Shown one piece after another: positions 1 to 64,000 of a stretch of 64,000 nucleotides of DNA. A program made the translations under genes and the position numbers. This stretch comes from Spongiibacter thalassae. GTDB taxonomy: Bacteria; Pseudomonadota; Gammaproteobacteria; Pseudomonadales; Spongiibacteraceae. The notes beneath the pieces are model-generated. The model saw nothing but the letters and a program-made list of their open reading frames with translations. It had not been told where the DNA came from and did not search any database. Position 1 is the stretch's first letter. The number at the start of each line of letters is the position of its first letter. The DNA lies in NCBI RefSeq assembly GCF_012272835.1, contig NZ_JAAWWK010000002.1:124001-188000 (forward strand), written 5' to 3'.

Positions 1-926
1 GAGCCAAAACCGAGTTTGTCGCGGATGGCCGCGGCTACTGCATCACCGCCGTCGCCGGCAAGCATGTCCTGCAACTGTTCGTCAGGGATTTGTGCGAGTA
101 CTTTTGCCTGGAATTTGGCCCAGAGTCTGGGTACTGAAATGAAGTCAGTGGGTTGGCAGTGGTGAAGTTCGTCAACAAAGGTTTCCAGACCTTCGGAGAA
201 GAAGAGTTCTACCTGGCCGTAAATAGATGTGATTGCGACCACTGAGCGCTCGGTAATATGAGCCAGTGGCAGGTAAGACATCATACGGTGTAGTTGATCT
301 CCGCCAACCATACGGTTTTTGGTTTCAGTAGCGGCGGCACCGAGGTGGCCGTGAGTCAGTAATACGCCCTTGGGCTTTCCGGTGCTACCCGAAGTGTAGA
401 CGATGGTAGCCATGTCGTCCGCTTTCGGGGAGTGATAGCTATCCAGTGGCGCCGAGGAATCCAAAATGCCTTGCCAGGACAGGGCACCGGCGTATTGGGC
501 GTTGGCGTCCGGTAAGGTGATGACCGGGATATTGGCCAGACTTTGTTGTGCGGCGCTACAGTTGTCCAATTTTCCTACAAAACACAGTTTTGCTTCACTG
601 TGCTCAAGTACATATTCGATAGTCTCTGATGAGGCGGTGGAATAAATGGGTACCGGTATGATCCCTGCTAGCATCATGCCGAAATCCGCCGCAAGCCAGG
701 CGTAGCTGTTTTTGGCGAGAATAGCGACTCGGTCGCCGGGTTCAATACCTTGTTTTAATAGGGCATTGGCGACCCGGCTACCCTCATCAATAACTTCGGC
801 AATCGTGTAGCTTTTCCATACACCGTTGGTGGGCTGATGCAGCCATGTTTCGTTGGGCCTGTTTTTTAAATTAGCGGTCAGCTGCTCGATGGGAAGCACG
901 TAAGTAGAAGTATCGGTAGCGGTCAT
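1..926 (-). CDS. Long-chain acyl-CoA synthetase (AMP-binding), N-terminal part, cut by window edge
   Basis: Reading leftward from ATG at 924-926, about 308 residues are visible before the window ends. The AMP-binding P-loop YTSGSTGKPKGV lies at about residues 173-184 and is followed by the PLAHITER segment typical of FadD15-type long-chain acyl-CoA ligases. The enzyme would activate a fatty or branched-chain acid to its CoA thioester with ATP, probably at the membrane face. An AGGGA ribosome site precedes the start. It sits about 1 kb from an acyl-CoA dehydrogenase operon and could supply that operon's substrate. The C-terminal domain is outside the window, so substrate class cannot be judged. 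Confidence 0.9.
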   Translation of the reverse strand, partial: MTATDTSTYVLPIEQLTANLKNRPNETWLHQPTNGVWKSYTIAEVIDEGSRVANALLKQGIEPGDRVAILAKNSYAWLAADFGMMLAGIIPVPIYSTASSETIEYVLEHSEAKLCFVGKLDNCSAAQQSLANIPVITLPDANAQYAGALSWQGILDSSAPLDSYHSPKADDMATIVYTSGSTGKPKGVLLTHGHLGAAATETKNRMVGGDQLHRMMSYLPLAHITERSVVAITSIYGQVELFFSEGLETFVDELHHCQPTDFISVPRLWAKFQAKVLAQIPDEQLQDMLAGDGGDAVAAAIRDKLGFG

Positions 927-1094
927 AGGCAATATCCCTTTTGTTATCTGATATATTTCAGGTGTACTGGTGTATTCTCTGAGTGTACTTAATATCGGAA
1001 AATCACTGAGTAATAATGAGTGTTATAACCGATTGCTATAAATTGCATTACATTTGAGTTTTGATAAGCTGGAAATTGAGCAGTAACTGCAACA

Positions 1095-1676
1095 TTAGAT
1101 CAGGAGCTCTAATATGCAAGCGACTAATAGTGTAATCAGTGCTACCACAATTTTTGGTCCCGCTAATATAAACCATTTCCCAGCGGGAAAGGCGATAGTG
1201 CTCGCCACCGCGTCGAGCTTCAATTGGTGATGATCGCAGCCAAAAGTTTTCGGTAGTATCTCCAGCAGGTCACGCCGACTGCGATAACGGATGGCGGCCA
1301 TTGCTGCCCAGTCGCTATTCTGCTCGCAATTGACGTGCTCAATATTGGCCCCACAGCGCAGTGCAGTTATAACCGGGTGACCAGCTTTGCGCAGGAGTTG
1401 CCCGAGAAAAACCCTTTGATAGGCGGCTAATTTAGCGCTTGATTCCCTAACAGGCTTTTTCAGCGTGATTAAATTGACCATAACGAAGTCGCGCCCGTCA
1501 TCGTTGGCAAAAAAATCCCGCAGCCCCTTGGCGCGCGCAGCCGGAATGCCAGAATCGGTAGCCCATTGCTGAAAGCGGTCAGCTTCCAGTGGCGTAATTT
1601 TCTTCCTTGGTCTGGCATACCAAAGCCAAAATACCGCGTAGACCAAACCAGCTATTACCCAGATAGCCTGCGTCAT
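1095..1676 (-). CDS. Membrane-anchored DUF1330-like protein of unknown function
   Basis: A 193 aa protein. The start at 1676 was chosen because AAGG sits 9 bases upstream, whereas the longer upstream reading has no such site. Residues about 3-20 form one hydrophobic segment, and a second lies at the extreme C-terminus (about 172-192). Between them the segment GRDFVMVNLITLK and a later WAAMAAIRYRSRRDLLEI resemble the dimeric alpha/beta-barrel DUF1330 family, which is usually a free ~100 aa domain. Flanking it with two membrane anchors is unusual. Function is unknown. It is divergent from the MDR oxidoreductase gene and could share the operator at 1976-2002. Confidence 0.65.
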   Translation of the reverse strand: MTQAIWVIAGLVYAVFWLWYARPRKKITPLEADRFQQWATDSGIPAARAKGLRDFFANDDGRDFVMVNLITLKKPVRESSAKLAAYQRVFLGQLLRKAGHPVITALRCGANIEHVNCEQNSDWAAMAAIRYRSRRDLLEILPKTFGCDHHQLKLDAVASTIAFPAGKWFILAGPKIVVALITLLVACILELLI

Positions 1677-1975
1677 TCGAGAACACCTTGCGTTAATTTT
1701 ATTCCAGTCCATTTGGTGGCGCGGGCTGATTGTCAGCTCACTGACCATCGAGTAATTTCCGGCCCATAATTTAATGGCACTAATGCTGCCATTATATGGC
1801 CCTGTGGTCAACGCGTGGAAGAATCCAACGTATGCTGACTTACAACATAGCACAGAGTGAGTTTCTCAAGGTTTTTCTGTTTGTGACTGGCCCGGATGGT
1901 TGGCAGGCCAAGTCGCTCTCGGGTGGTTTGGGAAATAACTAGACCGCTCTGCGCATAGATTGAGTTCTTCCTTGA

Positions 1976-2002
1976 TATATTGGCACATGATGTGTCAATA
2001 TA
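1976..2002. promoter_or_regulatory. 27 bp inverted-repeat operator before the catabolic operon
   Basis: Two 13-base arms around a single G match at 12 of 13 positions. The core is TGGCAC-N5-GTGTCA. It ends 31 bases before the MDR oxidoreductase start. The same core with the same spacing recurs at 12477-12493 before the leftward GST operon. Size and symmetry fit a TetR- or GntR-type dimeric repressor, which is not encoded in this window. The -12 half of a sigma-54 promoter (TTGC) is missing, so it is not read as one. Confidence 0.65.
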
Positions 2003-2032
2003 AGTACGAACGATATAACAGGTGCTCGATTG

Positions 2033-3040
2033 ATGACCACACAGCCAACACAAGTTCGCTTTAACAAGCCCGCCGAGGGTATTCCAGGTAACAATACCTG
2101 GACGATTACTCATGACCCGATTGCAGATCCGAGGGAAGGTGAAATAGCAATAAAGCTGCATTATTTGTCAATCGATCCGGCGATCAAGGGCTGGATTACC
2201 GACAAAAAGAGCTACATCGAGGCAGTTAAACCCGGTGATGTTATGCGGGGATTCGGTGTTGCAGAGGTCATCGCCAGTGAATCCGATTACTTTAGTGTCG
2301 GGGATTTCTGCACGGGTTTCACCGGAATTCAGACCCACGCGACCATGGATAGCCGCCAGTTGCGCAAAATTGATCCCCAGCTGGCGCCCCTGTCACGCTT
2401 TATGGGTGGCCTGGGAATGCCGGGTTTTACTGCGTATTTTGGCCTGCTGGACATCGGTAAACCGGCTCCAGGGGAAACGGTGGTCGTGTCGTCTGCAGCG
2501 GGGGCAGTCGGCCACATAGTGGCACAGATAGCCAAGCTAAAAGGCTGCCGTGTGGTAGGTATTGCCGGTGGCGAGGCGAAATGCGCTTATCTGCGGGACG
2601 AACTGAAACTCGATGCGGTGATTGATTACCGTGAGGGCAACCTCCCTGAGGCGCTGGCAGTTGCGGCTCCTGAAGGGGTAGATGTTTATTTTGATGGTGT
2701 GGGGGGCGAAACCCTCGATGCCGTGCTAATGGTTGCCAATCGACATGCCCGGATTATTGCTTGTGGCGCGGTATCCCAGTACGCCAACCTGGAGGCACCT
2801 CAAGGGCTTGGGAACTACATGCTCGTTATTACGCAAAGCCTGATGATCAAGGGCTTTACAATGCGTGATTATATGCACCGAATCAAGGAGGCCTTTATAG
2901 ATCTTCTGACGTGGGAGCATGAAGGAAAGGTCGTCTTTCGAGAACATATACTGAATGGTATCGAGTGCTACCCGGAAGCGGTAAAGATGATCTACTCCGG
3001 TAAAAATAATGGCAAGCTGATGATCAAAGTGAGTGACTGA
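2033..3040 (+). CDS. NADP-dependent medium-chain oxidoreductase (CurA/leukotriene B4 dehydrogenase type)
   Basis: A 335 aa zinc-independent MDR protein. ATG at 2033 is preferred over the in-frame TTG at 2030. The N-terminal GroES-like part carries the family segment LSIDPAIKGW (about residues 43-52). The Rossmann part carries VVSSAAGAVGHIVAQIAKLKG (about 151-171) and FDGVGGETLDAVL. Relatives reduce the double bond of alpha,beta-unsaturated ketones or aldehydes with NADPH in the cytoplasm. It is the first gene of a six-gene operon and overlaps the next start by one base. Substrate is unknown; the context suggests reduction of an unsaturated intermediate. Confidence 0.88.
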   Translation: MTTQPTQVRFNKPAEGIPGNNTWTITHDPIADPREGEIAIKLHYLSIDPAIKGWITDKKSYIEAVKPGDVMRGFGVAEVIASESDYFSVGDFCTGFTGIQTHATMDSRQLRKIDPQLAPLSRFMGGLGMPGFTAYFGLLDIGKPAPGETVVVSSAAGAVGHIVAQIAKLKGCRVVGIAGGEAKCAYLRDELKLDAVIDYREGNLPEALAVAAPEGVDVYFDGVGGETLDAVLMVANRHARIIACGAVSQYANLEAPQGLGNYMLVITQSLMIKGFTMRDYMHRIKEAFIDLLTWEHEGKVVFREHILNGIECYPEAVKMIYSGKNNGKLMIKVSD

Positions 3041-4197
3041 TGGCCGACTCTACGATTTTATATGGCGCCCCTATGTCCTTGTTTACCGGCAAGGTAAGGG
3101 CTTATCTGCGCAAACAACACATACCTTTTGATGAGCGTATGCCGGGGAGTGCGCGCTGTATTGAACAGGTTTTTCCTGCAATTAAACGTCGCGTAGTGCC
3201 CGTGGTGGAATTGCCCGATGGGCGTTTAATTCAGGACTCTGTGGATATTATCGATCACTTCGATGCGCAAGCCACGCGCCGATTTTCTATTTATCCTAGC
3301 GCGCCAAAACAGCGTCTGGCCGCTTTGATACTGGATTTGTTTGGCAGCGAGGGCTTGTTCAAAGTCGCCATGCATTTCCGCTGGAGTTTTCCCGAAGGGA
3401 ACCAAGCCTTTCTACAGCGCGAATTCGGCGATCATATTGTGCCCGGTGCTGATCAAGCAATGGTGTTATCGATCGCCGAAGCGGGTATGGAGCCGATGCG
3501 TAAGTACCTGCCACTGATGGGGGTCAATGCCGAGAGCGCAGCGCTGATTGAAGCGCAATACGACGAGGTATTGGCCCTGCTGAATGAGCACTTCGCAAAG
3601 CATCCGTATCTCTTTGGAGGTTTGCCCTGCGTAGCCGATTACGGACTTCTGGCACCACTCTACGCCCATTGCGGTAGAGATCCCTACCCCAGTGCAATCA
3701 TGAAGAGTAAAGCCCAGCGCGTTTACCGCTGGCTCGAGCGTATGCAGGCACCCGACCGGGATATGCCGGAGTTTGATGACTATCAGGAGTTACTATTTCC
3801 AGAGGATGGAATACCCGATACGGTCTGTCGCCTGCTCGCGCTAGTGGGGCGTGATTTTTTGCCGGAACTGGAACAGACCGTTGCGGTAGTAAATCGTCAT
3901 CTGGAAGCTGCGCCTAACGATATCTCCGGGCGGTGTGTGACCGCAAAACCCCACATCAAAATGCTCGATACCATGCAATACAACTTCCGCGGAGCCTTAC
4001 TCGACGGCATGGTGGTTCCGTACCGCCTGTATATGTTGCAGCGCATTACGGATTACTTCGCACAGTTATCGGCGGCGGAGCAGGACCGCATGGTTTCTTT
4101 CTACCGTCCGCTGGGCCTGGCACCTTTACTGACCATGAAGGCATGTCGACGCGTCGAACGTGAACACCACATTGAAGTATGGGGACACGCCCAGTAG
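3040..4197 (+). CDS. Long glutathione S-transferase-fold protein (385 aa)
   Basis: The N-terminal 75 residues form a thioredoxin-fold GST domain: an ILYGAPMSLFTGKVRAYLRK start with Ser13 in the usual catalytic area, VVPVVELPDG with the cis-Pro, and QDSVDIIDHF. A helical GST C-domain containing HPYLFGGLPCVADYGLLAPLY follows, and then about 130 extra residues beyond the usual 200-230 aa GST length. ATG 3040 overlaps the previous TGA by one base, so the genes are coupled. A clear paralogue of nearly the same length begins the opposing operon at 12433. The reaction is unknown; glutathione conjugation or thiolytic ether/halide cleavage are family options. Confidence 0.8.
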   Translation: MADSTILYGAPMSLFTGKVRAYLRKQHIPFDERMPGSARCIEQVFPAIKRRVVPVVELPDGRLIQDSVDIIDHFDAQATRRFSIYPSAPKQRLAALILDLFGSEGLFKVAMHFRWSFPEGNQAFLQREFGDHIVPGADQAMVLSIAEAGMEPMRKYLPLMGVNAESAALIEAQYDEVLALLNEHFAKHPYLFGGLPCVADYGLLAPLYAHCGRDPYPSAIMKSKAQRVYRWLERMQAPDRDMPEFDDYQELLFPEDGIPDTVCRLLALVGRDFLPELEQTVAVVNRHLEAAPNDISGRCVTAKPHIKMLDTMQYNFRGALLDGMVVPYRLYMLQRITDYFAQLSAAEQDRMVSFYRPLGLAPLLTMKACRRVEREHHIEVWGHAQ

Positions 4198-4235
4198 TTG
4201 CTGCGGAGTCGCCCAATGTACATAGGAATATTTCG

Positions 4236-5159
4236 ATGAAAGTATTGCGAACGCCGGACAGCTGTTTTGAAGGACTGCCGGATTTTGATTACGCGCCGCA
4301 CTACACGACGATCCATGCTGACGACGGCACCCCTTTGCGGATACACCACATCGACGAAGGTCCGGCCGACGCCGAACCGATCCTGCTGATGCACGGTAAT
4401 CCGACGTGGAGTTACCTGTATCGGCACATGATTCCTGGCTTGCTCAAAACCGGTCGCCGGGTTATCGCACTTGATTTGGTAGGCTGCGGCCGCAGTGATA
4501 AACCTGCCCAGAAAAAAGACTATACCCTGGCCAGGCATTGCGTCTGGTTGACGCAGTGGCTGCTCGCCAATGATCTGAAAAATATTACGCTGTTTTGTCA
4601 GGATTGGGGTGGGATCATTGGCTTGCATCTGGTCGCCCATCATCCTGAGCGTTTTGATCGGATAATTGCCGCCAATACCGGCCTACCTATCGGAAAAGGC
4701 GCCAATCAGTTCCTGCGCGTCTGGCCGGCAGTCATGCGCTATGCACCGTCCTTTCCCTGGCGTCTGGCCTTCAGGAAGGTGCTGCAACGCCAGCTGACAG
4801 TAAAGGAATTCGCTGCTTTTGAGAGAGCCCCTTTCCCTGCCCGGAAATATCAGGCGGGCATCAAAAAATTTCCTGCATTACTTACGGTGTTTCCAGACCA
4901 CCCTGAGGTAGAAATTAATCGCGAGACATGGGCAAGGCTTAAGTCCTTTGATAAGCCTTTTTTGACGCTATACGGTGACCGTGACCCGGTAAGTAAAGGC
5001 TACGAAAAAATCATTCAGCGCTATGTGCCCGGGGCGCAAGGGCAAGCTCATAAGATTATTGAAGGTGGCGGTCATTTTATTCAGGAAGACAAGGCGGCCG
5101 AATTAGTGGCTGAAATAACTCGCTTTCTTGCAGCCAAAGAGAATAAAGCAGGGTGTTAA
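4236..5159 (+). CDS. Haloalkane dehalogenase family alpha/beta hydrolase (HLD-I, DhlA-like)
   Basis: A 307 aa protein. ATG 4236 has AGGA nine bases upstream and is preferred over the ATG at 4179, which overlaps the GST gene. The HGNPTWSYLYRHMIP oxyanion block (residues 53-67), the nucleophile Asp123 in CQDWGG with Trp124 as the expected halide ligand, the acid Asp250 in GDRDP and His280 in GGGHF give the complete Asp-Asp-His triad of subfamily I haloalkane dehalogenases. Such enzymes hydrolyse carbon-halogen bonds to alcohol plus halide. The following SDR could oxidise the alcohol. Some members of this family act on other esters or epoxides, so the substrate is inferred. Confidence 0.85.
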   Translation: MKVLRTPDSCFEGLPDFDYAPHYTTIHADDGTPLRIHHIDEGPADAEPILLMHGNPTWSYLYRHMIPGLLKTGRRVIALDLVGCGRSDKPAQKKDYTLARHCVWLTQWLLANDLKNITLFCQDWGGIIGLHLVAHHPERFDRIIAANTGLPIGKGANQFLRVWPAVMRYAPSFPWRLAFRKVLQRQLTVKEFAAFERAPFPARKYQAGIKKFPALLTVFPDHPEVEINRETWARLKSFDKPFLTLYGDRDPVSKGYEKIIQRYVPGAQGQAHKIIEGGGHFIQEDKAAELVAEITRFLAAKENKAGC

Positions 5160-5195
5160 TAGGTACTGCTATAAATATTAAGCGGCGGGCTAGCT

Positions 5196-5993
5196 ATGCC
5201 TAATCAGTATGTTTCTCAATCCCGGGTTCTTGTAACGGGTGCTGCTGGCGGTCTGGGCAGATCGTTAGCATTGGCTTATGGCCGGCGGGGCTGGAAAGTG
5301 GCTGTGTGTGATATTGATCGTGACGGACTGGAAGCGGTCGCGCAGCAACTACGGTCAGTGGGCTCAGAAGTACTAGCGGCCCACTGTAATGTGACCGTAG
5401 ACAACGACTTGACGGATCTCTGTAAGCGTTGCGAAAAGGAGTGGGGCGGGCTTGACGTGTTGATCAACAACGCCGGTATAGCCTCAATGGCGGCTATACA
5501 CAAAGAGCCTATGGAACGCTGGCAGCGTCTGATCGATATAAACCTGCTGGGTGTGGTGCGTGGCTGCCACAGCTTTGTCCCGTTGTTTAGAAAACAGGGT
5601 GGTGGACATATCGTTAATATTGCTTCCATTGCAGGCATTGCCAATACCCCTTTTATGGCGGCCTACAACGCGACTAAAGCCGCGGTCATAAGTGTGTCGG
5701 AAACTTTGCTGGTAGAGCTGGCACCGAGCAATATCGGCGTTACGGTGGTTTGCCCGGCCATGTTTAAAACTGGAATTGCGCAACGCGCGCCTATCGATAA
5801 CCCGGAACTCCGCAATGCACTGGAAGCCGAGATGGCAAAGTCTCCTATCAGTGCCGAGGATATTGCTGAGCAGGCTTTTTCTGCTGTGCAGCGCAAGCAG
5901 TTTTTACTTATCCCTCACCGCGCCAGCCGCTGGCAATGGCGCATTAAGCGCATATCTTCCAGCTTGTATCGCCGACTATTCTTGAAGTATTAG
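5196..5993 (+). CDS. Short-chain dehydrogenase/reductase
   Basis: A 265 aa classical SDR. The cofactor motif TGAAGGLGRSLA is at about residues 15-26, NNAG at about 91-94, and the catalytic Ser, Tyr and Lys lie in IASIAGI...YNATK (about 143-161). An acidic residue after beta-2 (CDID) favours NAD over NADP. It oxidises or reduces a secondary alcohol/ketone pair in the cytoplasm. It starts 36 bases after the dehalogenase gene and 48 bases before the acyl-CoA dehydrogenase gene, so it probably handles the alcohol made by its neighbour. The substrate cannot be read from sequence. Confidence 0.9.
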   Translation: MPNQYVSQSRVLVTGAAGGLGRSLALAYGRRGWKVAVCDIDRDGLEAVAQQLRSVGSEVLAAHCNVTVDNDLTDLCKRCEKEWGGLDVLINNAGIASMAAIHKEPMERWQRLIDINLLGVVRGCHSFVPLFRKQGGGHIVNIASIAGIANTPFMAAYNATKAAVISVSETLLVELAPSNIGVTVVCPAMFKTGIAQRAPIDNPELRNALEAEMAKSPISAEDIAEQAFSAVQRKQFLLIPHRASRWQWRIKRISSSLYRRLFLKY

Positions 5994-6041
5994 GTCCGAC
6001 AGAGCGCGTATCATCCATAATTTAAAAGGAATCCATGTGTA

Positions 6042-7829
6042 ATGAGCGAATACAAAGCCCCTCTGCGAGATATAACGTTCAGCCTGAATGAGGTACTTGA
6101 TTACCCTCGTCACTGCGAAAAGATTGGCACCGATGAGGTGAATGAAGAACTTGTGTCTGCCATCCTGGAAGAAGCGGCAAAATTTGCCGAGCAGGAAATT
6201 GCGCCGCTGAACGCCGTCGGGGATCAGGAAGGATGTCACTGGGTTGATGGCAATGTCACTACGCCCTCGGGGTTTAAAGACGCCTACCAACAGTTTATTG
6301 AGGGAGGCTGGTGCGGTTTGGCGATGCCACAGGAATATGGCGGGCAGGGACTGCCGGGTTCGCTCAACTTTGCTATTAACGAGATGTTATTTTCGGCCAA
6401 CCACGCCTGGACAATGTACCCGACCTTGTCAGCTGGCGCGGTTGAGACCATTCTTGCACACGGTACTGATCAGCAAAAAAATACCTTCCTGGAGAAGTTG
6501 GTTGCCGGTCAGTGGAGTGGCACTATGTGTCTCACTGAGGCCCATTGTGGCTCGGACCTGGGATTACTGCGGACCAAGGCAATAGCCAATGACGATGGCA
6601 GCTACAGCGTTACCGGTAGCAAAATATTTATTTCTGCCGGTGACCACGACCTGACTGAAAACATTATTCACCTGGTACTGGCACGGCTACCAGGCGCGCC
6701 GAGTGGCGTTAAAGGCATTTCGCTTTTTATTGTGCCCAAGTTTACGATTAAAGCGGATGGAATGCCTGGCGAAGTCAACGGCGTCAGCTGTGGTTCCATT
6801 GAAGAAAAAATGGGTATTCACGGCAATGCAACCTGCGTGATCAACTTCGATAGCGCCAAGGGATATTTGATAGGCGAGCCGAACAAAGGCATGGCCAGTA
6901 TGTTCACCTTTATCAACGAATCAAGGCTGGGTGTAGCAATTCAGGGCCAGGCACATATGCAGGTGGCGTACCAGAAGTCATTGGGATACGCGAAGGAGCG
7001 TGTGCAAATGCGCGCGAGCAAGCGTGTACTAATTGATCAACCTGCGGATCCGATTATCGCTCACCCTGATGTGCGCCGCATGTTGCTGATGCAGAAATCA
7101 CTGGCAGAGGGTGGGCGAATTCTCAACCATATCTGCGGCTTGTATTCGGATATTGCCCATAGCGCAACCAGCGCCGACGAAAAAGGCCGAGCCCACGCAA
7201 TGTTGGCTGTGCTAACGCCGATCGCCAAAGGTTTTCTGACGGAAGTCAGTATGGAAGCTACCCAAAATGGTCTACAAGTACTCGGTGGCCACGGATTTAT
7301 CCGCGAATGGGGTCTTGAACAGGAATACCGAGACACCCGTATTACCGCGATTTATGAGGGTACCAATACGATTCAGGCGCTGGATTTGCTGGGCCGGAAA
7401 ATACTGGCGTCCGGAGGTGAAATACTGGAGCCTTATATGGCGGAACTGGATGCTTTTTGTCAGGAGCATCGCGCCGGTGAAATTTCCTCCTTTGTAGCAC
7501 GAATCGAAGATTTGAAAAGCGATTTACAAACGCTGACAGCCAATATCGGGAAGCGAGCAATGGAAGGCGAGGCAGACGCAGTGGGCTCAGCTGCCTTCGA
7601 CTATTTGATGTATATTGGCTATCTTACCCTGGCGTGGTGTTGGGCCAAGGTAGCAGTGACAGCCCATGGGGCCCTTGGCCGCGGTACCGCCGAAAGTGCG
7701 TTCTATAAGTCCAAGCTGGCTACCGCCGACTTCTATTTTGAGCGTCTTTTACCCCGTGCCAATGTTCACGCGACGACTTTAAATGCCTCGAGCGATAGCC
7801 TGATGCAATTAGAGGCCGATTCCTTCTAG
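6042..7829 (+). CDS. Acyl-CoA dehydrogenase, FadE-type with C-terminal extension
   Basis: A 595 aa FAD-dependent acyl-CoA dehydrogenase. It carries MCLTEAHCGSDLG (about residues 165-177), the FAD-site stretch around YSVTGSKIFISAGDHD, and the catalytic-Glu segment IYEGTNTIQALDLLGR (about 437-452). The length exceeds the ~380 aa mitochondrial type and matches bacterial FadE-like enzymes with an acyl-CoA_dh_C tail. It introduces the trans-2 double bond in beta-oxidation. AAAGGAA precedes the start; the nearby ATG at 6036 is in another frame and is not used. It is the fifth gene of the operon. Confidence 0.93.
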   Translation: MSEYKAPLRDITFSLNEVLDYPRHCEKIGTDEVNEELVSAILEEAAKFAEQEIAPLNAVGDQEGCHWVDGNVTTPSGFKDAYQQFIEGGWCGLAMPQEYGGQGLPGSLNFAINEMLFSANHAWTMYPTLSAGAVETILAHGTDQQKNTFLEKLVAGQWSGTMCLTEAHCGSDLGLLRTKAIANDDGSYSVTGSKIFISAGDHDLTENIIHLVLARLPGAPSGVKGISLFIVPKFTIKADGMPGEVNGVSCGSIEEKMGIHGNATCVINFDSAKGYLIGEPNKGMASMFTFINESRLGVAIQGQAHMQVAYQKSLGYAKERVQMRASKRVLIDQPADPIIAHPDVRRMLLMQKSLAEGGRILNHICGLYSDIAHSATSADEKGRAHAMLAVLTPIAKGFLTEVSMEATQNGLQVLGGHGFIREWGLEQEYRDTRITAIYEGTNTIQALDLLGRKILASGGEILEPYMAELDAFCQEHRAGEISSFVARIEDLKSDLQTLTANIGKRAMEGEADAVGSAAFDYLMYIGYLTLAWCWAKVAVTAHGALGRGTAESAFYKSKLATADFYFERLLPRANVHATTLNASSDSLMQLEADSF

Positions 7830-7920
7830 CACGACTCTCCGCGTTATATAGCGACGTCTTGCTACGCACTGCGAATTTGCGCCGGGGCTATTTTTGCTGT
7901 CAAACTGTGCCTGCCCGGTG

Positions 7921-7936
7921 TCCCTGTTAACAGGGA
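7921..7936. repeat. Perfect 16 bp palindrome before the thioesterase gene
   Basis: TCCCTGTTAACAGGGA is a perfect inverted repeat in the 131 bp gap between the acyl-CoA dehydrogenase and thioesterase genes, 25 bases before the GTG at 7961. No T-run follows, so termination is less likely than protein binding or transcript processing. It is unlike the TGGCAC-N5-GTGTCA operator. Confidence 0.45.
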
Positions 7937-7960
7937 AACCGAGTAATAATATTAACGTCA

Positions 7961-8440
7961 GTGAAGTTTGTAATAGGGAACCATTATTCCGTGGCTGATA
8001 AACCGGAAGTAGACCACTATGTCGGGCTGGTGTCGATGTATAAAACGGCGCCGATAAATGCGTTTTATCGGCCGGAAATGGTCGTTAGTAAAGGTGAAGC
8101 GGTTATCGAAATTGCCGTATCAGACCAACATTTTCATTCTGCCGGAGCGGTACATGGCTCGGTGTATTTCAAGATGTTGGATGACGCGGCCTTTTTCGCG
8201 GCGAATTCAATGGAACCGGACTATTTCGTGCTGACCACCTCTTTCACTACTTACCTGACTCGTCCTGTGTCCTCAGGAAAGTTGAAGTCGGTTGGTCGTG
8301 TTGTTAACAGCAATAAGAGCCAGTTTATTGCGGAATCTGTGGTCTACGACGATCAGGGTCGGGAAATTGGCAGAGGGAATGGCATTTTTATGCGTAGCAG
8401 AATGCCCCTCGCCGATGTTCCGGGCTATTCATCGGACTGA
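7961..8440 (+). CDS. PaaI-family hotdog thioesterase
   Basis: A hotdog-fold acyl-CoA thioesterase of up to 159 aa. The family segment HFHSAGAVHGSVYFKMLDDAAFFAANS (about residues 54-80) carries the usual HGG-like turn and the acidic active-site residue. It would release free acid from an acyl-CoA or aryl-CoA. The reading starts at GTG 7961, but GTG 7991 has AGGGA 11 bases upstream and could be the true start, giving 149 aa. It is the last gene of the rightward operon, and its stop is followed within 10 bases by a hairpin. Confidence 0.85.
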   Translation: MKFVIGNHYSVADKPEVDHYVGLVSMYKTAPINAFYRPEMVVSKGEAVIEIAVSDQHFHSAGAVHGSVYFKMLDDAAFFAANSMEPDYFVLTTSFTTYLTRPVSSGKLKSVGRVVNSNKSQFIAESVVYDDQGREIGRGNGIFMRSRMPLADVPGYSSD

Positions 8441-8448
8441 AGACATCT

Positions 8449-8472
8449 GCGGGCCTGATCATTCAGGCCCGC
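8449..8472. terminator. Hairpin shared by two converging operons
   Basis: A perfect 10 bp stem (GCGGGCCTGA and its complement) with a TCAT loop lies in the 45 bp between the stops of the thioesterase gene (+) and the GST gene (-). There is no strong T-run on either side. Its symmetry and placement fit a bidirectional terminator. Confidence 0.7.
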
Positions 8473-8485
8473 TCCGACGCCGTGT

Positions 8486-9127
8486 TTAGTTCAAGCCCAG
8501 TGTCCGGGCCTCCTTTGCAAGAATGGTCTTGACCTGTGGAATCTGCCGAACCCGCTCAATAAGCGCCGCCAGTTTCGGCCATCGACCGGCGTCTACCTGA
8601 TAACCCGCATAGTCTGCATTGTAAAAGGGGCTGGCTATGCTCATATCGGCCATGGAGAACTCGCCGAAGATAAAGCCTTCGGCGGGCAATTCACCCTCCA
8701 GATAGTCGAGTAGCGGTGGCAATTGCTTATCGATGATCTTGGAGACCAGCTCTTCGTCGGGCTCCTGTTTAAAGGCGAAAGGCCGCATAAAGCGCTGGAA
8801 GAATATGCCGGTGGCCAATTCTGCTACCGGGCCCGTCGCCAGGTCTTCGTACCAGTCGGCCCGGCCCCGGTCTTTGATGTCGGCCGGGTATAACGGCGTA
8901 TCAGGGTAAGCGCTCTCCAGGTAACGGCAGATGACTTTCGAATCCCCCAGAGTCAGATCACCATCTACCAGCGTGGGGATCTTTCCCAGCGGGTTAAGTT
9001 TCTGATAGTTCTCGTCGCGGGCAAAGGGCATCTGTGGGACCAGTTCGTACGGCACCTGCTTTAGATCCAGCAACACCAGCACTTTGCGCACAAATGGCGA
9101 GCCGTACACACCGTGAATTTTTATCAT
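8486..9127 (-). CDS. Glutathione S-transferase family protein
   Basis: A 213 aa soluble GST of normal length. The N-domain shows YGSPFVRKVLVLLDL with Ser10 as the probable thiol-activating residue, NPLGKIPTLVDGD with the cis-Pro, and GDSKVICRYLE (the ESxxI-type glutathione site). The C-domain contains FIFGEFSMADMSIASPFYN. It would act in the cytoplasm in conjugation or glutathione-dependent cleavage. It is the last gene of the leftward operon, three bases after the DUF2855 gene. Confidence 0.9.
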   Translation of the reverse strand: MIKIHGVYGSPFVRKVLVLLDLKQVPYELVPQMPFARDENYQKLNPLGKIPTLVDGDLTLGDSKVICRYLESAYPDTPLYPADIKDRGRADWYEDLATGPVAELATGIFFQRFMRPFAFKQEPDEELVSKIIDKQLPPLLDYLEGELPAEGFIFGEFSMADMSIASPFYNADYAGYQVDAGRWPKLAALIERVRQIPQVKTILAKEARTLGLN

Positions 9128-9130
9128 GGG

Positions 9131-10234
9131 TTACTCCTGACCTTTGAGCAGCGTGGCCATAATACCGACACTGCCCGGGACTTTGTTGTCGAGGAGATTG
9201 TGCCAACTTTGATCCACCGCGTCTGCCCCCTGCGACCACTCTACGTGAATAATATTATTGACCTTTGCTGAAATGGACAGTGTTGCTTCCATGGCCTTCA
9301 TCATCAAAACCCCTGGGCCCCATTCTTTGTCTCGTTTGGCGATTTGTCCGGGCGCAAAGAAAAAGGTCGGCTTGGCGCCGGGGAGCTCTCCTGCCTTGCC
9401 ACCATCCTCCCAATGGCTTGCGCCGACCATAGCACTTTCAACAATATTGTTTTTGATGTGACCATGTAAGGCCCGGGTCAGTTTTATATCGCCGGACATA
9501 TCAACGTAGGCTGTCGGCAATGATGGGTCGATGTCAGCTTCGTTGCCGTAAGTCACTATCTGGTCACAGCATTTCAGAGACTCGACAAAGGGTGCATTGC
9601 GTTCGGAGGTTACGCCGATGACCTTCTGTGTCACCGTGAGATCATTTTGCAACAGGGTGGCGAGGCCAAAGCCGGTTTTTGACGAAGCAGAGCCGACCAC
9701 TACCTGTTGCGCACCAAAAAAATTGTTGTCAACCAAGTAGTCGTAGAGTACGTAGCCGGTGGCGATCAGGGGGAACAGCAGGCATCGTTCAGTTTCGTAT
9801 TGCTGGACAATGTCGGGTTCGTGCTGTGTGCGGCGGTACGAGCTATACAGCCCTGTACCGGGTAGCTCCTTACGGTGTGGCGCGACATCAATAAAACTGT
9901 CCTCCTGCACCTTGCCGGGTTGCAAAATAGTATGGCTGCTCATGGGAAAAAAGCCGTAAAGTCGCTCGCCCACTGCGATATCTTCGGAGCGAGATTCAAT
10001 GACGTTTCCACACCCCCATACAGTGACCTTGCCCCAGTTGTCCGTTGCTGGATAGAACTTCCAGTAGCCAATGAAATCGCCGGATACCGCATAGCTGACG
10101 TTGTTGGCTGTAAGACCAAACTTGTCAATTGCAACGGTAATTTCGCCCGCATCAAGAGCGCGTAGCGGCACATTCACAATTTTGGTTTTGCGGAAATTGC
10201 TGCGGTCTACCCACAGTTCTGTACATTCGGTCAC
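9131..10234 (-). CDS. DUF2855 family protein (MDR-like, function unknown)
   Basis: A 367 aa protein starting at GTG 10234 with AAGGAG six bases upstream. The pattern GEITVAIDKFGLTANNVSYAVSG near the N-terminus and VVGSASSKTGFGLATLL near residues 176-192 match DUF2855, a family resembling medium-chain dehydrogenases without the zinc site and with an altered nucleotide loop. No reaction is established. It lies between two GST genes, so a role with glutathione-bound or CoA-bound intermediates is possible but inferred. Confidence 0.82.
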   Translation of the reverse strand: MTECTELWVDRSNFRKTKIVNVPLRALDAGEITVAIDKFGLTANNVSYAVSGDFIGYWKFYPATDNWGKVTVWGCGNVIESRSEDIAVGERLYGFFPMSSHTILQPGKVQEDSFIDVAPHRKELPGTGLYSSYRRTQHEPDIVQQYETERCLLFPLIATGYVLYDYLVDNNFFGAQQVVVGSASSKTGFGLATLLQNDLTVTQKVIGVTSERNAPFVESLKCCDQIVTYGNEADIDPSLPTAYVDMSGDIKLTRALHGHIKNNIVESAMVGASHWEDGGKAGELPGAKPTFFFAPGQIAKRDKEWGPGVLMMKAMEATLSISAKVNNIIHVEWSQGADAVDQSWHNLLDNKVPGSVGIMATLLKGQE

Positions 10235-10264
10235 AGTATTCTCCTTATTGGTTGTAGCGGTAAT

Positions 10265-10948
10265 TTACTTTTGCAGCATTTTGTTCGCGTTTTGGGTGAA
10301 TTCTCTCCGGGCTTTTTCGTCGTTCAGCAGATTTTCTATCTTGAAAGGGACTTCAAGGCCTTTTTCCATCCCTGGCTGACCTCCCATCACATTTAGCCAG
10401 CGTTCGAGGTTGTTGAGCCCCTCGATGGATACCCCTGACCATTTGTAGGTTCTTACCCAGCACCAGTTGGCAATGTCGGCAATGGAGTAATCATCGGCCA
10501 GCCATTCGTTTTGCCCAAGACGATAGTCGAGAACCTCGAATAGACGGCGGCTTTCCTTCTGATAGCGGTCGATGGCCGGTTGCAGTTTTTCCGGAAAATA
10601 GCGGAAAAAGACATTGGCTTGTCCCATCATCGGGCCGACACCCCCCATCTGGAACATCAGCCACTGTATGACCCTTGCCCGGCCTTTAGCCTCGGTGGGT
10701 AGCAAACGCCCGGCTTTTTCGGCGAGATATATCATGATGGCGCCGGATTCAAATAAGGGGAAATCTCCGAGGTCGGAGTCAATGATTGCCGGTATGCGAC
10801 CATTGGGGTTAATCTTCAGGAACGTCGGCTTTTTCTGTTCTCCTTCGCCGATGTTCACAAAATGGCTGGTGTAGTCGAACTCAAGGGCCTCCAGGGTACA
10901 GGAGGCTTTGTGACCATTGGGTGTGGGTGCGGTATACAGTTCAATCAT
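10265..10948 (-). CDS. Glutathione S-transferase, YfcG/Ure2-like
   Basis: A 227 aa protein. The [18 protein letters not shown] start with Thr and Asn in the active site, [11 protein letters not shown] and [19 protein letters not shown] are typical of the Nu/YfcG type, whose known members are glutathione-disulfide reductases more than transferases. The C-domain has [19 protein letters not shown]. It is the third gene of the leftward operon, 9 bases after the 102 aa gene and 30 bases before the DUF2855 start. Confidence 0.9.
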
Positions 10949-10957
10949 GGTTATGGC

Positions 10958-11266
10958 TCAGGATAAGGGAGCTTCGCGAAAAAGACCGGTCGGGAATCCT
11001 GTCTGGCGTTGCTGGTATTGAGTAACTAACGCCCGCAGGTCGTTGGGTGGATAGTTGAATGTGCTCTGATAATAGAGCTCTCCGTTCATGGCACTGTCGT
11101 CTGGAAAGAAGTACAAGAGCATTAGCGGAACCTTCGCCTGTGCATAGAAAAGATGCTTATGGGCACAGCGGTCCACCCAGTGAAAGGGAACATTTTTGAA
11201 CTGTGGCGCTGAGCGGGTCTTTAGCGAATAGTCCGACTCCGACAGATAACCCTTTGGGTAACTCAT
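10958..11266 (-). CDS. Small protein of unknown function in the GST operon
   Basis: A 102 aa protein that I do not recognise. It is rich in aromatic residues (11 Tyr or Trp), has one moderately hydrophobic stretch (VPLMLLYFF, about 46-54) and no signal peptide. It sits 21 bases after the 381 aa GST gene and 9 bases before the next GST start, so it is almost certainly co-transcribed. No catalytic motif is visible. It may be a subunit or an orphan small fold. Confidence 0.65.
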   Translation of the reverse strand: MSYPKGYLSESDYSLKTRSAPQFKNVPFHWVDRCAHKHLFYAQAKVPLMLLYFFPDDSAMNGELYYQSTFNYPPNDLRALVTQYQQRQTGFPTGLFREAPLS

Positions 11267-11287
11267 CTGCTGAAACTCCTCAGAAGT

Positions 11288-12433
11288 TTACTGCCAGATT
11301 TCCAGAAAGTTGTGCCGTGCAACCCGCCGCTCGGTATGGCTGGTCAATAGTTGTGACAAGTCGCCGGCAGCAAAAACATCGGCAATATCTCGCTGAGCGG
11401 ATTCAGTCGCCTGCGCGTAACTGTCTTGCAGGTGCTGCAGTAAATAAAATCGGTAGGGCATGACCGAGCTTCTCAGGGGGATGCCCCGCCAATTGAACTG
11501 CGCCATACCAATGAAACGTTGGGCGGGGTCTTCCAGACCATTGCTCCCGGCTGGTAGGTCTGGCCTCGCGGCCAGCCATTGGTTGCTGAACTCGATATGG
11601 GCGAGTATTTCCGGAAGAAAATCTATTGCGATGAAGCGCATCAGCGCCAGTAGGGATTCCGGTAAGTCGGTGTCTGAAACCAAAGCGCTTGCTGCGTTTT
11701 CGTAGTCGGTCCAATTGTCCTCGGCGGTGTTCATGCGCTCCACCCAGCGGGCGACGCCCGGCGCTTTTCTGCGCATCAGTAATCCCGGCTGGGGGTCCCT
11801 GTAGAAGTGGGCGTAGAGGGGCCCCATTAGGGCATAGTCACCCAAGGTGGGGCGACCGCCGAGTAGATATGGGTAGTCGCTGAGGTGGGCTTCAAAAAGT
11901 CGCAAAAATTCATTGAAGCTGGCTTCTATCGCAGCAGCAGAGTGCTCGCTTACACCAAAGGATTTTGCTGCCTTGCGCATACTCCCACTGGCAATATCAA
12001 ACAACTGGGGCCTATCTGACTCCGCTGTCCCTGCGGGCATCAAACAGCGGAACTCTGAGCGGAGGTAATCCAGATTCACCTCATCGAAATTCCACCGGTA
12101 GTGCATGGCTGGGCGCAGCAGGCCCTCACCGCCAAACAGTTCAAACAAATAGGAAACTGCCCGCAATACCGCGGAGTCAGGGAGTGCAGGATACTTAACG
12201 GCTTCATGTGCTTCGCAGTATCGAATGATGTCGGCGCTGTCCTGTACGATGACGCCTTGGGGCGTTTTTAGTACAGGCATGATCATTCGCTTAACAGTCG
12301 GTAGTATCGACGACTGATATTCCCGGGAAGACACGGAATATTCCTCAAAGGGAATGCCCTGTTTACGCAGATAGCTGCGTGCCTTTGCGGTATACAGTGA
12401 GCAGTGAATTCCGAAAAGGGTAAATCGTGACAT
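11288..12433 (-). CDS. Long glutathione S-transferase-fold protein (381 aa), paralogue of the gene at 3040
   Basis: The N-terminal GST thioredoxin domain has CSLYTAKARSYLRKQGIPF near residues 11-29, IMPVLKTPQG with cis-Pro, and QDSADIIRYCE. The helical domain has YPYLLGGRPTLGDYALMGPLYAHF, followed by a long C-terminal extension ending LEIWQ. It aligns along its whole length with the 385 aa protein (shared YLRKQ.IPF, QDS.DII, F.L.G.EGL...MH.RW.F, MPYR.Y.LQ), so the two arose by duplication. It leads the leftward operon behind the operator at 12477-12493. Substrate unknown. Confidence 0.82.
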   Translation of the reverse strand: MSRFTLFGIHCSLYTAKARSYLRKQGIPFEEYSVSSREYQSSILPTVKRMIMPVLKTPQGVIVQDSADIIRYCEAHEAVKYPALPDSAVLRAVSYLFELFGGEGLLRPAMHYRWNFDEVNLDYLRSEFRCLMPAGTAESDRPQLFDIASGSMRKAAKSFGVSEHSAAAIEASFNEFLRLFEAHLSDYPYLLGGRPTLGDYALMGPLYAHFYRDPQPGLLMRRKAPGVARWVERMNTAEDNWTDYENAASALVSDTDLPESLLALMRFIAIDFLPEILAHIEFSNQWLAARPDLPAGSNGLEDPAQRFIGMAQFNWRGIPLRSSVMPYRFYLLQHLQDSYAQATESAQRDIADVFAAGDLSQLLTSHTERRVARHNFLEIWQ

Positions 12434-12470
12434 GTAGACGTGCTCATTGTGAGATAGTCCTAGCAGGCTA

Positions 12471-12498
12471 TCAATATGGCACTTATAGTGTCAATATA
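12471..12498. promoter_or_regulatory. Second copy of the catabolic operator
   Basis: TGGCAC (12477-12482), five bases, then GTGTCA (12488-12493) and a flanking AATATA, identical in core and spacing to the site at 1981-1997. It ends 44 bases upstream of the 381 aa GST start and could also affect the divergent cytochrome gene 130 bases to the right. Confidence 0.6.
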
Positions 12499-12623
12499 TT
12501 TGGCTTCGTGCAGATTCCAGCTGTGCAGGGATTGCGCCGGTAGTTTGTATTTTTCGTTGATTAAGTTATTAATTATGTTGAATATTTTCTTGAAAAGCCG
12601 TTTTTTCGCGGAGCCTTCACTCG

Positions 12624-14813
12624 ATGACCTTTGATCGCTGCAAGCATTTGCTAATGATAGCTCTAGCGGCTTTTCTGGTCATAGGAATGGTAAATGCCGA
12701 AAGCTGTGACGGCTGTCACGGGGGGGAGGTGTCCAGTTGGGGGCAGTCTCACCATGCCCGCTCGATGTTACCGGCTTTACCGGAAAATATTGCGGGTAAG
12801 TTTGACGGCTCAGTAACGTACTACAACGAGCGGGCGTTTCGCTTTGACCTGCAGGACGAACAGTATCAGGTATGGGTGGGCGAGGGTGATAACGCGACCA
12901 GCTATCCAATTGATTATGTGTTCGGTTTTAACCCGCTACAGCAGTACCTGGCCCGCCTTCCTGGCGGGCGATACCAGGCGATACCGGTTGCCTGGGACAC
13001 CAGACCAAAGGAGCAGGGCGGGCAGCGCTGGTTTGCCCTGGAGTCTGATCTGAATTGGGATCACCCGGGTTTCACATGGAATACCTCCTGTGCGGAATGC
13101 CACTCGACTAATCTTGAAAAAGGCTATCGACAGGATACCGATACCTTCCTGACGAGTTTTGGCGAGGTGAATGTGGGGTGCGCTGCTTGTCATGGCTCAG
13201 CCGAGGGGCATCAGCAGTGGCTGGCCTCAGGCCGTCCTTTAACCCCCCACGCGGGGTTCAGTGTGTCATTGGCGGAGGGGGGGCAATGGCAGTGGCTGGA
13301 CGGTGAAACCATTGCCGAACGATTGCGGAAACCGGCGGGGCGACAGCTTTCCACCTGTGCCCAGTGCCACTCTTTACGGCAAAACATTGGTGGGTGGCAT
13401 CCCGATACCCAAATGTTTGACCATCTTATGCTGACGCTGCCTAACCCTCCGAGGTATCACGCCGATGGGCAGGTTCGCGAAGAGGTTTTCGTAATGGGTT
13501 CTTTTTTGCAGAGTCGTATGCATGAAGGTGGTGTGGTCTGTAGTAGCTGCCATGAACCCCACAGCGGCGAGTTGCGTGCTGCCGGTGACGGTACTTGCCT
13601 GCAATGTCATAGAGCCGATACTTACGCCGCAACGGAGCATCATCGCCATCGCCTGGCGGACGTACAATGCGTCGATTGTCATATGCCTGCGACCGTTTAT
13701 ATGGGGGTGGATGCCCGCAGAGACCACCGCTTCGGGGTGCCCGATCCCGTCCTGAGTCGAGCTGTCGGCAGCCCTGACCCGTGCCTGAGCTGCCATGGGG
13801 ATATCCCAATTGACAGACTACAGCAACGACTGCCAGAAAAGGTGACCAGCGGACAGCAGCGGGCTCGTGACTTCGCCCGGATTCAGCAGGAGGGTTTTAC
13901 TGGTGTCGATCACTCCCGGCTGGACGATGGGTATTTCCCATTGCTGCGTGAAGCCAGTCTGCTGCATTTATTATCACCAGCCCTGGCAGCAGACCGGGCC
14001 CTTCTGAGCGATAGGCTCAACCACCCGTCGCCAGTAATACGCGCGGCTGCCATTCGGGCGTTTAATAGCGTGCCATTGTCTGAACGGTGGCGGCTGTTGT
14101 CCCCTTTGTTGTCGGACCCAAGTCGGGCGGTGCGCATGGAACTTGCCCCGGTTTTGGCTGGGGCGGCACCGGATGTCACGACAGAGGCTAAGGCCCAGCA
14201 GTTGGCAGATCTGTTCCGCAACTATGAAGCGCAGATGGAATCCAATCTGGACAGCCCGCAGATTACCGCGAATTTTGCCAACTACTATATGGCCAAAGGC
14301 AACAGACAGCGGGCGAGGGATTTGTTTATGCACGCCGTTAAACTCGACCCAGGTTTTGTCTATCCGTATATACAGCTCTCGGCACTCGCCTCGGAAACGC
14401 CGCAGGAACTTGAATGGTTAAATCGAGGTAAAGCCTACGACAACAGCGGTGGTGTGAGCTATCAGCTCGCGCTCTTTCATGTCCGGCAACGGGACTACGA
14501 TAAAGCCCTGATCGAATTGGAGCAAGCTGTCGCGGCCACCCCTGAACAGGTCACTTACAGCTATGCCTATGCCATCGCGTTGGAAAACACCGGGCACGTT
14601 GAAAAAGCTATCGCAGTATTGGCGCAACTGGATGCTCTGGGTGCTGCTACCACTGAAACCCGTGATTTACAGTTTCGCTATCTGTTCAAGTCCGGTAAAA
14701 AGACCGAGGCCATAGCTTTTATCAAGGAGTGGCTCGAGAAGGAGCCGCAAAACCCTGTTGCTGTCGCATGGCGGCGGCAGGTGGATAGTTGGGTGAAACC
14801 GGCTGAGCGGTAA
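12624..14813 (+). CDS. Octaheme cytochrome c with HEAT and TPR repeats
   Basis: A 729 aa exported protein. Residues 1-26 form a signal peptide ending VNA-ES. Eight CXXCH heme sites are visible at about residues 28, 156, 186, 245, 306, 325, 349 and 387. The segment at about 430-510 has HEAT-like helices (LSDRLNHPSPVIRAAAIRAF) and about 540-715 carries TPR repeats (ARDLFMHAVKLDPGFVYPYI). It should act in the periplasm in electron transfer or as a nitrite/hydroxylamine-type reductase relative. The repeats suggest a partner-binding role. It is monocistronic and divergent from the GST operon. No assembly genes are nearby. Confidence 0.88.
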   Translation: MTFDRCKHLLMIALAAFLVIGMVNAESCDGCHGGEVSSWGQSHHARSMLPALPENIAGKFDGSVTYYNERAFRFDLQDEQYQVWVGEGDNATSYPIDYVFGFNPLQQYLARLPGGRYQAIPVAWDTRPKEQGGQRWFALESDLNWDHPGFTWNTSCAECHSTNLEKGYRQDTDTFLTSFGEVNVGCAACHGSAEGHQQWLASGRPLTPHAGFSVSLAEGGQWQWLDGETIAERLRKPAGRQLSTCAQCHSLRQNIGGWHPDTQMFDHLMLTLPNPPRYHADGQVREEVFVMGSFLQSRMHEGGVVCSSCHEPHSGELRAAGDGTCLQCHRADTYAATEHHRHRLADVQCVDCHMPATVYMGVDARRDHRFGVPDPVLSRAVGSPDPCLSCHGDIPIDRLQQRLPEKVTSGQQRARDFARIQQEGFTGVDHSRLDDGYFPLLREASLLHLLSPALAADRALLSDRLNHPSPVIRAAAIRAFNSVPLSERWRLLSPLLSDPSRAVRMELAPVLAGAAPDVTTEAKAQQLADLFRNYEAQMESNLDSPQITANFANYYMAKGNRQRARDLFMHAVKLDPGFVYPYIQLSALASETPQELEWLNRGKAYDNSGGVSYQLALFHVRQRDYDKALIELEQAVAATPEQVTYSYAYAIALENTGHVEKAIAVLAQLDALGAATTETRDLQFRYLFKSGKKTEAIAFIKEWLEKEPQNPVAVAWRRQVDSWVKPAER

Positions 14814-14974
14814 CTGTGAAAAACATAATCTGTAATAATGATATTTTGGCGGATTATCGCTTCTGGGTTTTTATGAATTGCAAAGCGTGAACAAACCCAC
14901 CTCAAAATTTCCATTTTATGTTTTTGGGGAGTAGGCTGGGAATGATACGGCTATTAAAATCAGTGGGTTACGGG

Positions 14975-15020
14975 TTTATAGCATAACTTGGCAGTGCAAG
15001 ATTTATAGCATAAAGTGGCA
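14975..15020. repeat. Two 19 bp direct repeats
   Basis: TTTATAGCATAACTTGGCA (14975-14993) and TTTATAGCATAAAGTGGCA (15002-15020) differ at two positions and start 27 bases apart. They lie in the 288 bp gap after the cytochrome gene, next to the accessory region, and contain no gene I can support. They could be protein-binding sites or debris from a mobile element end. Confidence 0.5.
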
Positions 15021-15101
15021 AAACTGCCGTCTTATGAGTGAATCTACAAGGGCAGGCCGCCCAGAGCTTTCTCTGGGTTTTTGGAATATGGATCGTCGAC
15101 T

Positions 15102-15353
15102 TCAGCCGAGGTCCTCTCGCTCTTGTGAAGCGCCTTGAGCGCCACGAATAAAGTCCTCAGATACACAGAGGTTTTTAGATTTAAAGAAGGCGTCCCAAGA
15201 TGCTAGGGCCGTATTATTGTTGTCTGAGCTTGCGGCCGGGCTCCCGGAAATACTGGCGTCCTCTGAGTTGGGGTGGATGTCTCCGCGGGAACAGCGCTTC
15301 GCGTGTTGCCGCGCCTCTCTGAGGGATATTTTATTACCGTTTGGTTTGCTCAT
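15102..15353 (-). CDS. Small hypothetical protein, faintly antitoxin-like
   Basis: An 83 aa protein. AGGAGAG lies six bases before the ATG, which makes translation likely. The N-terminus is basic (SLREARQHAKRC), the middle is low-complexity Ser/Asn, and the C-terminus (ASWDAFFKS...VSEDFIRG...QEREDL) recalls the toxin-binding tails of VapB/VagC-type antitoxins. No toxin gene is visible on either side, so it may be an orphan or the resemblance may be chance. Confidence 0.5.
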   Translation of the reverse strand: MSKPNGNKISLREARQHAKRCSRGDIHPNSEDASISGSPAASSDNNNTALASWDAFFKSKNLCVSEDFIRGAQGASQEREDLG

Positions 15354-15728
15354 ATTTCTCTCCTGATTACCGGTAGATCTGGTGTCCTCATCAACTCGCA
15401 GTGCCCGATGATAGGATGTGCGCTACGTTTCACAGCTGCTCTAAATGCCAGAATAGGTTAAATGCGACTATGGGCGTCTGGTGTTTGAGCGTTTTGCTAT
15501 CCTGACTGGCTTCGTAAGTCGCGTTTAGCCGCGGGTGTCCTTTGGTTACAGTGCATTGGTAAATGGGTTCGCTGCCGGGCGATTATCGCGGTATCGTTGA
15601 TTTGGTTGAGCACCTGGAAATATTTCCCGTAGCGCTGTACTCGGATCCAATGTGACCTGAATCCAGCATATCACTTGTAATAAATGACGCGTGCTTTGCT
15701 AGCTGCTTTTCGAATGAACGACAGTAGA
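15354..15728. other. Intergenic stretch in the accessory element
   Basis: 375 bases with no reading frame, ribosome site, tRNA or clear repeat that I can support. The overlapping leftward reading 15583-15906 is only a different frame of the small membrane-protein gene. It may hold the left end of the integrated element, but no copy of the tRNA-Lys 3' end was seen. Confidence 0.4.
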
Positions 15729-15965
15729 CTAGGTAGGGGCGATGACGGCAACGGTCGCGCAAGCGACCACAAATCGCACCACCGGCAACAGGCTTTGATA
15801 GCTTTCGGGCAGCGGGTCGACATCGCCCACGACCATCCACGCAAAGGTAAACCAGAACGCCGCCTTGAAGTCGATGAAGTTGGTATTGGCGACGTGGAAC
15901 AGCCACCCAGCCAACAGGGCCAGGGCGGTCGACTTCATCACATCAATGGCTTTCGGTGCCTTCAC
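15729..15965 (-). CDS. Small membrane protein of unknown function
   Basis: A 78 aa protein. GTG 15965 is chosen because GGGAG lies seven bases upstream and the previous gene stops 14 bases away. Three hydrophobic stretches (about 12-25, 35-48 and 60-75) suggest a small holin-like or other membrane protein. It is the most distal gene of the leftward integrase-side cluster. I do not recognise a family. Confidence 0.5.
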   Translation of the reverse strand: MKAPKAIDVMKSTALALLAGWLFHVANTNFIDFKAAFWFTFAWMVVGDVDPLPESYQSLLPVVRFVVACATVAVIAPT

Positions 15966-15979
15966 GCTGTACTCCCGGT

Positions 15980-16222
15980 TCAGCACCGGCCTTCTTGTTG
16001 CGTCACGCGTAACCACTGACCCAGCTTATCTTTCAGGCAGTGCGGACAAATATTGCATTCAATGCTGGCACCGTCGCCAAATATCGAGCCATACGATTCA
16101 GTCTCATTAAGCTGAACGCAGTTTTGCATGTCCAGGGGGGCGTCAAAATACGCGAGGCAGACGTCACAGGTGATGCCGGCCAGCTCGTTCACCGACACGG
16201 TCTTTCTTTCATAGCGCTTCAT
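15980..16222 (-). CDS. Small four-cysteine protein, probably zinc-binding
   Basis: An 80 aa protein starting at 16222 with GGAGA nine bases upstream. CDVC (residues 19-22) and CNICPHC (56-62) form two cysteine knuckles separated by the conserved-looking YGSIFGDG segment. This arrangement suggests a treble-clef or zinc-ribbon fold. Role unknown. The longer reading to 16615 in the same frame is a shadow of the 114 aa gene upstream. Confidence 0.6.
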   Translation of the reverse strand: MKRYERKTVSVNELAGITCDVCLAYFDAPLDMQNCVQLNETESYGSIFGDGASIECNICPHCLKDKLGQWLRVTQQEGRC

Positions 16223-16289
16223 TTCTGCGTGTCTCCGGTCGTTCCTTGTTTTTCGCAGCCCTTGGCCTTCAAGTGGGCTCATTCCATGA

Positions 16290-16634
16290 TCATAGCGCGA
16301 CACCCAGCTCGGCGCGAAACACTTGCTGATGGATCCGCCAGGTCGCGTTCGCGAGTTCTCTTGCCACTGCTTCATCAGCGTAGTCGATACCTGACAAGCG
16401 CCTTTCCATCGCGGGGTAGGTGAGCGGCGAAGGGGTGATCGCGTAGTACACCGCGCTACCTGCGGTGGCTTTGACGACGATCTCATTGCTGTCGAAGACG
16501 CCGTAGACCGTCCAGAGTAAGCCGGGCAGTTCCAGGTCGTTTTCCTCGAAAAACGTGACCACGCGCGGGACCTCCAGTAGGCACTTGATCCGCAGCTGTT
16601 CCTGTCCCAGGGCATTGTTCGTATTTTCCGTCAT
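16290..16634 (-). CDS. Hypothetical protein of the integrated element
   Basis: A 114 aa soluble protein with GGGAG eight bases before the ATG. It has no signal peptide or membrane segment and no motif I recognise. The sequence is balanced in composition (VPRVVTFFEENDLELPGLLW near the start) and looks like a true globular protein. It lies 58 bases downstream of the OB/HD gene in the same direction. Confidence 0.6.
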   Translation of the reverse strand: MTENTNNALGQEQLRIKCLLEVPRVVTFFEENDLELPGLLWTVYGVFDSNEIVVKATAGSAVYYAITPSPLTYPAMERRLSGIDYADEAVARELANATWRIHQQVFRAELGVAL

Positions 16635-16692
16635 AGGGGCAACTCCCGTTTTCGTTGGCTTTCAGCGGTGTTAGGTGCTGTTATGTGTGTGT

Positions 16693-17634
16693 CTAGTCTG
16701 TTTCGGCGTGCGCTGTGGTATTTGCGGGCAGCGGGGCAACACTGCTTTCAGCGCTCTGCCTATCCAGTGCGGAGACCAGTTGATAGACACGGTCGTAATT
16801 GCGGGGGTACCAGTTACGCGGTTTGAAGAATCCCCGCAGGTGGTTCGCCAGCTCGGGATTGGTCATTTCGAGCTGGGCCAGCGGTGTGGCCAATAGCTCC
16901 AGGGCCGCCAACTCATGGGGCTGGCTTGCGCCCCGTTGGCTTCGGCCATTACCGACCAGCGTGACTGTCTTGCCAATGTCGTGGAGCAGGATCAGCGTGG
17001 TGGCGAGGTCTCGCTGGATGCCTCGTGCCTGATAGAGGTAGCGTTGCTCAAACCGCTTGAGCATATCAGCCGAGTGTTCCAGCAATCCCCCCTGATAGGC
17101 ATGGTGGTGGCGGACGCTGGCCGGCACATTGAGGAAGCCCAAAGCCACATTGGGATCCAGAAAGGCCTCACGCAGGAACAACTGCAGCGCCGGGTGACCC
17201 ACACCCATCCAATGTCGCACCACCGTTCGCTGCTCACTATGAAAGGCGGGTAGCGCCCAATCCCGCGGCAGCAATGCGGTAGGTGCCAACCTGGCGCGGG
17301 CAGGACGATAGAGTTCCTCGACGACGATGACATGGCGGTCATGCAGGGACTGAAACTCGCCCATAACTATGACAACATCCCCATGCTCAACGTCGCGATG
17401 GCAGGGCAAGAACTGTTCGTGGACTATCACGGCTCTTGCCGTACCACCGAGGTTGCCCAATTCCAAGCGTGAGCACGGTTGCCCGGCGGGATTGAGCCTG
17501 TCGGTACGGCCGAGGACCCGGAATTGGGTGCCATTGAGCCGCCTTGAGCCGCTGACGTGAGGCATCTGTTCGACATGGTGCGATACTCGAGGCGTCCCCA
17601 CTTGGCGTGGTGCAGGGCTGAAAGGTGTTGTCAT
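16693..17634 (-). CDS. OB-fold/HD-domain protein, YhaM-like or TraI_2-type phosphohydrolase
   Basis: A 313 aa protein whose ATG overlaps the integrase TGA (ATGA at 17631-17634), so its translation is coupled to the integrase. Residues about 28-110 look like an OB nucleic-acid-binding fold. Residues about 165-290 carry HHHAYQGGLLEHS (176-188) and LLHDIGK (216-222), the metal ligands of HD hydrolases. The order and length match the 3'-5' exonuclease YhaM of Firmicutes (about 314 aa), and the HD part also resembles MobH relaxase TraI_2 domains. A role in processing element DNA or RNA is inferred. Confidence 0.72.
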   Translation of the reverse strand: MTTPFSPAPRQVGTPRVSHHVEQMPHVSGSRRLNGTQFRVLGRTDRLNPAGQPCSRLELGNLGGTARAVIVHEQFLPCHRDVEHGDVVIVMGEFQSLHDRHVIVVEELYRPARARLAPTALLPRDWALPAFHSEQRTVVRHWMGVGHPALQLFLREAFLDPNVALGFLNVPASVRHHHAYQGGLLEHSADMLKRFEQRYLYQARGIQRDLATTLILLHDIGKTVTLVGNGRSQRGASQPHELAALELLATPLAQLEMTNPELANHLRGFFKPRNWYPRNYDRVYQLVSALDRQSAESSVAPLPANTTAHAETD

Positions 17635-18899
17635 GCTCCACCTCCCAAGCGTTGCTCCAGCAAGCGCTCGAAGGCCGAGCCATCTTTGCGGGTCAGGTTG
17701 GGCACATAGCGGGAGTAGACCTTGAACAGCATTTCGGTGCTGGTGTGTCCCATCTGGCGGGCGATCCATTCCGGGGCTTCACCTGAAGCCAGCCACAGCG
17801 TTGCGGCCGTGTGCCGGGTTTGATAAAGGCGTCGGTCTTTTAGTCCGAGGCGTTTCAGTGTGGGCTTCCAGATTCGCCGGTTCACATTTAACGGCTGGAT
17901 CGGCGTACCCACTTTTGAACAGAAGACGTAATCGCTGAAATGACCACTGGCTTCATGCTGTGCTTTTAGTGCACGGTACACTGGCTCGGACATCTTCACT
18001 TCTCGCTGCGAACCCTCGTTCTTGGTGTACTCCCGCCCAAGGTGGCTAAAAGTTTCGCGAACCAGGATCTCCCGACGATCGAAATCGATATGCGGCCATC
18101 GTAGTCCGTGAACTTCACCAGTTCTCAGTCCAGTAAAGAAGCGCACAGTGAAGTAGCTGTGGTAATCAGGCCGCACGTGCTTGAGAAACAGCTGCACTTC
18201 CTCAAAGGTGAATGGCTCAATGTGTACCTTGCGGGCTTTCAGACGCTTGACGTTCTGCATTGGGTTCGCAAAATCATAGCGTTCTGCCGCTTCAGCCATG
18301 ATTGCACCCAGCACCTGCATCACCTCGTTTACGGTTTTTGCGGAAAGGGTTTTCCCTTTTAGGCTGCCTCCTTCTCTCGCAATCTTTGCTCGAAAATCAA
18401 GGCAGTGGGCTTTGTTTACGGAGTACAGTGGCATATCGGCAAAGTAGGGCAATAGATAGCTGTTCAGGTGGATGGATGCCGCTCGGATGGTGTTCCGTCG
18501 CCAGACTGCCTCGTTCTCTCCCAGCCAGATGGCAGCAAATTCGGCAAAGGTGGGTGAGGAGGGCTCAGGGCTTATCGGTGTGACGGCCTTTGTCGTCGCT
18601 ACAGAAGGTGCAGTGTTAACAACTACTTCTGTAATTGGGGGCGTAGCAGGAGCCGTTTGCGACGCTCCAGGATTGCCATTAGCCGCGAATACCTTCGCGC
18701 GGCTGGAGCCGGGAAAGAACTTGCCGTAGTCGAAGGTGCCTGCGATGATCTCGAGCTCAATCCGCTCCAGCACTTTTTCCATTTTGCGGCGGTTCGCCTT
18801 GGTGTCTTTAAGAGTGGTTTGTTCGCGGCAGCGTTTGCCCAAATAATTGAAGTCAAACAAAAGTGTCTGGGTTTCCTTTCTCACACTGATCTTAGCCAT
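17631..18899 (-). CDS. int: Tyrosine recombinase/integrase with DUF3596 arm-binding domain
   Basis: A 422 aa site-specific recombinase. ATG 18899 has GGAGAG nine bases upstream and is preferred over 18932. The N-terminal segment ISVRKETQTLLFDFNYLGKR is the DUF3596 arm-type DNA-binding domain. A Pro/Ala/Thr-rich linker follows, then a core-binding domain (about 125-215). The catalytic domain shows TGLRTGEVHGLRW (first Arg), YQTRHTAA (His/Arg), MGHTSTEML and YSRYV (nucleophile Tyr). It overlaps the excisionase-like gene by 8 bases and couples to the OB/HD gene. The tRNA-Lys 740 bases away is the probable target. Confidence 0.9.
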   Translation of the reverse strand: MAKISVRKETQTLLFDFNYLGKRCREQTTLKDTKANRRKMEKVLERIELEIIAGTFDYGKFFPGSSRAKVFAANGNPGASQTAPATPPITEVVVNTAPSVATTKAVTPISPEPSSPTFAEFAAIWLGENEAVWRRNTIRAASIHLNSYLLPYFADMPLYSVNKAHCLDFRAKIAREGGSLKGKTLSAKTVNEVMQVLGAIMAEAAERYDFANPMQNVKRLKARKVHIEPFTFEEVQLFLKHVRPDYHSYFTVRFFTGLRTGEVHGLRWPHIDFDRREILVRETFSHLGREYTKNEGSQREVKMSEPVYRALKAQHEASGHFSDYVFCSKVGTPIQPLNVNRRIWKPTLKRLGLKDRRLYQTRHTAATLWLASGEAPEWIARQMGHTSTEMLFKVYSRYVPNLTRKDGSAFERLLEQRLGGGA

Positions 18900-19128
18900 T
18901 GCAAATCTCTCCGGAAGCCAGGGGGATGGCAATGTCGCTGGAAGTCGACTCGGCAGCCATGTCCTTCTCGATCACTTCCCAGATATAGAGAATTTTCCGT
19001 CCACCAAATGGGCGGATGTAGTGCCGTCCTTCGATCAGCACGGAGTCCTTCAGTGCGGTGCGGATCGTAGACGGTTCATAGTGAATGCGCGCAGCGAGCG
19101 CCTCTGTAGTCAGATATGTATAACTCAT
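18892..19128 (-). CDS. Excisionase-like small DNA-binding protein
   Basis: A 78 aa protein with AGGAGAG six bases before the start. Residues 4-55 (LTTEALAARIHYEPSTIRTAL...GRHYIRPFGGRKILYIWEVIEKDM) read as a winged helix-turn-helix of the MerR/Xis/AlpA kind. The position immediately before and overlapping an integrase gene supports a recombination directionality role. Its promoter region contains the inverted operator pair at 19165-19237. Confidence 0.72.
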   Translation of the reverse strand: MSYTYLTTEALAARIHYEPSTIRTALKDSVLIEGRHYIRPFGGRKILYIWEVIEKDMAAESTSSDIAIPLASGEICNG

Positions 19129-19164
19129 GTATGCTCTCCTAGTTAATATTGGATTTATAAAATA

Positions 19165-19237
19165 GCCTATACGCTAATTTATAGTTCCATAATACTAGTG
19201 AAATGCAGCTTTTCAACAAATAAATTAGCTTATAGGC
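19165..19237. promoter_or_regulatory. Inverted 18 bp operator pair in the int/repressor divergent region
   Basis: GCCTATACGCTAATTTAT (19165-19182) and, on the opposite strand, GCCTATAAGCTAATTTAT (19237-19220) match at 17 of 18 positions, separated by 37 bases. They sit between the divergent excisionase-like and XRE genes. The likely reader is the XRE protein, acting as a lysogeny-type switch. Confidence 0.65.
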
Positions 19238-19249
19238 ATATATTAAAGC

Positions 19250-19492
19250 GTGATTAGAGTTCGTTTAAAGGAAGTGATTGCAGAGCGGGAGTTTAAAGAG
19301 CGACGCTCCGTGACAATGAAGGAGGTGTCAGAGGCTACTGGCATCCATCCTGTGACCTTGTCGAAGATTGGAAAAAATCGAGGCTATAACCCGACCCTCG
19401 AGATAATTGATCGTCTTTGTGAGTATTTCGATTGCGAGATTTCCGACCTGTTAGTACGCACGAGACAAGACGTGACTAAAAAAGACCAATAA
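19250..19492 (+). CDS. XRE-family helix-turn-helix regulator
   Basis: An 80 aa Cro/C1-type repressor beginning at GTG 19250. The helix-turn-helix MKEVSEATGIHPVTLSKIGK covers about residues 23-42, followed by the dimerising EIIDRLCEYFDCEISDLL typical of small XRE proteins. It is divergent from the excisionase-like/integrase operon and lies 13 bases from the inverted operator copy at 19220-19237, which suggests that it controls both itself and excision. Confidence 0.85.
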   Translation: MIRVRLKEVIAEREFKERRSVTMKEVSEATGIHPVTLSKIGKNRGYNPTLEIIDRLCEYFDCEISDLLVRTRQDVTKKDQ

Positions 19493-19545
19493 ATCGAATT
19501 GGTTCGCAAGCCGATGGCGGAGGAGGCGTAATTCCGCACATATAT

Positions 19546-19574
19546 GTCACAGATCCGTCACAGATCCGTCACAG
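19546..19574. repeat. Tandem 11 bp repeat, 2.6 copies
   Basis: GTCACAGATCC occurs twice in tandem (19546-19556 and 19557-19567), followed by GTCACAG. It is 67 bases downstream (on the tRNA strand) of the tRNA-Lys 3' end and inside the presumed element boundary. It could be an arm-type integrase site. Confidence 0.5.
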
Positions 19575-19590
19575 CACAAAAATCGCAGGC

Positions 19591-19619
19591 AAAAAAAAGC
19601 ACCGCATGTCTGCAGTGCT
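19591..19619 (-). terminator. Rho-independent terminator of tRNA-Lys
   Basis: On the minus strand, AGCACTGC and GCGGTGCT form an 8 bp stem (one T-G pair) with a 6-base loop followed by eight T residues. It begins 22 bases after the tRNA 3' end. Confidence 0.82.
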
Positions 19620-19640
19620 TTGATTTTCTTCGGAATTTGA

Positions 19641-19715
19641 TGGTGGGCCGTGATGGATTCGAACCATCGACCAATTGGTTAAAAGCCAACTGCTCTACCA
19701 CTGAGCTAACGGCCC
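19641..19715 (-). tRNA. tRNA-Lys (anticodon TTT)
   Basis: A 75-base cloverleaf. The acceptor arms GGGCCGT and ACGGCCC pair over seven bases, the D-arm contains GCTCAGTGGTAGAGC, the anticodon loop is CTTTTAA, and the T-arm contains GGTTCGAATCC. The CCA end is encoded at 19641-19643. A sigma-70 promoter lies upstream and a terminator downstream. It is the likely integration target of the neighbouring tyrosine integrase. Confidence 0.95.
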
Positions 19716-19729
19716 CGAAAGAGGCGCTT

Positions 19730-19757
19730 ATAATACGGATTTTGAGATCAAAAACAA
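19730..19757 (-). promoter_or_regulatory. Sigma-70 promoter of tRNA-Lys
   Basis: On the minus strand TTGTTT (19757-19752) and TATTAT (19735-19730) are spaced by 16 bases, 15 bases before the tRNA 5' end. Both are close to consensus. Confidence 0.55.
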
Positions 19758-19783
19758 CAGCCTAAGTGTAAAAAAACGCAATT

Positions 19784-20485
19784 TTATGAAGTTTCTTTAT
19801 ATGCGGTGGGGTCGGCGACGTTGGCTTGGGCAAATCCCTCCTTTCTGAGGTGGCAACTATCGCAGCGTCCGCAGGCGAGACCGTCGTTGTCGGCCTTGTA
19901 ACACGACACCGTCAAGGCGTAATCGACCCCAAGGGAGGTGCCCAGCTGGATGATCTCGGCCTTGCTCAGGTCGATGAGCGGGGTGGCGATGTGCAGGGTG
20001 TGGCCTTCAATGCCGGCCTTGGTGGCGACGTTGGCGAGGCGCTCAAAGGCGGCGACAAAGTCGGGACGGCAGTCCGGGTAGCCGGAGTAGTCCACCGCGT
20101 TGACGCCAATATGGATACTGCGGGCGTCTACGACTTCTGCCCAGCCCAGGGCGATGGACAGAAATACAGTATTGCGTGCCGGAACGTAGGTGACGGGAAT
20201 GCCGCTGCCACCGGCGTCGGGTACGTCGATGGCCATATCGGTCAATGCGGAGCCGCCAATGCTGCTTAGATCCAGTTTGATGACTTTAAACGCCTTGGCC
20301 CCCATGCTTTGGGCTATGCGCTCGGCGGCGACCAGTTCAGCGCGGTGGCGTTGGCCGTAGTCAAAGGCGAGGGCGTAGCACTCGTAGCCTTCGGCCAGCG
20401 CCTTGGCCAGCACGGTGGCGCTGTCGAGGCCGCCGGAGAGGAGGACAATGGCTTTTTTGTCGGGGCGGGTGTTGTGTTGGGTCAC
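19784..20485 (-). CDS. queC: 7-cyano-7-deazaguanine synthase (preQ0 synthase)
   Basis: A 233 aa enzyme that converts 7-carboxy-7-deazaguanine to preQ0 with ATP and ammonia, in queuosine synthesis. The PP-loop [16 protein letters not shown] is near residues 14-29, the core [12 protein letters not shown] in the middle, and the four zinc cysteines near the C-terminus in VSCYK...[14 protein letters not shown] 20485, with AAAGG upstream and 14 bases after the queE stop, is the preferred start. An in-frame start at 20524 would overlap queE. It forms an operon with queE. Confidence 0.93.
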
Positions 20486-20499
20486 GTTGAGCCTTTTGT

Positions 20500-21147
20500 T
20501 CAGTGGCCGGCGGCGTCGTTCCACAGCAGTTTGTGCAATTGCAGTTGGAAGCGCACAGGCAGGTTATCGGCAACAATCCAGTTGGCGAGATCAGTGGCGT
20601 TAATTTGGCCAAAGCTGGGTGAGAACAGTACCTCACCGGCAATGGTGTTCAATTGGTACTGGTCCAGCTGAAAGCGGGCCCAGTCGTAGTCCTGGCGGTC
20701 GCATACCACAAACTTGATTTGATCCTGGGGGCCGACGTGATCCAGGTTGTCCATCAGGTTGCGGTGTTGCTCGCCAGAGGCCGGGGTTTTCAGGTCGATG
20801 ACCTTCGATACCCGTTTATCCACCTGGGCTACCGAGATTGCACCGCTGGTTTCCAGCGACACTTGGTAGCCCGCGTCGCACAGCGCGGTGAGCAAGTCAT
20901 GGCACTGTGGCTGGGCCAGTGGCTCGCCACCGGTCACACAGACGTAGCGGGGGGAGTAGTCGGCAACCTGGCGAAGTATATCGTCGAGGTCGCGACGCTC
21001 ACCGCCGTGAAAGGCGTATTCGGTATCGCAATAGGTGCAGCGCAGTGGGCAGCCGGTCAAGCGGATAAAAACAGTCGGTAGGCCTACAGTGCGGGCCTCG
21101 CCCTGCAAGGAATAGAAGATTTCAGTGATTCGCAGACTGGTTGTCAT
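20500..21147 (-). CDS. queE: 7-carboxy-7-deazaguanine synthase, radical SAM
   Basis: A 215 aa radical SAM enzyme for the ring-contracting step of queuosine synthesis. The segment [24 protein letters not shown] precedes the CX3CX2C cluster motif CPLRCTYC (about residues 33-40). VTGGEPLAQ (about 72-80) binds SAM. The length is in the usual 210-230 aa range. It is followed after 14 bases by queC. queD and queF are not in the window. Confidence 0.93.
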
Positions 21148-21275
21148 TACTGTCGCCGTAAAAAGGGTTAACGGCGGAGCCGTTCGAGGTCGTCGGGGTG
21201 CGTTCCGGGCGGGGGCATTTTAAAAGCCTGCTGCCGTCGCGCCAAGGCTTTGGCGGCATTTTGCCAAAGATGCCC

Positions 21276-21680
21276 CTAGCCCAAGCTGCCGTTGGGAATA
21301 AAGCGGTTGCGGCTGTTGGCGCGAATCCAGCGCAGCATATCGGTAGAGAGTTTCTCTCCCCGCTGGCGGAGGACCTTGTTGATCCAGATTGCCGGGGACT
21401 CTGCGCCAGCTTCCCAGCCACTGATACGCTCCTCGGCAACGGTAAAAAAGCGGATCAGCTGAATCAGCTGGTCGTTGTTCAAGTCAGCCACCGCCTGCTG
21501 CCAGGTGTCCTGGGGCAGACGCATAAAAGCGCTGTAATGCTGCTGCTCGCTTTCGCTGAAGGGGGCGGGCAGTTTATCCAGAGCGTCGCTCTCGCTGATG
21601 GCAATGCAGGTGTTTAGCCAGTCGGTGTCGATTTGCAGTGCGGCTTTTTCTGATTCCGGCGTCCAGCTACCAATACTCAT
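21276..21680 (-). CDS. Conserved hypothetical protein (gammaproteobacterial)
   Basis: A 134 aa, mostly helical, soluble protein without membrane segments or recognised motifs. The segments FSESEQQHYSAFMRLPQDTW and NDDQLIQL-like helices, with a C-terminal WIRANSRNRFIPNGSL, resemble uncharacterised proteins seen beside queuosine genes in Pseudomonas relatives. It is upstream of queE in the same direction with a 128 bp gap. Confidence 0.7.
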   Translation of the reverse strand: MSIGSWTPESEKAALQIDTDWLNTCIAISESDALDKLPAPFSESEQQHYSAFMRLPQDTWQQAVADLNNDQLIQLIRFFTVAEERISGWEAGAESPAIWINKVLRQRGEKLSTDMLRWIRANSRNRFIPNGSLG

Positions 21681-21800
21681 AGGGGTGTTCAGCCTGTAAC
21701 GATGGTGAATGTAGTGGGCCAGTATAACCCAGTCGAAGCGGCGAGGCGCCCGGTAGAGTGTTAACAGGCCCTAGTGTTTACTGACTACCGGGAGTAAAGT

Positions 21801-21920
21801 ATGGACATTCATCCAGTGGTGGCGATCTGTGAAGAGCGGGCCGTCACCGTGTGTCTGCTGTGTGCAAGTTGCTGCGTCGATGTCATCTTCACAACGAAAA
21901 ATTATCCACTGCGACTGTGA
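21801..21920 (+). CDS. Possible 39 aa leader ORF overlapping the dinB start
   Basis: ATG 21801 has GGGAGTAAAGT immediately upstream, the best ribosome site in this region. The reading ends at 21918-21920, 40 bases inside dinB. The peptide is cysteine-rich (CLLCASCC). dinB itself has a weak ribosome site, so the small ORF may couple or limit its translation. It could also be chance. Confidence 0.35.
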   Translation: MDIHPVVAICEERAVTVCLLCASCCVDVIFTTKNYPLRL

Positions 21921-22944
21921 TTGCTTTTATGCCGCCGTGGAAATGCGCGACGACCCCGGTTTGCGGGGCAGGCCGCTGGCGATTGGCGGTGCGTCGGATC
22001 GACGCGGAGTGGTCGCCACCTGTAATTACGAGGCGCGGGCCTTTGGTGTGCATTCGGCAATGCCCACCTCGATGGCCAAGCAGCGCTGCCCCCAGCTGAT
22101 AGTGCGTCCTCCCAATATGGAGAAATACCGGGATGTTGCCTATCAAGTGCGGGCGATCTTCGAGCGTTACTCCGATGTTATCGAGCCTCTGTCACTGGAT
22201 GAGGCCTATCTCGATGTCAGCGACAGCCAGCACTTTTCCGGCAGCGCCAGCCGTATTGCGGCGGCCATTCGAGCCGAGGTCAGGGTAGAGGTGGGCATTA
22301 CTATTTCAGCGGGTGTCGCGCCTAACAAGTTTCTGGCGAAGGTGGCCAGCGACTGGGACAAGCCCGACGGGCTGACGGTGATTACCCCGGCCCAGGTGGC
22401 CGATTTTGTTATCGACTTGCCGGTGAAAAAAATCCACGGTGTCGGCAAGGTGATGGCGGGGAAGCTGGCGGCGCTGGGGGTAGAAACCTGCGGCCAGCTA
22501 CAGGCCTGGAGTGAGCTGGCGCTGATAGAGGAGTTTGGCCGCTTTGGTCGCCAGTTATACGGCTATGCTCGCGGCATTGATAGCCGGGCGGTGGGGAATA
22601 ACCGGCAGCGTAAGTCCCTTAGCGTGGAACGCACCTTTGCAGCGGATATTCCCGAGCTGGCCGCGGCAGAGGAAGCCCTGGCGCCGTTGCTGGTGGAAAT
22701 GACCCGGCGGCTGGACAATCAGCGGGGGCTGGTGGTGGCCGGGGCCTTTATAAAATTGAAGAGCGATAATTTTCAGACGACCACCGTCGAGCGCCGCCAG
22801 TTGGCTCCGGTGCCTGAAAGTTGTTTTCGTGAATTGCTGGGTGAAGCCTGGCAGAGGTTGGGGCGGCCGGTCAGATTAATTGGTGCGGGTGTGCGCTTTG
22901 CAAGTCCCAGAGAGGGGGATGGTGAGCAGTTGACCTTGTTCTAG
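21880..22944 (+). CDS. dinB: DNA polymerase IV
   Basis: A 354 aa Y-family translesion polymerase. The start at 21880 gives the standard MSSSQRKIIHCDCDCFYAAVEMRD beginning with the first catalytic acidic residue; the longer reading from 21829 adds an unusual cysteine-rich leader. SLDEAYLDVS (about 105-114) supplies the second catalytic pair. The little-finger domain ends in EGDGEQLTLF, a beta-clamp-binding QLTLF tail. No clear LexA box was found upstream. Confidence 0.93.
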   Translation: MSSSQRKIIHCDCDCFYAAVEMRDDPGLRGRPLAIGGASDRRGVVATCNYEARAFGVHSAMPTSMAKQRCPQLIVRPPNMEKYRDVAYQVRAIFERYSDVIEPLSLDEAYLDVSDSQHFSGSASRIAAAIRAEVRVEVGITISAGVAPNKFLAKVASDWDKPDGLTVITPAQVADFVIDLPVKKIHGVGKVMAGKLAALGVETCGQLQAWSELALIEEFGRFGRQLYGYARGIDSRAVGNNRQRKSLSVERTFAADIPELAAAEEALAPLLVEMTRRLDNQRGLVVAGAFIKLKSDNFQTTTVERRQLAPVPESCFRELLGEAWQRLGRPVRLIGAGVRFASPREGDGEQLTLF

Positions 22945-23004
22945 CCGGCGGTTTGTTCCTATCTGCGGTGCTGTGGGGGGTGAGCCGGTAATGTTCGGGG
23001 TCGG

Positions 23005-23412
23005 CTAGGCTTTGCCGATGCTGCGACCGCCACCGTATTCCGCCGCCAATCCGTCGGGGGCGTAGGTGCGAACCTGGGGTTCGGCCAGGCCGAGAATTTC
23101 CAGTGCTCGAGCGTTGTACTCGGTTTGCCGCTGAAGATGCGCGCCGATTTTTTCATTCAGCACCTGGCAGCGGGCCAGTACACCCAGGCAGGTCTGCCAG
23201 TTGCTGTCTATCGGGCTGTTGTCATCCTGTGCGGGTCGCTGGCGGTCGAGATAGTCCAGGTTTTGCACGCAATCCATCTTTTTTTCTGCCAGCTCGCTGA
23301 GCAGATCGGGTTCGCGATCGCTGGTGAGCAGCGCCAGCTCCTCTTCGAGCAGGGCCTCAAACTGCTGTGTGCAGGTCAGCAGTTGCTGGTAAAGGGAGGC
23401 GGAGGCAGCCAT
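23005..23412 (-). CDS. flgN: Flagellar export chaperone FlgN
   Basis: A 135 aa helical protein that binds the hook-associated proteins FlgK and FlgL before export. The sequence is heptad-like (LYQQLLTCTQQFEALLEEELALLTS near the start) and ends with a disordered Gly/Ala-rich tail. Its ATG overlaps the flgM stop by one base. The flgM-flgN order and the sigma-28 promoter in front support the identification. Confidence 0.83.
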   Translation of the reverse strand: MAASASLYQQLLTCTQQFEALLEEELALLTSDREPDLLSELAEKKMDCVQNLDYLDRQRPAQDDNSPIDSNWQTCLGVLARCQVLNEKIGAHLQRQTEYNARALEILGLAEPQVRTYAPDGLAAEYGGGRSIGKA

Positions 23413-23708
23413 CAGCGGCTGGTCAGCATTTCGAGGTCGATAAAGGCCTTGGCGACTTCGTCGGCATCAACACTGAACTCGCCATTGCGAATCGCGTTTT
23501 TGATCTCTTCGACTTTTTGGCGATCAACGCCATCACTGTTGGCAATTTCTGCGCTGGTGCGCTGCAACAGCGAGGTTTCAACGGTGGATTCCCGCTGTGG
23601 CATTGGTGATACCGGGGCGGCACCGGTTGATTTTGTCGCCGCGCCGCTGCGGCTAGTATCAAGCTTGCGGGCTTGATTTAGCGACGAGCTATCTATGCGG
23701 TCAACCAT
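23412..23708 (-). CDS. flgM: Anti-sigma-28 factor FlgM
   Basis: A 98 aa protein. The disordered Ser/Ala-rich N-terminus and the C-terminal helices (DRQKVEEIKNAIRNGEFSVDADEVAKAFIDLE, about 60-92) match FlgM, which holds FliA inactive until the hook is finished and is then secreted. It has a consensus sigma-28 promoter 35 bases upstream, giving autoregulatory feedback. It is followed by flgN in an overlapping operon. Confidence 0.9.
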   Translation of the reverse strand: MVDRIDSSSLNQARKLDTSRSGAATKSTGAAPVSPMPQRESTVETSLLQRTSAEIANSDGVDRQKVEEIKNAIRNGEFSVDADEVAKAFIDLEMLTSR

Positions 23709-23742
23709 GTCAATTCCTCTATTAATTCGAGCCTTGTACTGT

Positions 23743-23769
23743 TTATCGGCCGCGTCCGGGGAAACTTTA
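23743..23769 (-). promoter_or_regulatory. Consensus sigma-28 (FliA) promoter of flgMN
   Basis: On the minus strand, TAAAGTTT (23769-23762), 11 bases, then GCCGATAA (23750-23743). This is the exact enterobacterial FliA consensus and spacing. Confidence 0.9.
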
Positions 23770-23785
23770 GCGGTTTTTTACCCAT

Positions 23786-24490
23786 TCAGTTTAATCGAAC
23801 TCGATTGTCGGAGGCGACAGTGCCCTCCAGGTGCTTGCCCGAACTCAGGTTTTTTACCTTTATTCGCGAGCCCAGGGCGCCGTCTTCCAGCGCGATACCC
23901 ATCATTGTGACCTGTATGGCACTACCGCTGCTGCTTAACTCTACGCGCTGCCCTTTGCTGATGACGCTGCTGGCCTCCAGCATATTGGGCGTCAGCACCG
24001 CGCCCTGGGCGATACTGCGGCGACTGCGAAAGCCCCCGGCCTGCTTCAGCGAACGCACATAGCCGTAGGACAGGGTCGATACATCGCGTTCCACCCAACT
24101 GACATCGGCGGCGGTGATGTCGCGACCGGGGGCAATGGGGTGTTTGGCCACCATGACATTGGCGTAGGCAGATACTGTGACCGGCAGATAAATTTTCCAC
24201 GGTTTGCCGGCGCTGCACCGCACCCCGACGGTAGTCCGTCGTTGAATCTGCGCGCCGGGGGGCAGGAAGGCGCGAAGTTCCGCGGCGCATTTGGGCAGTT
24301 TTGTCCGTGGGTCCAGTTTGCCAACGGCCACCCGGTGTTTCTGGTTTTGCCAGGGGTGGCGGGCACTGATATAGGCCTTGGCGGTTGCAGTGATGCGCGC
24401 CGCAGACTCGATTTCAGCGGTGAACCCGGTGCTGCTGAGAACGAGTGACAGCAGCCCGCACCCTATTACATAGCCCTGGATAATGTTCAT
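23786..24490 (-). CDS. flgA: Flagellar P-ring assembly chaperone FlgA
   Basis: A 234 aa periplasmic protein with a signal peptide (about residues 1-25). The SAF-like domain contains HPIAPGRDITAADVSW (about 136-151) and GAVLTPNML, and the C-terminus has MGIALEDGALGSRIKVKNLSSGK. It helps FlgI form the P ring. It is divergent from flgB, and its own sigma-54 promoter lies 53 bases upstream. Confidence 0.93.
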   Translation of the reverse strand: MNIIQGYVIGCGLLSLVLSSTGFTAEIESAARITATAKAYISARHPWQNQKHRVAVGKLDPRTKLPKCAAELRAFLPPGAQIQRRTTVGVRCSAGKPWKIYLPVTVSAYANVMVAKHPIAPGRDITAADVSWVERDVSTLSYGYVRSLKQAGGFRSRRSIAQGAVLTPNMLEASSVISKGQRVELSSSGSAIQVTMMGIALEDGALGSRIKVKNLSSGKHLEGTVASDNRVRLN

Positions 24491-24542
24491 TGCCTGTGCC
24501 CCGCCAAAAAAATGTCGCTGTCGTCGTGGTAGGGGTATTTGA

Positions 24543-24557
24543 GCAATTGCCGTGCCA
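24543..24557 (-). promoter_or_regulatory. Sigma-54 promoter of flgA
   Basis: On the minus strand, TGGCAC-GGCAA-TTGC with the exact -24/-12 elements. The 395 bp flgA-flgB gap holds no gene, only this site and the flgB promoter. Confidence 0.85.
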
Positions 24558-24770
24558 GCAAGCTGTCAGGGCTTTCCACTAATAGAGGAATAAAGATTCT
24601 CACAAGAGGGGAGGGGCTGGCTGTTACAAACCAATGGGTTAAGCGGCGAGATCTTCAGAGTGACAGCTTTTTGCCGCCGCCTCGGGGAAAAAGCGGCAAG
24701 GTCTTGCCGAAATTCTGGCGCTTCGCAGGAAAGTATTTTTAACGTTTTGAAAAATAGAGATATTTTTAAG

Positions 24771-24785
24771 TGGCACGCAGTTTGC
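24771..24785 (+). promoter_or_regulatory. Sigma-54 promoter of the flgB operon
   Basis: TGGCAC-GCAGT-TTGC, exact -24/-12 elements, 100 bases before the flgB start. An A/T-rich tract (24735-24770) lies just upstream and could bind IHF. Confidence 0.88.
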
Positions 24786-24885
24786 GTGATCCGTGGCAAA
24801 CGCAGGCTTTTGCCCACACGAATGGCGCGCCTGTGCAGGATACAACGGCAGAGACGGCAATAACTTTAGTAAAAACGAGAAAAAA

Positions 24886-25293
24886 ATGGCGATAAGTTTT
24901 GATAAGGCACTTGGCATCCATCAGCCTGCGCTGCGAATCCACGAGCAGCGCACGAATGTGATTGCCAATAATATCGCGAATGCCGATACCCCGGGCTACA
25001 AGGCCATGGACATCGACTTCAAGGCGGCGCTGAGCGAAGCCGGAGTCGAGAGTCGCCTGGCAATGGCGCGGACAAATGAGGCGCATTTGTCGGTACAGCC
25101 AAATGCTACCGGCGAGACCAGCGGTGGGCTGAAATACCGGATGCCTTATCAGCCTTCTATGGACGGCAATACCGTCGAGGGCCACATAGAGCAGGCAGCC
25201 TTTTCCGACAGCAGTATGCGTTATCAGGCCACCCTGCAGTTTCTGGGTGGGCGTTTCGCCAGTATGAAATCCATTCTCCAGGGAGGCCGATAA
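24886..25293 (+). CDS. flgB: Flagellar proximal rod protein FlgB
   Basis: A 135 aa rod subunit with the N-terminal rod motif NVIANNIANADTPGYKAMDIDF (about 24-45). ATG 24886 gives the standard MAISFDKALG start; the longer reading has no homology. It is the first gene of the flgB-L operon, behind a sigma-54 promoter, and is exported by the flagellar type III system. Confidence 0.95.
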   Translation: MAISFDKALGIHQPALRIHEQRTNVIANNIANADTPGYKAMDIDFKAALSEAGVESRLAMARTNEAHLSVQPNATGETSGGLKYRMPYQPSMDGNTVEGHIEQAAFSDSSMRYQATLQFLGGRFASMKSILQGGR

Positions 25294-25296
25294 GCA

Positions 25297-25698
25297 ATGG
25301 CTAATCCACTGAACGCTGTAGCGGCGGCGATGAACGCGCAGATGATGCGGCTCAATATCACCGCCAGTAACCTGGCTAATGCCGACACCCTGGCCAGCAG
25401 CGAGGCCGAAGCCTATCGGGCGCGCCAGCCGGTGTTTACCACCGTGTTGGACGCCCAGCGCAACCCTGCGGGGGTGGCAGTGAGCGGGATTATTGAAAGC
25501 GATGCGCCGATTCCCAAGCGTTATGAGCCGAATAACCCCCTGGCTGACGAGACCGGGTACGTTTACGGCACCAATGTGAACACCGCCGACGAAATGGCCA
25601 ATATGATGTCGGCCACCCGTTCGTTCCAGAACAGCACCGAGGTGTTTTCAACCATTAAAACGCTCCAGCTGCGCGCCTTGCAGCTCGGTCAGCAATAG
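25297..25698 (+). CDS. flgC: Flagellar proximal rod protein FlgC
   Basis: A 133 aa rod subunit. The N-terminal MNAQMMRLNITASNLANADT replaces the common NxANxxT pattern, and the C-terminal NVNTADEMANMMSATRSFQNSTEVF is the FlgC rod helix. It lies three bases after flgB and six bases before flgD. Confidence 0.95.
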   Translation: MANPLNAVAAAMNAQMMRLNITASNLANADTLASSEAEAYRARQPVFTTVLDAQRNPAGVAVSGIIESDAPIPKRYEPNNPLADETGYVYGTNVNTADEMANMMSATRSFQNSTEVFSTIKTLQLRALQLGQQ

Positions 25699-25704
25699 GG
25701 GTAG

Positions 25705-26373
25705 ATGATGGAAATTCGCAGCCTGGAACAATTGCAGCAGCAGAACAGTGCCGCCACGGCCAAAAAGGATGCGTCCTCTCTGGGGCAGGACGATTTTATG
25801 AAGCTGATGCTGCAGCAGCTGAAGAATCAAGACCCGTTCAAACCTACCGACAACACTGAATTTATCGGTCAAATGGCCCAGCTCACCTCGGTGAGTGGTA
25901 TCAGTGAAATGAATGAAAACCTGTCGTCACTCACCGAGTCGCTGTACGGCGGTCAATTGCTGGACGCCTCGTCGCTGATCGGCAAGGAGGTTTTGGTGAG
26001 TTCTGACCGCGCTGCGTTGCCGGCGTCAGGATCGGTCAAAGGGCAAGTCACGCTGCCGGTCAGCACTCGGGGCGTCGACATCGACATTCTTGCCCCCAGC
26101 GGAGAAATTCTCGGCAAGGTGGCACTTGGGCCGCAGCAACAGGGCAAGGTGGAATTCAGCTGGAACGGCACCGGCCTCGATGGCCAGCGTCTGCCGCCGG
26201 GCAATTACACCCTGCGTGCGAATTACTTGAACGGCAACTCGCTGGAAGCGCTGGAAACCCGGGTTCGTGTGCCCGTGCACAGCGTCAGCGTGCCTACCGG
26301 GGGCGGCAGCCCCATGGTTCAACTTGAAGGCCTGGGCAGCGTGAGCATGTCCCAGGTGAAAGAGATCAGCTGA
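25705..26373 (+). CDS. flgD: Flagellar hook assembly scaffold FlgD
   Basis: A 222 aa hook-cap protein, exported and discarded when the hook is complete. LGQDDFMKLMLQQLKNQDPFKP (about 27-48) is the FlgD N-terminal signature. The FlgD-Ig region has GKVEFSWNGTGLDGQRLPPG. Two ATG codons in a row (25705 and 25708) are both possible; the second has better ribosome-site spacing. Confidence 0.94.
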   Translation: MMEIRSLEQLQQQNSAATAKKDASSLGQDDFMKLMLQQLKNQDPFKPTDNTEFIGQMAQLTSVSGISEMNENLSSLTESLYGGQLLDASSLIGKEVLVSSDRAALPASGSVKGQVTLPVSTRGVDIDILAPSGEILGKVALGPQQQGKVEFSWNGTGLDGQRLPPGNYTLRANYLNGNSLEALETRVRVPVHSVSVPTGGGSPMVQLEGLGSVSMSQVKEIS

Positions 26374-26438
26374 ATGGCGACCTTGTCGTTGTCCTCAGCC
26401 AATAACAGACGGGAAACCGCCGTAGCAGGAGTAGTCAA

Positions 26439-27656
26439 ATGAGCTTTCGCATCGCACTCAGTGGATTGAACGCCGCGTCGTCGCATCTGGATGTCACGGC
26501 GCATAATATCGCCAACGTAAATACCACGGGCTTTAAAAGCTCGAGGGCATCCTTTGCCGACGTTTATGCCACGTCCAATAACGACGTGACTAAAACAACA
26601 CCCGGTGCCGGGGCCAAGCTCAACAGCATTGTGCAGCAGTTTTCCCAGGGCAATATCGACTTTACCGACAACAACCTGGATCTGGCCATCAGTGGTGAGG
26701 GCTTTTTCACCATGAAGGGCAACAGTGGGATTACATACTCCCGTGCCGGGGCCTTCAGCGTTGACCGCGAGGGCTTTGTGGTCAATACCAACGGCAATCG
26801 CCTGCAGGTCTTTCCACCCGCTGGCGATGGCCAATTTGCCACCGGCTCCCTGAGTGACCTGCGTCTGGAGGTCAATGAAAACGCACCGGAGGCGACGACC
26901 CGTGCGGAAATCGGAGTCAACCTGCCGGGCAACGCACCGGTGCCGACGGCGAGCCCCTTCGATCCTTCAGTGGCGTCGAGCTACAACCACGCCACCTCCA
27001 TGACGATTTACGACTCCCTCGGCGCAGGCCACACCGCGACCATGTATTTTGTGAAAGATCCGGCCGTCAACACCTGGCAGCAGCAGCTTTATGTTGATGA
27101 TGTTGCAGTGGGCGGGTTTAACACCCTGCAATACGACAATCAGGGCACGCTCATTAGCCCCGCTTCGGGGGTGGTGACCTATCCCACCTACGATCCCGGC
27201 ACCGGCGCTGCGCCGCTGGATTTGAGCTTTGATTACCAGACCACTACCCAATATGGTCCTGAATTCGGTGTGAATACCCTTCAGCAAAACGGCTTTACCA
27301 CTGGCCGCTTGACCGGCGTTGAGGTCTCGTCCACTGGCGTGGTTTCAGCGCGTTACACCAATGGTCAGGCGACCTCCCTCGGGCGGGTAGCCATGGCGAG
27401 CTTTACCAATCCCAATGGTCTGCAGCAGCAGGGTGATACCGCCTGGGCAGAAACCTTTTCCTCTGGCGGCCCGCGCGTAGGTGAGCCGGGCACCTCCAAC
27501 TTTGGTTTGTTACAGGCCGGCGCACTGGAGGGGTCGAATGTCGACCTGACCGAGCAGCTGGTGGAAATGATCACCGCCCAGCGTAATTTTCAGGCCAACA
27601 CCCAGATGATTCAGACATCGGATGCGGTGACCCAGGCCATTATCAATATTCGCTAA
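26439..27656 (+). CDS. flgE: Flagellar hook protein FlgE
   Basis: A 405 aa hook subunit. MSFRIALSGLNAASSHLDVTAHNIANVNTTGFKSSRASF is the N-terminal rod/hook motif region (1-39), FlgE_D2 covers about 165-285, and the C-terminal helix is [38 protein letters not shown] precedes the start. The length is typical for E. coli-like hooks. The 65 bp gap before it holds no recognised promoter. Confidence 0.95.
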   Translation: MSFRIALSGLNAASSHLDVTAHNIANVNTTGFKSSRASFADVYATSNNDVTKTTPGAGAKLNSIVQQFSQGNIDFTDNNLDLAISGEGFFTMKGNSGITYSRAGAFSVDREGFVVNTNGNRLQVFPPAGDGQFATGSLSDLRLEVNENAPEATTRAEIGVNLPGNAPVPTASPFDPSVASSYNHATSMTIYDSLGAGHTATMYFVKDPAVNTWQQQLYVDDVAVGGFNTLQYDNQGTLISPASGVVTYPTYDPGTGAAPLDLSFDYQTTTQYGPEFGVNTLQQNGFTTGRLTGVEVSSTGVVSARYTNGQATSLGRVAMASFTNPNGLQQQGDTAWAETFSSGGPRVGEPGTSNFGLLQAGALEGSNVDLTEQLVEMITAQRNFQANTQMIQTSDAVTQAIINIR

Positions 27657-27680
27657 GCGGCGGGTAGCGGGAGGTAAAGC

Positions 27681-28421
27681 ATGGACAGATTGTTATATAT
27701 CGGCATGACGGCGGCCAAGCATACCGAGCTGGCGCAGACCACCAATGCCCATAATCTGGCTAACGCCAACACCACAGGCTTTCGTTCCGACTTCTACTCA
27801 CTGATGTCGGAGCAGGTCAACGGCGGCGGCTTGCCGACCCGCATCAATGCCATCGCCGATATGAAAATCAGCGATTACAGTCAGGGCACAATTACCACCA
27901 CAGGTCGCCCGTTAGATGTTGCGATTAACGGCCCCGGCTGGTTTGTGGTCGAGGCCCCGGAGGGCGGTGAGGCCCTGAGCCGGCGGGGTGATTTTCATCT
28001 GACCACCGATGGCATGTTGATCAACGGCGCGGGCCTGCCGGTGATGGGCGACGGCGGGCCACTGGCGGTGCCTGAGCACGACAGCCTCACCATAGGTGCC
28101 GACGGTACAATTTCGATTGTGCCGCTGGGACTGGGGCCAGAGTCCTCGGTGGTGGTCGATCGCATCAAACTGGTGGAAGCCGACGCAGAGCAGTTGCGCA
28201 AGGGCGAGGATGGCCTGCTGCGTCTTGCCGACGGCAGCGAAGCCAAAGTGTCGGCGGACATCCGCCTGGCGACCAGCAGTCTGGAAAGCTCAAACGTGAA
28301 CACCATCGAAGCCATGGTCAATATGATCGAACTGGCCCGGCGCTATGAAATGCAAGTCAAAGTAATGAGTACCGCAAAAACCGTCGATGAGGCGGGCGCG
28401 CAACTCATGCGACTGGAATAA
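27681..28421 (+). CDS. flgF: Flagellar proximal rod protein FlgF
   Basis: A 246 aa rod subunit. The N-terminus ([20 protein letters not shown], about 22-41) and the C-terminus (LESSNVNTIEAMVNMIELARRYEMQVKVM) are the rod helices. GGGAGG precedes the ATG. It joins FlgB and FlgC to the FlgG distal rod. Confidence 0.95.
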   Translation: MDRLLYIGMTAAKHTELAQTTNAHNLANANTTGFRSDFYSLMSEQVNGGGLPTRINAIADMKISDYSQGTITTTGRPLDVAINGPGWFVVEAPEGGEALSRRGDFHLTTDGMLINGAGLPVMGDGGPLAVPEHDSLTIGADGTISIVPLGLGPESSVVVDRIKLVEADAEQLRKGEDGLLRLADGSEAKVSADIRLATSSLESSNVNTIEAMVNMIELARRYEMQVKVMSTAKTVDEAGAQLMRLE

Positions 28422-28433
28422 CAGGAGTCTCTT

Positions 28434-29219
28434 ATGAATTCATCGCTGTGGGTAGCTAAAACCGGCCTCGACGCGCAAAACACTCGAATGCAGGTGGTGA
28501 GCAACAACCTCGCCAATGCCAATACCACGGGCTTCAAGCGCGACCGTGCGTCCTTTGAAAGCCTGCTCTATCAGAACTATCGCCAGGTAGGCGGCCAGTC
28601 CTCCCAGCAAACCCGGCTGCCCAGTGGTATGCATGTGGGGACCGGTGTGCGGGTAGTGTCTACGGAGAAGATATTCAATCAGGGCACCATGACCCAGACC
28701 GGCAATAACCTGGATGTCGCGATTAACGGCCATGGATTCTTTCAGATTCGCATGCCCGACGGCTCGCTGGCCTATAGCCGCGACGGCGCCTTTCAGCTGG
28801 ACGACCAGGGACAGATTGTCACCAACAGTGGCTACATCGTCGAGCCGGGCATGACAGTTCCCCAGGGCACCCGCAGCATTACTATCGGCAGCGACGGCGT
28901 GGTCTCGGCGGTGATCGCCGGCGACTCGGCGCCGGTGCAACTAGGCAGCTTTCAGCTAGCCGATTTCATCAACCCGGCGGGGCTCGAAGCCCGCGGTGAA
29001 AACCTCTATGTCGAGTCGGCCTCCAGTGGTGCGCCCCAAACCGGCACGCCGGGGTTGACGGGTCTGGGGACGATTGCCCAGGGCGCACTGGAAGGTTCCA
29101 ACGTGAATGTGGTGGAAGAGCTGGTCAATATGATTGAGACCCAGCGCGCTTATGAAATGAATTCCAAGGCGATCTCTACCAGCGATCAAATGATGCAATA
29201 CGTTAACAATAATTTGTAA
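28434..29219 (+). CDS. flgG: Flagellar distal rod protein FlgG
   Basis: A 261 aa distal rod subunit, the usual length. [24 protein letters not shown] (about 21-44) and the C-terminal [31 protein letters not shown] are near-canonical. It lies 12 bases after flgF and 35 before flgH. Confidence 0.96.
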
Positions 29220-29254
29220 ACGCGCGGTAACTACCGGGTGAAGGCAGGTCGATA

Positions 29255-29935
29255 ATGGTCGTTTCCAAGGGAAAATTATTACTGGCAGTCGGGCTGTCCA
29301 TGCTGATGGCGGCCTGTGCGCAGAGCCCTGAGCGGCAGGATTCCTGGGAATCCCAGATGCCGGGTCGGGAGACGACGGTGTCGGAAAACCCCGGTTCGAT
29401 ATACCAGGCCGGCTACGGTATGAGCCTGTTTCTGGATCGCCGGGCGCGGCAGGTGGGTGATGTGATTACCGTGATCCTGTCGGAAAAAACCGACGCCAGC
29501 AAAAGCTCGAATACCGCTACCGCGAAGGAAAGCAATATCTCAGTGCCCACCGTTACGCTGTTGGGTCGTGGGGTTACCGACAACGGTGTGCCGATTCTGA
29601 CCACCGGGGTCAGCTCCGACCAGGACTTTAACGGCCAGGGCGCCAGCAGCCAGAGCAACAGCTTGACTGGCAGCATTACCGTGACCGTGTCCGAGGTGCT
29701 GCGCAACGGCAGTCTGAGAGTGCGCGGCGAGAAATGGGTCACCATCAATCAGGGCGACGAGTTTATTCGCATCAAGGGCATAGTGCGCCCCGAAGATATC
29801 GCTGCGGATAATTCGGTGCCTTCCTTCAAGGTCGCAGATGCGCGTATTACCTACAGTGGCAAGGGTGCGCTGGCCGACGCGAACTCCATGGGCTGGCTGG
29901 GACGTTTGTTCCAGTCGGTGTTGTCACCGTTCTGA
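29255..29935 (+). CDS. flgH: Flagellar L-ring lipoprotein FlgH
   Basis: A 226 aa outer-membrane ring protein. A lipoprotein signal ends at LMAAC (Cys21). GMSLFLDRRARQVGDVITVIL (about 54-74) and SGSITVTVSEVLRNGSLRVRGEKWV-type strands form the L-ring domain. It forms the bushing with FlgI. Confidence 0.95.
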   Translation: MVVSKGKLLLAVGLSMLMAACAQSPERQDSWESQMPGRETTVSENPGSIYQAGYGMSLFLDRRARQVGDVITVILSEKTDASKSSNTATAKESNISVPTVTLLGRGVTDNGVPILTTGVSSDQDFNGQGASSQSNSLTGSITVTVSEVLRNGSLRVRGEKWVTINQGDEFIRIKGIVRPEDIAADNSVPSFKVADARITYSGKGALADANSMGWLGRLFQSVLSPF

Positions 29936-29959
29936 GTCGGGTGAGAAGAGGACAGTATT

Positions 29960-31069
29960 ATGACGTTTAAAAATGTAGTCCTGGCGATGCTCCTCTCTGT
30001 TGGCCTGGCCCTGCCTGTGGCCGCTGACCGGGTCAAGGATCTGGTGAATATCTCCGGCGTTAGAGAGAACCAGCTGGTCGGCTACGGCTTGGTGGTAGGT
30101 TTGCCCGGCACCGGCGACCAGACCAGTCAGGCGCCGTTCACCATTCAAAGTGTGCGCAATATGCTTACCGGTTTTGGTGTGCGCGTACCCGACAACGTCA
30201 ATCCCCAGTTAAAGAATGTGGCAGCGGTAACTATCCATGCGGCGCTGCCAGCCTTCGCCAAGCCGGGGCAAAAAATCGACATTACTATTTCCTCTATTGG
30301 CAACGCCTCCAGCTTGCGTGGGGGTAGCCTGTTAATGGCGCCGCTGATGGGGGCCGATGGCCAGGTGTATGCGGTGGCTCAGGGCAGTTTGCTGGTGAGT
30401 GGTCTGGGTGCGACGGGCAACGATGGCTCGCGGGTAACGGTCAATATTCCCAGTGCCGGTCGTATTCCTAACGGAGCAATAGTGGAGCGGGCGGCGCCCA
30501 GTGCCATGGCCAATAATGGCGAGGTGATGCTCAACCTGAAAAAAGCGGACTTCACCACGGCCAGCCGTTTGTCTGAGGAGATCAACAAGGTGTTTGGCGC
30601 CGGCACTGCCAGTGCGATGGATTCGACCACCGTGAAGGTGCTGGGGCCAAGCAATGCCGATCGCCGTGTCACTTTTATCTCCATGCTACAGGAGCTGGAA
30701 ATTCAACCGGCGGAGGCGGTGGCCAAAGTGGTGGTTAATTCGCGCACCGGCACTATCGTTATCGGTGGCAATGTGCGGGTAATGCCCACGGCGGTGACTC
30801 ACGGTTCATTGACGGTGTCGGTCACCGAGAGTGTCAATGTCAGTCAGCCGGGGCCCTTCGGTGGCCAGGGGCAAACGGCGATCACCCCGGAATCGAATAT
30901 CCAGGTTAATCAGACCGGCTCCAGAATGTTCCTGCTCAATGCCGGCGTCACCCTCGAGGAAATCGTCAAGGCGATCAACGATGTTGGCGCGGCTCCCAGT
31001 GATCTGGTCGCTATTCTTGAAGCACTGGATCAGGCGGGTGCCCTGCGCGCCGAGCTGGTGGTGATCTAA
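29960..31069 (+). CDS. flgI: Flagellar P-ring protein FlgI
   Basis: A 369 aa periplasmic ring subunit. The signal peptide ends near residue 22 (PVAADR). [24 protein letters not shown]-type residues follow at about 32-54, and the C-terminus [31 protein letters not shown] is canonical. Its stop overlaps the flgJ start by one base. Confidence 0.96.
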
Positions 31070-31473
31070 TGGATATCAAGCCCGCCAACTATCACGACTT
31101 CTCCGGACTGGCGGCGCTGCGTCGAGAGGCGACCACCAATACCGAGGACGCCATTGAGCCGGTTGCCCGCCAGTTTGAAGCCCTGTTTTTGCAGATGATG
31201 CTGAAAAGTATGCGCGACGGAGTGCAGGAAAGCGGCTTGCTCAGCAGTGACGGCGGCGACATGTATCGGGAAATGTACGACAAACAGCTTTCGGTGACCC
31301 TGTCGGAGCAGGGCGGCATTGGTATCGCCCAAAGTATCGTCGAGCAGCTGTCGGGGGGCGCGACGGCCATTACCGGCCAGGGCAGCGCCCTGCGCAGCGA
31401 GTTGCTGAATCAGGCCAACACTCAAGTTGACGCGAGCGCTGCCGATAACACTCTGACAGGTCGAGGTAGTTAG
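31069..31473 (+). CDS. flgJ: Short FlgJ, rod-binding domain only
   Basis: A 134 aa protein with only the rod-scaffold domain (QFEALFLQMMLKSMRDGVQESGLL, about 38-61, and YDKQLSVTLSEQGGIGIAQSI). The muramidase domain of Pseudomonas and enteric FlgJ (310-400 aa) is absent and no frameshifted remnant follows, because flgK begins two bases later. A separate lytic enzyme elsewhere must open the peptidoglycan. Confidence 0.9.
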   Translation: MDIKPANYHDFSGLAALRREATTNTEDAIEPVARQFEALFLQMMLKSMRDGVQESGLLSSDGGDMYREMYDKQLSVTLSEQGGIGIAQSIVEQLSGGATAITGQGSALRSELLNQANTQVDASAADNTLTGRGS

Positions 31474-31474
31474 T

Positions 31475-33361
31475 ATGGGTGATATGCTGGGCAATTCATT
31501 GTCGGCTCTGGTGTCGTATCAGCGAGCAATCGCCACGACCAGTCACAATATCGCCAATGCAGACACCGAGGGCTACAGCCGCCAGGCGGTAACCTTTAAC
31601 ACCCGTGTGCCCCAGCAAGTTGGCAGCTTTGCCATTGGGTCAGGGGTGAATATCGACGCAGTGCGCCGGGTGTACGATAGTTTTGCTGTTGAGCAAATGC
31701 GTACCGCCAGCAACAGTCATGCCCAATTGAGCAGTTATTACTCCCTGTCCAGCCAGCTGGACAACGCCCTGTCTGACCCGGAACTGGGGATCAGCACGGC
31801 GCTGTCGAGATTTTACGACAGCGTACAAAATGTTGCAGATGACCCTGCGTCGATGTCCTCCCGCCAACTGTTATTGTCCGAGGCCAGCGCACTGGGCGAT
31901 CGCTTTGCCGATATGTCCTCGCAGATGGACAGTCTCGACAAGGAGGTGAATGCCAGAATTACCTCCGTGGTGAGCGAGATAAATGACTATGTTGGCCAGA
32001 TCGCCCTGTCCAACAAAATGATCGTGGAGGCCAGGGGTAAGTTTAGCGGCGAGCCCAACGACCTGCTGGATCAACGGGACCAGTCGCTGCTCAAACTCAG
32101 TGAGCTGGTGGGAATCAGTACTGTGGCCCAGGACGATGGTGCGGTAAATGTGTTTGTGGGCAACGGCCAGTCACTGGTGCTGGGCAGCGAACCCCAGCAG
32201 TTGACCGCGTCCCCTTCCCAGTTTGATGCGCAGCGGGTTGAAATTGCCATCCGTGGCGCGGTCAATGTGGAAATCAGCGACGTTTTGAGCGGCGGCAGTC
32301 TGGGCGGCGTGCTGGCGTTTCGCGATGACCTGCTGGATAAAAGCAAGAATGAACTCGGGCGAATTGCTGTGGCGGTTTCTGGCAGCATTAATGACATCAA
32401 CCGTGCCGGGTTGGATTTACAAGGTAACCGCGGTGGCGATATCTTCGCGGTGCCTTCGCCAACAACCTTTGCCGCGAGCACTAACACTGGCACTGCAGCG
32501 ATGACTGCCAACATTACTGACATTGGCGCGCTGACGGGTAACAATCTGATGATTAGTTACAACGGCACTGCCTGGCAGGTCTTCAACGAAGCCAGCCGAC
32601 AGCCCGTAACCGGGTTCAGCGGCGCGGGAACACCAGCCGACCCGCTGGTAGTTGAGGGGCTGAGCATCAGTGTAGACATGCTTCCTGTTGCGGGCGACCG
32701 CTTTGTCGTGCGCCCGGTGTCAGGAGCCGCTGCAGACCTTCAGGTGGTGATGACAGATCCCGCCGGGATCGCGGCGGCGGCAGCCACTCGCAGCGCAGCG
32801 GCAACGACCAATACCGGGTCCGGTAGTATTTCAGAAACGCGGGTGGTTGACCCCGATAACGCCAATCTGACCGACACCCTGACCTTGAGTTTTATTGCGC
32901 CGGATACCTATCAGGTGAATGGCAGCGGAAGCTTTGCCTACACACCGGGCCAGACCGTGGTGATGAATGGCAATGCGTTCGTACTGAATGGCACGCCGTC
33001 GGTGGGTGACAGCTTTAGCGTTGCCGCCAACTCCGGCGCGGTGGGCGACAACCGCAATATGCTGGCGATGGCGGCTGCGGAAGAGTTGGGCTATCTCAAT
33101 GGTGGTCGCAGCAGTATCGCCGACACGGTCAATGGAATGGTCGGCAATATCGCCGTCGCCACCCGCAGTACTCAACTTAACCTCGACTCCCAGCAGGCCT
33201 TGCTTAACCAGGCCACAGCCCGAGTGCAGGGCTTGTCCGGGGTCAATCTCGACGAGGAAGCGGCCAATCTGCTCAAGTATCAGCAGGCCTATCAGGCGGC
33301 GGCCCAGGCGACCAGTGTCGCAAACGAATTGTTTCAGTCATTGATGGGCGCTTTTCGCTAG
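31475..33361 (+). CDS. flgK: Hook-filament junction protein FlgK
   Basis: A 628 aa hook-associated protein 1. The N-terminus (RAIATTSHNIANADTEGYSRQAVTF, about 16-40) and C-terminus (GVNLDEEAANLLKYQQAYQAAAQATSVANELFQSL) are the coiled D0 helices. Its central domain is longer than the E. coli protein (547 aa), with Ala/Thr-rich strands at about 330-520. It is a substrate of the FlgN chaperone. Confidence 0.95.
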   Translation: MGDMLGNSLSALVSYQRAIATTSHNIANADTEGYSRQAVTFNTRVPQQVGSFAIGSGVNIDAVRRVYDSFAVEQMRTASNSHAQLSSYYSLSSQLDNALSDPELGISTALSRFYDSVQNVADDPASMSSRQLLLSEASALGDRFADMSSQMDSLDKEVNARITSVVSEINDYVGQIALSNKMIVEARGKFSGEPNDLLDQRDQSLLKLSELVGISTVAQDDGAVNVFVGNGQSLVLGSEPQQLTASPSQFDAQRVEIAIRGAVNVEISDVLSGGSLGGVLAFRDDLLDKSKNELGRIAVAVSGSINDINRAGLDLQGNRGGDIFAVPSPTTFAASTNTGTAAMTANITDIGALTGNNLMISYNGTAWQVFNEASRQPVTGFSGAGTPADPLVVEGLSISVDMLPVAGDRFVVRPVSGAAADLQVVMTDPAGIAAAAATRSAAATTNTGSGSISETRVVDPDNANLTDTLTLSFIAPDTYQVNGSGSFAYTPGQTVVMNGNAFVLNGTPSVGDSFSVAANSGAVGDNRNMLAMAAAEELGYLNGGRSSIADTVNGMVGNIAVATRSTQLNLDSQQALLNQATARVQGLSGVNLDEEAANLLKYQQAYQAAAQATSVANELFQSLMGAFR

Positions 33362-33422
33362 ATAAGTAATCGCTAGCCAGAAAGCTGCCACAGCACAGCC
33401 CGAGGCTGTAACGGATACCGGT

Positions 33423-34616
33423 ATGAGAATTTCGACCAGTCAAATATTCAGTAACGGCGTTAATCGAATGCTGGAGCAGCAGGCACAGCTGATCGAAACC
33501 CAGACACAACTGGCGTCGGGCAAGCGGATTATCAATCCTTCGGATGACCCCGTGGGAGCGGTACGCTCGCTGGAACTGACCCGCGCAAACGAAAAAACGG
33601 CGCAATACGATCGCAATGCCAATTATCTCGACGCCCGTTTACGTGTGGAAGAGAATGCCATCAGCAATAGTATCGATGTCCTTCAGCGGGTGAAACAGTT
33701 GGCCGTTCAGGCCAATAATGCCGCTCAAAGCAATGAGTCCCGAGCGGCTATCGCTGCCGAGCTCGACCAGCACTTTAGCGCGCTGCTCGATCTGGCGAAT
33801 ACCCGCGACAGCAATGGCCGGTCGATTTTTGCGGGCTACCAGCAAAGCGGTGACGCCTTCACCAAAACCGCAACGGGGGTGGTTTACAACGGCGATGACG
33901 GACAGCGAGCGCTACAGGTCGGCGCTAACCGCACCCTGGCAGATAGTGACCCCGGATCCCACGTGTTTATGGGCATCAACAACGGCAACAGTCGCTTTCA
34001 AACCTCCGCCAACCCAGCCAACACTGGCGATGCCTACATCGACGCGGGCAGCGTTACCGACCTGAGCAATTACAGCGGCGAGTCGTTTACCATCGCCTTC
34101 ACCGCGGCCGATCAATATCAGTTACTCGACAGCGCGGGTAGTATTGTCGGTGGCGGCAACTTTGCCAACGGTGACAGTATTACCGTGGGTGGAATGACCG
34201 TTACCCTGCAGGGGCAGCCTCAGGGCGGCGATGAATTTCAGCTGCAACCGGCCGTCGCTCAGGATGTGTTTTCCATGGTGGCGGAATTGCGCGATTCACT
34301 GATCGAGAGCCGACCTGATGCCGCGGCGCGGGGGCAGCAAACCACTGAGATTAACACCAGCCTGGCAAACCTCGATCGCGCGCTGGATCACCTGATTACC
34401 ACCCAGGCGGGGATTGGTGCGCGTATGCAAACGCTGGAACGCCAGATCGACATCAACTCGGCAGCGAGCTTGCAGATTCAGGAAAATCTCAGTCTGGTCA
34501 ACGACCTGGACTACGCCGAAGCGATTTCCCGCTTTGAGCAGCAGCGGATCGGACTGGAAGCGGCGCAAAAAGCCTTTGCCAAAGTGCAGGGCTTGTCATT
34601 ATTCAACTATATTTGA
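33423..34616 (+). CDS. flgL: Hook-filament junction protein FlgL
   Basis: A 397 aa flagellin-like hook-associated protein 3. The N-terminal D0/D1 has MRISTSQIFSNGVNRMLEQ and LASGKRIINPSDDPVGAVRSLEL (about 32-54). The C-terminal helix is DLDYAEAISRFEQQRIGLEAAQKAF. It closes the flgB-L operon. Confidence 0.95.
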   Translation: MRISTSQIFSNGVNRMLEQQAQLIETQTQLASGKRIINPSDDPVGAVRSLELTRANEKTAQYDRNANYLDARLRVEENAISNSIDVLQRVKQLAVQANNAAQSNESRAAIAAELDQHFSALLDLANTRDSNGRSIFAGYQQSGDAFTKTATGVVYNGDDGQRALQVGANRTLADSDPGSHVFMGINNGNSRFQTSANPANTGDAYIDAGSVTDLSNYSGESFTIAFTAADQYQLLDSAGSIVGGGNFANGDSITVGGMTVTLQGQPQGGDEFQLQPAVAQDVFSMVAELRDSLIESRPDAAARGQQTTEINTSLANLDRALDHLITTQAGIGARMQTLERQIDINSAASLQIQENLSLVNDLDYAEAISRFEQQRIGLEAAQKAFAKVQGLSLFNYI

Positions 34617-34677
34617 TAGGTCCCGGTCGACGGGGTAGTGGGGTCGTCCTGTCATCAGTCTATGTTAAGGATCCGGT

Positions 34678-37404
34678 TTGAGTAAGAAGAAAAAACGTCC
34701 AGCCAAAGCCGGTAAAAGCCCTGTCGCGTCGACCAAACCGGTCAAGAACGCAAAGCCCGTCATCCTCCCGCCACAGTTACAGCATCACTTTAATCAGGCA
34801 CTGGCTCACCACAAGGCGGGCCAGTTGCAGGAAGCGGCCAATGGCTATGCGCAGGTGCTCCACCATGAGCCGAAGCACGCCGACTCCATGCATTTACTGG
34901 GACTGGTATTTCAGGCTGCGGGTAATCTGGAGCAGGCGCGTGAGCATATTGCCGGTGCGATAAAGCTCAATCCGGGGGTGGATGCTTACCACTTCAATTA
35001 TGGCGTCGTGCAGCAAACCGCGGAGCAGCTAGTCGATGCGATAACAGCCTACCGCAATGTCCTGCGGATCAATCCACGCCACAGCCAGTCGTGGGAGAAT
35101 CTCGGAGTGGCGCTGCAAGATACCGGCGACAGTCCAGGCGCCATCAAGGCCTTTGAACGTGCCCTGGCGTTGTCTCCCCATTCGGTTATCGCGCTGAAAA
35201 ATCTCGGCACCCTGCATTTCCGCTACGGTAACACCCGGCAATCGCTGGACTATTTCAATCGCGCGTTGGAAATAGACCCCGCCAATGCCGACCTTCGCCT
35301 CAAGCAATCGGGCAGCTTGCTGCGTTTGGGTCAATTGGAGGAAGGTTGGAATGCCTATAACGCCCGCTTTAATGCTGAGGATTATCGTCGCTTTAATCCG
35401 GTGTTTTCGATGGGGGTGCGTCATGCCGAGAAATCAGACCTTTCAAACTGTGTCGTAGCAGTCCATAGCGAACAAGGGCTCGGCGATGAAATTATGTTTG
35501 CATCCTGTATTCCTGACCTGATTGAGATGAATGCCCGTTTTATTCTTCATTGCGATCCTCGGCTCAAATCGTTGTATCAGCGCTCGTTTGAGGGGGTTGA
35601 GGTCGTCGATAGTCGAGAGGGCCTGGCTGCGCGTGTTGACTGCCATCTGCCTATCGGCGAATTACCACGATTTTATCGCGACGACGACGCGGCGTTTCCG
35701 GGAACGGCTTATTTGTTTGCAGAGGCGGAGCGGCGAGCGAGCTGGCGTGAGCGCCTTAATCAACAGTCTGGGCGACTCAAAATAGGCTTTAGCTGGCGTG
35801 GCGGGGTAGAGGGCCGGTCGGCAGAGGCGCGTCACATCGATTTTACACACTGGCGGACTCTGGTTAGCGGGTGTGATGCGACCTTTGTGAACCTGCAGTA
35901 CAACACCAGCGACGTGGAGCGCCAGCAGCTCAACGAGCTCGGCACGAATGTGGTTCACTACGAAGATCTCGACGCCTTTCACGATATCGAGAATCTCGCG
36001 GCGTTGGTTTCTGAGCTGGATCTGATTATATCTGCAGACAATGCCACCGTGCATCTCGCCGGCGCGCTGGGAGTGCCTACCTGGGTGCTATTGCCGATGG
36101 GGCCAGAGCGTCGCTGGACCGATGGCCGAGACCGTTCGCTGTGGTACTCGAGCGTCAGAATGCTTCGGCAGCCCGGCGATAGTTGGTCGACAGTGTTTGC
36201 ACAGATGACCACAGACCTGCAGCGGGTACAGGTAGGTCACCCATCCCCTTCTGTTGATAGAGAGGCCGTTCCAGACACTCCCGCCAAGCGTGAAGAAAGC
36301 GCCGGAAGGCGCCTGCTGTTAATTAACGATACCTCCGACTGGTATCACTGGGGTTGCAGCGGAACGAGTCTGGCACTGCATCATGGCTTTCGGGAGCGCG
36401 GGTATCAGGTGGAGGGGCTGCCGATATCACAGACAGCAAACCTGATCGGCTTGCCACCATTGGCAGAGGTTGATCAAGAGCAGGCCTTCCTCCGGTTCCG
36501 AGACACCCATCCCGATATTTGCGCGCGGATTGCAGCGGCGGATGTGATAGTGATCAACGGCGAGGGCAGCCTGCACGGCGCCAGCGCGACCTCCCTTGGC
36601 CTGCTTTACCTTGCAAAAATTGCCAAGGGCCGCTTTGGCAAGCCTGTACATGTCGTTAATCACTCGGTATATCCGCCCGCGCCAGAGCACAGCGCGGCAC
36701 TCAGCTCTCTTTATGCGTCGGTCTACGGCGAATTGGATACCATAGCGATTCGCGAGCCGCAAAGTTTGGCCGCTTTGCAGGTGCTTGGATGCAGTGGTGA
36801 GCAGAGCTTTGATTGCTTGCCATTGTTTATTGATTCGGTTCGCCATGAGCTTGCCCCCGCAGGTGACGCTGATGGTGCCGCCAAGGCGTGTCGCCGTATC
36901 GTAATCGCGGGCTCGGTGGTCTGGCAGCAGAGCCTTGGTGAAGGCTTTTTCACAGAAGTGACCAACTGGATTCAACAGGGTCGAACGGTTGAATTACTGC
37001 TGGGAGCCAGTGCCTACCAGGCCGGAGATGATGTCCTTTTTGCGCGAATGTTGGTGAACCGGTGTCCGGGTGTGCGCGTTAAGATAGCGCAGTCAGAGCT
37101 GGAGTGGCTGGCTGCCATCAACGATGCTGATGCTCTTGTTTCCGGTCGTTTTCACCACACAATCGCTGCCGCGTGCTTGAAAACACCTGTGATTGTCTTC
37201 GCCAGCAATACTCCGAAGGTTCTGGGACTGGTTGAAGCGCTGTCCTTACATAATGCCCTTGTGCCGAGCGACGCGGATGCTCGTACTACACTGTCTGCCG
37301 CTCTCCTGAAGCTCGAAGCCGATCCCTCCCTCTTCGTTATCGACGACGATACTCATTGGCGCGTCTTGTCTCTGGCACAGAAAAATTTTGATATTTTTCG
37401 ATAA
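34678..37404 (+). CDS. TPR / GT9-like glycosyltransferase / polysaccharide pyruvyltransferase fusion
   Basis: A 908 aa three-part protein starting at TTG 34678 with AAGGA seven bases upstream. A Lys-rich head (1-30) is followed by about six TPR repeats (40-240; for example EQAREHIAGAIKLNPG). A heptosyltransferase-like domain (about 255-520) carries SEQGLGDEIMFASCIPDL and NATVHLAGALGVPTWVLLP. A linker leads to a PS_pyruv_trans domain (about 545-880) with DTSDWYHWGCSGTSLALHHG, INGEGSLHG and VSGRFHHTIAAACL. It sits between flgL and fliC, so modification of flagellin or a surface glycan is inferred. The fusion could also act on a capsule. Confidence 0.82.
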   Translation: MSKKKKRPAKAGKSPVASTKPVKNAKPVILPPQLQHHFNQALAHHKAGQLQEAANGYAQVLHHEPKHADSMHLLGLVFQAAGNLEQAREHIAGAIKLNPGVDAYHFNYGVVQQTAEQLVDAITAYRNVLRINPRHSQSWENLGVALQDTGDSPGAIKAFERALALSPHSVIALKNLGTLHFRYGNTRQSLDYFNRALEIDPANADLRLKQSGSLLRLGQLEEGWNAYNARFNAEDYRRFNPVFSMGVRHAEKSDLSNCVVAVHSEQGLGDEIMFASCIPDLIEMNARFILHCDPRLKSLYQRSFEGVEVVDSREGLAARVDCHLPIGELPRFYRDDDAAFPGTAYLFAEAERRASWRERLNQQSGRLKIGFSWRGGVEGRSAEARHIDFTHWRTLVSGCDATFVNLQYNTSDVERQQLNELGTNVVHYEDLDAFHDIENLAALVSELDLIISADNATVHLAGALGVPTWVLLPMGPERRWTDGRDRSLWYSSVRMLRQPGDSWSTVFAQMTTDLQRVQVGHPSPSVDREAVPDTPAKREESAGRRLLLINDTSDWYHWGCSGTSLALHHGFRERGYQVEGLPISQTANLIGLPPLAEVDQEQAFLRFRDTHPDICARIAAADVIVINGEGSLHGASATSLGLLYLAKIAKGRFGKPVHVVNHSVYPPAPEHSAALSSLYASVYGELDTIAIREPQSLAALQVLGCSGEQSFDCLPLFIDSVRHELAPAGDADGAAKACRRIVIAGSVVWQQSLGEGFFTEVTNWIQQGRTVELLLGASAYQAGDDVLFARMLVNRCPGVRVKIAQSELEWLAAINDADALVSGRFHHTIAAACLKTPVIVFASNTPKVLGLVEALSLHNALVPSDADARTTLSAALLKLEADPSLFVIDDDTHWRVLSLAQKNFDIFR

Positions 37405-37481
37405 GCTTTTGAAATCCATATCTATTTATAGTTTTTCAGGTGCGCTCATCGGTAAATACCCCTACTGACTGAAAAAAACAG

Positions 37482-37508
37482 TAAAGTTTCCCAAATCTCC
37501 GCCGTTAT
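37482..37508 (+). promoter_or_regulatory. Sigma-28 promoter of fliC
   Basis: TAAAGTTT (37482-37489), 11 bases, GCCGTTAT (37501-37508), two changes from the FliA -10 consensus, 89 bases before the fliC start. Confidence 0.85.
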
Positions 37509-37597
37509 ATGGGGTGAAAGCAAACTAGCCCACTTCGGGTGATGCTTGATAACAAAGACCAGCGTCTTTACCGATAGAAAGTGGAAGGAGATTCATC

Positions 37598-39064
37598 ATG
37601 GCACTTAGCATCAATACCAACGTGGCCTCATTGAATGCACAGCGCAACCTGCAGCGTTCGCAAGAGACACTGAACACCTCACTGCAGCGCCTGTCGACTG
37701 GTCTGCGTATCAATAGCGCGAAAGACGATGCTGCCGGACTGGCCATCTCTACCCGCTTTACCACCCAGATCAACGGCTTGAACCAAGCGGTTCGCAACGC
37801 GAATGACGGCATTTCCCTGGCGCAAACCGGTGAAGCTGCGCTGGACGAAATTACCAATAACCTTCAGCGGATTCGTGAGTTGGCGGTTCAGTCTGCGAAC
37901 GCGACTAACTCATCTTCGGATCGTGCGGCACTGGACGCAGAAGTTCAGCAACGTCTTGCCGAGATCGACCGCATTGGCACGCAAACCAGCTTCAACGGCA
38001 CTAAACTTCTTGATGGCAGCTTCGGTAATGCAGCCTTTCAGGTTGGTGCTAACGTGGGTGAGACCATCAGCGTTAACCTGGCGACTGGTGTGAAATCTAC
38101 TCAAATAGGTCAGGTTGCGAGCCAGACGACTACTGTAACGGCGGGCGCTTTGGCGGCCAATGACATCAGTATCGCGGTGGGCACTAACACTGCGGTAAAT
38201 GTAGGTGCCTCCGTAGCGGGCAGCAAAGGCATCGACGCCACGCTGACTGAAGGCGGCCAGGCAGCGTCAAGTGCCTACGCCAAAGCAGAGGCGATTAACT
38301 CAGCCGGTATTTCCGGATTGAGCGCGACGGCAACAACGACGGCTTCCATTGCCTTCGCAACAGTGAACTCCGGTGCAGCGGCAGCGACGGCCAGTACTTA
38401 TAGCCTGCAGATCAACGATACGCTGATTTTTGACGATACTCAGCTCGACAATGGTGAAGACATCACTATCGGTGAGTTTGTTGCCGCGGTGAATCAGAAA
38501 TCGGCAACTACGGGTGTGACTGCAGTTGAAGACCCCGATAACGCTGGCCAGGTGTTGTTTACAGCAGCAGATGGCCGCACTATTCAGATTGATGAAACCC
38601 TGAATGGTGGTACTGACGCGGTTACAGGTGGTTTTGCTGGTGACTCAACTAACTACGGTTCTGTGACTCTGTCAGCGTCCGAGACGATCACCGTAGCGGG
38701 CGACCCCAGCACCTTGGGCTTTGCGGCAGGCACTGTGGCGCTTGATACCACAACGCTGTCATCGGCGAGTGTCACCACTGTTGCCAACTCCAATTCCGCA
38801 ATTCAGCGTGTTGACGCGGCTCTGAAGTCGGTAAGTGACCTCCGCAGCGACTTCGGTGCAGTGCAAAACCGCTTCGAGTCCACCATCACTAACCTGCAGA
38901 CGATCTCTGAAAACCTGTCTGCATCACGTGGTCGGATTCTGGACGCGGACTTTGCTGCAGAAACTGCCAACCTGACCAAGGCGCAGATTCTGCAACAGGC
39001 CGGCACCGCGATTCTGGCTCAGGCCAACTCGCTGCCACAGGCCGCTCTGAGTCTGCTGCAGTAA
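37598..39064 (+). CDS. fliC: Flagellin
   Basis: A 488 aa filament subunit. The N-terminal D0/D1 ([38 protein letters not shown]) and C-terminal D1/D0 ([19 protein letters not shown] to [12 protein letters not shown]) are conserved. The middle (about 180-390) is Ala/Thr/Ser-rich and variable and could accept O-glycans. AAGGAG precedes the ATG. It has its own sigma-28 promoter and a hairpin after the stop. Only one flagellin gene is present in the window. Confidence 0.97.
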
Positions 39065-39072
39065 GCCTGAAT

Positions 39073-39097
39073 GGGCTCTGACCTTTGGTCAGGGCCC
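39073..39097 (+). terminator. Hairpin after fliC
   Basis: GGGCTCTGACC, TTT loop, GGTCAGGGCCC: an 11 bp stem with one G-T pair, 9 bases after the fliC stop. The T-run is poor (TTCAG), so it may be a partial terminator or a 3' end stabiliser. A second 7 bp hairpin (39133-39150) lies before flaG. Confidence 0.65.
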
Positions 39098-39195
39098 TTC
39101 AGCCCGTGTACAGGGAGTTATCGGGAGAGACTTAAGGGCCAATGGGCCCTTTCGGCGCTTCCGCTGACTGTTTGCAAGGGTGAATAGGTAAGCTT

Positions 39196-39654
39196 ATGGA
39201 TACCAGTTTAAAAGTGATAAGTAGTGCTGCCAGTCTGGGTCGACCGACCGAGCGAACGGCTGCCCCTCTGGATCCCGCGAATAACGGCAAGTTTGCTCCT
39301 GTTTCAGGCAAGGCTTTGCCGCCCACCGCGGTCCCCGCCGCCGGTACCGCCGCCAAACCTGAAAAAGAAAGCGGTGAAAGTCTCAGTCTTATTGCCAAGG
39401 CCCTGGTGGCTGAGTTTGACCCTTCAGGTCGAATCGAGCGCACAGAGCAGGCCGTCGCCAAACTGAATGAAATACTGAAGGATCGCGAGCGAGACCTCGA
39501 GTTTTCGGTGGATGAGTCGACAGGCCGTACCATTCTTAAAGTGATTCATGCCGAGTCCGGTGAAGTGATTCGGCAGATTCCCCCGGAGGAGCTGCTGCAG
39601 ATTGCGCGGACCTTTATCGAGGGAACCGGTAGCCTGATTCAGGATGAGGCCTGA
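39196..39654 (+). CDS. flaG: FlaG family protein
   Basis: A 152 aa protein. The C-terminal FlaG domain has LNEILKDRERDLEFSVDESTGRTILKVIHAESGEVIRQIPPEELL (about 89-133), and the N-terminus is disordered and Ala/Pro-rich. FlaG limits filament length in polar flagellates by an unknown mechanism. It lies between fliC and fliD, the usual Pseudomonas/Vibrio position. Confidence 0.92.
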   Translation: MDTSLKVISSAASLGRPTERTAAPLDPANNGKFAPVSGKALPPTAVPAAGTAAKPEKESGESLSLIAKALVAEFDPSGRIERTEQAVAKLNEILKDRERDLEFSVDESTGRTILKVIHAESGEVIRQIPPEELLQIARTFIEGTGSLIQDEA

Positions 39655-39656
39655 AC

Positions 39657-39671
39657 TGGCACGCAACGTGC
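39657..39671 (+). promoter_or_regulatory. Candidate sigma-54 promoter of fliD
   Basis: TGGCAC-GCAAC-GTGC has a perfect -24 element and one change in the -12 (GTGC for TTGC). It lies right after the flaG stop and 210 bases before fliD. fliD is sigma-54-dependent in Pseudomonas. Confidence 0.5.
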
Positions 39672-39880
39672 TCTGATAATTGCAGCTGTGCTCTCGGTAA
39701 GTCCGTCCCGGAACCGGTGTAACTACGGATGGGGAAGGGGAGCAATAGATGCAATCATTGAGGGCGGGTGCAGCCCTGTTTTCGTTGGAGGACGGGCAAA
39801 CAGAATATGACCTACACTGTGAGAACGCCACGACATCCTGCAGGTGGTCAGCAATCAGTCCTTAACGGGCGGGAGATAAT

Positions 39881-41278
39881 ATGGCATCGGTAACCGCGCA
39901 GGGCATAGGCTCCGGGCTGGATATCAGCGGCCTTGTTTCACAACTGGTCGAAGCCGAACGTGCCCCCCAGGCAAACCGTCTGGCAGGTAAAGAAGCACGC
40001 ATACAGGCCCGGCTTTCAGCCTTTGGCTCCCTCAAGTCCGCACTCGACACCTTCAAGAACAGCCTCAGTGCGCTGAAAAATGCAGAGACCTTCTCCAAGC
40101 GTTCGGCGACGGTGGGCGATAAGGACATCTTCACTGCCTCTGTCAACGATACGGCGGTGGCGGGAAACTACTCGGTTAGCGTCGAACAACTGGCTACCCG
40201 CCACAAAATTGCCTCGGCAGCCTATGCCGACAGCGCCACCAGTGTTGGCACCGGCACGCTCCAATTTACCGTAAATGGCGAATCCTTCTCGATTGACGTG
40301 GAAGCCGGCTCGGACTCGCTGGCCAGTATTCGCGACGCCGTAAATAGTGCGGAAGACAATGTCGGGGTGACCGCGACAATTGTTAACGATCAGGATGGTG
40401 CCCATCTTGTTTTCAGCAGCAATAACAGCGGTGTTGAAAACGAGATGACCATTGCCGTAACCACCGATGGCGGTGATACCGGCGACTTGACCCAGCTGGC
40501 GTTCGACCCCAATGCGGTATCCAATCCGATGACGGAAAAGGTGGAGGCGCTGGACTCGATTGTCGACGTTGACGGCTTCACCCAGAGCTCTCCCAATCTC
40601 GTTGTTGAAGATATGATCGAAGGGGTGACGCTGAATCTGGTGAAAGCGCAACCCGGTGAGAAAATAGAGTTGTCAGTGGCGCTGGATACCGCCAGCGTCA
40701 AGAAATCCATTGAGAGTTTTGTCACCAATTACAACAAACTGGTGACGACACTGAACGACCTGACCGCCTTTGACCCGGAAGCCAACACGGCGGGCCTGCT
40801 GCAGGGTGACTCCACCACGAGAGGGATAGCCCAGAGTATTCGCCAGGAGATTGGCGTGATTGTTGACGGGGTCGGCTCGGATATCAATTCGCTGGCACAG
40901 TTGGGAATCACCACCGGCGACAAGGGCAAACTCAAGATCGACAGCGATATATTGACCGATCGCATAAACAACAACTTTGGCGAAATAGGCGACGTTTTTT
41001 CCAGTGAATCCGGTTATGCCGTCCGCTTTGATGCCTTGATTTCCGGTTTGACCCAATCCGGTGGAATTATCGCCAGCCGTACCGATGGTCTGGAAAGTCA
41101 GATAGATCGCATCGGCGATCAGCGCGAGGTATTGAATCGACGCGTAGCCGCCATAGAAGCCCGCTATTTCGCGCAGTTTACCGCTCTGGACAGCCTTCTC
41201 GGCCAGCTGACCAGCACTGGAGATTTTCTGAATCAACAGTTAGCCAATCTGCCGGGTATCGTGCGTAACAAGGATTAA
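39881..41278 (+). CDS. fliD: Flagellar filament cap protein FliD
   Basis: A 465 aa cap protein (HAP2). The N-terminus AQGIGSGLDISGLVSQLVEAERAPQ (about 5-29) and the C-terminal coiled coil (GLESQIDRIGDQREVLNRRVAAIEARYFAQFTALDSLLGQL) are standard. GGGAG precedes the ATG. It heads the fliD-fliS-fliT set. Confidence 0.95.
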   Translation: MASVTAQGIGSGLDISGLVSQLVEAERAPQANRLAGKEARIQARLSAFGSLKSALDTFKNSLSALKNAETFSKRSATVGDKDIFTASVNDTAVAGNYSVSVEQLATRHKIASAAYADSATSVGTGTLQFTVNGESFSIDVEAGSDSLASIRDAVNSAEDNVGVTATIVNDQDGAHLVFSSNNSGVENEMTIAVTTDGGDTGDLTQLAFDPNAVSNPMTEKVEALDSIVDVDGFTQSSPNLVVEDMIEGVTLNLVKAQPGEKIELSVALDTASVKKSIESFVTNYNKLVTTLNDLTAFDPEANTAGLLQGDSTTRGIAQSIRQEIGVIVDGVGSDINSLAQLGITTGDKGKLKIDSDILTDRINNNFGEIGDVFSSESGYAVRFDALISGLTQSGGIIASRTDGLESQIDRIGDQREVLNRRVAAIEARYFAQFTALDSLLGQLTSTGDFLNQQLANLPGIVRNKD

Positions 41279-41329
41279 CGCACCCAGCGAATAACCCGAA
41301 AATATACGGAAATTTTCGCTTGAAATGAC

Positions 41330-41356
41330 TAAAGTTTATGTGAGATGCGCCGTTAT
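41330..41356 (+). promoter_or_regulatory. Sigma-28 promoter of fliS
   Basis: TAAAGTTT (41330-41337), 11 bases, GCCGTTAT (41349-41356). The same -35 and -10 hexamers are used before fliC. It is 37 bases upstream of fliS. Confidence 0.83.
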
Positions 41357-41393
41357 TTTGGGTAGTCATCCAGACAGTATAAGAGGATAAACA

Positions 41394-41840
41394 ATGAGCT
41401 ATTCAGCAGGTAGAGCGAGTCAGGCCTATGCGTCGGTAGGCGCAGAAACCCAGGTGTCGTCGGCGAGTCCCCACCGGTTAATACAACTGCTGATGGACGG
41501 CGCTCTGGATCGCTTGAGCATTGCTCGCGGCCATATGGTGCGGCGGGAAATCCCCCAGAAAGTGGCAAGTATTTCGCGGGTAATGGCCATTGTTGACGGT
41601 CTTCGCCTAAGTCTCGATCACAGCGTGAGCGTCGACCTGACCGAAAGCCTTGAAAACCTCTACGACTATATGAATCGACGTTTATTAATCGCCAATGTTA
41701 ACAACGACCCGTCAGCACTGGACGAGGTGGCGGTGCTGCTCAGAGAGCTTAAAGAGGCGTGGGAAGCGATCCCTGAACAATTGCGCGGAGATGATGCCCA
41801 CGAGATTGCCCGGGGCGAATTGGCCGCGGCGGCACAGTAA
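41394..41840 (+). CDS. fliS: Flagellin export chaperone FliS
   Basis: A 148 aa four-helix chaperone for FliC. The segments YASVGAETQVSSASPHRLIQLLMDGALDRLSIARGHM (about 11-46) and LYDYMNRRLLIANVNNDPSALDEVAVLLRELKEAWEAI are typical. The stop overlaps the fliT start by one base. Confidence 0.93.
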   Translation: MSYSAGRASQAYASVGAETQVSSASPHRLIQLLMDGALDRLSIARGHMVRREIPQKVASISRVMAIVDGLRLSLDHSVSVDLTESLENLYDYMNRRLLIANVNNDPSALDEVAVLLRELKEAWEAIPEQLRGDDAHEIARGELAAAAQ

Positions 41841-42202
41841 TGGCGGGCCTGGCGATGTCTATTGATGAATTGCGCGCCGCCGAGGTATTGGGCGCCCGAG
41901 CCGCTGCGCTGCGCGAATTACTGCGGCTCAGTGAACAGGTGTTGGATAAGGCCCAGACGGGTAGCTGGATCGAGGCGGTGAATTTGCAAAAAGTCCGCCG
42001 CGATGCGATGGACAGCTTCTTTGCCCAGGCCTGTTCCAGTGATGAAAGCAGCCTGATCGCAGATGTTATTGAGACAATGTTATCGCTGGACGACCGGGTC
42101 ACGGAACTGGTGTACCAGCAGCGCCGCTCGGTGATGGCCTTTGGTGCCGAGCAGCGTCGCCAGGTAAACAATGTCAATCAATATCTGAACTGCGGCGCCT
42201 GA
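41840..42202 (+). CDS. FliT-like flagellar chaperone
   Basis: A 120 aa all-helical protein. Position and coupling after fliS, length, and the pattern LRELLRLSEQVLDKAQTGSWIEAVNLQKVRRDAMDSFF suggest FliT, the FliD chaperone. Sequence identity in this family is low, so the call rests mainly on context. Confidence 0.75.
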   Translation: MAGLAMSIDELRAAEVLGARAAALRELLRLSEQVLDKAQTGSWIEAVNLQKVRRDAMDSFFAQACSSDESSLIADVIETMLSLDDRVTELVYQQRRSVMAFGAEQRRQVNNVNQYLNCGA

Positions 42203-42226
42203 TCGCAGCATTCAAGAAAATAGTAC

Positions 42227-42254
42227 GCCCCGTCGTTCGCTGCGGGGCTGTTTC
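42227..42254 (+). terminator. Hairpin after fliT
   Basis: GCCCCG and CGGGGC form a 6 bp G+C stem with a 10-base loop, followed by TGTTTC. It is weak as an intrinsic terminator but is placed 24 bases after the fliT stop. Confidence 0.5.
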
Positions 42255-42521
42255 AAAGGTCCGTAGTTGTAGCAGTTTAACCCATTCCTGTAGTATCCCG
42301 CCTGCCTTGGTGATTGTGCGGGCCTTTCCTGTCTGATTCCCTTCCATAGTAGCTTGTGACCAGGCCGATATGAGGCCCTGCGTTGATTACGTATTAACAG
42401 CATAGCCAAAAATTTGGCACACTATTTCTGTCGATTACTGGCGAAGTTAGCAAGTGTCGCTAATACTATACAGGTCGGTACTCGTTACCCGCTTTAACCT
42501 AATAATGATACTGGTTGCCTT
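42255..42521. other. Intergenic region before the FleQ-like gene
   Basis: No gene is visible. TTAGC-N7-GCTAA (42448-42464) is a small inverted repeat followed by TACTAT, a possible -10. The TGGCAC at 42415-42420 lacks a TTGC partner, so it is not called a sigma-54 promoter. Confidence 0.4.
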
Positions 42522-43637
42522 ATGAACGCCTCTCTCGCACTCAAGAGTACATCTTCTGGTCAGCAGCACGCCGCTGGAAAGGGTGTTATGCGGCAGCTGG
42601 ATACACTGGTTAGCCAGGTTGCGGTGTTCGATACCCTGGTGTTGATTCGCGGTGAGTCCGGCAGTGGTAAAGAGGTTGTTGCCCGCAAGCTGCACGAGTA
42701 TTCCTCGCGAAAGCGAAAGCCGTTTATTCCCGTTAACTGTGGCGCGATCCCCGCCGATCTGCTGGAAAGCGAGCTGTTTGGCCACGAAAAGGGAGCCTTC
42801 ACCGGTGCAGTGGCGTGTCGCAAAGGTCGCTTTGAAATGGCCGAAGGCGGTACGTTGTTCCTGGACGAAATTGGCGATATGAGCCTGCCCATGCAGGTCA
42901 AACTGTTGCGGGTACTGCAGGAGCGTACCTACGAGCGCGTTGGCAGTAATGAAAGCCGTGAGTGCAATGTTAGAATACTTGCCGCCACCCACCGCGACCT
43001 GGAAGCCATGGTCGCCGAGGGCAGCTTTCGTCAGGATCTGTTTTTTCGTCTCGATGTATTTCCTGTGGTCGTGCCCCCATTGCGCGAGCACCCCGAAGAT
43101 ATTCCGGATTTGATCGCGCGCTTTTGTTGCCAGATGAAAGAGCGTGGAATGCAGCCGCCGATCCTCACGGCAGCCGCTCAGCGAGCCTTGTTTTCTTACA
43201 ACTGGCCGGGCAATGTGCGCGAGTTGGAAAACCTGGTAGAGCGGCTGTGCATCACCCACGGTGGGAAGCGGGTCGGGTTATCGGAATTGCCGGAAAAATA
43301 TCAGGTGTCCGGCGATGCCCGTTCCTTGTCCGATTCCGCTAACCGTGACGATCAGGACGCGCTGATGGAAGCCCTGTTGGCCAGACCGCAGGTCTCTGAG
43401 CCGCCCGAAGCGGCGTTCGATGCGCTGGACGATGGCCTGCCACCGGAGGTCGACGTGCCAGGCAGCCTGCTGCCCGACGGCGGAATCAATCTGAAAAATC
43501 ACCTTCAGGAGCTGGAGCAGCGCTTTATTACCGAAGCACTGTCGCGGGAAGATGGGGTGATTACGCGTGCCGCACAGTTGTTGGGGTTACAGCGAACGAC
43601 CCTGGCGGAAAAAATGAAAAAGCTGGGCCTCGCCTGA
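42522..43637 (+). CDS. FleQ-like sigma-54-dependent flagellar master regulator lacking the N-terminal domain
   Basis: A 371 aa AAA+ activator. Walker A GESGSGKE (about 44-51), the sigma-54 contact GAFTGA (about 90-95), Walker B GGTLFLDEIGDM and the R-finger region are intact. The C-terminal helix-turn-helix GVITRAAQLLGLQRTTLAEKMKKLG is FleQ-like. FleQ/FlrA proteins are about 480-490 aa; here the first ~120 residues (FleQ domain and the LFRS c-di-GMP motif) are absent. It probably activates the sigma-54 promoters of this cluster. Its position before fliE matches fleQ in Pseudomonas. Confidence 0.85.
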   Translation: MNASLALKSTSSGQQHAAGKGVMRQLDTLVSQVAVFDTLVLIRGESGSGKEVVARKLHEYSSRKRKPFIPVNCGAIPADLLESELFGHEKGAFTGAVACRKGRFEMAEGGTLFLDEIGDMSLPMQVKLLRVLQERTYERVGSNESRECNVRILAATHRDLEAMVAEGSFRQDLFFRLDVFPVVVPPLREHPEDIPDLIARFCCQMKERGMQPPILTAAAQRALFSYNWPGNVRELENLVERLCITHGGKRVGLSELPEKYQVSGDARSLSDSANRDDQDALMEALLARPQVSEPPEAAFDALDDGLPPEVDVPGSLLPDGGINLKNHLQELEQRFITEALSREDGVITRAAQLLGLQRTTLAEKMKKLGLA

Positions 43638-43984
43638 GTGACGATACCTCAGTGACGGCCTGACGGTAGTGCAGCATGTCAGCTATGGCGAGCTGCTTTT
43701 ATCCTTCTCCTTTCATATCTCGATAATCCCCTTAACCTCGCTTTCTCGTTGAGCGGAGGTGTGTTTCGGTTCCCCGAAATTTGGCCGCCTTGGCCATTAA
43801 TTGATAAAACCCTTCAACGGCCAGCGTGTGGCGAATCACCTTCTGTCCGGCTCAGGAAAGGGCGCCGCGCCGCGGTGTTTGGCTGGCCGTCAGCAGTGAC
43901 AAAGTACGGGCTATATCGATCGCCAAAAAAATGGCTGCCGCCGGATTTTGTTTTTAACTGTATGATTTAAAACAAAAAAAATAC
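43638..43984. other. Intergenic region between the FleQ-like and 52 aa genes
   Basis: No gene or histidine-kinase remnant is visible. CAGCT-N6-AGCTG followed by CTTTT (43680-43700) may be a weak terminator. An AT-rich inverted repeat, TTTTGTTTTTAA and TTTAAAACAAAA (43946-43977), abuts the sigma-54 promoter and could be a bending or activator site. Confidence 0.45.
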
Positions 43985-43999
43985 TGGTACGTCTGTTGC
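43985..43999 (+). promoter_or_regulatory. Sigma-54 promoter of the FleR-like/fliE operon
   Basis: TGGTAC-GTCTG-TTGC followed by A: a near-consensus -24/-12 pair, 34 bases before the 52 aa ORF. No other promoter is visible before the fliK terminator at 52340. Confidence 0.82.
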
Positions 44000-44033
44000 A
44001 ATAGCGGTTGTTGAATACCGTATTGAGAGCAGC

Positions 44034-44192
44034 ATGATGACCGACCTCAGACAGCCTACTACCGACCCGCGCCGCAGCCTGCTGGCAAGCAGTGAGGCGG
44101 AGCTTGTTCGCAGCCGCGAAGCTTTGTCAGCCGTGCTGCGCCGTTTGCGGCCCACGTCGGCGGCGCTGCGTTGCAAGGGAGCCCAGTCATGA
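44034..44192 (+). CDS. 52 aa ORF coupled to the FleR-like gene
   Basis: A small basic, Ala/Arg/Ser-rich peptide with GAGAG upstream. Its TGA overlaps the next ATG (ATGA at 44189-44192), the arrangement of translationally coupled genes. A sigma-54 promoter lies just upstream. No family is recognised. The middle ([20 protein letters not shown]) is a predicted amphipathic helix. It occupies the place of fleS, so it may be a vestige of a sensor kinase gene or a small regulator. Confidence 0.55.
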
Positions 44193-45178
44193 GTGAGCTG
44201 ATCGCGGTTGACCCCGCCTCGAAAGCGACCCGTGAGCTGGCCGCGCGAGTGGCGGACACCGACGCTACCGTGCTGTTGTGTGGCGAGAGCGGCGTCGGAA
44301 AAGAGGTTTATGCCCGATTTATTCATACCCACTCCAGCCGTGACAGTGCACCCTTTGTTGCGATTAATTGCGCGGCGATCCCCGAGAATATGCTCGAAGC
44401 GATGTTGTTCGGCTATGAAAAGGGCGCTTTTACCGGTGCGACAACCACCCACGCCGGAAAGTTTGAGCAGGCTAACGGTGGAACACTGCTGCTCGATGAG
44501 ATTTCTGAAATGGATATCGGTTTGCAGGCCAAGCTGTTGCGAGTCTTGCAGGAGCGCGAGATCGAGCGCCTGGGTGGGCGCGGCACAGTCAAGCTAAACG
44601 TTCGCGTTATCGCTACCACGAACCGCGACTTGCGAGCAGCAGTGCGCAATGGCGATTTTCGTGAAGATCTGTTTTATCGGCTGAATGTTTTTCCTTTGTT
44701 TATTCCACCGCTGCGCGAACGCCCCCTCGATATTTTGCCGCTCTCTGCCTATTTTCTTGAGCGCAACGAAGGCGTGAGAGACGGTGCCCAGGTGTTGTCT
44801 GCCGGTGCATTGGACAAGCTGAACCAGTACCCGTGGCCGGGTAATGTCCGTGAGCTGGACAACGTAATGCAACGGGCATTGATCCTTCGACAGAATGCGA
44901 CCCTCGGCGTTGACGATATCCATTTCGAACAGGACATGGGCTGGGGTACGGCCTCGGTGCTGGCGGGTGATGGTACCTGTGACCCGGGGATCAGTGACGA
45001 GGGTGCGGACGACGGCGAACTGGATGATTTTTTGCGCCATCAGGAACGCCGTCGCATCGACGATGCCCTGCGTCAGGGGCGGTCGAAGAAAGAAGCCGCT
45101 GAAATCCTGGGCATCAGCCCGCGGACGCTGCGCTACAAGCTGGCGCGTTTGCGCGACCAGGGCGTATTGGCGGGATAA
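44189..45178 (+). CDS. FleR/FlrC-like sigma-54 activator without receiver domain
   Basis: A 329 aa AAA+ activator; the ATG overlaps the 52 aa stop. GESGVGKE (Walker A, about 31-38), [18 protein letters not shown] and R-finger residues are present. The C-terminal helix-turn-helix [25 protein letters not shown] is typical of FleR/FlrC. Normal FleR (about 470 aa) has an N-terminal phospho-receiver, which is missing, and no FleS kinase gene adjoins. It is followed after 15 bases by fliE, so it should activate mid-class genes in an unphosphorylated way. Confidence 0.87.
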
Positions 45179-45193
45179 GGGGAGGAGAGACCA

Positions 45194-45550
45194 ATGTCTG
45201 ACAGCATGAAAGTAGATTCCATCCTCAGCCAGATTCGGTCGATTCGGCAGCAAACGCAGAATCTCAATCTGGGTGATAAGCCGAGCATCGACAGTTTACA
45301 GCCCAGCCAGGGGGTGGCCACTGAGCCGGCCCGGTTTGGCGATATGCTGCAAACGGCGATCGAGTCGGTGAACACCGCACAGCAGCACTCCAGCAGTCTC
45401 GCCACGGCCTATCAGCGCGGCGATGAAGATGTCAGTATCACCGAGGTAATGATAAACATGCAGAAAGCCGATGTGTCTTTCAAGGCGCTGACAGAGGTTC
45501 GCAACAAGGTCGTTGATGCTTATCAGGAAGTGATGAGGATGTCGGTGTAA
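45194..45550 (+). CDS. fliE: Flagellar MS-ring/rod adaptor FliE
   Basis: A 118 aa protein joining the MS ring to the rod. The C-terminal EDVSITEVMINMQKADVSFKALTEVRNKVVDAYQEVMRMSV is highly conserved. GGAGGAGAG precedes the start. It is the first structural gene after the FleR-like regulator. Confidence 0.95.
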   Translation: MSDSMKVDSILSQIRSIRQQTQNLNLGDKPSIDSLQPSQGVATEPARFGDMLQTAIESVNTAQQHSSSLATAYQRGDEDVSITEVMINMQKADVSFKALTEVRNKVVDAYQEVMRMSV

Positions 45551-45577
45551 TGGCGAACAATCCGGTGGGAGGCGACC

Positions 45578-47251
45578 ATGGCTGAGGCAAAGGCGGTGTC
45601 GGTGAACAGTTTGCTGGCAGATCTGGCGAAGAATGATGTATTGCGGCAGCTGCTGATTTTGGTGGGTATTGCGGCCAGTGTGGCTATTGGCGGTGCCGCC
45701 GTGATGTGGTCTCAGGGCAGCGAGTACCGCACCCTGTATTCCTCGCTGCCCCCGGAGCGAGCGGCGTCGGTGGTGGATGCATTGGATTTGGCGGGAATAC
45801 GCTATCGAATACAGGACGCGACCGGTGCGATACAGGTGCCTTCGGATGAGCTGCACAACGCGCGTATGCGTCTTGCCGGGCAGGGCCTCACTCGGGATAG
45901 CAGCGGCATGGCCATGCTGGAAAAAGAGCAGGGTTTTGGCGTTAGCGAGTTTATGCAATCGAAAAAATATCACTACGCCCTGGAGCAGGAACTGGCCAAT
46001 ACGATAAAAAGTATGCAACAGGTGCGGCAGGCCAGGGTGCATCTGGCAATTCCCAAACAATCCGTATTTGTCCGGGATCGCAAGACCCCCAGCGCATCAA
46101 TTATGCTCGATGTCTACCCCGGCGCGGTGGTGTCACGGCAGAACGTGTCGGCGATCGTCAATCTGGTGGCCAGCAGTATCGGGGGAATGAAGCCCGAAGA
46201 TGTCACCGTGATCGACCAGCTCGGCCAACAGTTGTCTGAGACAGAGAGCGAGAACGACGGTCTTGAGCTGAGCGATCGCCAGTTCAGTTATCGTCAGCGT
46301 ATTGAAAAGGCCTACGAAGAGCGGGTTGAAGATCTGATTCGGCCCATTGCCGGCTCCGGGCGGGTGAGGGTGAAGGTTGCCGCGGATATTGATTTCACGA
46401 CCGAGCAGCAAAGCCGCGAAAGCTGGAATCCGGATCGCCAGGTGGTGCGCAGCGAACAAATCAGCGAACAGAATATGGCTGATGGCGCCGGGGTGGCGAC
46501 GGGGGTGCCGGGCGCATTGAGCAACCAGCCGCCCATTGCGGGGGTTCCCGAGGGCGCCGGGGCTACCGACGGTAAGGTAAACAGCCGTTCCGTGGTACGC
46601 AACTATGAAATTGAACGGGTCCTGGCCCACAGCAGTAACCCCAGTGGCGCGGTTAATAAATTGTCGGTGGCGGTGCTGGTGGATAACCCGCGCTCGACCA
46701 ATGAAGAGGGCGAACGTGTTGTCGAGCCATTGAGCAATCCCGAAATAGAGCGTATGACTTTACTGGTGAAAGACGCGGTGGGCTTTGATGCCGCGCGGGG
46801 TGACCGGGTTACCGTGATTGCCGCGGATTTTCGCGAAGAGGGAATGTTTGACCGGGAGAACAGTGAACCCAAAATGTGGGAGCAGCCCTGGTTTGCCAAT
46901 CTGGCGAGACAAGTGCTGGTAGGCCTGGCCTTGCTGTTGCTGGTGTTCGCTGTGCTGCGGCCGGGAATGCGCAGCTTGCTCGGCAGTCAGGCAAAAAGTG
47001 CTGCCGGGGATCGCTCCGCCGCAGAGGTTAACCGTGCGCTGAGTGGCCCTGACAGCTCGCTGAGCGGCGAATACGTGCCCCCGGCGGCTGGTCAGTTGGG
47101 TGGGCCGGCAAATGACGCAGAGAGCGCGACACAGCGCCGTCGCGGATTGGGCTTTGAACAAAAGTTGGGCGATGTGCGGGGAATGGTCGATGAAGATCCT
47201 CGCCGCGTGGCCCAGGTCGTCAACAAATGGGTGAGTGAAAATAATGGATAG
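45578..47251 (+). CDS. fliF: Flagellar MS-ring protein FliF
   Basis: A 557 aa inner-membrane ring. Transmembrane segments lie at about 21-45 and 440-462. The YscJ-like ring-building domains include YSSLPPERAASVVDAL and GFGVSEFMQSKKYHYALEQELANTI. The C-terminal FliG-binding tail is DEDPRRVAQVVNKWV. Its end overlaps the fliG start by 8 bases. Confidence 0.95.
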   Translation: MAEAKAVSVNSLLADLAKNDVLRQLLILVGIAASVAIGGAAVMWSQGSEYRTLYSSLPPERAASVVDALDLAGIRYRIQDATGAIQVPSDELHNARMRLAGQGLTRDSSGMAMLEKEQGFGVSEFMQSKKYHYALEQELANTIKSMQQVRQARVHLAIPKQSVFVRDRKTPSASIMLDVYPGAVVSRQNVSAIVNLVASSIGGMKPEDVTVIDQLGQQLSETESENDGLELSDRQFSYRQRIEKAYEERVEDLIRPIAGSGRVRVKVAADIDFTTEQQSRESWNPDRQVVRSEQISEQNMADGAGVATGVPGALSNQPPIAGVPEGAGATDGKVNSRSVVRNYEIERVLAHSSNPSGAVNKLSVAVLVDNPRSTNEEGERVVEPLSNPEIERMTLLVKDAVGFDAARGDRVTVIAADFREEGMFDRENSEPKMWEQPWFANLARQVLVGLALLLLVFAVLRPGMRSLLGSQAKSAAGDRSAAEVNRALSGPDSSLSGEYVPPAAGQLGGPANDAESATQRRRGLGFEQKLGDVRGMVDEDPRRVAQVVNKWVSENNG

Positions 47252-48275
47252 TGCGGTCGAAGCGCCAGCGGCGTCAGCAGCGTTAACCATCTCAGGGTGC
47301 GAAAAGGCCGCCCTGCTACTGTTGATGATGGGTGAAACCCACGCCGCCAAAGTGCTGCGCTATGTGTCGCCGGAGGATGTCGAGCGCATTGGCACCGCCA
47401 TGGCCGGTATTAAGCGGGTAGATAATCAGAAGGCCACTCAGGTGGTCGATGAATTTCACGACGCTATCGAGTCGGAAAACTCGCTTGCGGTCGGCGTGCA
47501 GTCCTATGTGCGCAAATTGTTTACCTCGGCCCTGGGTGAACAAAAGGGCGGTGCTCTGGCCAACCGTGTGCTGGGTGAAGAAGAGAGCGATGAAATGAAC
47601 TCCCTGCGTTGGGTTGAGCCGGGCACTCTCGCAGACATGATTAAGGACGAACACCCGCAGATGATCGCCATTACCCTGGCGCATATCGAGCAGGAGCAGG
47701 CCTCAAAGGTGCTGAAATTACTGCCCGAAGACAAGCAGGACGACATCGTGATGCGGATCGCCACGATGAAGACCATACCTGACGCCGCAATGGGCCAGCT
47801 ACAGAAAGTGCTTAAGAAAAAACTGGCAGTGAGTACTACACTTAAGAATCGCAATGTCGATGGTGCAGCAGCGGCTGCCGGCATTATCAACGGTTTGGGC
47901 GCAGATACCGAAGCGCGCATTCTGGAAAACGTGGCCAAAAGCGACGAGGAACTGTCGGCGAGAATCCAGGAGCTGATGTTTGTCTTCAGCAACCTCATCA
48001 ATATCAGCGACAAGGGCATACAGCTGCTGCTGCGGGAAGTGTCGGCAGATTTGCTGCCGCTGGCACTGAAGGGTGCCGGGGAAGAGGTGAAAGAAAAGAT
48101 TCTGGGCAATATGTCCAAGCGTGCTCGGGAAATGCTGGTCGACGATATGGAGTCAAAGGGGCCGGTGAAAATCAGCGAAGTCGAGGCGGCTCAAAAAGAA
48201 ATACTGAATATTGCCCGCACCCTGGCGGAAAGCGGCCAGATCGATTTGGGTACGGGGGGCGACGACTACGTCTGA
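47244..48275 (+). CDS. fliG: Flagellar motor switch protein FliG
   Basis: A 343 aa rotor protein. ATG 47244 gives MDSAVEAPAAS; the earlier in-frame start at 47235 is less likely. The segments EKAALLLLMMGETHAAKVL, DEHPQMIAITLAHIEQEQAS (EHPQ motif) and the charged torque helix RAREMLVDDMESKGPVKISEVEAAQ are intact. It is the C-ring torque generator. Confidence 0.96.
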   Translation: MDSAVEAPAASAALTISGCEKAALLLLMMGETHAAKVLRYVSPEDVERIGTAMAGIKRVDNQKATQVVDEFHDAIESENSLAVGVQSYVRKLFTSALGEQKGGALANRVLGEEESDEMNSLRWVEPGTLADMIKDEHPQMIAITLAHIEQEQASKVLKLLPEDKQDDIVMRIATMKTIPDAAMGQLQKVLKKKLAVSTTLKNRNVDGAAAAAGIINGLGADTEARILENVAKSDEELSARIQELMFVFSNLINISDKGIQLLLREVSADLLPLALKGAGEEVKEKILGNMSKRAREMLVDDMESKGPVKISEVEAAQKEILNIARTLAESGQIDLGTGGDDYV

Positions 48276-48333
48276 GAACCACCCGCTGATTCAGCAGCGA
48301 GAACGGCGACCCTCCCAATTGGATTGCAAATTT

Positions 48334-49083
48334 ATGAGCCAGAATTTCGAAAAATACCAAGTGGCGTCCTTCGGTCAGTCGTCGCCGTCGCCGGAGGGAA
48401 GCGACAACGCGGTTCTTCAGGGCTGGCAGCCCCCGGAAATGGCGCCGGGCCAGACTGCCCGGGGCGACAGCTATCAGCTGCGCCGCTTCGACACAGCCCC
48501 CTCTTCCGGCGCAGCTCCGGCGGCTGAACCCGCCCCTGCAGTAGATGCTCCACAGAGCGAAGATGAAATTCTCGCCAATGAATTACAGGCCCTGAGGGAA
48601 AAAATCCGCGAAGAGGCCTATGCCACCGGTCTAGCCGAGGGACAGGCCGAAGCCAAGCGGATGCTGGCAGAGCAAACCCAGCAGTTGCAACTGACCGTGG
48701 CGGCCCTGCGCGAGCCAGCCAAGTGGCTGGATGCCACCCTCCAGCGAGAACTGAGCGAGCTGACCTCTGCCCTGGTGAAAGCGCTGATTGGCCACGAGCT
48801 TACGGTGTCGCCGGAGCGGGTCGGTCTGTTGGTGAAGGAAGCGATAGAGCTGTTGCCGGTTACCCAGGGGCCGATCGATATCACTCTCCACCCCGACGAT
48901 GCCAGGGTACTGGCTGAGTTAAACGCCGATGCCGACGACGCGGAAACTCCCTGGCGAGTGATCGAAGATGCGACCTTGTCCCGTGGCGGCTGCCGCATTC
49001 AAAGTGGCAGCTCGCGTATCGACCAGAGTATCGATGCACGCCTTGCAGCCATATTGTCAGCCAGCGAGTCGGATTATGCATAA
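48334..49083 (+). CDS. fliH: Flagellar export apparatus stator FliH
   Basis: A 249 aa cytoplasmic regulator of the FliI ATPase. ATG 48334 starts MSQNFEKYQVASF; the longer reading overlaps the region after fliG. A Pro/Ala-rich head is followed by the coiled segment EEAYATGLAEGQAEAKRMLAE (about 92-112) with GxxxG-like repeats, and the conserved C-terminus IEDATLSRGGCRIQSGSSRID. It overlaps fliI by 8 bases. Confidence 0.9.
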   Translation: MSQNFEKYQVASFGQSSPSPEGSDNAVLQGWQPPEMAPGQTARGDSYQLRRFDTAPSSGAAPAAEPAPAVDAPQSEDEILANELQALREKIREEAYATGLAEGQAEAKRMLAEQTQQLQLTVAALREPAKWLDATLQRELSELTSALVKALIGHELTVSPERVGLLVKEAIELLPVTQGPIDITLHPDDARVLAELNADADDAETPWRVIEDATLSRGGCRIQSGSSRIDQSIDARLAAILSASESDYA

Positions 49084-50425
49084 GCCCAACCAGCGTCTGG
49101 TAGATCATTTTTCGGCGCTGCGGCGACAGGTTGAAGCGGGTGGTGCAGGCGCTGCACCAAAGGTAGAGGGAAGACTGCGCCGCATCGTCGGCACTCTGCT
49201 GGAAGCCGAGGGCTGCAAGGCCCCCATCGGTGCCTACTGCATTGTCGAAACCACCGACGGCGACTGGCTGGAAACCGAGGTGGTGGGTTTCGCCAGCGAC
49301 CATATTCTGCTGATGCCCACCGGAGAACTGCGGGGCGTGATGCCACATGCGCGGGTATTGCCAATTGCCAAGGGTTCCTCGGTAGAGGTGGGGCCCGGTC
49401 TGTTGGGTCGGGTTATTGACGGTGCCGGACAGCCTCTGGATCACAAGGGGCCGCTGCAATGCCATGAACAGCGGCCGATCAATGCCCAGCCCATCAACCC
49501 CCTGCTGCGACGCCCCATTCGCCAGCCACTGGACGTAGGCGTGCGGGCTATCAATGCCCTGCTTACCGTGGGGCAGGGGCAGAGGTTGGGACTGTTTGCC
49601 GGCAGCGGCGTGGGCAAAAGCGTATTGTTGGGAATGATGACCCGCTACACCGACGCCGAAGTCGTGGTGGTGGCCTTGATCGGCGAGCGCGGTCGCGAAG
49701 TTAAGGAATTTATCGACGGTATCCTCGGCGAAGAGGGAATGCGCCGGGCAGTGGTGATTGCCACCCCGGCCGATCATCCACCGCTGATGCGAATGCGTGC
49801 GGCCTGGCTGGCCACGTCGGTGGCGGAATATTTCCGCGACCAGGGTATGCAAGTGTTATTACTTATGGATTCTCTGACCCGCTTTGCCCAAGCTCAGAGA
49901 GAGATTGCACTGGCCACAGGTGAGCCTCCGGCGACCAAGGGCTACCCCCCATCGGTGTTTGCACGCTTGCCGGCCTTGGTCGAGCGAGCCGGCAACGGCG
50001 AAGAGGGCGGCGGCTCCATTACGGCTTTTTACACCGTACTCGCCGAGGGGGACGACCAGAACGACCCCATTGTGGATTCGGCGCGGGCGATTCTCGACGG
50101 CCATATCGTTCTGTCCAGAAGTCTGGCAGATGCCGGGCATTTTCCCGCCATCGATGTGGAGCGTTCAGTGAGTCGGGCGATGAACGACATCACCGATAAG
50201 CCCCATCAGGATATGGTGCGCAGGTTTCGCAAAATGTACTCGCTGTACCAGCAGAACCGCGACCTGATTACCATCGGCGCCTACCAGCGCGGCACCGACA
50301 AACGGCTGGACGAGGCGGTAAGCGCCTGGCCGGGGATGCAGCATTTTTTACAACAGGGTTTTGACGAGTCGGAAAGTTTTGACCACGCCCTGGGGGAGTT
50401 GAGTCAGTTACTCGACCCACAGTAG
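49076..50425 (+). CDS. fliI: Flagellum-specific ATPase FliI
   Basis: A 449 aa F1-beta-like ATPase of the flagellar export gate. ATG 49076 gives MHKPNQRLVDHF; the ORF reads further upstream through fliH sequence. Walker A is GLFAGSGVGKSVLLGM (about 177-192), Walker B VLLLMDSLTRFAQAQREIAL (about 261-280), with GYPPSVFARLPALVERAG after it. Confidence 0.96.
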   Translation: MHKPNQRLVDHFSALRRQVEAGGAGAAPKVEGRLRRIVGTLLEAEGCKAPIGAYCIVETTDGDWLETEVVGFASDHILLMPTGELRGVMPHARVLPIAKGSSVEVGPGLLGRVIDGAGQPLDHKGPLQCHEQRPINAQPINPLLRRPIRQPLDVGVRAINALLTVGQGQRLGLFAGSGVGKSVLLGMMTRYTDAEVVVVALIGERGREVKEFIDGILGEEGMRRAVVIATPADHPPLMRMRAAWLATSVAEYFRDQGMQVLLLMDSLTRFAQAQREIALATGEPPATKGYPPSVFARLPALVERAGNGEEGGGSITAFYTVLAEGDDQNDPIVDSARAILDGHIVLSRSLADAGHFPAIDVERSVSRAMNDITDKPHQDMVRRFRKMYSLYQQNRDLITIGAYQRGTDKRLDEAVSAWPGMQHFLQQGFDESESFDHALGELSQLLDPQ

Positions 50426-50483
50426 CAGAGTGGCACCAGTCGCGATAACACCGCACTGAGCGGCCATTGAGAGGGGACGCAAT

Positions 50484-50948
50484 GTGAGTGAAAGATTAAA
50501 GTCAGAGCGAATGAAGCCAGTCAATGCGCTGGCCGAGCGTCGAGAGAAAGAGCGCGCCCGGCATTTCGCCACAATGAATACCGCCCACGAAGTTCTCGAA
50601 AGCAAACTGCGCGACCTTGAGCAGTACTACGAAGATTACCGCAACGCTGACGCCGGTCATCGGCAGGTGGATATTCAGCGCCTCACTGAAACCCGCCAAT
50701 TTCTCAGCACCCTTTCTCAAGCAATAAGCCTGCAGCGGGAAGCGGTCGCCGCCAGTGAGAAAAAGTTGGCGGCAGAGCGGGAAAAATGGATGGCTGCGCG
50801 GCGTCACAGCCAAAATCTCGAAAACCTCAGCGAGAAATATCGCGATCAGGAGCGCCAGTCCGCCCTTTATGCAGAGCAGCGCAGCCAGGATGAGATGAAC
50901 AGCCAGCGTTTCGTATGGCGAAAAATGCGGCAAAACAATATGGCATAG
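50484..50948 (+). CDS. fliJ: Flagellar export protein FliJ
   Basis: A 154 aa coiled-coil protein (RxE/K-rich) that links FliI to FlhA. It starts at GTG 50484 with GAGGGGAC upstream; the overlapping ATG at 50482 is followed at once by TGA. The pattern and length match FliJ, but identity in this family is low, so context carries weight. Confidence 0.85.
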   Translation: MSERLKSERMKPVNALAERREKERARHFATMNTAHEVLESKLRDLEQYYEDYRNADAGHRQVDIQRLTETRQFLSTLSQAISLQREAVAASEKKLAAEREKWMAARRHSQNLENLSEKYRDQERQSALYAEQRSQDEMNSQRFVWRKMRQNNMA

Positions 50949-51048
50949 TGCTTGCTCCTATATCCCTTGACACTACTTGCTCTCGATAAAAAGCGCCTTT
51001 AAGCGAAGGCGAAAAACAGAGAGCCTGGCTTGGATCAAGGACGCAATT

Positions 51049-52272
51049 ATGGCAACTCCTGTATTACCAATCCCCCAAAGTCACAGCGCCCAGACCGCGT
51101 TGAATCCCTTCCCAAATCCTTCGGGTAGCGCGGTAGAGGCAATAAAAACCCCTTTTAATCAAGTGCTTGAGAAAGAGCGTCCCGCCCATGGTGCGGTGCC
51201 TTCCTTTAGTCACCTAAGCGCCACCGCGCTGAAAAATCTCGGTGGAGAAGCGACCATCGATGGCGCTGAGGGTCAGTCCGCAGAACTGTCAGACGCGTTG
51301 ACGGCGGGCGACAACTTTTTGCCGGTGGGCGGAAATTTATTGCCGCTTGAGCAGCGCTTTGAACGGCCGCTGGTCTTTGCCGTTGGGCAGACGGCCCACC
51401 CGATGTTTTCCGGCGTTGCCCTTGGTTCTGTGTTGGCGGATAGCGGTATTGAAACCGCGAAGATCATTCCCGCCAGCCAGAATGCCGCCCAACTCCATCA
51501 GCATATTGGGCTGCAGGAGCCGGGGCTGGCTGAGGGGCTGCACAGCACAGGGCGGGAAGCGCTGGCCGGGAGCTTTGCATTGCCGTCGCAGGACGGCTTT
51601 GCCGGACAAAGTCCGTCATTGATGAGTGCGGCTCTGGCTGCGGTGAATGGCGAGGCGAAACCCACGTCGATATTGCGCGATTCCGCGCGGGAGTTGCTGG
51701 CAGATCAGCGCTCTGTAGACGGGCTGGATAGCGCCCGCCTGGCGATGAGTCGCGTCAGTGCCGCCAGCATTGAGCGGGGTCTGTCCCCACCGCAGTTTTC
51801 GGTGATGCAGAACGCCTTGTCGGATCCCGCCTGGGGGCAGGCGATGACCGCGCGGTTGAGTTGGATGGCGGGCAGCGGGGTGCACAATGCCAGTCTGCGT
51901 CTGCACCCGGAAGAGCTGGGTTCGGTCAACGTGCAGATTTCAATGAGCGGTGATCGCGCCTCGGTACAATTTCAGGCCCAGAATGCCGAGACCACCGAAT
52001 TAATTGAAAAGTTGATGCCGCGGCTGGCCAGCGCTTTTGAAAGTCAGGGCCTTAAGCTGGAAGACGCCAAGGTAAGTCAGCAGCCCAGCGGAGGCGAGCG
52101 ACAACAAAGTGCCATGACCGGTGAAGGTCAGGGTAGCGGTCAATCTTCTGCGGGTGGCCGCGGCAGCGCGCAGGGCAATGGCGAGAATGCCGATGGTGCG
52201 GTTGAGGTCGGCGCAGGCAATGTGCTTGACCTGGATCTACGGCGAGCGAGTGGCATCGACGCCTTCGCCTGA
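51049..52272 (+). CDS. fliK: Flagellar hook-length control protein FliK
   Basis: A 407 aa secreted molecular ruler. ATG 51049 has AGGA eight bases upstream. A long low-complexity N-terminal part leads to the Flg_hook domain LRLHPEELGSVNVQISMSGDRASVQFQAQN (about 284-313), then a Gly/Ser/Gln-rich tail. It switches export specificity through FlhB. A terminator follows. Confidence 0.9.
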   Translation: MATPVLPIPQSHSAQTALNPFPNPSGSAVEAIKTPFNQVLEKERPAHGAVPSFSHLSATALKNLGGEATIDGAEGQSAELSDALTAGDNFLPVGGNLLPLEQRFERPLVFAVGQTAHPMFSGVALGSVLADSGIETAKIIPASQNAAQLHQHIGLQEPGLAEGLHSTGREALAGSFALPSQDGFAGQSPSLMSAALAAVNGEAKPTSILRDSARELLADQRSVDGLDSARLAMSRVSAASIERGLSPPQFSVMQNALSDPAWGQAMTARLSWMAGSGVHNASLRLHPEELGSVNVQISMSGDRASVQFQAQNAETTELIEKLMPRLASAFESQGLKLEDAKVSQQPSGGERQQSAMTGEGQGSGQSSAGGRGSAQGNGENADGAVEVGAGNVLDLDLRRASGIDAFA

Positions 52273-52339
52273 TCGACCGACGCGATTAATTTGTGCTGGC
52301 CCGAAGGCCAGCGTCAGCTAAACTTGCCCCAACCAAAAG

Positions 52340-52367
52340 ACCTGTGTCCTGTGGCACAGGTTTTTTT
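52340..52367 (+). terminator. Rho-independent terminator after fliK
   Basis: ACCTGTG and CACAGGT form a 7 bp stem with an 8-base loop followed by seven T residues, 68 bases after the fliK stop. Confidence 0.85.
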
Positions 52368-52520
52368 ATGCTCTGTTTCACTCAGTTTCTGCCACTCTTT
52401 CTGTCCATTTTTGCTACTTTTTAGGTTAACCGGCGGCGGGCTTCGCGGCGGGGGCCTGCCAAATAATTGGCATTCTCGCATTTGTTTCTGTATCTAATTG
52501 AAAAATATAAGAATTATTTG

Positions 52521-52535
52521 TGGCTCGGCGATTGC
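52521..52535 (+). promoter_or_regulatory. Sigma-54 promoter of the fliL operon
   Basis: TGGCTC-GGCGA-TTGC followed by A has one change from the -24 consensus and a perfect -12. It is 134 bases before fliL. The rest of the 396 bp fliK-fliL gap holds the fliK terminator and no gene. Confidence 0.78.
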
Positions 52536-52668
52536 ATATACTGTGCATAGACGAATTCAATCGGGCGGTTCTGAGTACAAGTCGCTATACGGTCGGTGCG
52601 GGCAATCGGTCTAAGGTGTGATTGCCATTTGGCGACAATCGTTTTCTGCAATACTGGATAGGGTCACT

Positions 52669-53136
52669 ATGTTCAAAAATAAATTCGTGCTGATAGGTCT
52701 TGTTGTTGTGCTTCTTTTGGCGACGGCGGGAGGAACCTGGTTCTTCGTGAAAGGCAGTCAGCCTGCACCTGCAATGGCGGCAGGCGGAGCGGCAGTGGCG
52801 CCAGTAGCGGCCTTGCCCAAGCCCAAGTATTACAGCCTTGATCCGTCGTTTGTGGTGAATTTGCTCAACGAGCGCACCACCAAATTCTTGCAGGTGGATG
52901 TGCAGGTAATGACCCGCAAGGATAACGTTGTGGAGCGACTGGAAACCTACGACGTGCGTATCCGTCACGAGCTGATCATGATGTTCAGTAACCTGAAAAA
53001 AGAGCAGATCAACAGCATCGAAGGTCGCAAGGAAATTCAGCAGAAAGTGCTGGATACGATCAACGATGTGCTGGAAGCGGAGACCGGACGCCGAGGAATT
53101 GACGCGGTCTACTTCACCAAATTTGTTATGCAGTGA
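52669..53136 (+). CDS. fliL: Flagellar basal-body stator-associated protein FliL
   Basis: A 155 aa single-pass membrane protein. ATG 52669 gives MFKNKFVLIG, and the transmembrane helix is about residues 6-26. An Ala/Pro/Gly linker and the periplasmic domain KYYSLDPSFVVNLLNERTTKFLQVDVQVM follow. It supports stator function. It is first in the fliL-flhB operon, 8 bases before fliM. Confidence 0.93.
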   Translation: MFKNKFVLIGLVVVLLLATAGGTWFFVKGSQPAPAMAAGGAAVAPVAALPKPKYYSLDPSFVVNLLNERTTKFLQVDVQVMTRKDNVVERLETYDVRIRHELIMMFSNLKKEQINSIEGRKEIQQKVLDTINDVLEAETGRRGIDAVYFTKFVMQ

Positions 53137-53143
53137 GGTTGAT

Positions 53144-54082
53144 GTGAGCGGCGTACTAGATCCGGAAGAACTCGAAGCCCTGATGGCCGAGGACGAGGAC
53201 TCAAAGAGTGCCTCCTCCGGCAAATATAATCTGGCGCGTCAGGATTATGCCGTTCAGCGGCTGATTCCAACGTTGTCGATGATCCAGTCGCAGTTCGCCA
53301 ATTTCGCCCGCGACCGAATGCGGGAGTTTGTCGCCTCGGTGGAGTCGGTGAGCACCGATCGAATATCAGTGATGAAGTTCGACGAGCTGCTGGGAACCCT
53401 GCCTGCGCCCTGCAGTATTTCCGTGGTGTCGGGAATGCCATTGGGAAGCAACTTGTTGATTGCCTTTGAGTCCGAGCTGGTCTTCACCTTTGTCGATCGT
53501 TACTTCGGCGGTTACGGCAGTAAGGCCGACGCCGCCAGAGAGCAGTTTTCCACCTCTGAATTCAGTTTTATGGAGCTGCTCAATGCCGCTCTGCTTCCCG
53601 ATATCGCCAATGCCTGGAAAGCGGTGATGCAGAGTGCGCCAACCATCACCAGCCAGAGCAGTGACCCGCGACTACTGGAAGGTTTCAACCAGGCCGATTC
53701 ACTGGTCGCGACGCGATTTGAGGTGAGCGTGGGTGATGTCAAGGGCGGCTTGTGGTCGGTCGTGCCGTGGTCGGCCCTGGATGCCCTGCGCGAAAGCATC
53801 GCGGTACCGGGCAAAGCCGGAGACAAACCGGCGAGTGCTGACTGGCGCGCGCGCTTGTCCACTGCGGTGGAGGAGGCACCACTGGAGCTGGTTGCGGAAA
53901 TCGCCCATACCCGTTTGAGCTTGAATCGGGTGGCACAGCTGAAGAAAGGGGACGTAATCCCCATTGCTTCGCCAGACGAGGTCGCGGTGAAAGTGGGTGG
54001 AAAAACCATGTTGCGCGGCTTGTTTGGCAGCAATGGTGGTCAGTACGCCGTGCGGCTGACCGGGCCATCGGGAAAAATCTGA
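53144..54082 (+). CDS. fliM: Flagellar motor switch protein FliM
   Basis: A 312 aa C-ring protein. GTG 53144 with GAGG five bases upstream is the start; the overlapping ATG at 53142 is followed by TGA. The N-terminal CheY-binding peptide reads VLDPEELEALM, where canonical FliM has the LSQxEIDALL pattern. The CheC-like middle and the SpoA C-terminus (AQLKKGDVIPIASPDEVAVKVGGKTML) are intact. The slightly short length fits a reduced N-terminus. Confidence 0.93.
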   Translation: MSGVLDPEELEALMAEDEDSKSASSGKYNLARQDYAVQRLIPTLSMIQSQFANFARDRMREFVASVESVSTDRISVMKFDELLGTLPAPCSISVVSGMPLGSNLLIAFESELVFTFVDRYFGGYGSKADAAREQFSTSEFSFMELLNAALLPDIANAWKAVMQSAPTITSQSSDPRLLEGFNQADSLVATRFEVSVGDVKGGLWSVVPWSALDALRESIAVPGKAGDKPASADWRARLSTAVEEAPLELVAEIAHTRLSLNRVAQLKKGDVIPIASPDEVAVKVGGKTMLRGLFGSNGGQYAVRLTGPSGKI

Positions 54083-54128
54083 CGCCGCGTTGACATCGTT
54101 GCGGCAGACTCTGTAGAGGACACACACA

Positions 54129-54410
54129 ATGGCACAAGACTTGAAACTCGACAAAATCATGGACGTTAACGTCGATGTCTCGGTGGAGGTGGGGCGTACC
54201 CGCATGAGCATCCGCGACATCAAGGCGTTAAGCCAGGGAGCCATTATTGAGCTGGATCGCGCGGCCGGCACGCCGCTGGATGTTTTGGTCAACGGCACGC
54301 TGGTGGCCCGTGGCGAAATTGTCGTGATTAAAGACAAGTTCGGCATCATGCTGACCGAAGTGGTCGGAGAGGACGACGAGGTCGAGGCCGCGGCGGAAGA
54401 GGCGGGTTGA
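54129..54410 (+). CDS. fliN: Flagellar motor switch protein FliN (minimal)
   Basis: A 93 aa SpoA-domain protein: VNVDVSVEVGRTRMSIRDIKALSQGAIIELDRAAGTPLDVLVNGTLVARGEIV covers nearly all of it. The N-terminal extension of E. coli (137 aa) and Pseudomonas FliN is missing. It forms the C-ring base with FliM and docks FliH. TGA and the fliO ATG share one base. Confidence 0.94.
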   Translation: MAQDLKLDKIMDVNVDVSVEVGRTRMSIRDIKALSQGAIIELDRAAGTPLDVLVNGTLVARGEIVVIKDKFGIMLTEVVGEDDEVEAAAEEAG

Positions 54411-54862
54411 TGTCAGTGCGTACCACTTTGACATGGGCTCTGTTGCTACCTTGGTGGGCAAGTGCCGAAGAGGTGAACACGGCTGCGGAGGGAGCGGCCC
54501 CCGCAGCGGGAACGCTCCCCCTTGTCGGCGGCAGCGATGTTATTGGCACCTTTGGCAGCCTGGTGCTTATCGTTATTGCGCTGTTGGCCATGGCTTGGTT
54601 TATGCGCCGTCTGCGGCAGGTGCAGGGGCCATCGCGGGCCGGGGTTAATGTTGTCGCGCAGATTCCCGTCGGCATGAAAGAACGACTGCTGGTGGTACAA
54701 GTTGAGGGCGAGAAGTTGCTCGTTGGTTGCACCCCCGGCTCTATGCAGACCCTGCATCAATGGACCTCACCGCCGGGTGATGATGACACCGCCGCCCCTC
54801 AGGGGTTTGCCTCGGTGATCGCCCGGCAGCTGGCCGAGCGTCGTGGCGGGGGACCGTCATGA
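54410..54862 (+). CDS. fliO: Flagellar export protein FliO
   Basis: A 150 aa protein. A signal-like N-terminus is followed by one transmembrane helix (about 45-65, [18 protein letters not shown]), then the FliO cytoplasmic region [34 protein letters not shown]. It assists FliP assembly. ATGA overlap with fliP. Confidence 0.9.
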
Positions 54863-55608
54863 GCCGTCGTCAACTATTGCTGGTTTTGCTCGGTGTCATG
54901 ACGCCCCTGCTGTCCTTTGCGGCAGATCCGCTGTCGGTGCCCGCGGTAACCAGCTCTGCCAATGCGGCCGGTGGACAGGAATACAGTGTCTCGCTGCAGC
55001 TGCTGGCGATTATGACGGCATTGACGCTGCTGCCGGCGATGCTGCTGGGTATGACCGCCTTTACCCGTATTATTATTGTATTGTCGATTCTGCGTCAGGC
55101 ACTGGGTACGGGGCAAACCCCCTCCAACCAGGTGTTGCTGAGTCTGGCGCTGTTCCTGACCCTGTTTATTATGTTCCCGGTGGCGCAGCAGGCCTACACC
55201 CAGGCAGTAGCGCCCTATATCGCCGAGGAAATGACCTTCCAGGAGGCCCTGCCCAAGGGCTTTGCTCCTTTTCGTGAATTCATGCTGGCCCAGACGCGGG
55301 AAGACGATATTGCCCGTTTTGCCGACATCGCCGGCTACGATAGCTTCGATAAGCCAGAGGATGTGCCTTTTACCGTGTTGATGGCGTCTTTCCTCACCAG
55401 TGAGCTTAAAACCGCGTTTCAGATCGGTTTTCTGATTTTTATTCCCTTTGTGGTGATCGACCTGGTGGTTGCCAGCGTGCTGATGTCGATGGGGATGATG
55501 ATGTTGTCGCCAATGATGATTTCGCTGCCCTTCAAAATCATGCTGTTTGTGCTGGTGGACGGCTGGGGGCTGGTGATGGGCTCCCTCGCTGCCAGTTTTT
55601 ACCGCTGA
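54859..55608 (+). CDS. fliP: Flagellar export gate protein FliP
   Basis: A 249 aa gate subunit with a signal peptide (1-22) and four membrane helices. [41 protein letters not shown] (about 69-108) and [40 protein letters not shown] are canonical. It forms the FliPQR export channel. Confidence 0.97.
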
Positions 55609-55617
55609 GGAGGCGCT

Positions 55618-55887
55618 ATGACACCGGATACTGTGATTGAACTGGGACGTCAGGGGCTGAATATCACCGTGCTGCTGGCGGCGCCCCTGTTGCTGGCAGC
55701 GCTGGCCGCCGGTCTGTTTATCGGTATGTTTCAGGCGGCCACCCAGATTCAGGATATGACCCTCAGCTTTATCCCCAAGCTGGTGGTGCTGGTGGTGGTG
55801 CTCGGCATGATGGGGCCGTGGATGCTGCGTCACCTGCTCGATTTTACTCGGCAGTTGTTCGAAATGATTCCCCTGCTGGTGGGCTGA
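55618..55887 (+). CDS. fliQ: Flagellar export gate protein FliQ
   Basis: An 89 aa two-helix membrane protein, of standard length. GLFIGMFQAATQIQDMTLSFIPKLVVL is the conserved core. Confidence 0.96.
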   Translation: MTPDTVIELGRQGLNITVLLAAPLLLAALAAGLFIGMFQAATQIQDMTLSFIPKLVVLVVVLGMMGPWMLRHLLDFTRQLFEMIPLLVG

Positions 55888-55896
55888 GGACGCGCT

Positions 55897-56676
55897 GTGG
55901 TATTGCCGCTCAACGAAGCGCAGATCATGTCTTGGCTCGCCGCTGCCTGGCTGCCCTTTGCCCGTGTGAGCGGGGCAATGCTGACCGCACCCTTCTTCAG
56001 CGCCAATTATATTCCCGCCCAGGTAAAGGTGATGGTTACGGTGTTTTTCACCCTGGTGCTGTTGCCGATACTGCCCACACCAGCCCCGGTCGATATTCTC
56101 AGTCTTGACGCGTTTTTGCTGATTATTAATGAACTCATTCTAGGTGTGGCGCTGGGGTTGGTGTTACAGCTGATTTTCGACGCAATTATTTTGGCGGGGC
56201 AGTTGATCTCCAACGGCATGGGCCTGGGCTTCGCGATGATGGTAGACCCCCAGCGGGGTGTGCAAGTGCCGGTATTGTCCCAGTACCTGCTGATTATTTG
56301 TATGTTGTTGTTCGTGGCGATGAACGGCCATATCGAATTTATTGCGCTGCTGGCCAGCACCTTTGAAATCTGGCCGGTGGGCGAGCGGGCGGTGTCCACT
56401 GAACAATTCAGCAACATCGCCCAGTGGGGCAGCGTGCTGTTCTCCGGGGCGATACGGGTGGCGATTCCCGCCATTATCGCCCTGTTGGTAGTGCAGGTGG
56501 CCATCGGCGTGATCAGCCGCGCGGCACCCACGTTAAACCTCTTTGCGGTGGGCTTTCCGCTGGCGATGTTGATGGGTTATCTCATTGTCGATCAACTGGT
56601 GCCCAACCTGCTGCCGGTGCTGGCCGGACTGCTGGATCAGGGTTATGAGCGTCTGGCGCTGTTGGTGGGGGGCTGA
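55897..56676 (+). CDS. fliR: Flagellar export gate protein FliR
   Basis: A 259 aa polytopic membrane protein with about six helices. It shows PFFSANYIPAQVKVMVTVFFTLVLLP and GMGLGFAMMVDPQRGVQVPVLSQY. It starts at GTG 55897, 9 bases after fliQ, and is followed by flhB after 3 bases. Confidence 0.95.
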   Translation: MVLPLNEAQIMSWLAAAWLPFARVSGAMLTAPFFSANYIPAQVKVMVTVFFTLVLLPILPTPAPVDILSLDAFLLIINELILGVALGLVLQLIFDAIILAGQLISNGMGLGFAMMVDPQRGVQVPVLSQYLLIICMLLFVAMNGHIEFIALLASTFEIWPVGERAVSTEQFSNIAQWGSVLFSGAIRVAIPAIIALLVVQVAIGVISRAAPTLNLFAVGFPLAMLMGYLIVDQLVPNLLPVLAGLLDQGYERLALLVGG

Positions 56677-56679
56677 ACA

Positions 56680-57804
56680 ATGGCAGAAAATCAGGACGGT
56701 CAGGAACGCACCGAAGAGGCGTCGGCGAAGAAACTTGCCGACGCCCGCAAAAAAGGGCAGGTGCCTCGCTCCAAGGAGTTGGCGACCATGGCGGTGACCA
56801 TGATGGGCGCAGCCATGCTGATTGTCACGGGGGGCTCGCTGGCCACCGGAATGCAGGACATTATGCGGCAAACCCTGTCGCCAAATTATTTGCTGGCTAG
56901 CAGTGATCGCATGGCCGGGCAGCTCTATGAAATGCTGGTTCGCGGTTTGCTCACCATCTGGCCGTTGATGCTGGCGGCCTTTATTGCGGCGATTGCGGCC
57001 AATACTGTACTCGGCGGTTGGACCTTCAAGCTCAGTTTCAAGCCGGAGCGCCTCGATCCGATCAAAGGTGTTGGCAAATTGTTTTCGGTGCGCAGTCTTG
57101 GCGAGCTGTTCAAGTCCATTGTCAAAATGCTGTTTATCGGCGCGGCAGCTTACGCCGTGCTCGAGGTTATGAGCACCGATATTCTCAATCTGGGGATGCA
57201 AGATCCCCGCGAAGCCATCGCAAACAGCGCGGGCTTGCTGGTGTGGTTCTTCCTGTTTGTCAGCCTGCCACTGATCGTTATCGCCGCCATCGATGTGCCG
57301 TGGCAGCTGTGGAATCACAAAAAAGAGCTGAAAATGACCCGCCAGGAAGTGCGCGACGAGCACAAGGAATCCGACGGCAACCCCGAGATGAAGGCCAAAC
57401 TGCGGGAAATGCAGCAGGCCGCAGCACGCCGCAGAATGATGGAAAAAGTGCCCACCGCCGACGTGGTCATTACCAACCCCACGCATTTTGCGGTAGCTCT
57501 GAAGTACGACGAAGCGCGCATGGCCGCACCGGTGTTGGTGGCCAAAGGGGCCGACCAGGTCGCCGCCCGGATTCGCGAGTTGGCGACGGACAACAAGGTG
57601 AGCCTGGTCGAGTCTCCGCGCCTGGCGAGGGCGGTTTTTGCCAGTGTGGATCTGGATCAGGAGATTCCCGCCGGGCTTTATTTGGCGGTGGCACAGATCT
57701 TGACTTATGTCTATCAATTGCGCAGTTGGCAAAGTGTTGGCGGTGAGCGCCCGGACGCACCTGAGCCAGATATTGATGACACGTATTTAAAGGATTTGCT
57801 CTAG
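56680..57804 (+). CDS. flhB: Flagellar export specificity switch FlhB
   Basis: A 374 aa protein with four membrane helices and a cytoplasmic domain. The autocleavage motif NPTH is at about residues 266-269 in VITNPTHFAVALKYDE. FlhB exchanges export from hook to filament after FliK contact. A free copy of its C-terminal domain is encoded at 63335-63763. Confidence 0.96.
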   Translation: MAENQDGQERTEEASAKKLADARKKGQVPRSKELATMAVTMMGAAMLIVTGGSLATGMQDIMRQTLSPNYLLASSDRMAGQLYEMLVRGLLTIWPLMLAAFIAAIAANTVLGGWTFKLSFKPERLDPIKGVGKLFSVRSLGELFKSIVKMLFIGAAAYAVLEVMSTDILNLGMQDPREAIANSAGLLVWFFLFVSLPLIVIAAIDVPWQLWNHKKELKMTRQEVRDEHKESDGNPEMKAKLREMQQAAARRRMMEKVPTADVVITNPTHFAVALKYDEARMAAPVLVAKGADQVAARIRELATDNKVSLVESPRLARAVFASVDLDQEIPAGLYLAVAQILTYVYQLRSWQSVGGERPDAPEPDIDDTYLKDLL

Positions 57805-57847
57805 TCCCGGTATGCGGGCTGAGACAAGTCATTGAGGAAGACCGGTT

Positions 57848-59959
57848 ATGGCAACAACAGCAGGTATAAGAATTCCCCAGTGGGTGCAGCATGCCACTGG
57901 CAGCGGGCTGGGGGTGCTGGCACTGCTGATGGCCTGTCTGGCCATGCTGGTCATTCCCATGCCACCGTTTTTTCTGGATATTCTGTTCACCTTTAATATC
58001 ACGCTGTCGCTGATCGTCATTCTGGCGGTGATCTATGTCGAGCGACCCATTGATTTCTCTGTATTTCCGACGGTTTTGCTGCTCGCGACCCTGCTGCGGC
58101 TGGCATTGAATGTGGCGTCCACTCGCGTGGTGTTGCTGGAGGGGCATACCGGCCCCGGCGCGGCGGGCAAGGTGATTGAATCCTTTGGTGAGTTTGTGAT
58201 CGGCGGCAACTATGTTGTCGGTTTGGTGGTGTTCATCATTCTGGTGGTGATTAACTTTGTAGTGGTGACCAAGGGCGCTGGCCGCGTGTCGGAGGTGACC
58301 GCGCGCTTCACCCTCGACGCCATGCCAGGCAAACAAATGGCGATAGATTCAGACCTGAACGCCGGAATTTTGACACAGGAAGAAGCCAGCAAACGACGGG
58401 AGGAAGTGCGCACCGAGGCAGACTTTTACGGTTCGATGGACGGTGCCAGCAAGTTTGTTCGCGGCGATGCGGTGGCGGGGATTCTTATCCTGTTCATCAA
58501 CGTATTGGGCGGTCTGGGTGTCGGTATCGCTCAGCACGGGCTGAGCTTTGCCGAGGCCATGCACAACTACACGCTGCTGACCATTGGCGACGGGCTGGTG
58601 GCGCAGCTGCCCTCGCTGCTGCTGTCGACGGCGGTGGCCATCATCGTTACTCGAATCTCCCGCCCGCAAAACATGGGCGAACAGATGGTCGAGCAGATGG
58701 TGGCCAATCCCATGGTGCTGTATTTGGCTGCGGCGGTGCTCGGGCTGGTGGGGATTATTCCAGGGATGCCCAATTTGGTGTTCCTGATGCTTGCCGGGGC
58801 CTGTGGCGCCGGGGGCTGGTATATGGCCAGGAAGGCCGTCGCGCCGGAGTTGCTGGATGATGACGAACCTGAGCCTGTCGCCGATGTTCCTGCTGCGCGC
58901 GAGCCTACAGAGCTGAAGTGGGACGAAGTGACGCCGATGGATGTGGTCAGCCTGGAAGTGGGCTATCGGTTGATCCCGCTGGTAGACCGAAATCAAGGGG
59001 GAGAGCTGATTGCCAGGATCACCGGCGTGCGTAAAAAGTTGTCCAGAGATCTCGGTTTTCTGGTTCAGCCCGTGCATATTCGCGACAACCTGGAGTTGTC
59101 GCCGGGTAGCTACCGCATTCAATTGCTGGGCGACGGGGTCGCCCAGGGTGAAATTCAGGTGGGCAAAGAAATGGCGATCAATCCCGGCGGTGCCCAGGGC
59201 GGTCTCAAGGGGTTAGCCACGAAGGACCCCGCCTTTGGTATGGATGCCATCTGGATCGACCCCGCCCAGCGGGATCAGGCGCAGACACTGGGTTACACCG
59301 TGGTAGACCCCTGCACGGTAGTGGCCACTCACCTCAGCCAGGTGGTGAAACAACATGCCCACGAACTGCTGGGGCATGAAGAGGTGCAGCAATTACTTGA
59401 TCGTTTGGCCAAAACTGACCCCAAACTGGTGGAATCGCTGGTGCCCCAGCAGTTGCCGCTGAGTGTGGTGGTGAGGGTGCTGCAAAACCTGCTCAAGGAA
59501 AATATTTCCATACGCAGCATTCGCCTGATCGCCGAATCTTTGGCGGAGCAAGCTCCCCGTAGCAAAAATCCTGACGATCTTCTGGAGGGCGTCCGCGTCT
59601 CATTGGGACGTATGATTGTTCAGGAAATCAATGGCTTAGAGAGCGAGTTGCCGGTGGTAGCGCTGGCAGCTGAGCTGGAACAGATGTTGCAGGATATGCT
59701 TCGAGGCGGATCCGGTGCCATAGGTTTGGAGCCGGGAATTGCCGAGCGGATTCAGCGGGAGCTGGCCGAGTTCAGTCAGCGTCAGGAAGTCGCGGGGCAG
59801 CCCGCAGTGGTCCTGGTCTCGCCGTCGATCAGGGCCTGGCTCTCGCGATTTACTCGCCGCAGCGTACCGGGTTTGCACGTGTTGTCCTACAACGAAGTGC
59901 CCGATAGCAAGGAAGTAAGATTATTGTCCACCATTGGTCAACAGGCCCGTCTAAACTGA
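57848..59959 (+). CDS. flhA: Flagellar export gate protein FlhA
   Basis: A 703 aa protein with eight N-terminal membrane helices and the FHIPEP block (RLALNVASTRVVLLEG, GGNYVVGLVVFIILVVINFVVVTKGAGRVSEVTARFTLDAMPGKQMAIDSDL). A large cytoplasmic chaperone-docking domain starts at about 355. The 44 bp gap after flhB holds no promoter that I recognise. Confidence 0.96.
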   Translation: MATTAGIRIPQWVQHATGSGLGVLALLMACLAMLVIPMPPFFLDILFTFNITLSLIVILAVIYVERPIDFSVFPTVLLLATLLRLALNVASTRVVLLEGHTGPGAAGKVIESFGEFVIGGNYVVGLVVFIILVVINFVVVTKGAGRVSEVTARFTLDAMPGKQMAIDSDLNAGILTQEEASKRREEVRTEADFYGSMDGASKFVRGDAVAGILILFINVLGGLGVGIAQHGLSFAEAMHNYTLLTIGDGLVAQLPSLLLSTAVAIIVTRISRPQNMGEQMVEQMVANPMVLYLAAAVLGLVGIIPGMPNLVFLMLAGACGAGGWYMARKAVAPELLDDDEPEPVADVPAAREPTELKWDEVTPMDVVSLEVGYRLIPLVDRNQGGELIARITGVRKKLSRDLGFLVQPVHIRDNLELSPGSYRIQLLGDGVAQGEIQVGKEMAINPGGAQGGLKGLATKDPAFGMDAIWIDPAQRDQAQTLGYTVVDPCTVVATHLSQVVKQHAHELLGHEEVQQLLDRLAKTDPKLVESLVPQQLPLSVVVRVLQNLLKENISIRSIRLIAESLAEQAPRSKNPDDLLEGVRVSLGRMIVQEINGLESELPVVALAAELEQMLQDMLRGGSGAIGLEPGIAERIQRELAEFSQRQEVAGQPAVVLVSPSIRAWLSRFTRRSVPGLHVLSYNEVPDSKEVRLLSTIGQQARLN

Positions 59960-59983
59960 AAGTGACGGTGCGGGGAGCAGCGT

Positions 59984-61258
59984 ATGAAAGTAAAAACCTA
60001 TCAGGCAGCTGACAGCGAGCAGGCCATGCGCATGATTAGCGCGGCCCACGGGCCTGACGCGGTGATCCTCGACTGTAAAAGTATTCCGGGTGGTGTCGAA
60101 TTGGTGGTGAGTTGGGAAGAGCCTGACCACGAAGAGGAAAATTTCGAACCCGTGGTTCACCTGCGCCGGGACGCACCGGCTGCCACCGGGGAGAAAACCG
60201 CATTGGCCGCGCTGTTGGCGCGGCAGCGGAAATCTGCACCGACGCCGCAGCGCGCCGAGCCGCCACAGCCAGCGGAACCCGCCCGACAAAATATTGGCAG
60301 TGCGCCGCAGATGGTGTGGTCCCAGCAGGAGGAGTTGCTGACTCTCAAGCAGGAACTGGCCAGCATGAAGTCCATGCTGATGTCTCAATTGAAGGACCAG
60401 AACTGGCAACAGCTGCGGCAGGAGGCCCCCGCGGAGCAATTCGCCTGTCAGCAGTTGATGGAGGCGATGGATCTCGACCCCGCATTGGCCGGCAAACTGA
60501 AAGAGCGCATTCCGGCGGACGAAAGCGAATCAGTGCAGCGGGAAATGCTGAAAATGCTGCTATGTCGGAAAATGCCGATAGCGGCGCCCCCCACAAGTGG
60601 GGCAATATGTTTGGTAGGGCCGCAGGGGGCGGGTAAAACCACCGCTATCGCCAAGTTGGCGGCACAGTATGTTATGGCCCACGGCCGCGATGGTATCGCG
60701 ATTTTAACAACCGATACTGCCCGGGTGGGGGCTCAGGAGCAACTGCGCGCCTACGGCCGGATTTTGCAGATTCCGGTTCACAGCGCCCAGGGCTATGAAG
60801 AGGCCGCGCGTACCTTCAAGGTGCTGCAGAACAAGTCGCTGGTGTTGATTGATACCGCCGGAATGTCGTTCAGAGACAAAGAAGGACTGCGCGAACTGGA
60901 GACAATGTTGTCAGTGATGCCGAACACTCGAGTGTTTTTAACACTGCCAGCGGATACTGAGTCCTATGTGCAGAGCGAGATTATCGACGCTTACTCGCGA
61001 ATGAACCCGGAAGGGGTCGTGGTGAGCCGAATCGACGAAGCAATGCGGCTTGGAGCGATTTTGTCCAATCTGATCACACACCGCTTGCCCGCGGTGTGGT
61101 GTAGCAACGGCCCGCGGGTGCCGCAGAATTTATCGGCGGCTGATGCCGGTAAGTTGGTCAATATGGCGCTGCGTATGGCCAAGGGCTTTGCGCCCGGCAA
61201 GTCGGCTGCGCCGGCGTCGCAGGGCGCGGGAGCAACACGCTTGAGCGTCATGGGCTAG
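59984..61258 (+). CDS. flhF: Flagellar placement GTPase FlhF
   Basis: A 424 aa SRP-type GTPase that places the flagellum at the pole. The N-terminal B domain is KTYQAADSEQAMRMISAAHGPDAVILD, followed by a Pro/Ala linker. The NG domain has the P-loop GPQGAGKTTAIAKLAAQYV (about 207-225) and DTAG (about 288-291). With FleN it marks a polar flagellate. Confidence 0.94.
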   Translation: MKVKTYQAADSEQAMRMISAAHGPDAVILDCKSIPGGVELVVSWEEPDHEEENFEPVVHLRRDAPAATGEKTALAALLARQRKSAPTPQRAEPPQPAEPARQNIGSAPQMVWSQQEELLTLKQELASMKSMLMSQLKDQNWQQLRQEAPAEQFACQQLMEAMDLDPALAGKLKERIPADESESVQREMLKMLLCRKMPIAAPPTSGAICLVGPQGAGKTTAIAKLAAQYVMAHGRDGIAILTTDTARVGAQEQLRAYGRILQIPVHSAQGYEEAARTFKVLQNKSLVLIDTAGMSFRDKEGLRELETMLSVMPNTRVFLTLPADTESYVQSEIIDAYSRMNPEGVVVSRIDEAMRLGAILSNLITHRLPAVWCSNGPRVPQNLSAADAGKLVNMALRMAKGFAPGKSAAPASQGAGATRLSVMG

Positions 61259-61309
61259 GGCTGGTCGGCAGCAACCGTTGCCGAGGAAACAATAGAATAA
61301 GGACGAAAC

Positions 61310-62137
61310 ATGAGTGCAGTAAAAGTGATCGCCGTAAGCAGTGGCAAGGGTGGCGTCGGCAAAACCAATGTTTCGGTGAATCTGGCCTGCCAATTGGCCC
61401 GCCGTGGGCGGCGCGTGCTGTTGATGGACGCCGACCTGGGTCTGGCCAACGTTGATATTATGTTGGGTCTGCGGCCCAAATGGAATTTGTCCCATGTGTT
61501 AAATGGCGAGTGTCAGATCAGAGATATTCTGATGACTGGCCCCAACGGTATCTCGATTATTCCCGCAGCGTCGGGGATCAAGAAAATGGCAGAGCTGGGC
61601 GCCGAGAGCCACGGTGCGATTGTGCGTGCGCTCAGTGAACTCGACGAAGACTACGACGCGCTGATCGTCGATACGGCGGCGGGGATTTCTGACAGTGTCA
61701 TTACCTTCAGTCAGGCCAGCCAGTATGTGCTGGTGGTGGTGACCGACGAACTGACTTCGATGGCCGACGCCTACGCCTTGATTAAAGTGATGAACCGCGA
61801 TGCGGGTATCAGCCGCTTCAAGATATTGCGCAATATGGTAGATAGTACCGAGCAGGCGCGGGATGGCTTTGAGCGTTTGAACGAGGTTGCCCAGCGGTTT
61901 CTCGACGTGACGCTTGAATACGCCGGGTTTATTCCCCGGGACCGCTTTCTGGTCAAGGCGGATGCCAGCCAGAAGGCGGTAAGTGAATTGTTCCCCGGCT
62001 GTGACGCCTCACTGGCGTTTCGCAAGCTGGCGGAAACCGTGGACAAGTGGCCGCTACCCAAGGGCCCCAGCGGCAATATCGAGTTCTTTGTCGATCGTAT
62101 GCTGAAAAGCGATGAACAATCCGGGGCCACTGCGTGA
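61310..62137 (+). CDS. fleN: Flagellar number regulator FleN/FlhG (MinD-like ATPase)
   Basis: A 275 aa MinD/ParA-family ATPase. The deviant Walker A SSGKGGVGKTNVSVNLA (about 10-26), MDADLGLANVDIMLG, and DTAAGISDSV are intact. It limits flagellum number and antagonises FleQ. GTGA overlap with fliA. Confidence 0.95.
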   Translation: MSAVKVIAVSSGKGGVGKTNVSVNLACQLARRGRRVLLMDADLGLANVDIMLGLRPKWNLSHVLNGECQIRDILMTGPNGISIIPAASGIKKMAELGAESHGAIVRALSELDEDYDALIVDTAAGISDSVITFSQASQYVLVVVTDELTSMADAYALIKVMNRDAGISRFKILRNMVDSTEQARDGFERLNEVAQRFLDVTLEYAGFIPRDRFLVKADASQKAVSELFPGCDASLAFRKLAETVDKWPLPKGPSGNIEFFVDRMLKSDEQSGATA

Positions 62138-62859
62138 ACGGACACAGCGCCTATCTCGATGTGCAATACGGCAGCCGCGACGAGCTGGTGTCGCGCCACG
62201 CACCGTTGGTGAAACGTATTGCCTATCATTTGGTCAGTCGTTTGCCGGCGAGCGTCGATGTCGATGATTTGATCCAGGCAGGCATGATTGGCCTGCTTGA
62301 GGCCGGTAGTAACTATCAAGCGGATAAGGGGGCAGGATTTGAAACCTATGCCAGTATTCGCATTCGCGGTGCAATGCTGGACCAGATTCGCCAGAACGGC
62401 TGGGCGCCGCGGTCGGTAAGTCGCCAACTTCGGGAAATTGCCGGAGCGACGGCCAGGGTCGAAGCGCGCACTGGTTGCGAGGCCAGCGCCCAGGAAGTCG
62501 CCGCTGAGCTGGGTATGTCGATCAACGACTACCACGACCTGTTGCGGGACACCTCGTCCGTGCGCTTATTCAGTCTGGAACAGTTTTCAGAGGGTGAGCA
62601 GGATCTCCCCGAAGCGGCCACTGACAGCGACGATACGCCGCTGAATCACGTTATGGACAGCGGTTTTCAACGCTCGCTGGCACTGCAAATCGACGCCTTG
62701 CCCGAGCGCGAGAAAATGGTAATGGCGTTGTATTACGACAAGGGCCTCAACCTCAAGGAAATCGGCGAGGTGCTTGAAGTGAGTGAATCCAGAGTATGTC
62801 AGATTCACAGTCAGGCGATTATCCGCCTCAAGGCGCGCCTGCAGGACTGGACGGGGTGA
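62134..62859 (+). CDS. fliA: Flagellar sigma factor FliA (sigma-28)
   Basis: A 241 aa sigma-70 family factor starting at GTG 62134 inside the fleN stop. Region 2 shows RHAPLVKRIAYHLVSRLPASVDVDDLIQAGMIGLLEA (about 22-58), and region 4 EREKMVMALYYDKGLNLKEIGEVLEVSESRVCQIHSQA (about 189-226). It recognises the TAAAGTTT/GCCGATAA promoters found before flgM, fliC and fliS. Confidence 0.96.
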   Translation: MNGHSAYLDVQYGSRDELVSRHAPLVKRIAYHLVSRLPASVDVDDLIQAGMIGLLEAGSNYQADKGAGFETYASIRIRGAMLDQIRQNGWAPRSVSRQLREIAGATARVEARTGCEASAQEVAAELGMSINDYHDLLRDTSSVRLFSLEQFSEGEQDLPEAATDSDDTPLNHVMDSGFQRSLALQIDALPEREKMVMALYYDKGLNLKEIGEVLEVSESRVCQIHSQAIIRLKARLQDWTG

Positions 62860-62865
62860 CGCGGT

Positions 62866-63315
62866 ATGACGGCGGTGAATGAATCGGTCGGGACATGGCC
62901 CGAGGCAGTGGTCGCGTGGGTCAGCGGTTTGAGTGATGTCGCTGTAATGGGCGTGTTGCTCTGTGTGGCGGGACTGGCGTTATTGTTGTTTGCGTGGCGC
63001 AGCCGTCGCTCCCGTTTCGAGGCGATGGAGGACTTGCTGAACGAGCAAATTGAGCGACAGAATCGCAAAATCGACAGCCAGGCGAACGCCCTCGCGATTC
63101 TGGGTGAGCGGGTGCTGGCGCTGGAGGAATATCTGGAGCTGGTCGGGTCGCGACAACAGCAGCTGGAAGGTGACAAGCGCGATGTGCGCTACTACCAGCG
63201 CGCGGTAAAACTGGCCGGCGAGGGCGGCAAGGTGGCCGACCTCGTGGAGCGCTGCGGCATGAGTCGAGCTGAGGCCGAGCTGATAGTCAGCCTGGGTAGC
63301 AAGTCTGCGGTGTAA
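62866..63315 (+). CDS. DUF2802 domain protein
   Basis: A 149 aa protein with one membrane helix (about 25-43), a coiled coil (about 50-95) and the C-terminal DUF2802 helix-turn-helix-like segment YQRAVKLAGEGGKVADLVERCGMSRAEAELIVSLG. It normally follows cheW at the end of the Pseudomonas fliA-che-mot cluster. Here it begins 6 bases after fliA, so the whole chemotaxis block is missing between them. Function unknown. Confidence 0.85.
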   Translation: MTAVNESVGTWPEAVVAWVSGLSDVAVMGVLLCVAGLALLLFAWRSRRSRFEAMEDLLNEQIERQNRKIDSQANALAILGERVLALEEYLELVGSRQQQLEGDKRDVRYYQRAVKLAGEGGKVADLVERCGMSRAEAELIVSLGSKSAV

Positions 63316-63334
63316 TCGATTTATTTGTATAAGT

Positions 63335-63763
63335 TTATTCTTCCTCCGGGCGTAGTGGGTCCTCCTCCGCCGATAGCACTTCTCCACTGACTTCTCGCAC
63401 GGGTTGATCCCGCATTGGCCTTTGCCGCAGAGGCTCTTCCGTCGATTCGTTCCCGTCGGCGTCGTCGACATCCTGATACGCGCCATAACCGGCATAGTTG
63501 TCTGGTACCCGATCCTTAAGGCGATAGGCAAAAGCGATGATTTCGGCCACGGCAATATACAGGGTAGGCGGAATTTCACTGTCCAGCTCAACTCGACTGA
63601 GAAGTTGCAACAGTTCAGCGTTTTGGTAAATGGGAATATCGTGCTCAGTGGCCAGCTCCAGGATACGGCGGGCAACGTCTCCCTCGCCCTTGGCGCTGAC
63701 TCTGGGGGCCTCGCTGCCATCGTAGTGCAGCGACACGGCGATAGTACCGCTTTCCGCTGTCAT
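63335..63763 (-). CDS. FlhB C-terminal-domain homologue (FlhB2/FlhX type)
   Basis: A 142 aa soluble protein. AVSLHYDGSEAPRVSAKGEGDVARRILELATEHDIPIYQ...PPTLYIAVAEIIAFAYRLK aligns with residues about 270-350 of FlhB in this window, but it starts after the place of the NPTH cleavage site. An acidic, Arg-rich tail follows. Such free FlhB-C proteins can replace the cleaved FlhB domain in some bacteria. Its ATG overlaps the stop of the upstream fliK-like gene. Confidence 0.85.
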   Translation of the reverse strand: MTAESGTIAVSLHYDGSEAPRVSAKGEGDVARRILELATEHDIPIYQNAELLQLLSRVELDSEIPPTLYIAVAEIIAFAYRLKDRVPDNYAGYGAYQDVDDADGNESTEEPLRQRPMRDQPVREVSGEVLSAEEDPLRPEEE

Positions 63764-64000
63764 GCCTTATCGTCCAGCAGGGGTTGGTCGCCCAGCGAGG
63801 TACTATGCGGGCTGACTTTGGCGCAGTCGCAGTGTAAATCGAGATCGGTGATACCCTGGCTGTTGAGCCGGGCCGTCAGTTCGTGGCGGAAGTGCTCCAG
63901 CAGTGTCAATGTGCTGGCTTGTTCAGCGGTAAAGTGAATACTCACCGCTTCCTCCTGTTGGTGTACATGGGCTTTCATTGGCCCCAATCCCGGCAAATCA
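63760..64000 (-). CDS. FliK-like flagellar hook-length protein, C-terminal part, cut by window edge
   Basis: About 80 C-terminal residues are visible: LPGLGPMKAHVHQQEEAVSIHFTAEQASTLTLLEHFRHELTARLNSQGI is a Flg_hook-type domain. The upstream part is outside the window. With the FlhB-C gene, coupled by ATGA, it forms the fliK2-flhB2 pair seen in Pseudomonas relatives, converging on the DUF2802 gene with 19 bases between stops. Confidence 0.75.
   Translation of the reverse strand, partial: DLPGLGPMKAHVHQQEEAVSIHFTAEQASTLTLLEHFRHELTARLNSQGITDLDLHCDCAKVSPHSTSLGDQPLLDDKA

Follow-up and report, generated by a model that had tools for sequence, protein, structure and literature searches.

Two converging operons at one end of a larger cluster

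Are two operons of Spongiibacter thalassae that face each other, each encoding an unusually long glutathione S-transferase (GST), controlled together, and what might they be for? The initial annotation of this locus, which lies in a 64,000-nucleotide stretch of one contig (here called the window), placed each operon behind the motif TGGCAC-N5-GTGTCA, with one GST of ~380 amino acids in each and a perfect hairpin where they meet. The genes and coordinates of both operons proved to be as claimed: the motif sits exactly at 1981-1997 and 12477-12493, the operons contain long GST A and long GST B, respectively, and the hairpin at 8449-8472 has a 10-bp stem and a 4-base loop. The rightward operon reads, in order, MDR, long GST A, haloalkane dehalogenase (HLD), short-chain dehydrogenase (SDR), FadE, and thioesterase, and the leftward operon reads long GST B, GST, DUF2855, and GST. 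The features are as follows.

3..932, minus strand: AMP-binding acyl-CoA ligase (PF00501); 3' part extends upstream of the window
1095..1853, minus strand: ORF252, membrane-anchored small protein without a Pfam family; in 13 of 38 compared loci
1775..1791: operator, differing from TGRCAC-N5-GTGYCA at one position; scores 27.7 bits with the other-genome matrix
1981..1997: operator TGGCACATGATGTGTCA of the rightward operon; exact motif
2030..3040, plus strand: MDR oxidoreductase (ADH_N_2), related to curcumin and leukotriene-B4 reductases
3040..4197, plus strand: long GST A, 385 aa; from sequence families and comparison with long GST B
4230..5159, plus strand: haloalkane dehalogenase, HGNP subclade; from NCBIfam, solved relatives, and clade
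5196..5993, plus strand: SDR; family match
6042..7829, plus strand: acyl-CoA dehydrogenase with C-terminal extension, FadE-like; family match
7961..8440, plus strand: hotdog thioesterase; family match
8449..8472: perfect 10-bp hairpin where the converging operons meet, 4-base loop, without a T-run
8486..9127, minus strand: GST, 213 aa; best NCBIfam matches PRK10357 and MaiA, both below cut-off
9131..10234, minus strand: DUF2855 protein; predicted prostaglandin-reductase-like MDR fold
10265..10948, minus strand: GST related to glutathione-dependent disulfide-bond oxidoreductases (match below cut-off), presumably of class Nu
10958..11266, minus strand: internally deleted remnant of a long GST gene (340 aa); intact in genome G019
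11288..12433, minus strand: long GST B, 381 aa, GST fold with C-terminal extension; family match and model
12477..12493: operator TGGCACTTATAGTGTCA, between the leftward operon and a divergent cytochrome gene; exact motif
12624..14813, plus strand: multihaem c-type cytochrome with TPR repeats, annotated beside the leftward operon

Most relatives of ORF252 are 193 to 228 aa long, which makes a true start downstream of the 1775 operator probable. The 102-aa reading frame at 10958-11266 was considered as a separate gene and rejected: it is what remains of a GST gene of which a relative has an intact copy. The cytochrome has a relative in Zhongshania antarctica (54%) with operators flanking it.

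The two operons form one end of a ~30-kb cluster that starts at C6:108024, ~16 kb upstream of window position 1. The cluster also holds a TetR regulator, a TonB-dependent receptor, two FGly-type sulfatases, an arylsulfatase-like MBL protein, a third long GST (GST C), and the AMP-ligase, the upstream part of which has a 91% match in G019. The initial reading is borne out in part. It had not seen the sulfatases, the receptor, the predicted MDR fold of DUF2855, the start of the cluster, or the GST remnant.

A common operator and a putative TetR repressor

Searching the 4.4-Mb genome for the operator, as the initial annotation had suggested, we found the exact motif only before the two operons. 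The degenerate form TGRCAC-N5-GTGYCA matched three places genome-wide, two of them these operons, and a control pattern matched one. When two mismatches were allowed, the window contained 12 matches. Since 4 of 100 shuffles gave at least as many, that number does not stand out clearly from chance, and the argument rests on the exact form and where it lies. A longer pattern with one mismatch fell within the cluster at 4 of 4 distinct places, and its control pattern had equally many matches, such that place, not number, is informative here.

These two comparisons are what could be said for the view that the motif in front of both operons is a coincidence without joint regulation. We rejected that view, to which we give almost no credence, since exact, relaxed, and matrix sites lie in the cluster, hardly any exact or relaxed forms lie elsewhere in this genome, and the operator precedes the same genes in relatives. 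The matrix was built from 28 sites of other genomes matching the consensus first seen in this genome, and it therefore tests place, not motif discovery. In 124 kb it found seven sites above 16 bits, all within the cluster, and its maximum on 20 Markov sequences was 15.3 bits. That these seven operators span the cluster led us to reject confinement of the motif to the two operons.

In genomes G000, G019, G001, and G010, every relaxed operator lay in the cluster (5/5, 6/6, 4/4, and 3/3), and control matches numbered 0, 0, 0, and 1, respectively. The relaxed operator, in its exact form, was near 54 of 164 cluster gene heads versus 17 of 626 other gene heads; with one mismatch the counts were 79/164 versus 33/626, and with two they were 94/164 versus 87/626. 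This count used the first 26 kb of the window and 101 of 136 sources (fragments, redundant loci, and L116/L117 being left out), with identity thresholds set in the script. Across 96 genomes, we call GST B strict where the best match has at least 41% identity over nearly the full length (9 of the 28 genomes with matches). Among the 87 genomes without strict GST B, 25 carry at least one relaxed operator; the mean per genome was 0.40 in these 87, and that of the control was 0.17 over all 96. Genome G029, which has the cluster, had zero, and known-cluster stretches held 2 of 7 relaxed sites in G023, 2 of 4 in G073, 2 of 3 in G032, and 1 of 2 in G005. The operator recurs before the same genes in other classes; its exact form was absent from the Actinobacterial loci compared. 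Common control of the two operons is, judged from these sequence patterns, well supported.

A TetR gene had been predicted near such a cluster, and one was found beside GST C, with operators in both flanking intergenic stretches. Its product scores above the PF00440 cut-off, and operators lie between the TetR gene and GST C and before the putative targets. A TetR homologue occurs in 9 of 9 genomes with strict GST B (own genome included) versus 9 of the 87 others; these 18 include one partial match, in G062, and Fisher values on the 96-genome counts ignore relatedness. In four genomes of the same genus, the TetR homologue lies beside short GSTs without a GST B match; HLD and the exact operator were absent from the stretches fetched from these four, and two have a one-mismatch operator. 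It looks as if one putative TetR repressor controls the whole set, of which the two operons would be half.

Sulfatases in the regulon

Both S1 sulfatases carry the FGly motif C-x-[PA]-x-R, as CAPAR and CAPSR, and the genome encodes a formylglycine-generating enzyme (C1:198604-199485, 262 bits). They are sequence relatives of Pseudomonas-type arylsulfatase (1hdh) and of carrageenan sulfatases (9fo1 and 6prm), and the best solved relative of the MBL protein is arylsulfatase 8gyg. Unlike those enzymes, the cluster sulfatases sit with GSTs and HLD under a TetR operator, and no polysaccharide-utilisation genes were found among the annotated neighbours of the cluster. The sulfatases and receptor in the regulon hint at a sulfated substrate. 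Our main reading, to which we give a probability of about one in two, is a single TetR-repressed catabolic regulon for a natural product that is sulfated, lipophilic, and probably halogenated, with the two operons as its cytoplasmic half.

The presence of arylsulfatase-like enzymes could also suit an aromatic substrate carrying both sulfate and halogen, for example a bromophenol sulfate of red algae, from which the GSTs would strip the halogen, and GSTs are able to dehalogenate haloaromatics. Haloalkane dehalogenases, however, act on aliphatic C-X bonds, and there are zero ring-cleaving dioxygenases among the annotated genes (with part of the relatives' ORFs looked up), which makes this substrate very unlikely.

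The dehalogenase belongs to a clade found in long-GST loci

HLD scores 394 bits against the haloalkane dehalogenase family NF002043 (cut-off, 265) and aligns nearly end to end with solved 5esr, 6f9o, and 4mj3 (E 3e-100 to 4e-91), which we take to be DccA, DpcA, and DmrA of subfamily HLD-I. The hallmarks of HLD-I are an alpha/beta-hydrolase with an Asp nucleophile followed by Trp, a cap Trp, a catalytic Asp, and His; the Asp-Trp, cap Trp, later Asp, and His positions, presumably the catalytic ones, are all conserved relative to the three structures. Unlike these three, the window enzyme has HGNP in place of HGEP and lies in an operon under a common operator. HGEP is present in 5 of 5 aligned solved relatives and in all 17 paralogues that were fetched from non-cluster places. 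HGNP is common to a 13-row clade that sits in long-GST loci of several classes. HGEP enzymes also turn up at four loci with long GSTs or sulfatases (L046, L085, L088, and L105), so HGNP is a mark of the clade, not of every cluster. The split is one change on the HLD tree, with weak support (58/39). In the 96 genomes, the six best full-length matches (58 to 100%, omitting a partial 60% match in G058) all come from these clusters, with the next full-length match down at 49%. Redundant loci were dropped from the HLD, long-GST, and 96-genome comparisons. No plasmid-borne HLD relatives were found at E 1e-80.

Co-occurrence of the two arms in other genomes, which the initial annotation had made a test, was found. 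The loci were fetched by GST B as the best 80 of 532 confirmed relatives, which favours close relatives, so the neighbourhood sample is not unbiased. In 38 compared loci, the second S1 sulfatase recurs in 17, an HLD-like enzyme in 16, and the first S1 sulfatase in 12, and FadE and thioesterase in only 3 each; further relatives are FadE in L040 and L041 (56 to 57%) and thioesterase in L127 and L174 (72 to 75%). Genomes G001 and G010 keep the operator, GST B, TetR, and sulfatases and have neither a cluster-type HLD nor DUF2855. Judged by gene content, the halogen part of the pathway is for this reason not universal, and relatives without the dehalogenase argue against a strictly halogenated substrate. 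The same regulon might then serve a substrate that is sulfated but not halogenated (a sulfated terpenoid, a steroid side chain, or an oxylipin), with the HLD-like enzyme attacking a different electrophilic carbon or being active in only some of the hosts. The constancy of the sulfatases, at least equal to that of HLD, agrees with this alternative, but the retained catalytic positions and the clade shared by long-GST loci of several classes speak against it, and we hold it to be possible, if on the unlikely side.

The long GSTs and DUF2855

Long GSTs A and B share 36% identity over 379 columns, and both score above the cut-off for GST_N_3, with a thioredoxin-like N-terminal domain and a helical C-terminal domain. 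They form separate clades that co-occur with the HGNP subclade in Gamma-, Beta-, and Alphaproteobacteria. A glutathione site is usually marked by a Ser near the first helix and by Q-[DE]-S. In 41 rows (39 of 55 long-GST loci plus the two window proteins), D65 is invariant, S12 and Q64 are nearly so, and the third residue of Q-[DE]-S is mostly Gly (QDG). The predicted model of long GST B (pLDDT 93) has GST fold matches, the best being StyI (9qd3) of a styrene/glutathione pathway; no PDB sequence relatives were found at E 0.01, and a search for close plasmid-borne relatives gave one match, at 37.5%.

For DUF2855, structure prediction gives an MDR protein resembling prostaglandin reductases: its model (pLDDT 92.5) matches prostaglandin reductases at E ~1e-15, including prostaglandin reductase 1 (leukotriene B4 12-hydroxydehydrogenase), at 9 to 15% identity in the 50 fold alignments listed. 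The rightward-operon MDR is a sequence relative of that enzyme, below the family cut-off, whereas DUF2855 resembles it in predicted fold and had no PDB sequence match at E 0.01. The DUF2855 comparison covered 25 of 28 places.

Numerous GST-fold proteins, a DJ-1/PfpI-type protein, and prostaglandin-reductase-like enzymes would also suit a detoxification regulon for lipophilic electrophiles, such as algal allelochemicals, rather than a growth pathway. The receptor, several sulfatases, AMP-ligase, FadE, and thioesterase suggest uptake and assimilation instead, and we regard detoxification as improbable.

A proposed route

The regulon model draws on the common operator, the gene families, and the conserved gene set, all read from the DNA; the substrate and the steps we infer. 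A lipophilic natural product bearing sulfate esters, probably halogenated, would enter through the TonB-dependent receptor and be desulfated by the envelope sulfatases. Inside the cell, HLD would hydrolyse C-X bonds, and the long GSTs would add glutathione at epoxide or halide carbons. Oxidations and the reduction of double bonds might fall to SDR, MDR, and DUF2855, formation of the CoA ester to the AMP-ligase, and removal of glutathione to the disulfide-oxidoreductase-like GST, after which FadE and thioesterase would hand the chain to beta-oxidation. Substrate or an intermediate would release TetR from all operators together. Glutathione-dependent degradation of a lipophilic or halogenated compound, as the initial annotation had proposed, would fit this scheme.

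The nearest described systems, the glutathione pathways for isoprene (IsoGHIJ) and styrene (StyI/StyJ), pair two GSTs of different function with a dehydrogenase, activation to CoA, and proposed glutathione removal, according to portions of two papers (PMC10057887, PMC8552685). The proposed route would most likely work in a similar manner, and the cluster has candidates for a conjugating GST, a glutathione-removing GST (the disulfide-oxidoreductase-like GST could play the part of IsoJ), and CoA activation. Unlike Iso/Sty, it has no soluble di-iron monooxygenase among its annotated genes, its AMP-ligase replaces a CoA-transferase, its GSTs are of ~380 aa, and sulfatases, receptor, HLD, and TetR with its operator are added. 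An FMO-like flavoprotein occurs in the loci of three relatives.

Among open-licence papers we found none that describes this gene set, none on DUF2855, and, among the matches listed, none on bacterial chlorosulfolipid breakdown by title or abstract start. A study of macroalgal metagenomes counts HLD and GST genes without such a linked set in the portion available, and "sulfat" is absent from its text (PMC10919026); the available portions of PMC8371827 and PMC6299022 contain nothing on this gene set.

Chlorosulfolipids are polychlorinated alkyl sulfates of algae. An excerpt of one paper reports them in coastal water, highest during algal blooms (PMC13413282). The boldest candidate reading, which we consider doubtful, is that the cluster is the first recognisable bacterial pathway for chlorosulfolipid turnover, a module spread among aquatic Proteobacteria, in which a receptor, several sulfatases, and a dedicated HLD subclade would act with long GSTs, the latter taking off chlorine in vicinal or geminal positions.

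Although the haloalkane dehalogenase family is a workhorse of enzymology, a 2023 structural paper calls its biological role still poorly understood (PMC10619424). An HLD subclade in a conserved, apparently co-regulated set with sulfatases and long GSTs narrows the search for a natural substrate, and DUF2855 and the long GSTs gain a testable context. If the substrate is a chlorosulfolipid, the cluster would supply candidate genes for its breakdown, and a clade of haloalkane dehalogenases would have a natural function.

A conserved, probable regulon that extends beyond the window

The initial annotation had described two converging operons that share an operator, carry a pair of long GSTs, and meet at a hairpin, and all of these elements were found in the sequence where it had placed them. 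The rightward operon encodes an MDR-family protein, long GST A, a haloalkane dehalogenase (HLD), an SDR-family protein, FadE, and a thioesterase, and the leftward operon encodes long GST B, further GSTs, and a DUF2855 protein. This observation was real but understated, since the sequence indicates that these genes very probably form part of a conserved regulon under TetR control, and the operator is clear. The window corresponds to C6:124001-188000 of its genome and contains only part of the cluster, which runs from C6:108024 to the end of a divergent multihaem cytochrome gene (window positions 12624-14813), about 31 kb. The cytochrome gene also lies behind an operator, and its Zhongshania antarctica relative has operators on both flanks. 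In the literature searched, we found no description of the same gene set. The part of the cluster lying directly upstream of the window, in locus L118 (C6:104001-124000), encodes the following.

Cluster products encoded in L118
MBL-fold lipoprotein-like protein; best solved relative arylsulfatase 8gyg, with resemblance to RNase Z and PNGM-1 too
TonB-dependent receptor
TetR regulator
Third long GST (GST C), 347 aa
DJ-1/PfpI protein with a hydrophobic N-terminus
DUF4345-like protein (weak likeness)
S1 sulfatase, closest to arylsulfatase 1hdh
Protein without a Pfam match
Second S1 sulfatase
Protein with a DSBA domain
AMP-ligase, extending into the window

Just past the cluster, near a tRNA-Lys gene, lie a tyrosine-type integrase and a TraI_2-like fragment (window positions 16693-18932 and 19641-19715); the cluster may have arrived on an island inserted at tRNA-Lys. 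Farther along, positions 31475-59959 hold flagellar genes (FlgK, FliF, FHIPEP family), between which is encoded a TPR/polysaccharide-pyruvyl-transferase protein of 908 aa.

The operator is concentrated in the cluster

The exact palindrome TGGCAC-N5-GTGTCA occurs at window positions 1981 and 12477, and the degenerate form TGRCAC-N5-GTGYCA has one extra place in 4.4 Mb, with 1 place for a control pattern. The sole other exact palindrome of the degenerate form in the host genome, at C7:257322-257338 (locus L005), is outside the cluster. With one mismatch allowed, a longer relaxed pattern fell at four distinct places, all within the 25 kb of C6:111570-136496; its control matched equally often (3 forward and 2 reverse), so this pattern is informative by place and not by count.

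The position weight matrix that we built draws on other genomes: its 28 operator sites all match TGRCAY-N5-RTGYCA and lie close to the start of a cluster gene. Over 124 kb of the host genome, the matrix gave seven sites above 16 bits, every one within the cluster. The maximum in 20 first-order Markov sequences was 15.3.

Operator sites above 16 bits in the host genome
C6:111573, in front of the TonB-dependent receptor gene
C6:112364 and C6:112433, in front of TetR/GST C
C6:120022, in front of the second sulfatase gene
C6:125775, in front of ORF252 (a small membrane-anchored protein)
C6:125981, in front of the MDR operon
C6:136477, in front of the GST B operon

Across 101 of 136 sources, whose loci are not independent, 54 of 164 transcription units of the cluster had the operator near their head, compared with 17 of 626 others. 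Searched for through entire genomes, the palindrome flanked by A/T occurred five times in the host, six times in G019, four times in G001, and three times in G010, always inside the cluster. Results from other genomes speak against this: none was found in the whole genome of G029, and G086 had a single site, within the cluster. Of the sites of G023, G073, G032, and G005, only some fall in stretches known to be cluster, and at least one site is present in 25 of the 87 genomes that lack a strict GST B orthologue.

Co-occurrence of the cluster genes

A strict GST B orthologue was present in 9 of the 96 genomes compared, the host included. The initial annotation had named a TetR-family gene near orthologous clusters as something that would support its reading; besides the regulator in L118, a TetR homologue was found in all nine of these genomes but in only 9 of the 87 others. 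The DUF2855 protein was found in seven of the nine versus 10 of the 87, and the cluster-type HLD in six genomes, all among the nine. The two long GSTs co-occur as well: apart from the window, GST A and GST B are found together in G019, G086, G073, G032 (on two contigs), one locus from Alphaproteobacteria, and two betaproteobacterial loci that closely resemble each other. By their placement in the tree (GST B clade, 23 rows, support 99/95; GST A clade, 8 rows, 95/80), the two are old paralogues and neither is a recent copy. Among the 15 loci whose HLD reached 50% identity, 7 had both the MDR and the GST A gene at most four genes away. Gene order differs between lineages, and the retention of much of the gene set and of the operator despite this shuffling speaks for a functional unit.

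Smaller gene sets in four other genomes (L160-L163, from G002, G004, G007, and G008) contain a TetR homologue (47-51%) and a disulfide-oxidoreductase-like GST, in some cases with an AMP-ligase and sulfatases. A long GST and the exact operator are absent from these sets, with one-mismatch sites in L160 and L163; they may represent an earlier core of the regulon.

Predicted structures

The model of GST B (pLDDT 93) matched best the fold of StyI, a GST of the styrene pathway, from Gordonia (TM 0.73 by target length, 0.48 by its own). Most of the alignments listed span only about 230-266 columns, against the 381 residues of the protein; the GST fold thus probably carries an added C-terminal part, which the model shows as helices and strands. 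The DUF2855 model (pLDDT 92.5) matched prostaglandin reductase 1 and double-bond reductases related to it, so that each arm would pair one long GST with one such reductase-type enzyme. A 102-aa ORF lying between the genes of GST B and the following GST is the remnant of another long GST gene with an internal deletion.

The haloalkane dehalogenase

The HLD of the window aligned almost full-length with the solved structures 5esr, 6f9o, and 4mj3, with conserved catalytic positions. It belongs to a clade of 13 rows (100/100) carrying HGNP, whose members come from Gamma-, Beta-, and Alphaproteobacteria, plus a MAG with an Acidobacteriota label. The aligned sequences of 17 paralogues from other places in the relatives' genomes and of five solved relatives have HGEP. 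Four loci with genes for long GSTs, DUF2855, or sulfatases (L046, L085, L088, and L105) also contain HGEP enzymes, and HGNP also occurs in a divergent seven-row clade without the CQDW motif, implying that HGNP marks a clade and does not strictly denote the cluster. Most of the 13 loci were gathered via GST B; the search of the 96 genomes is free of this bias, and in it the six best full-length matches all lay in these clusters and the next full-length match was 49% identical. In subfamily II, the halide-stabilizing pair is Asn plus Trp (PMC10619424), and by analogy the cluster HLDs would likewise use Asn for halide stabilization.

In two other genomes (L146 and L147), an HGEP-type HLD gene adjoins a DUF2855 gene, a second, separate link between these families. 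Actinobacterial loci L051, L062, L064, L072, and L073 combine long GSTs with the divergent HLD-like clade that has HGNP and lacks CQDW.

A proposed pathway and candidate substrate

The chemistry of the cluster is a reasoned proposal. What the analysis shows are the protein families and the common operator; the sequence of reactions is modelled on the isoprene and styrene glutathione pathways. In these, a GST opens an epoxide and a dehydrogenase oxidizes the adduct, with CoA activation and glutathione removal by a second GST as proposed steps (PMC10057887; PMC8552685). Whereas those pathways begin with mono-oxygenation, entry here would be by desulfation and dehalogenation, followed by a similar order of steps.

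The predicted sulfatases and receptor point to a sulfated amphiphile of exogenous origin as the substrate, the HLD suggests an aliphatic halide in it, and an acyl product would fit the AMP-ligase, FadE, and thioesterase. G001 and G010 have clusters that are otherwise similar but lack the cluster-type HLD and DUF2855, and this weighs most heavily against a strictly halogenated substrate. Chlorosulfolipids, which have been reported in freshwater chrysophytes and in coastal seawater (PMC13413282), combine these features and are a candidate substrate of the cluster.
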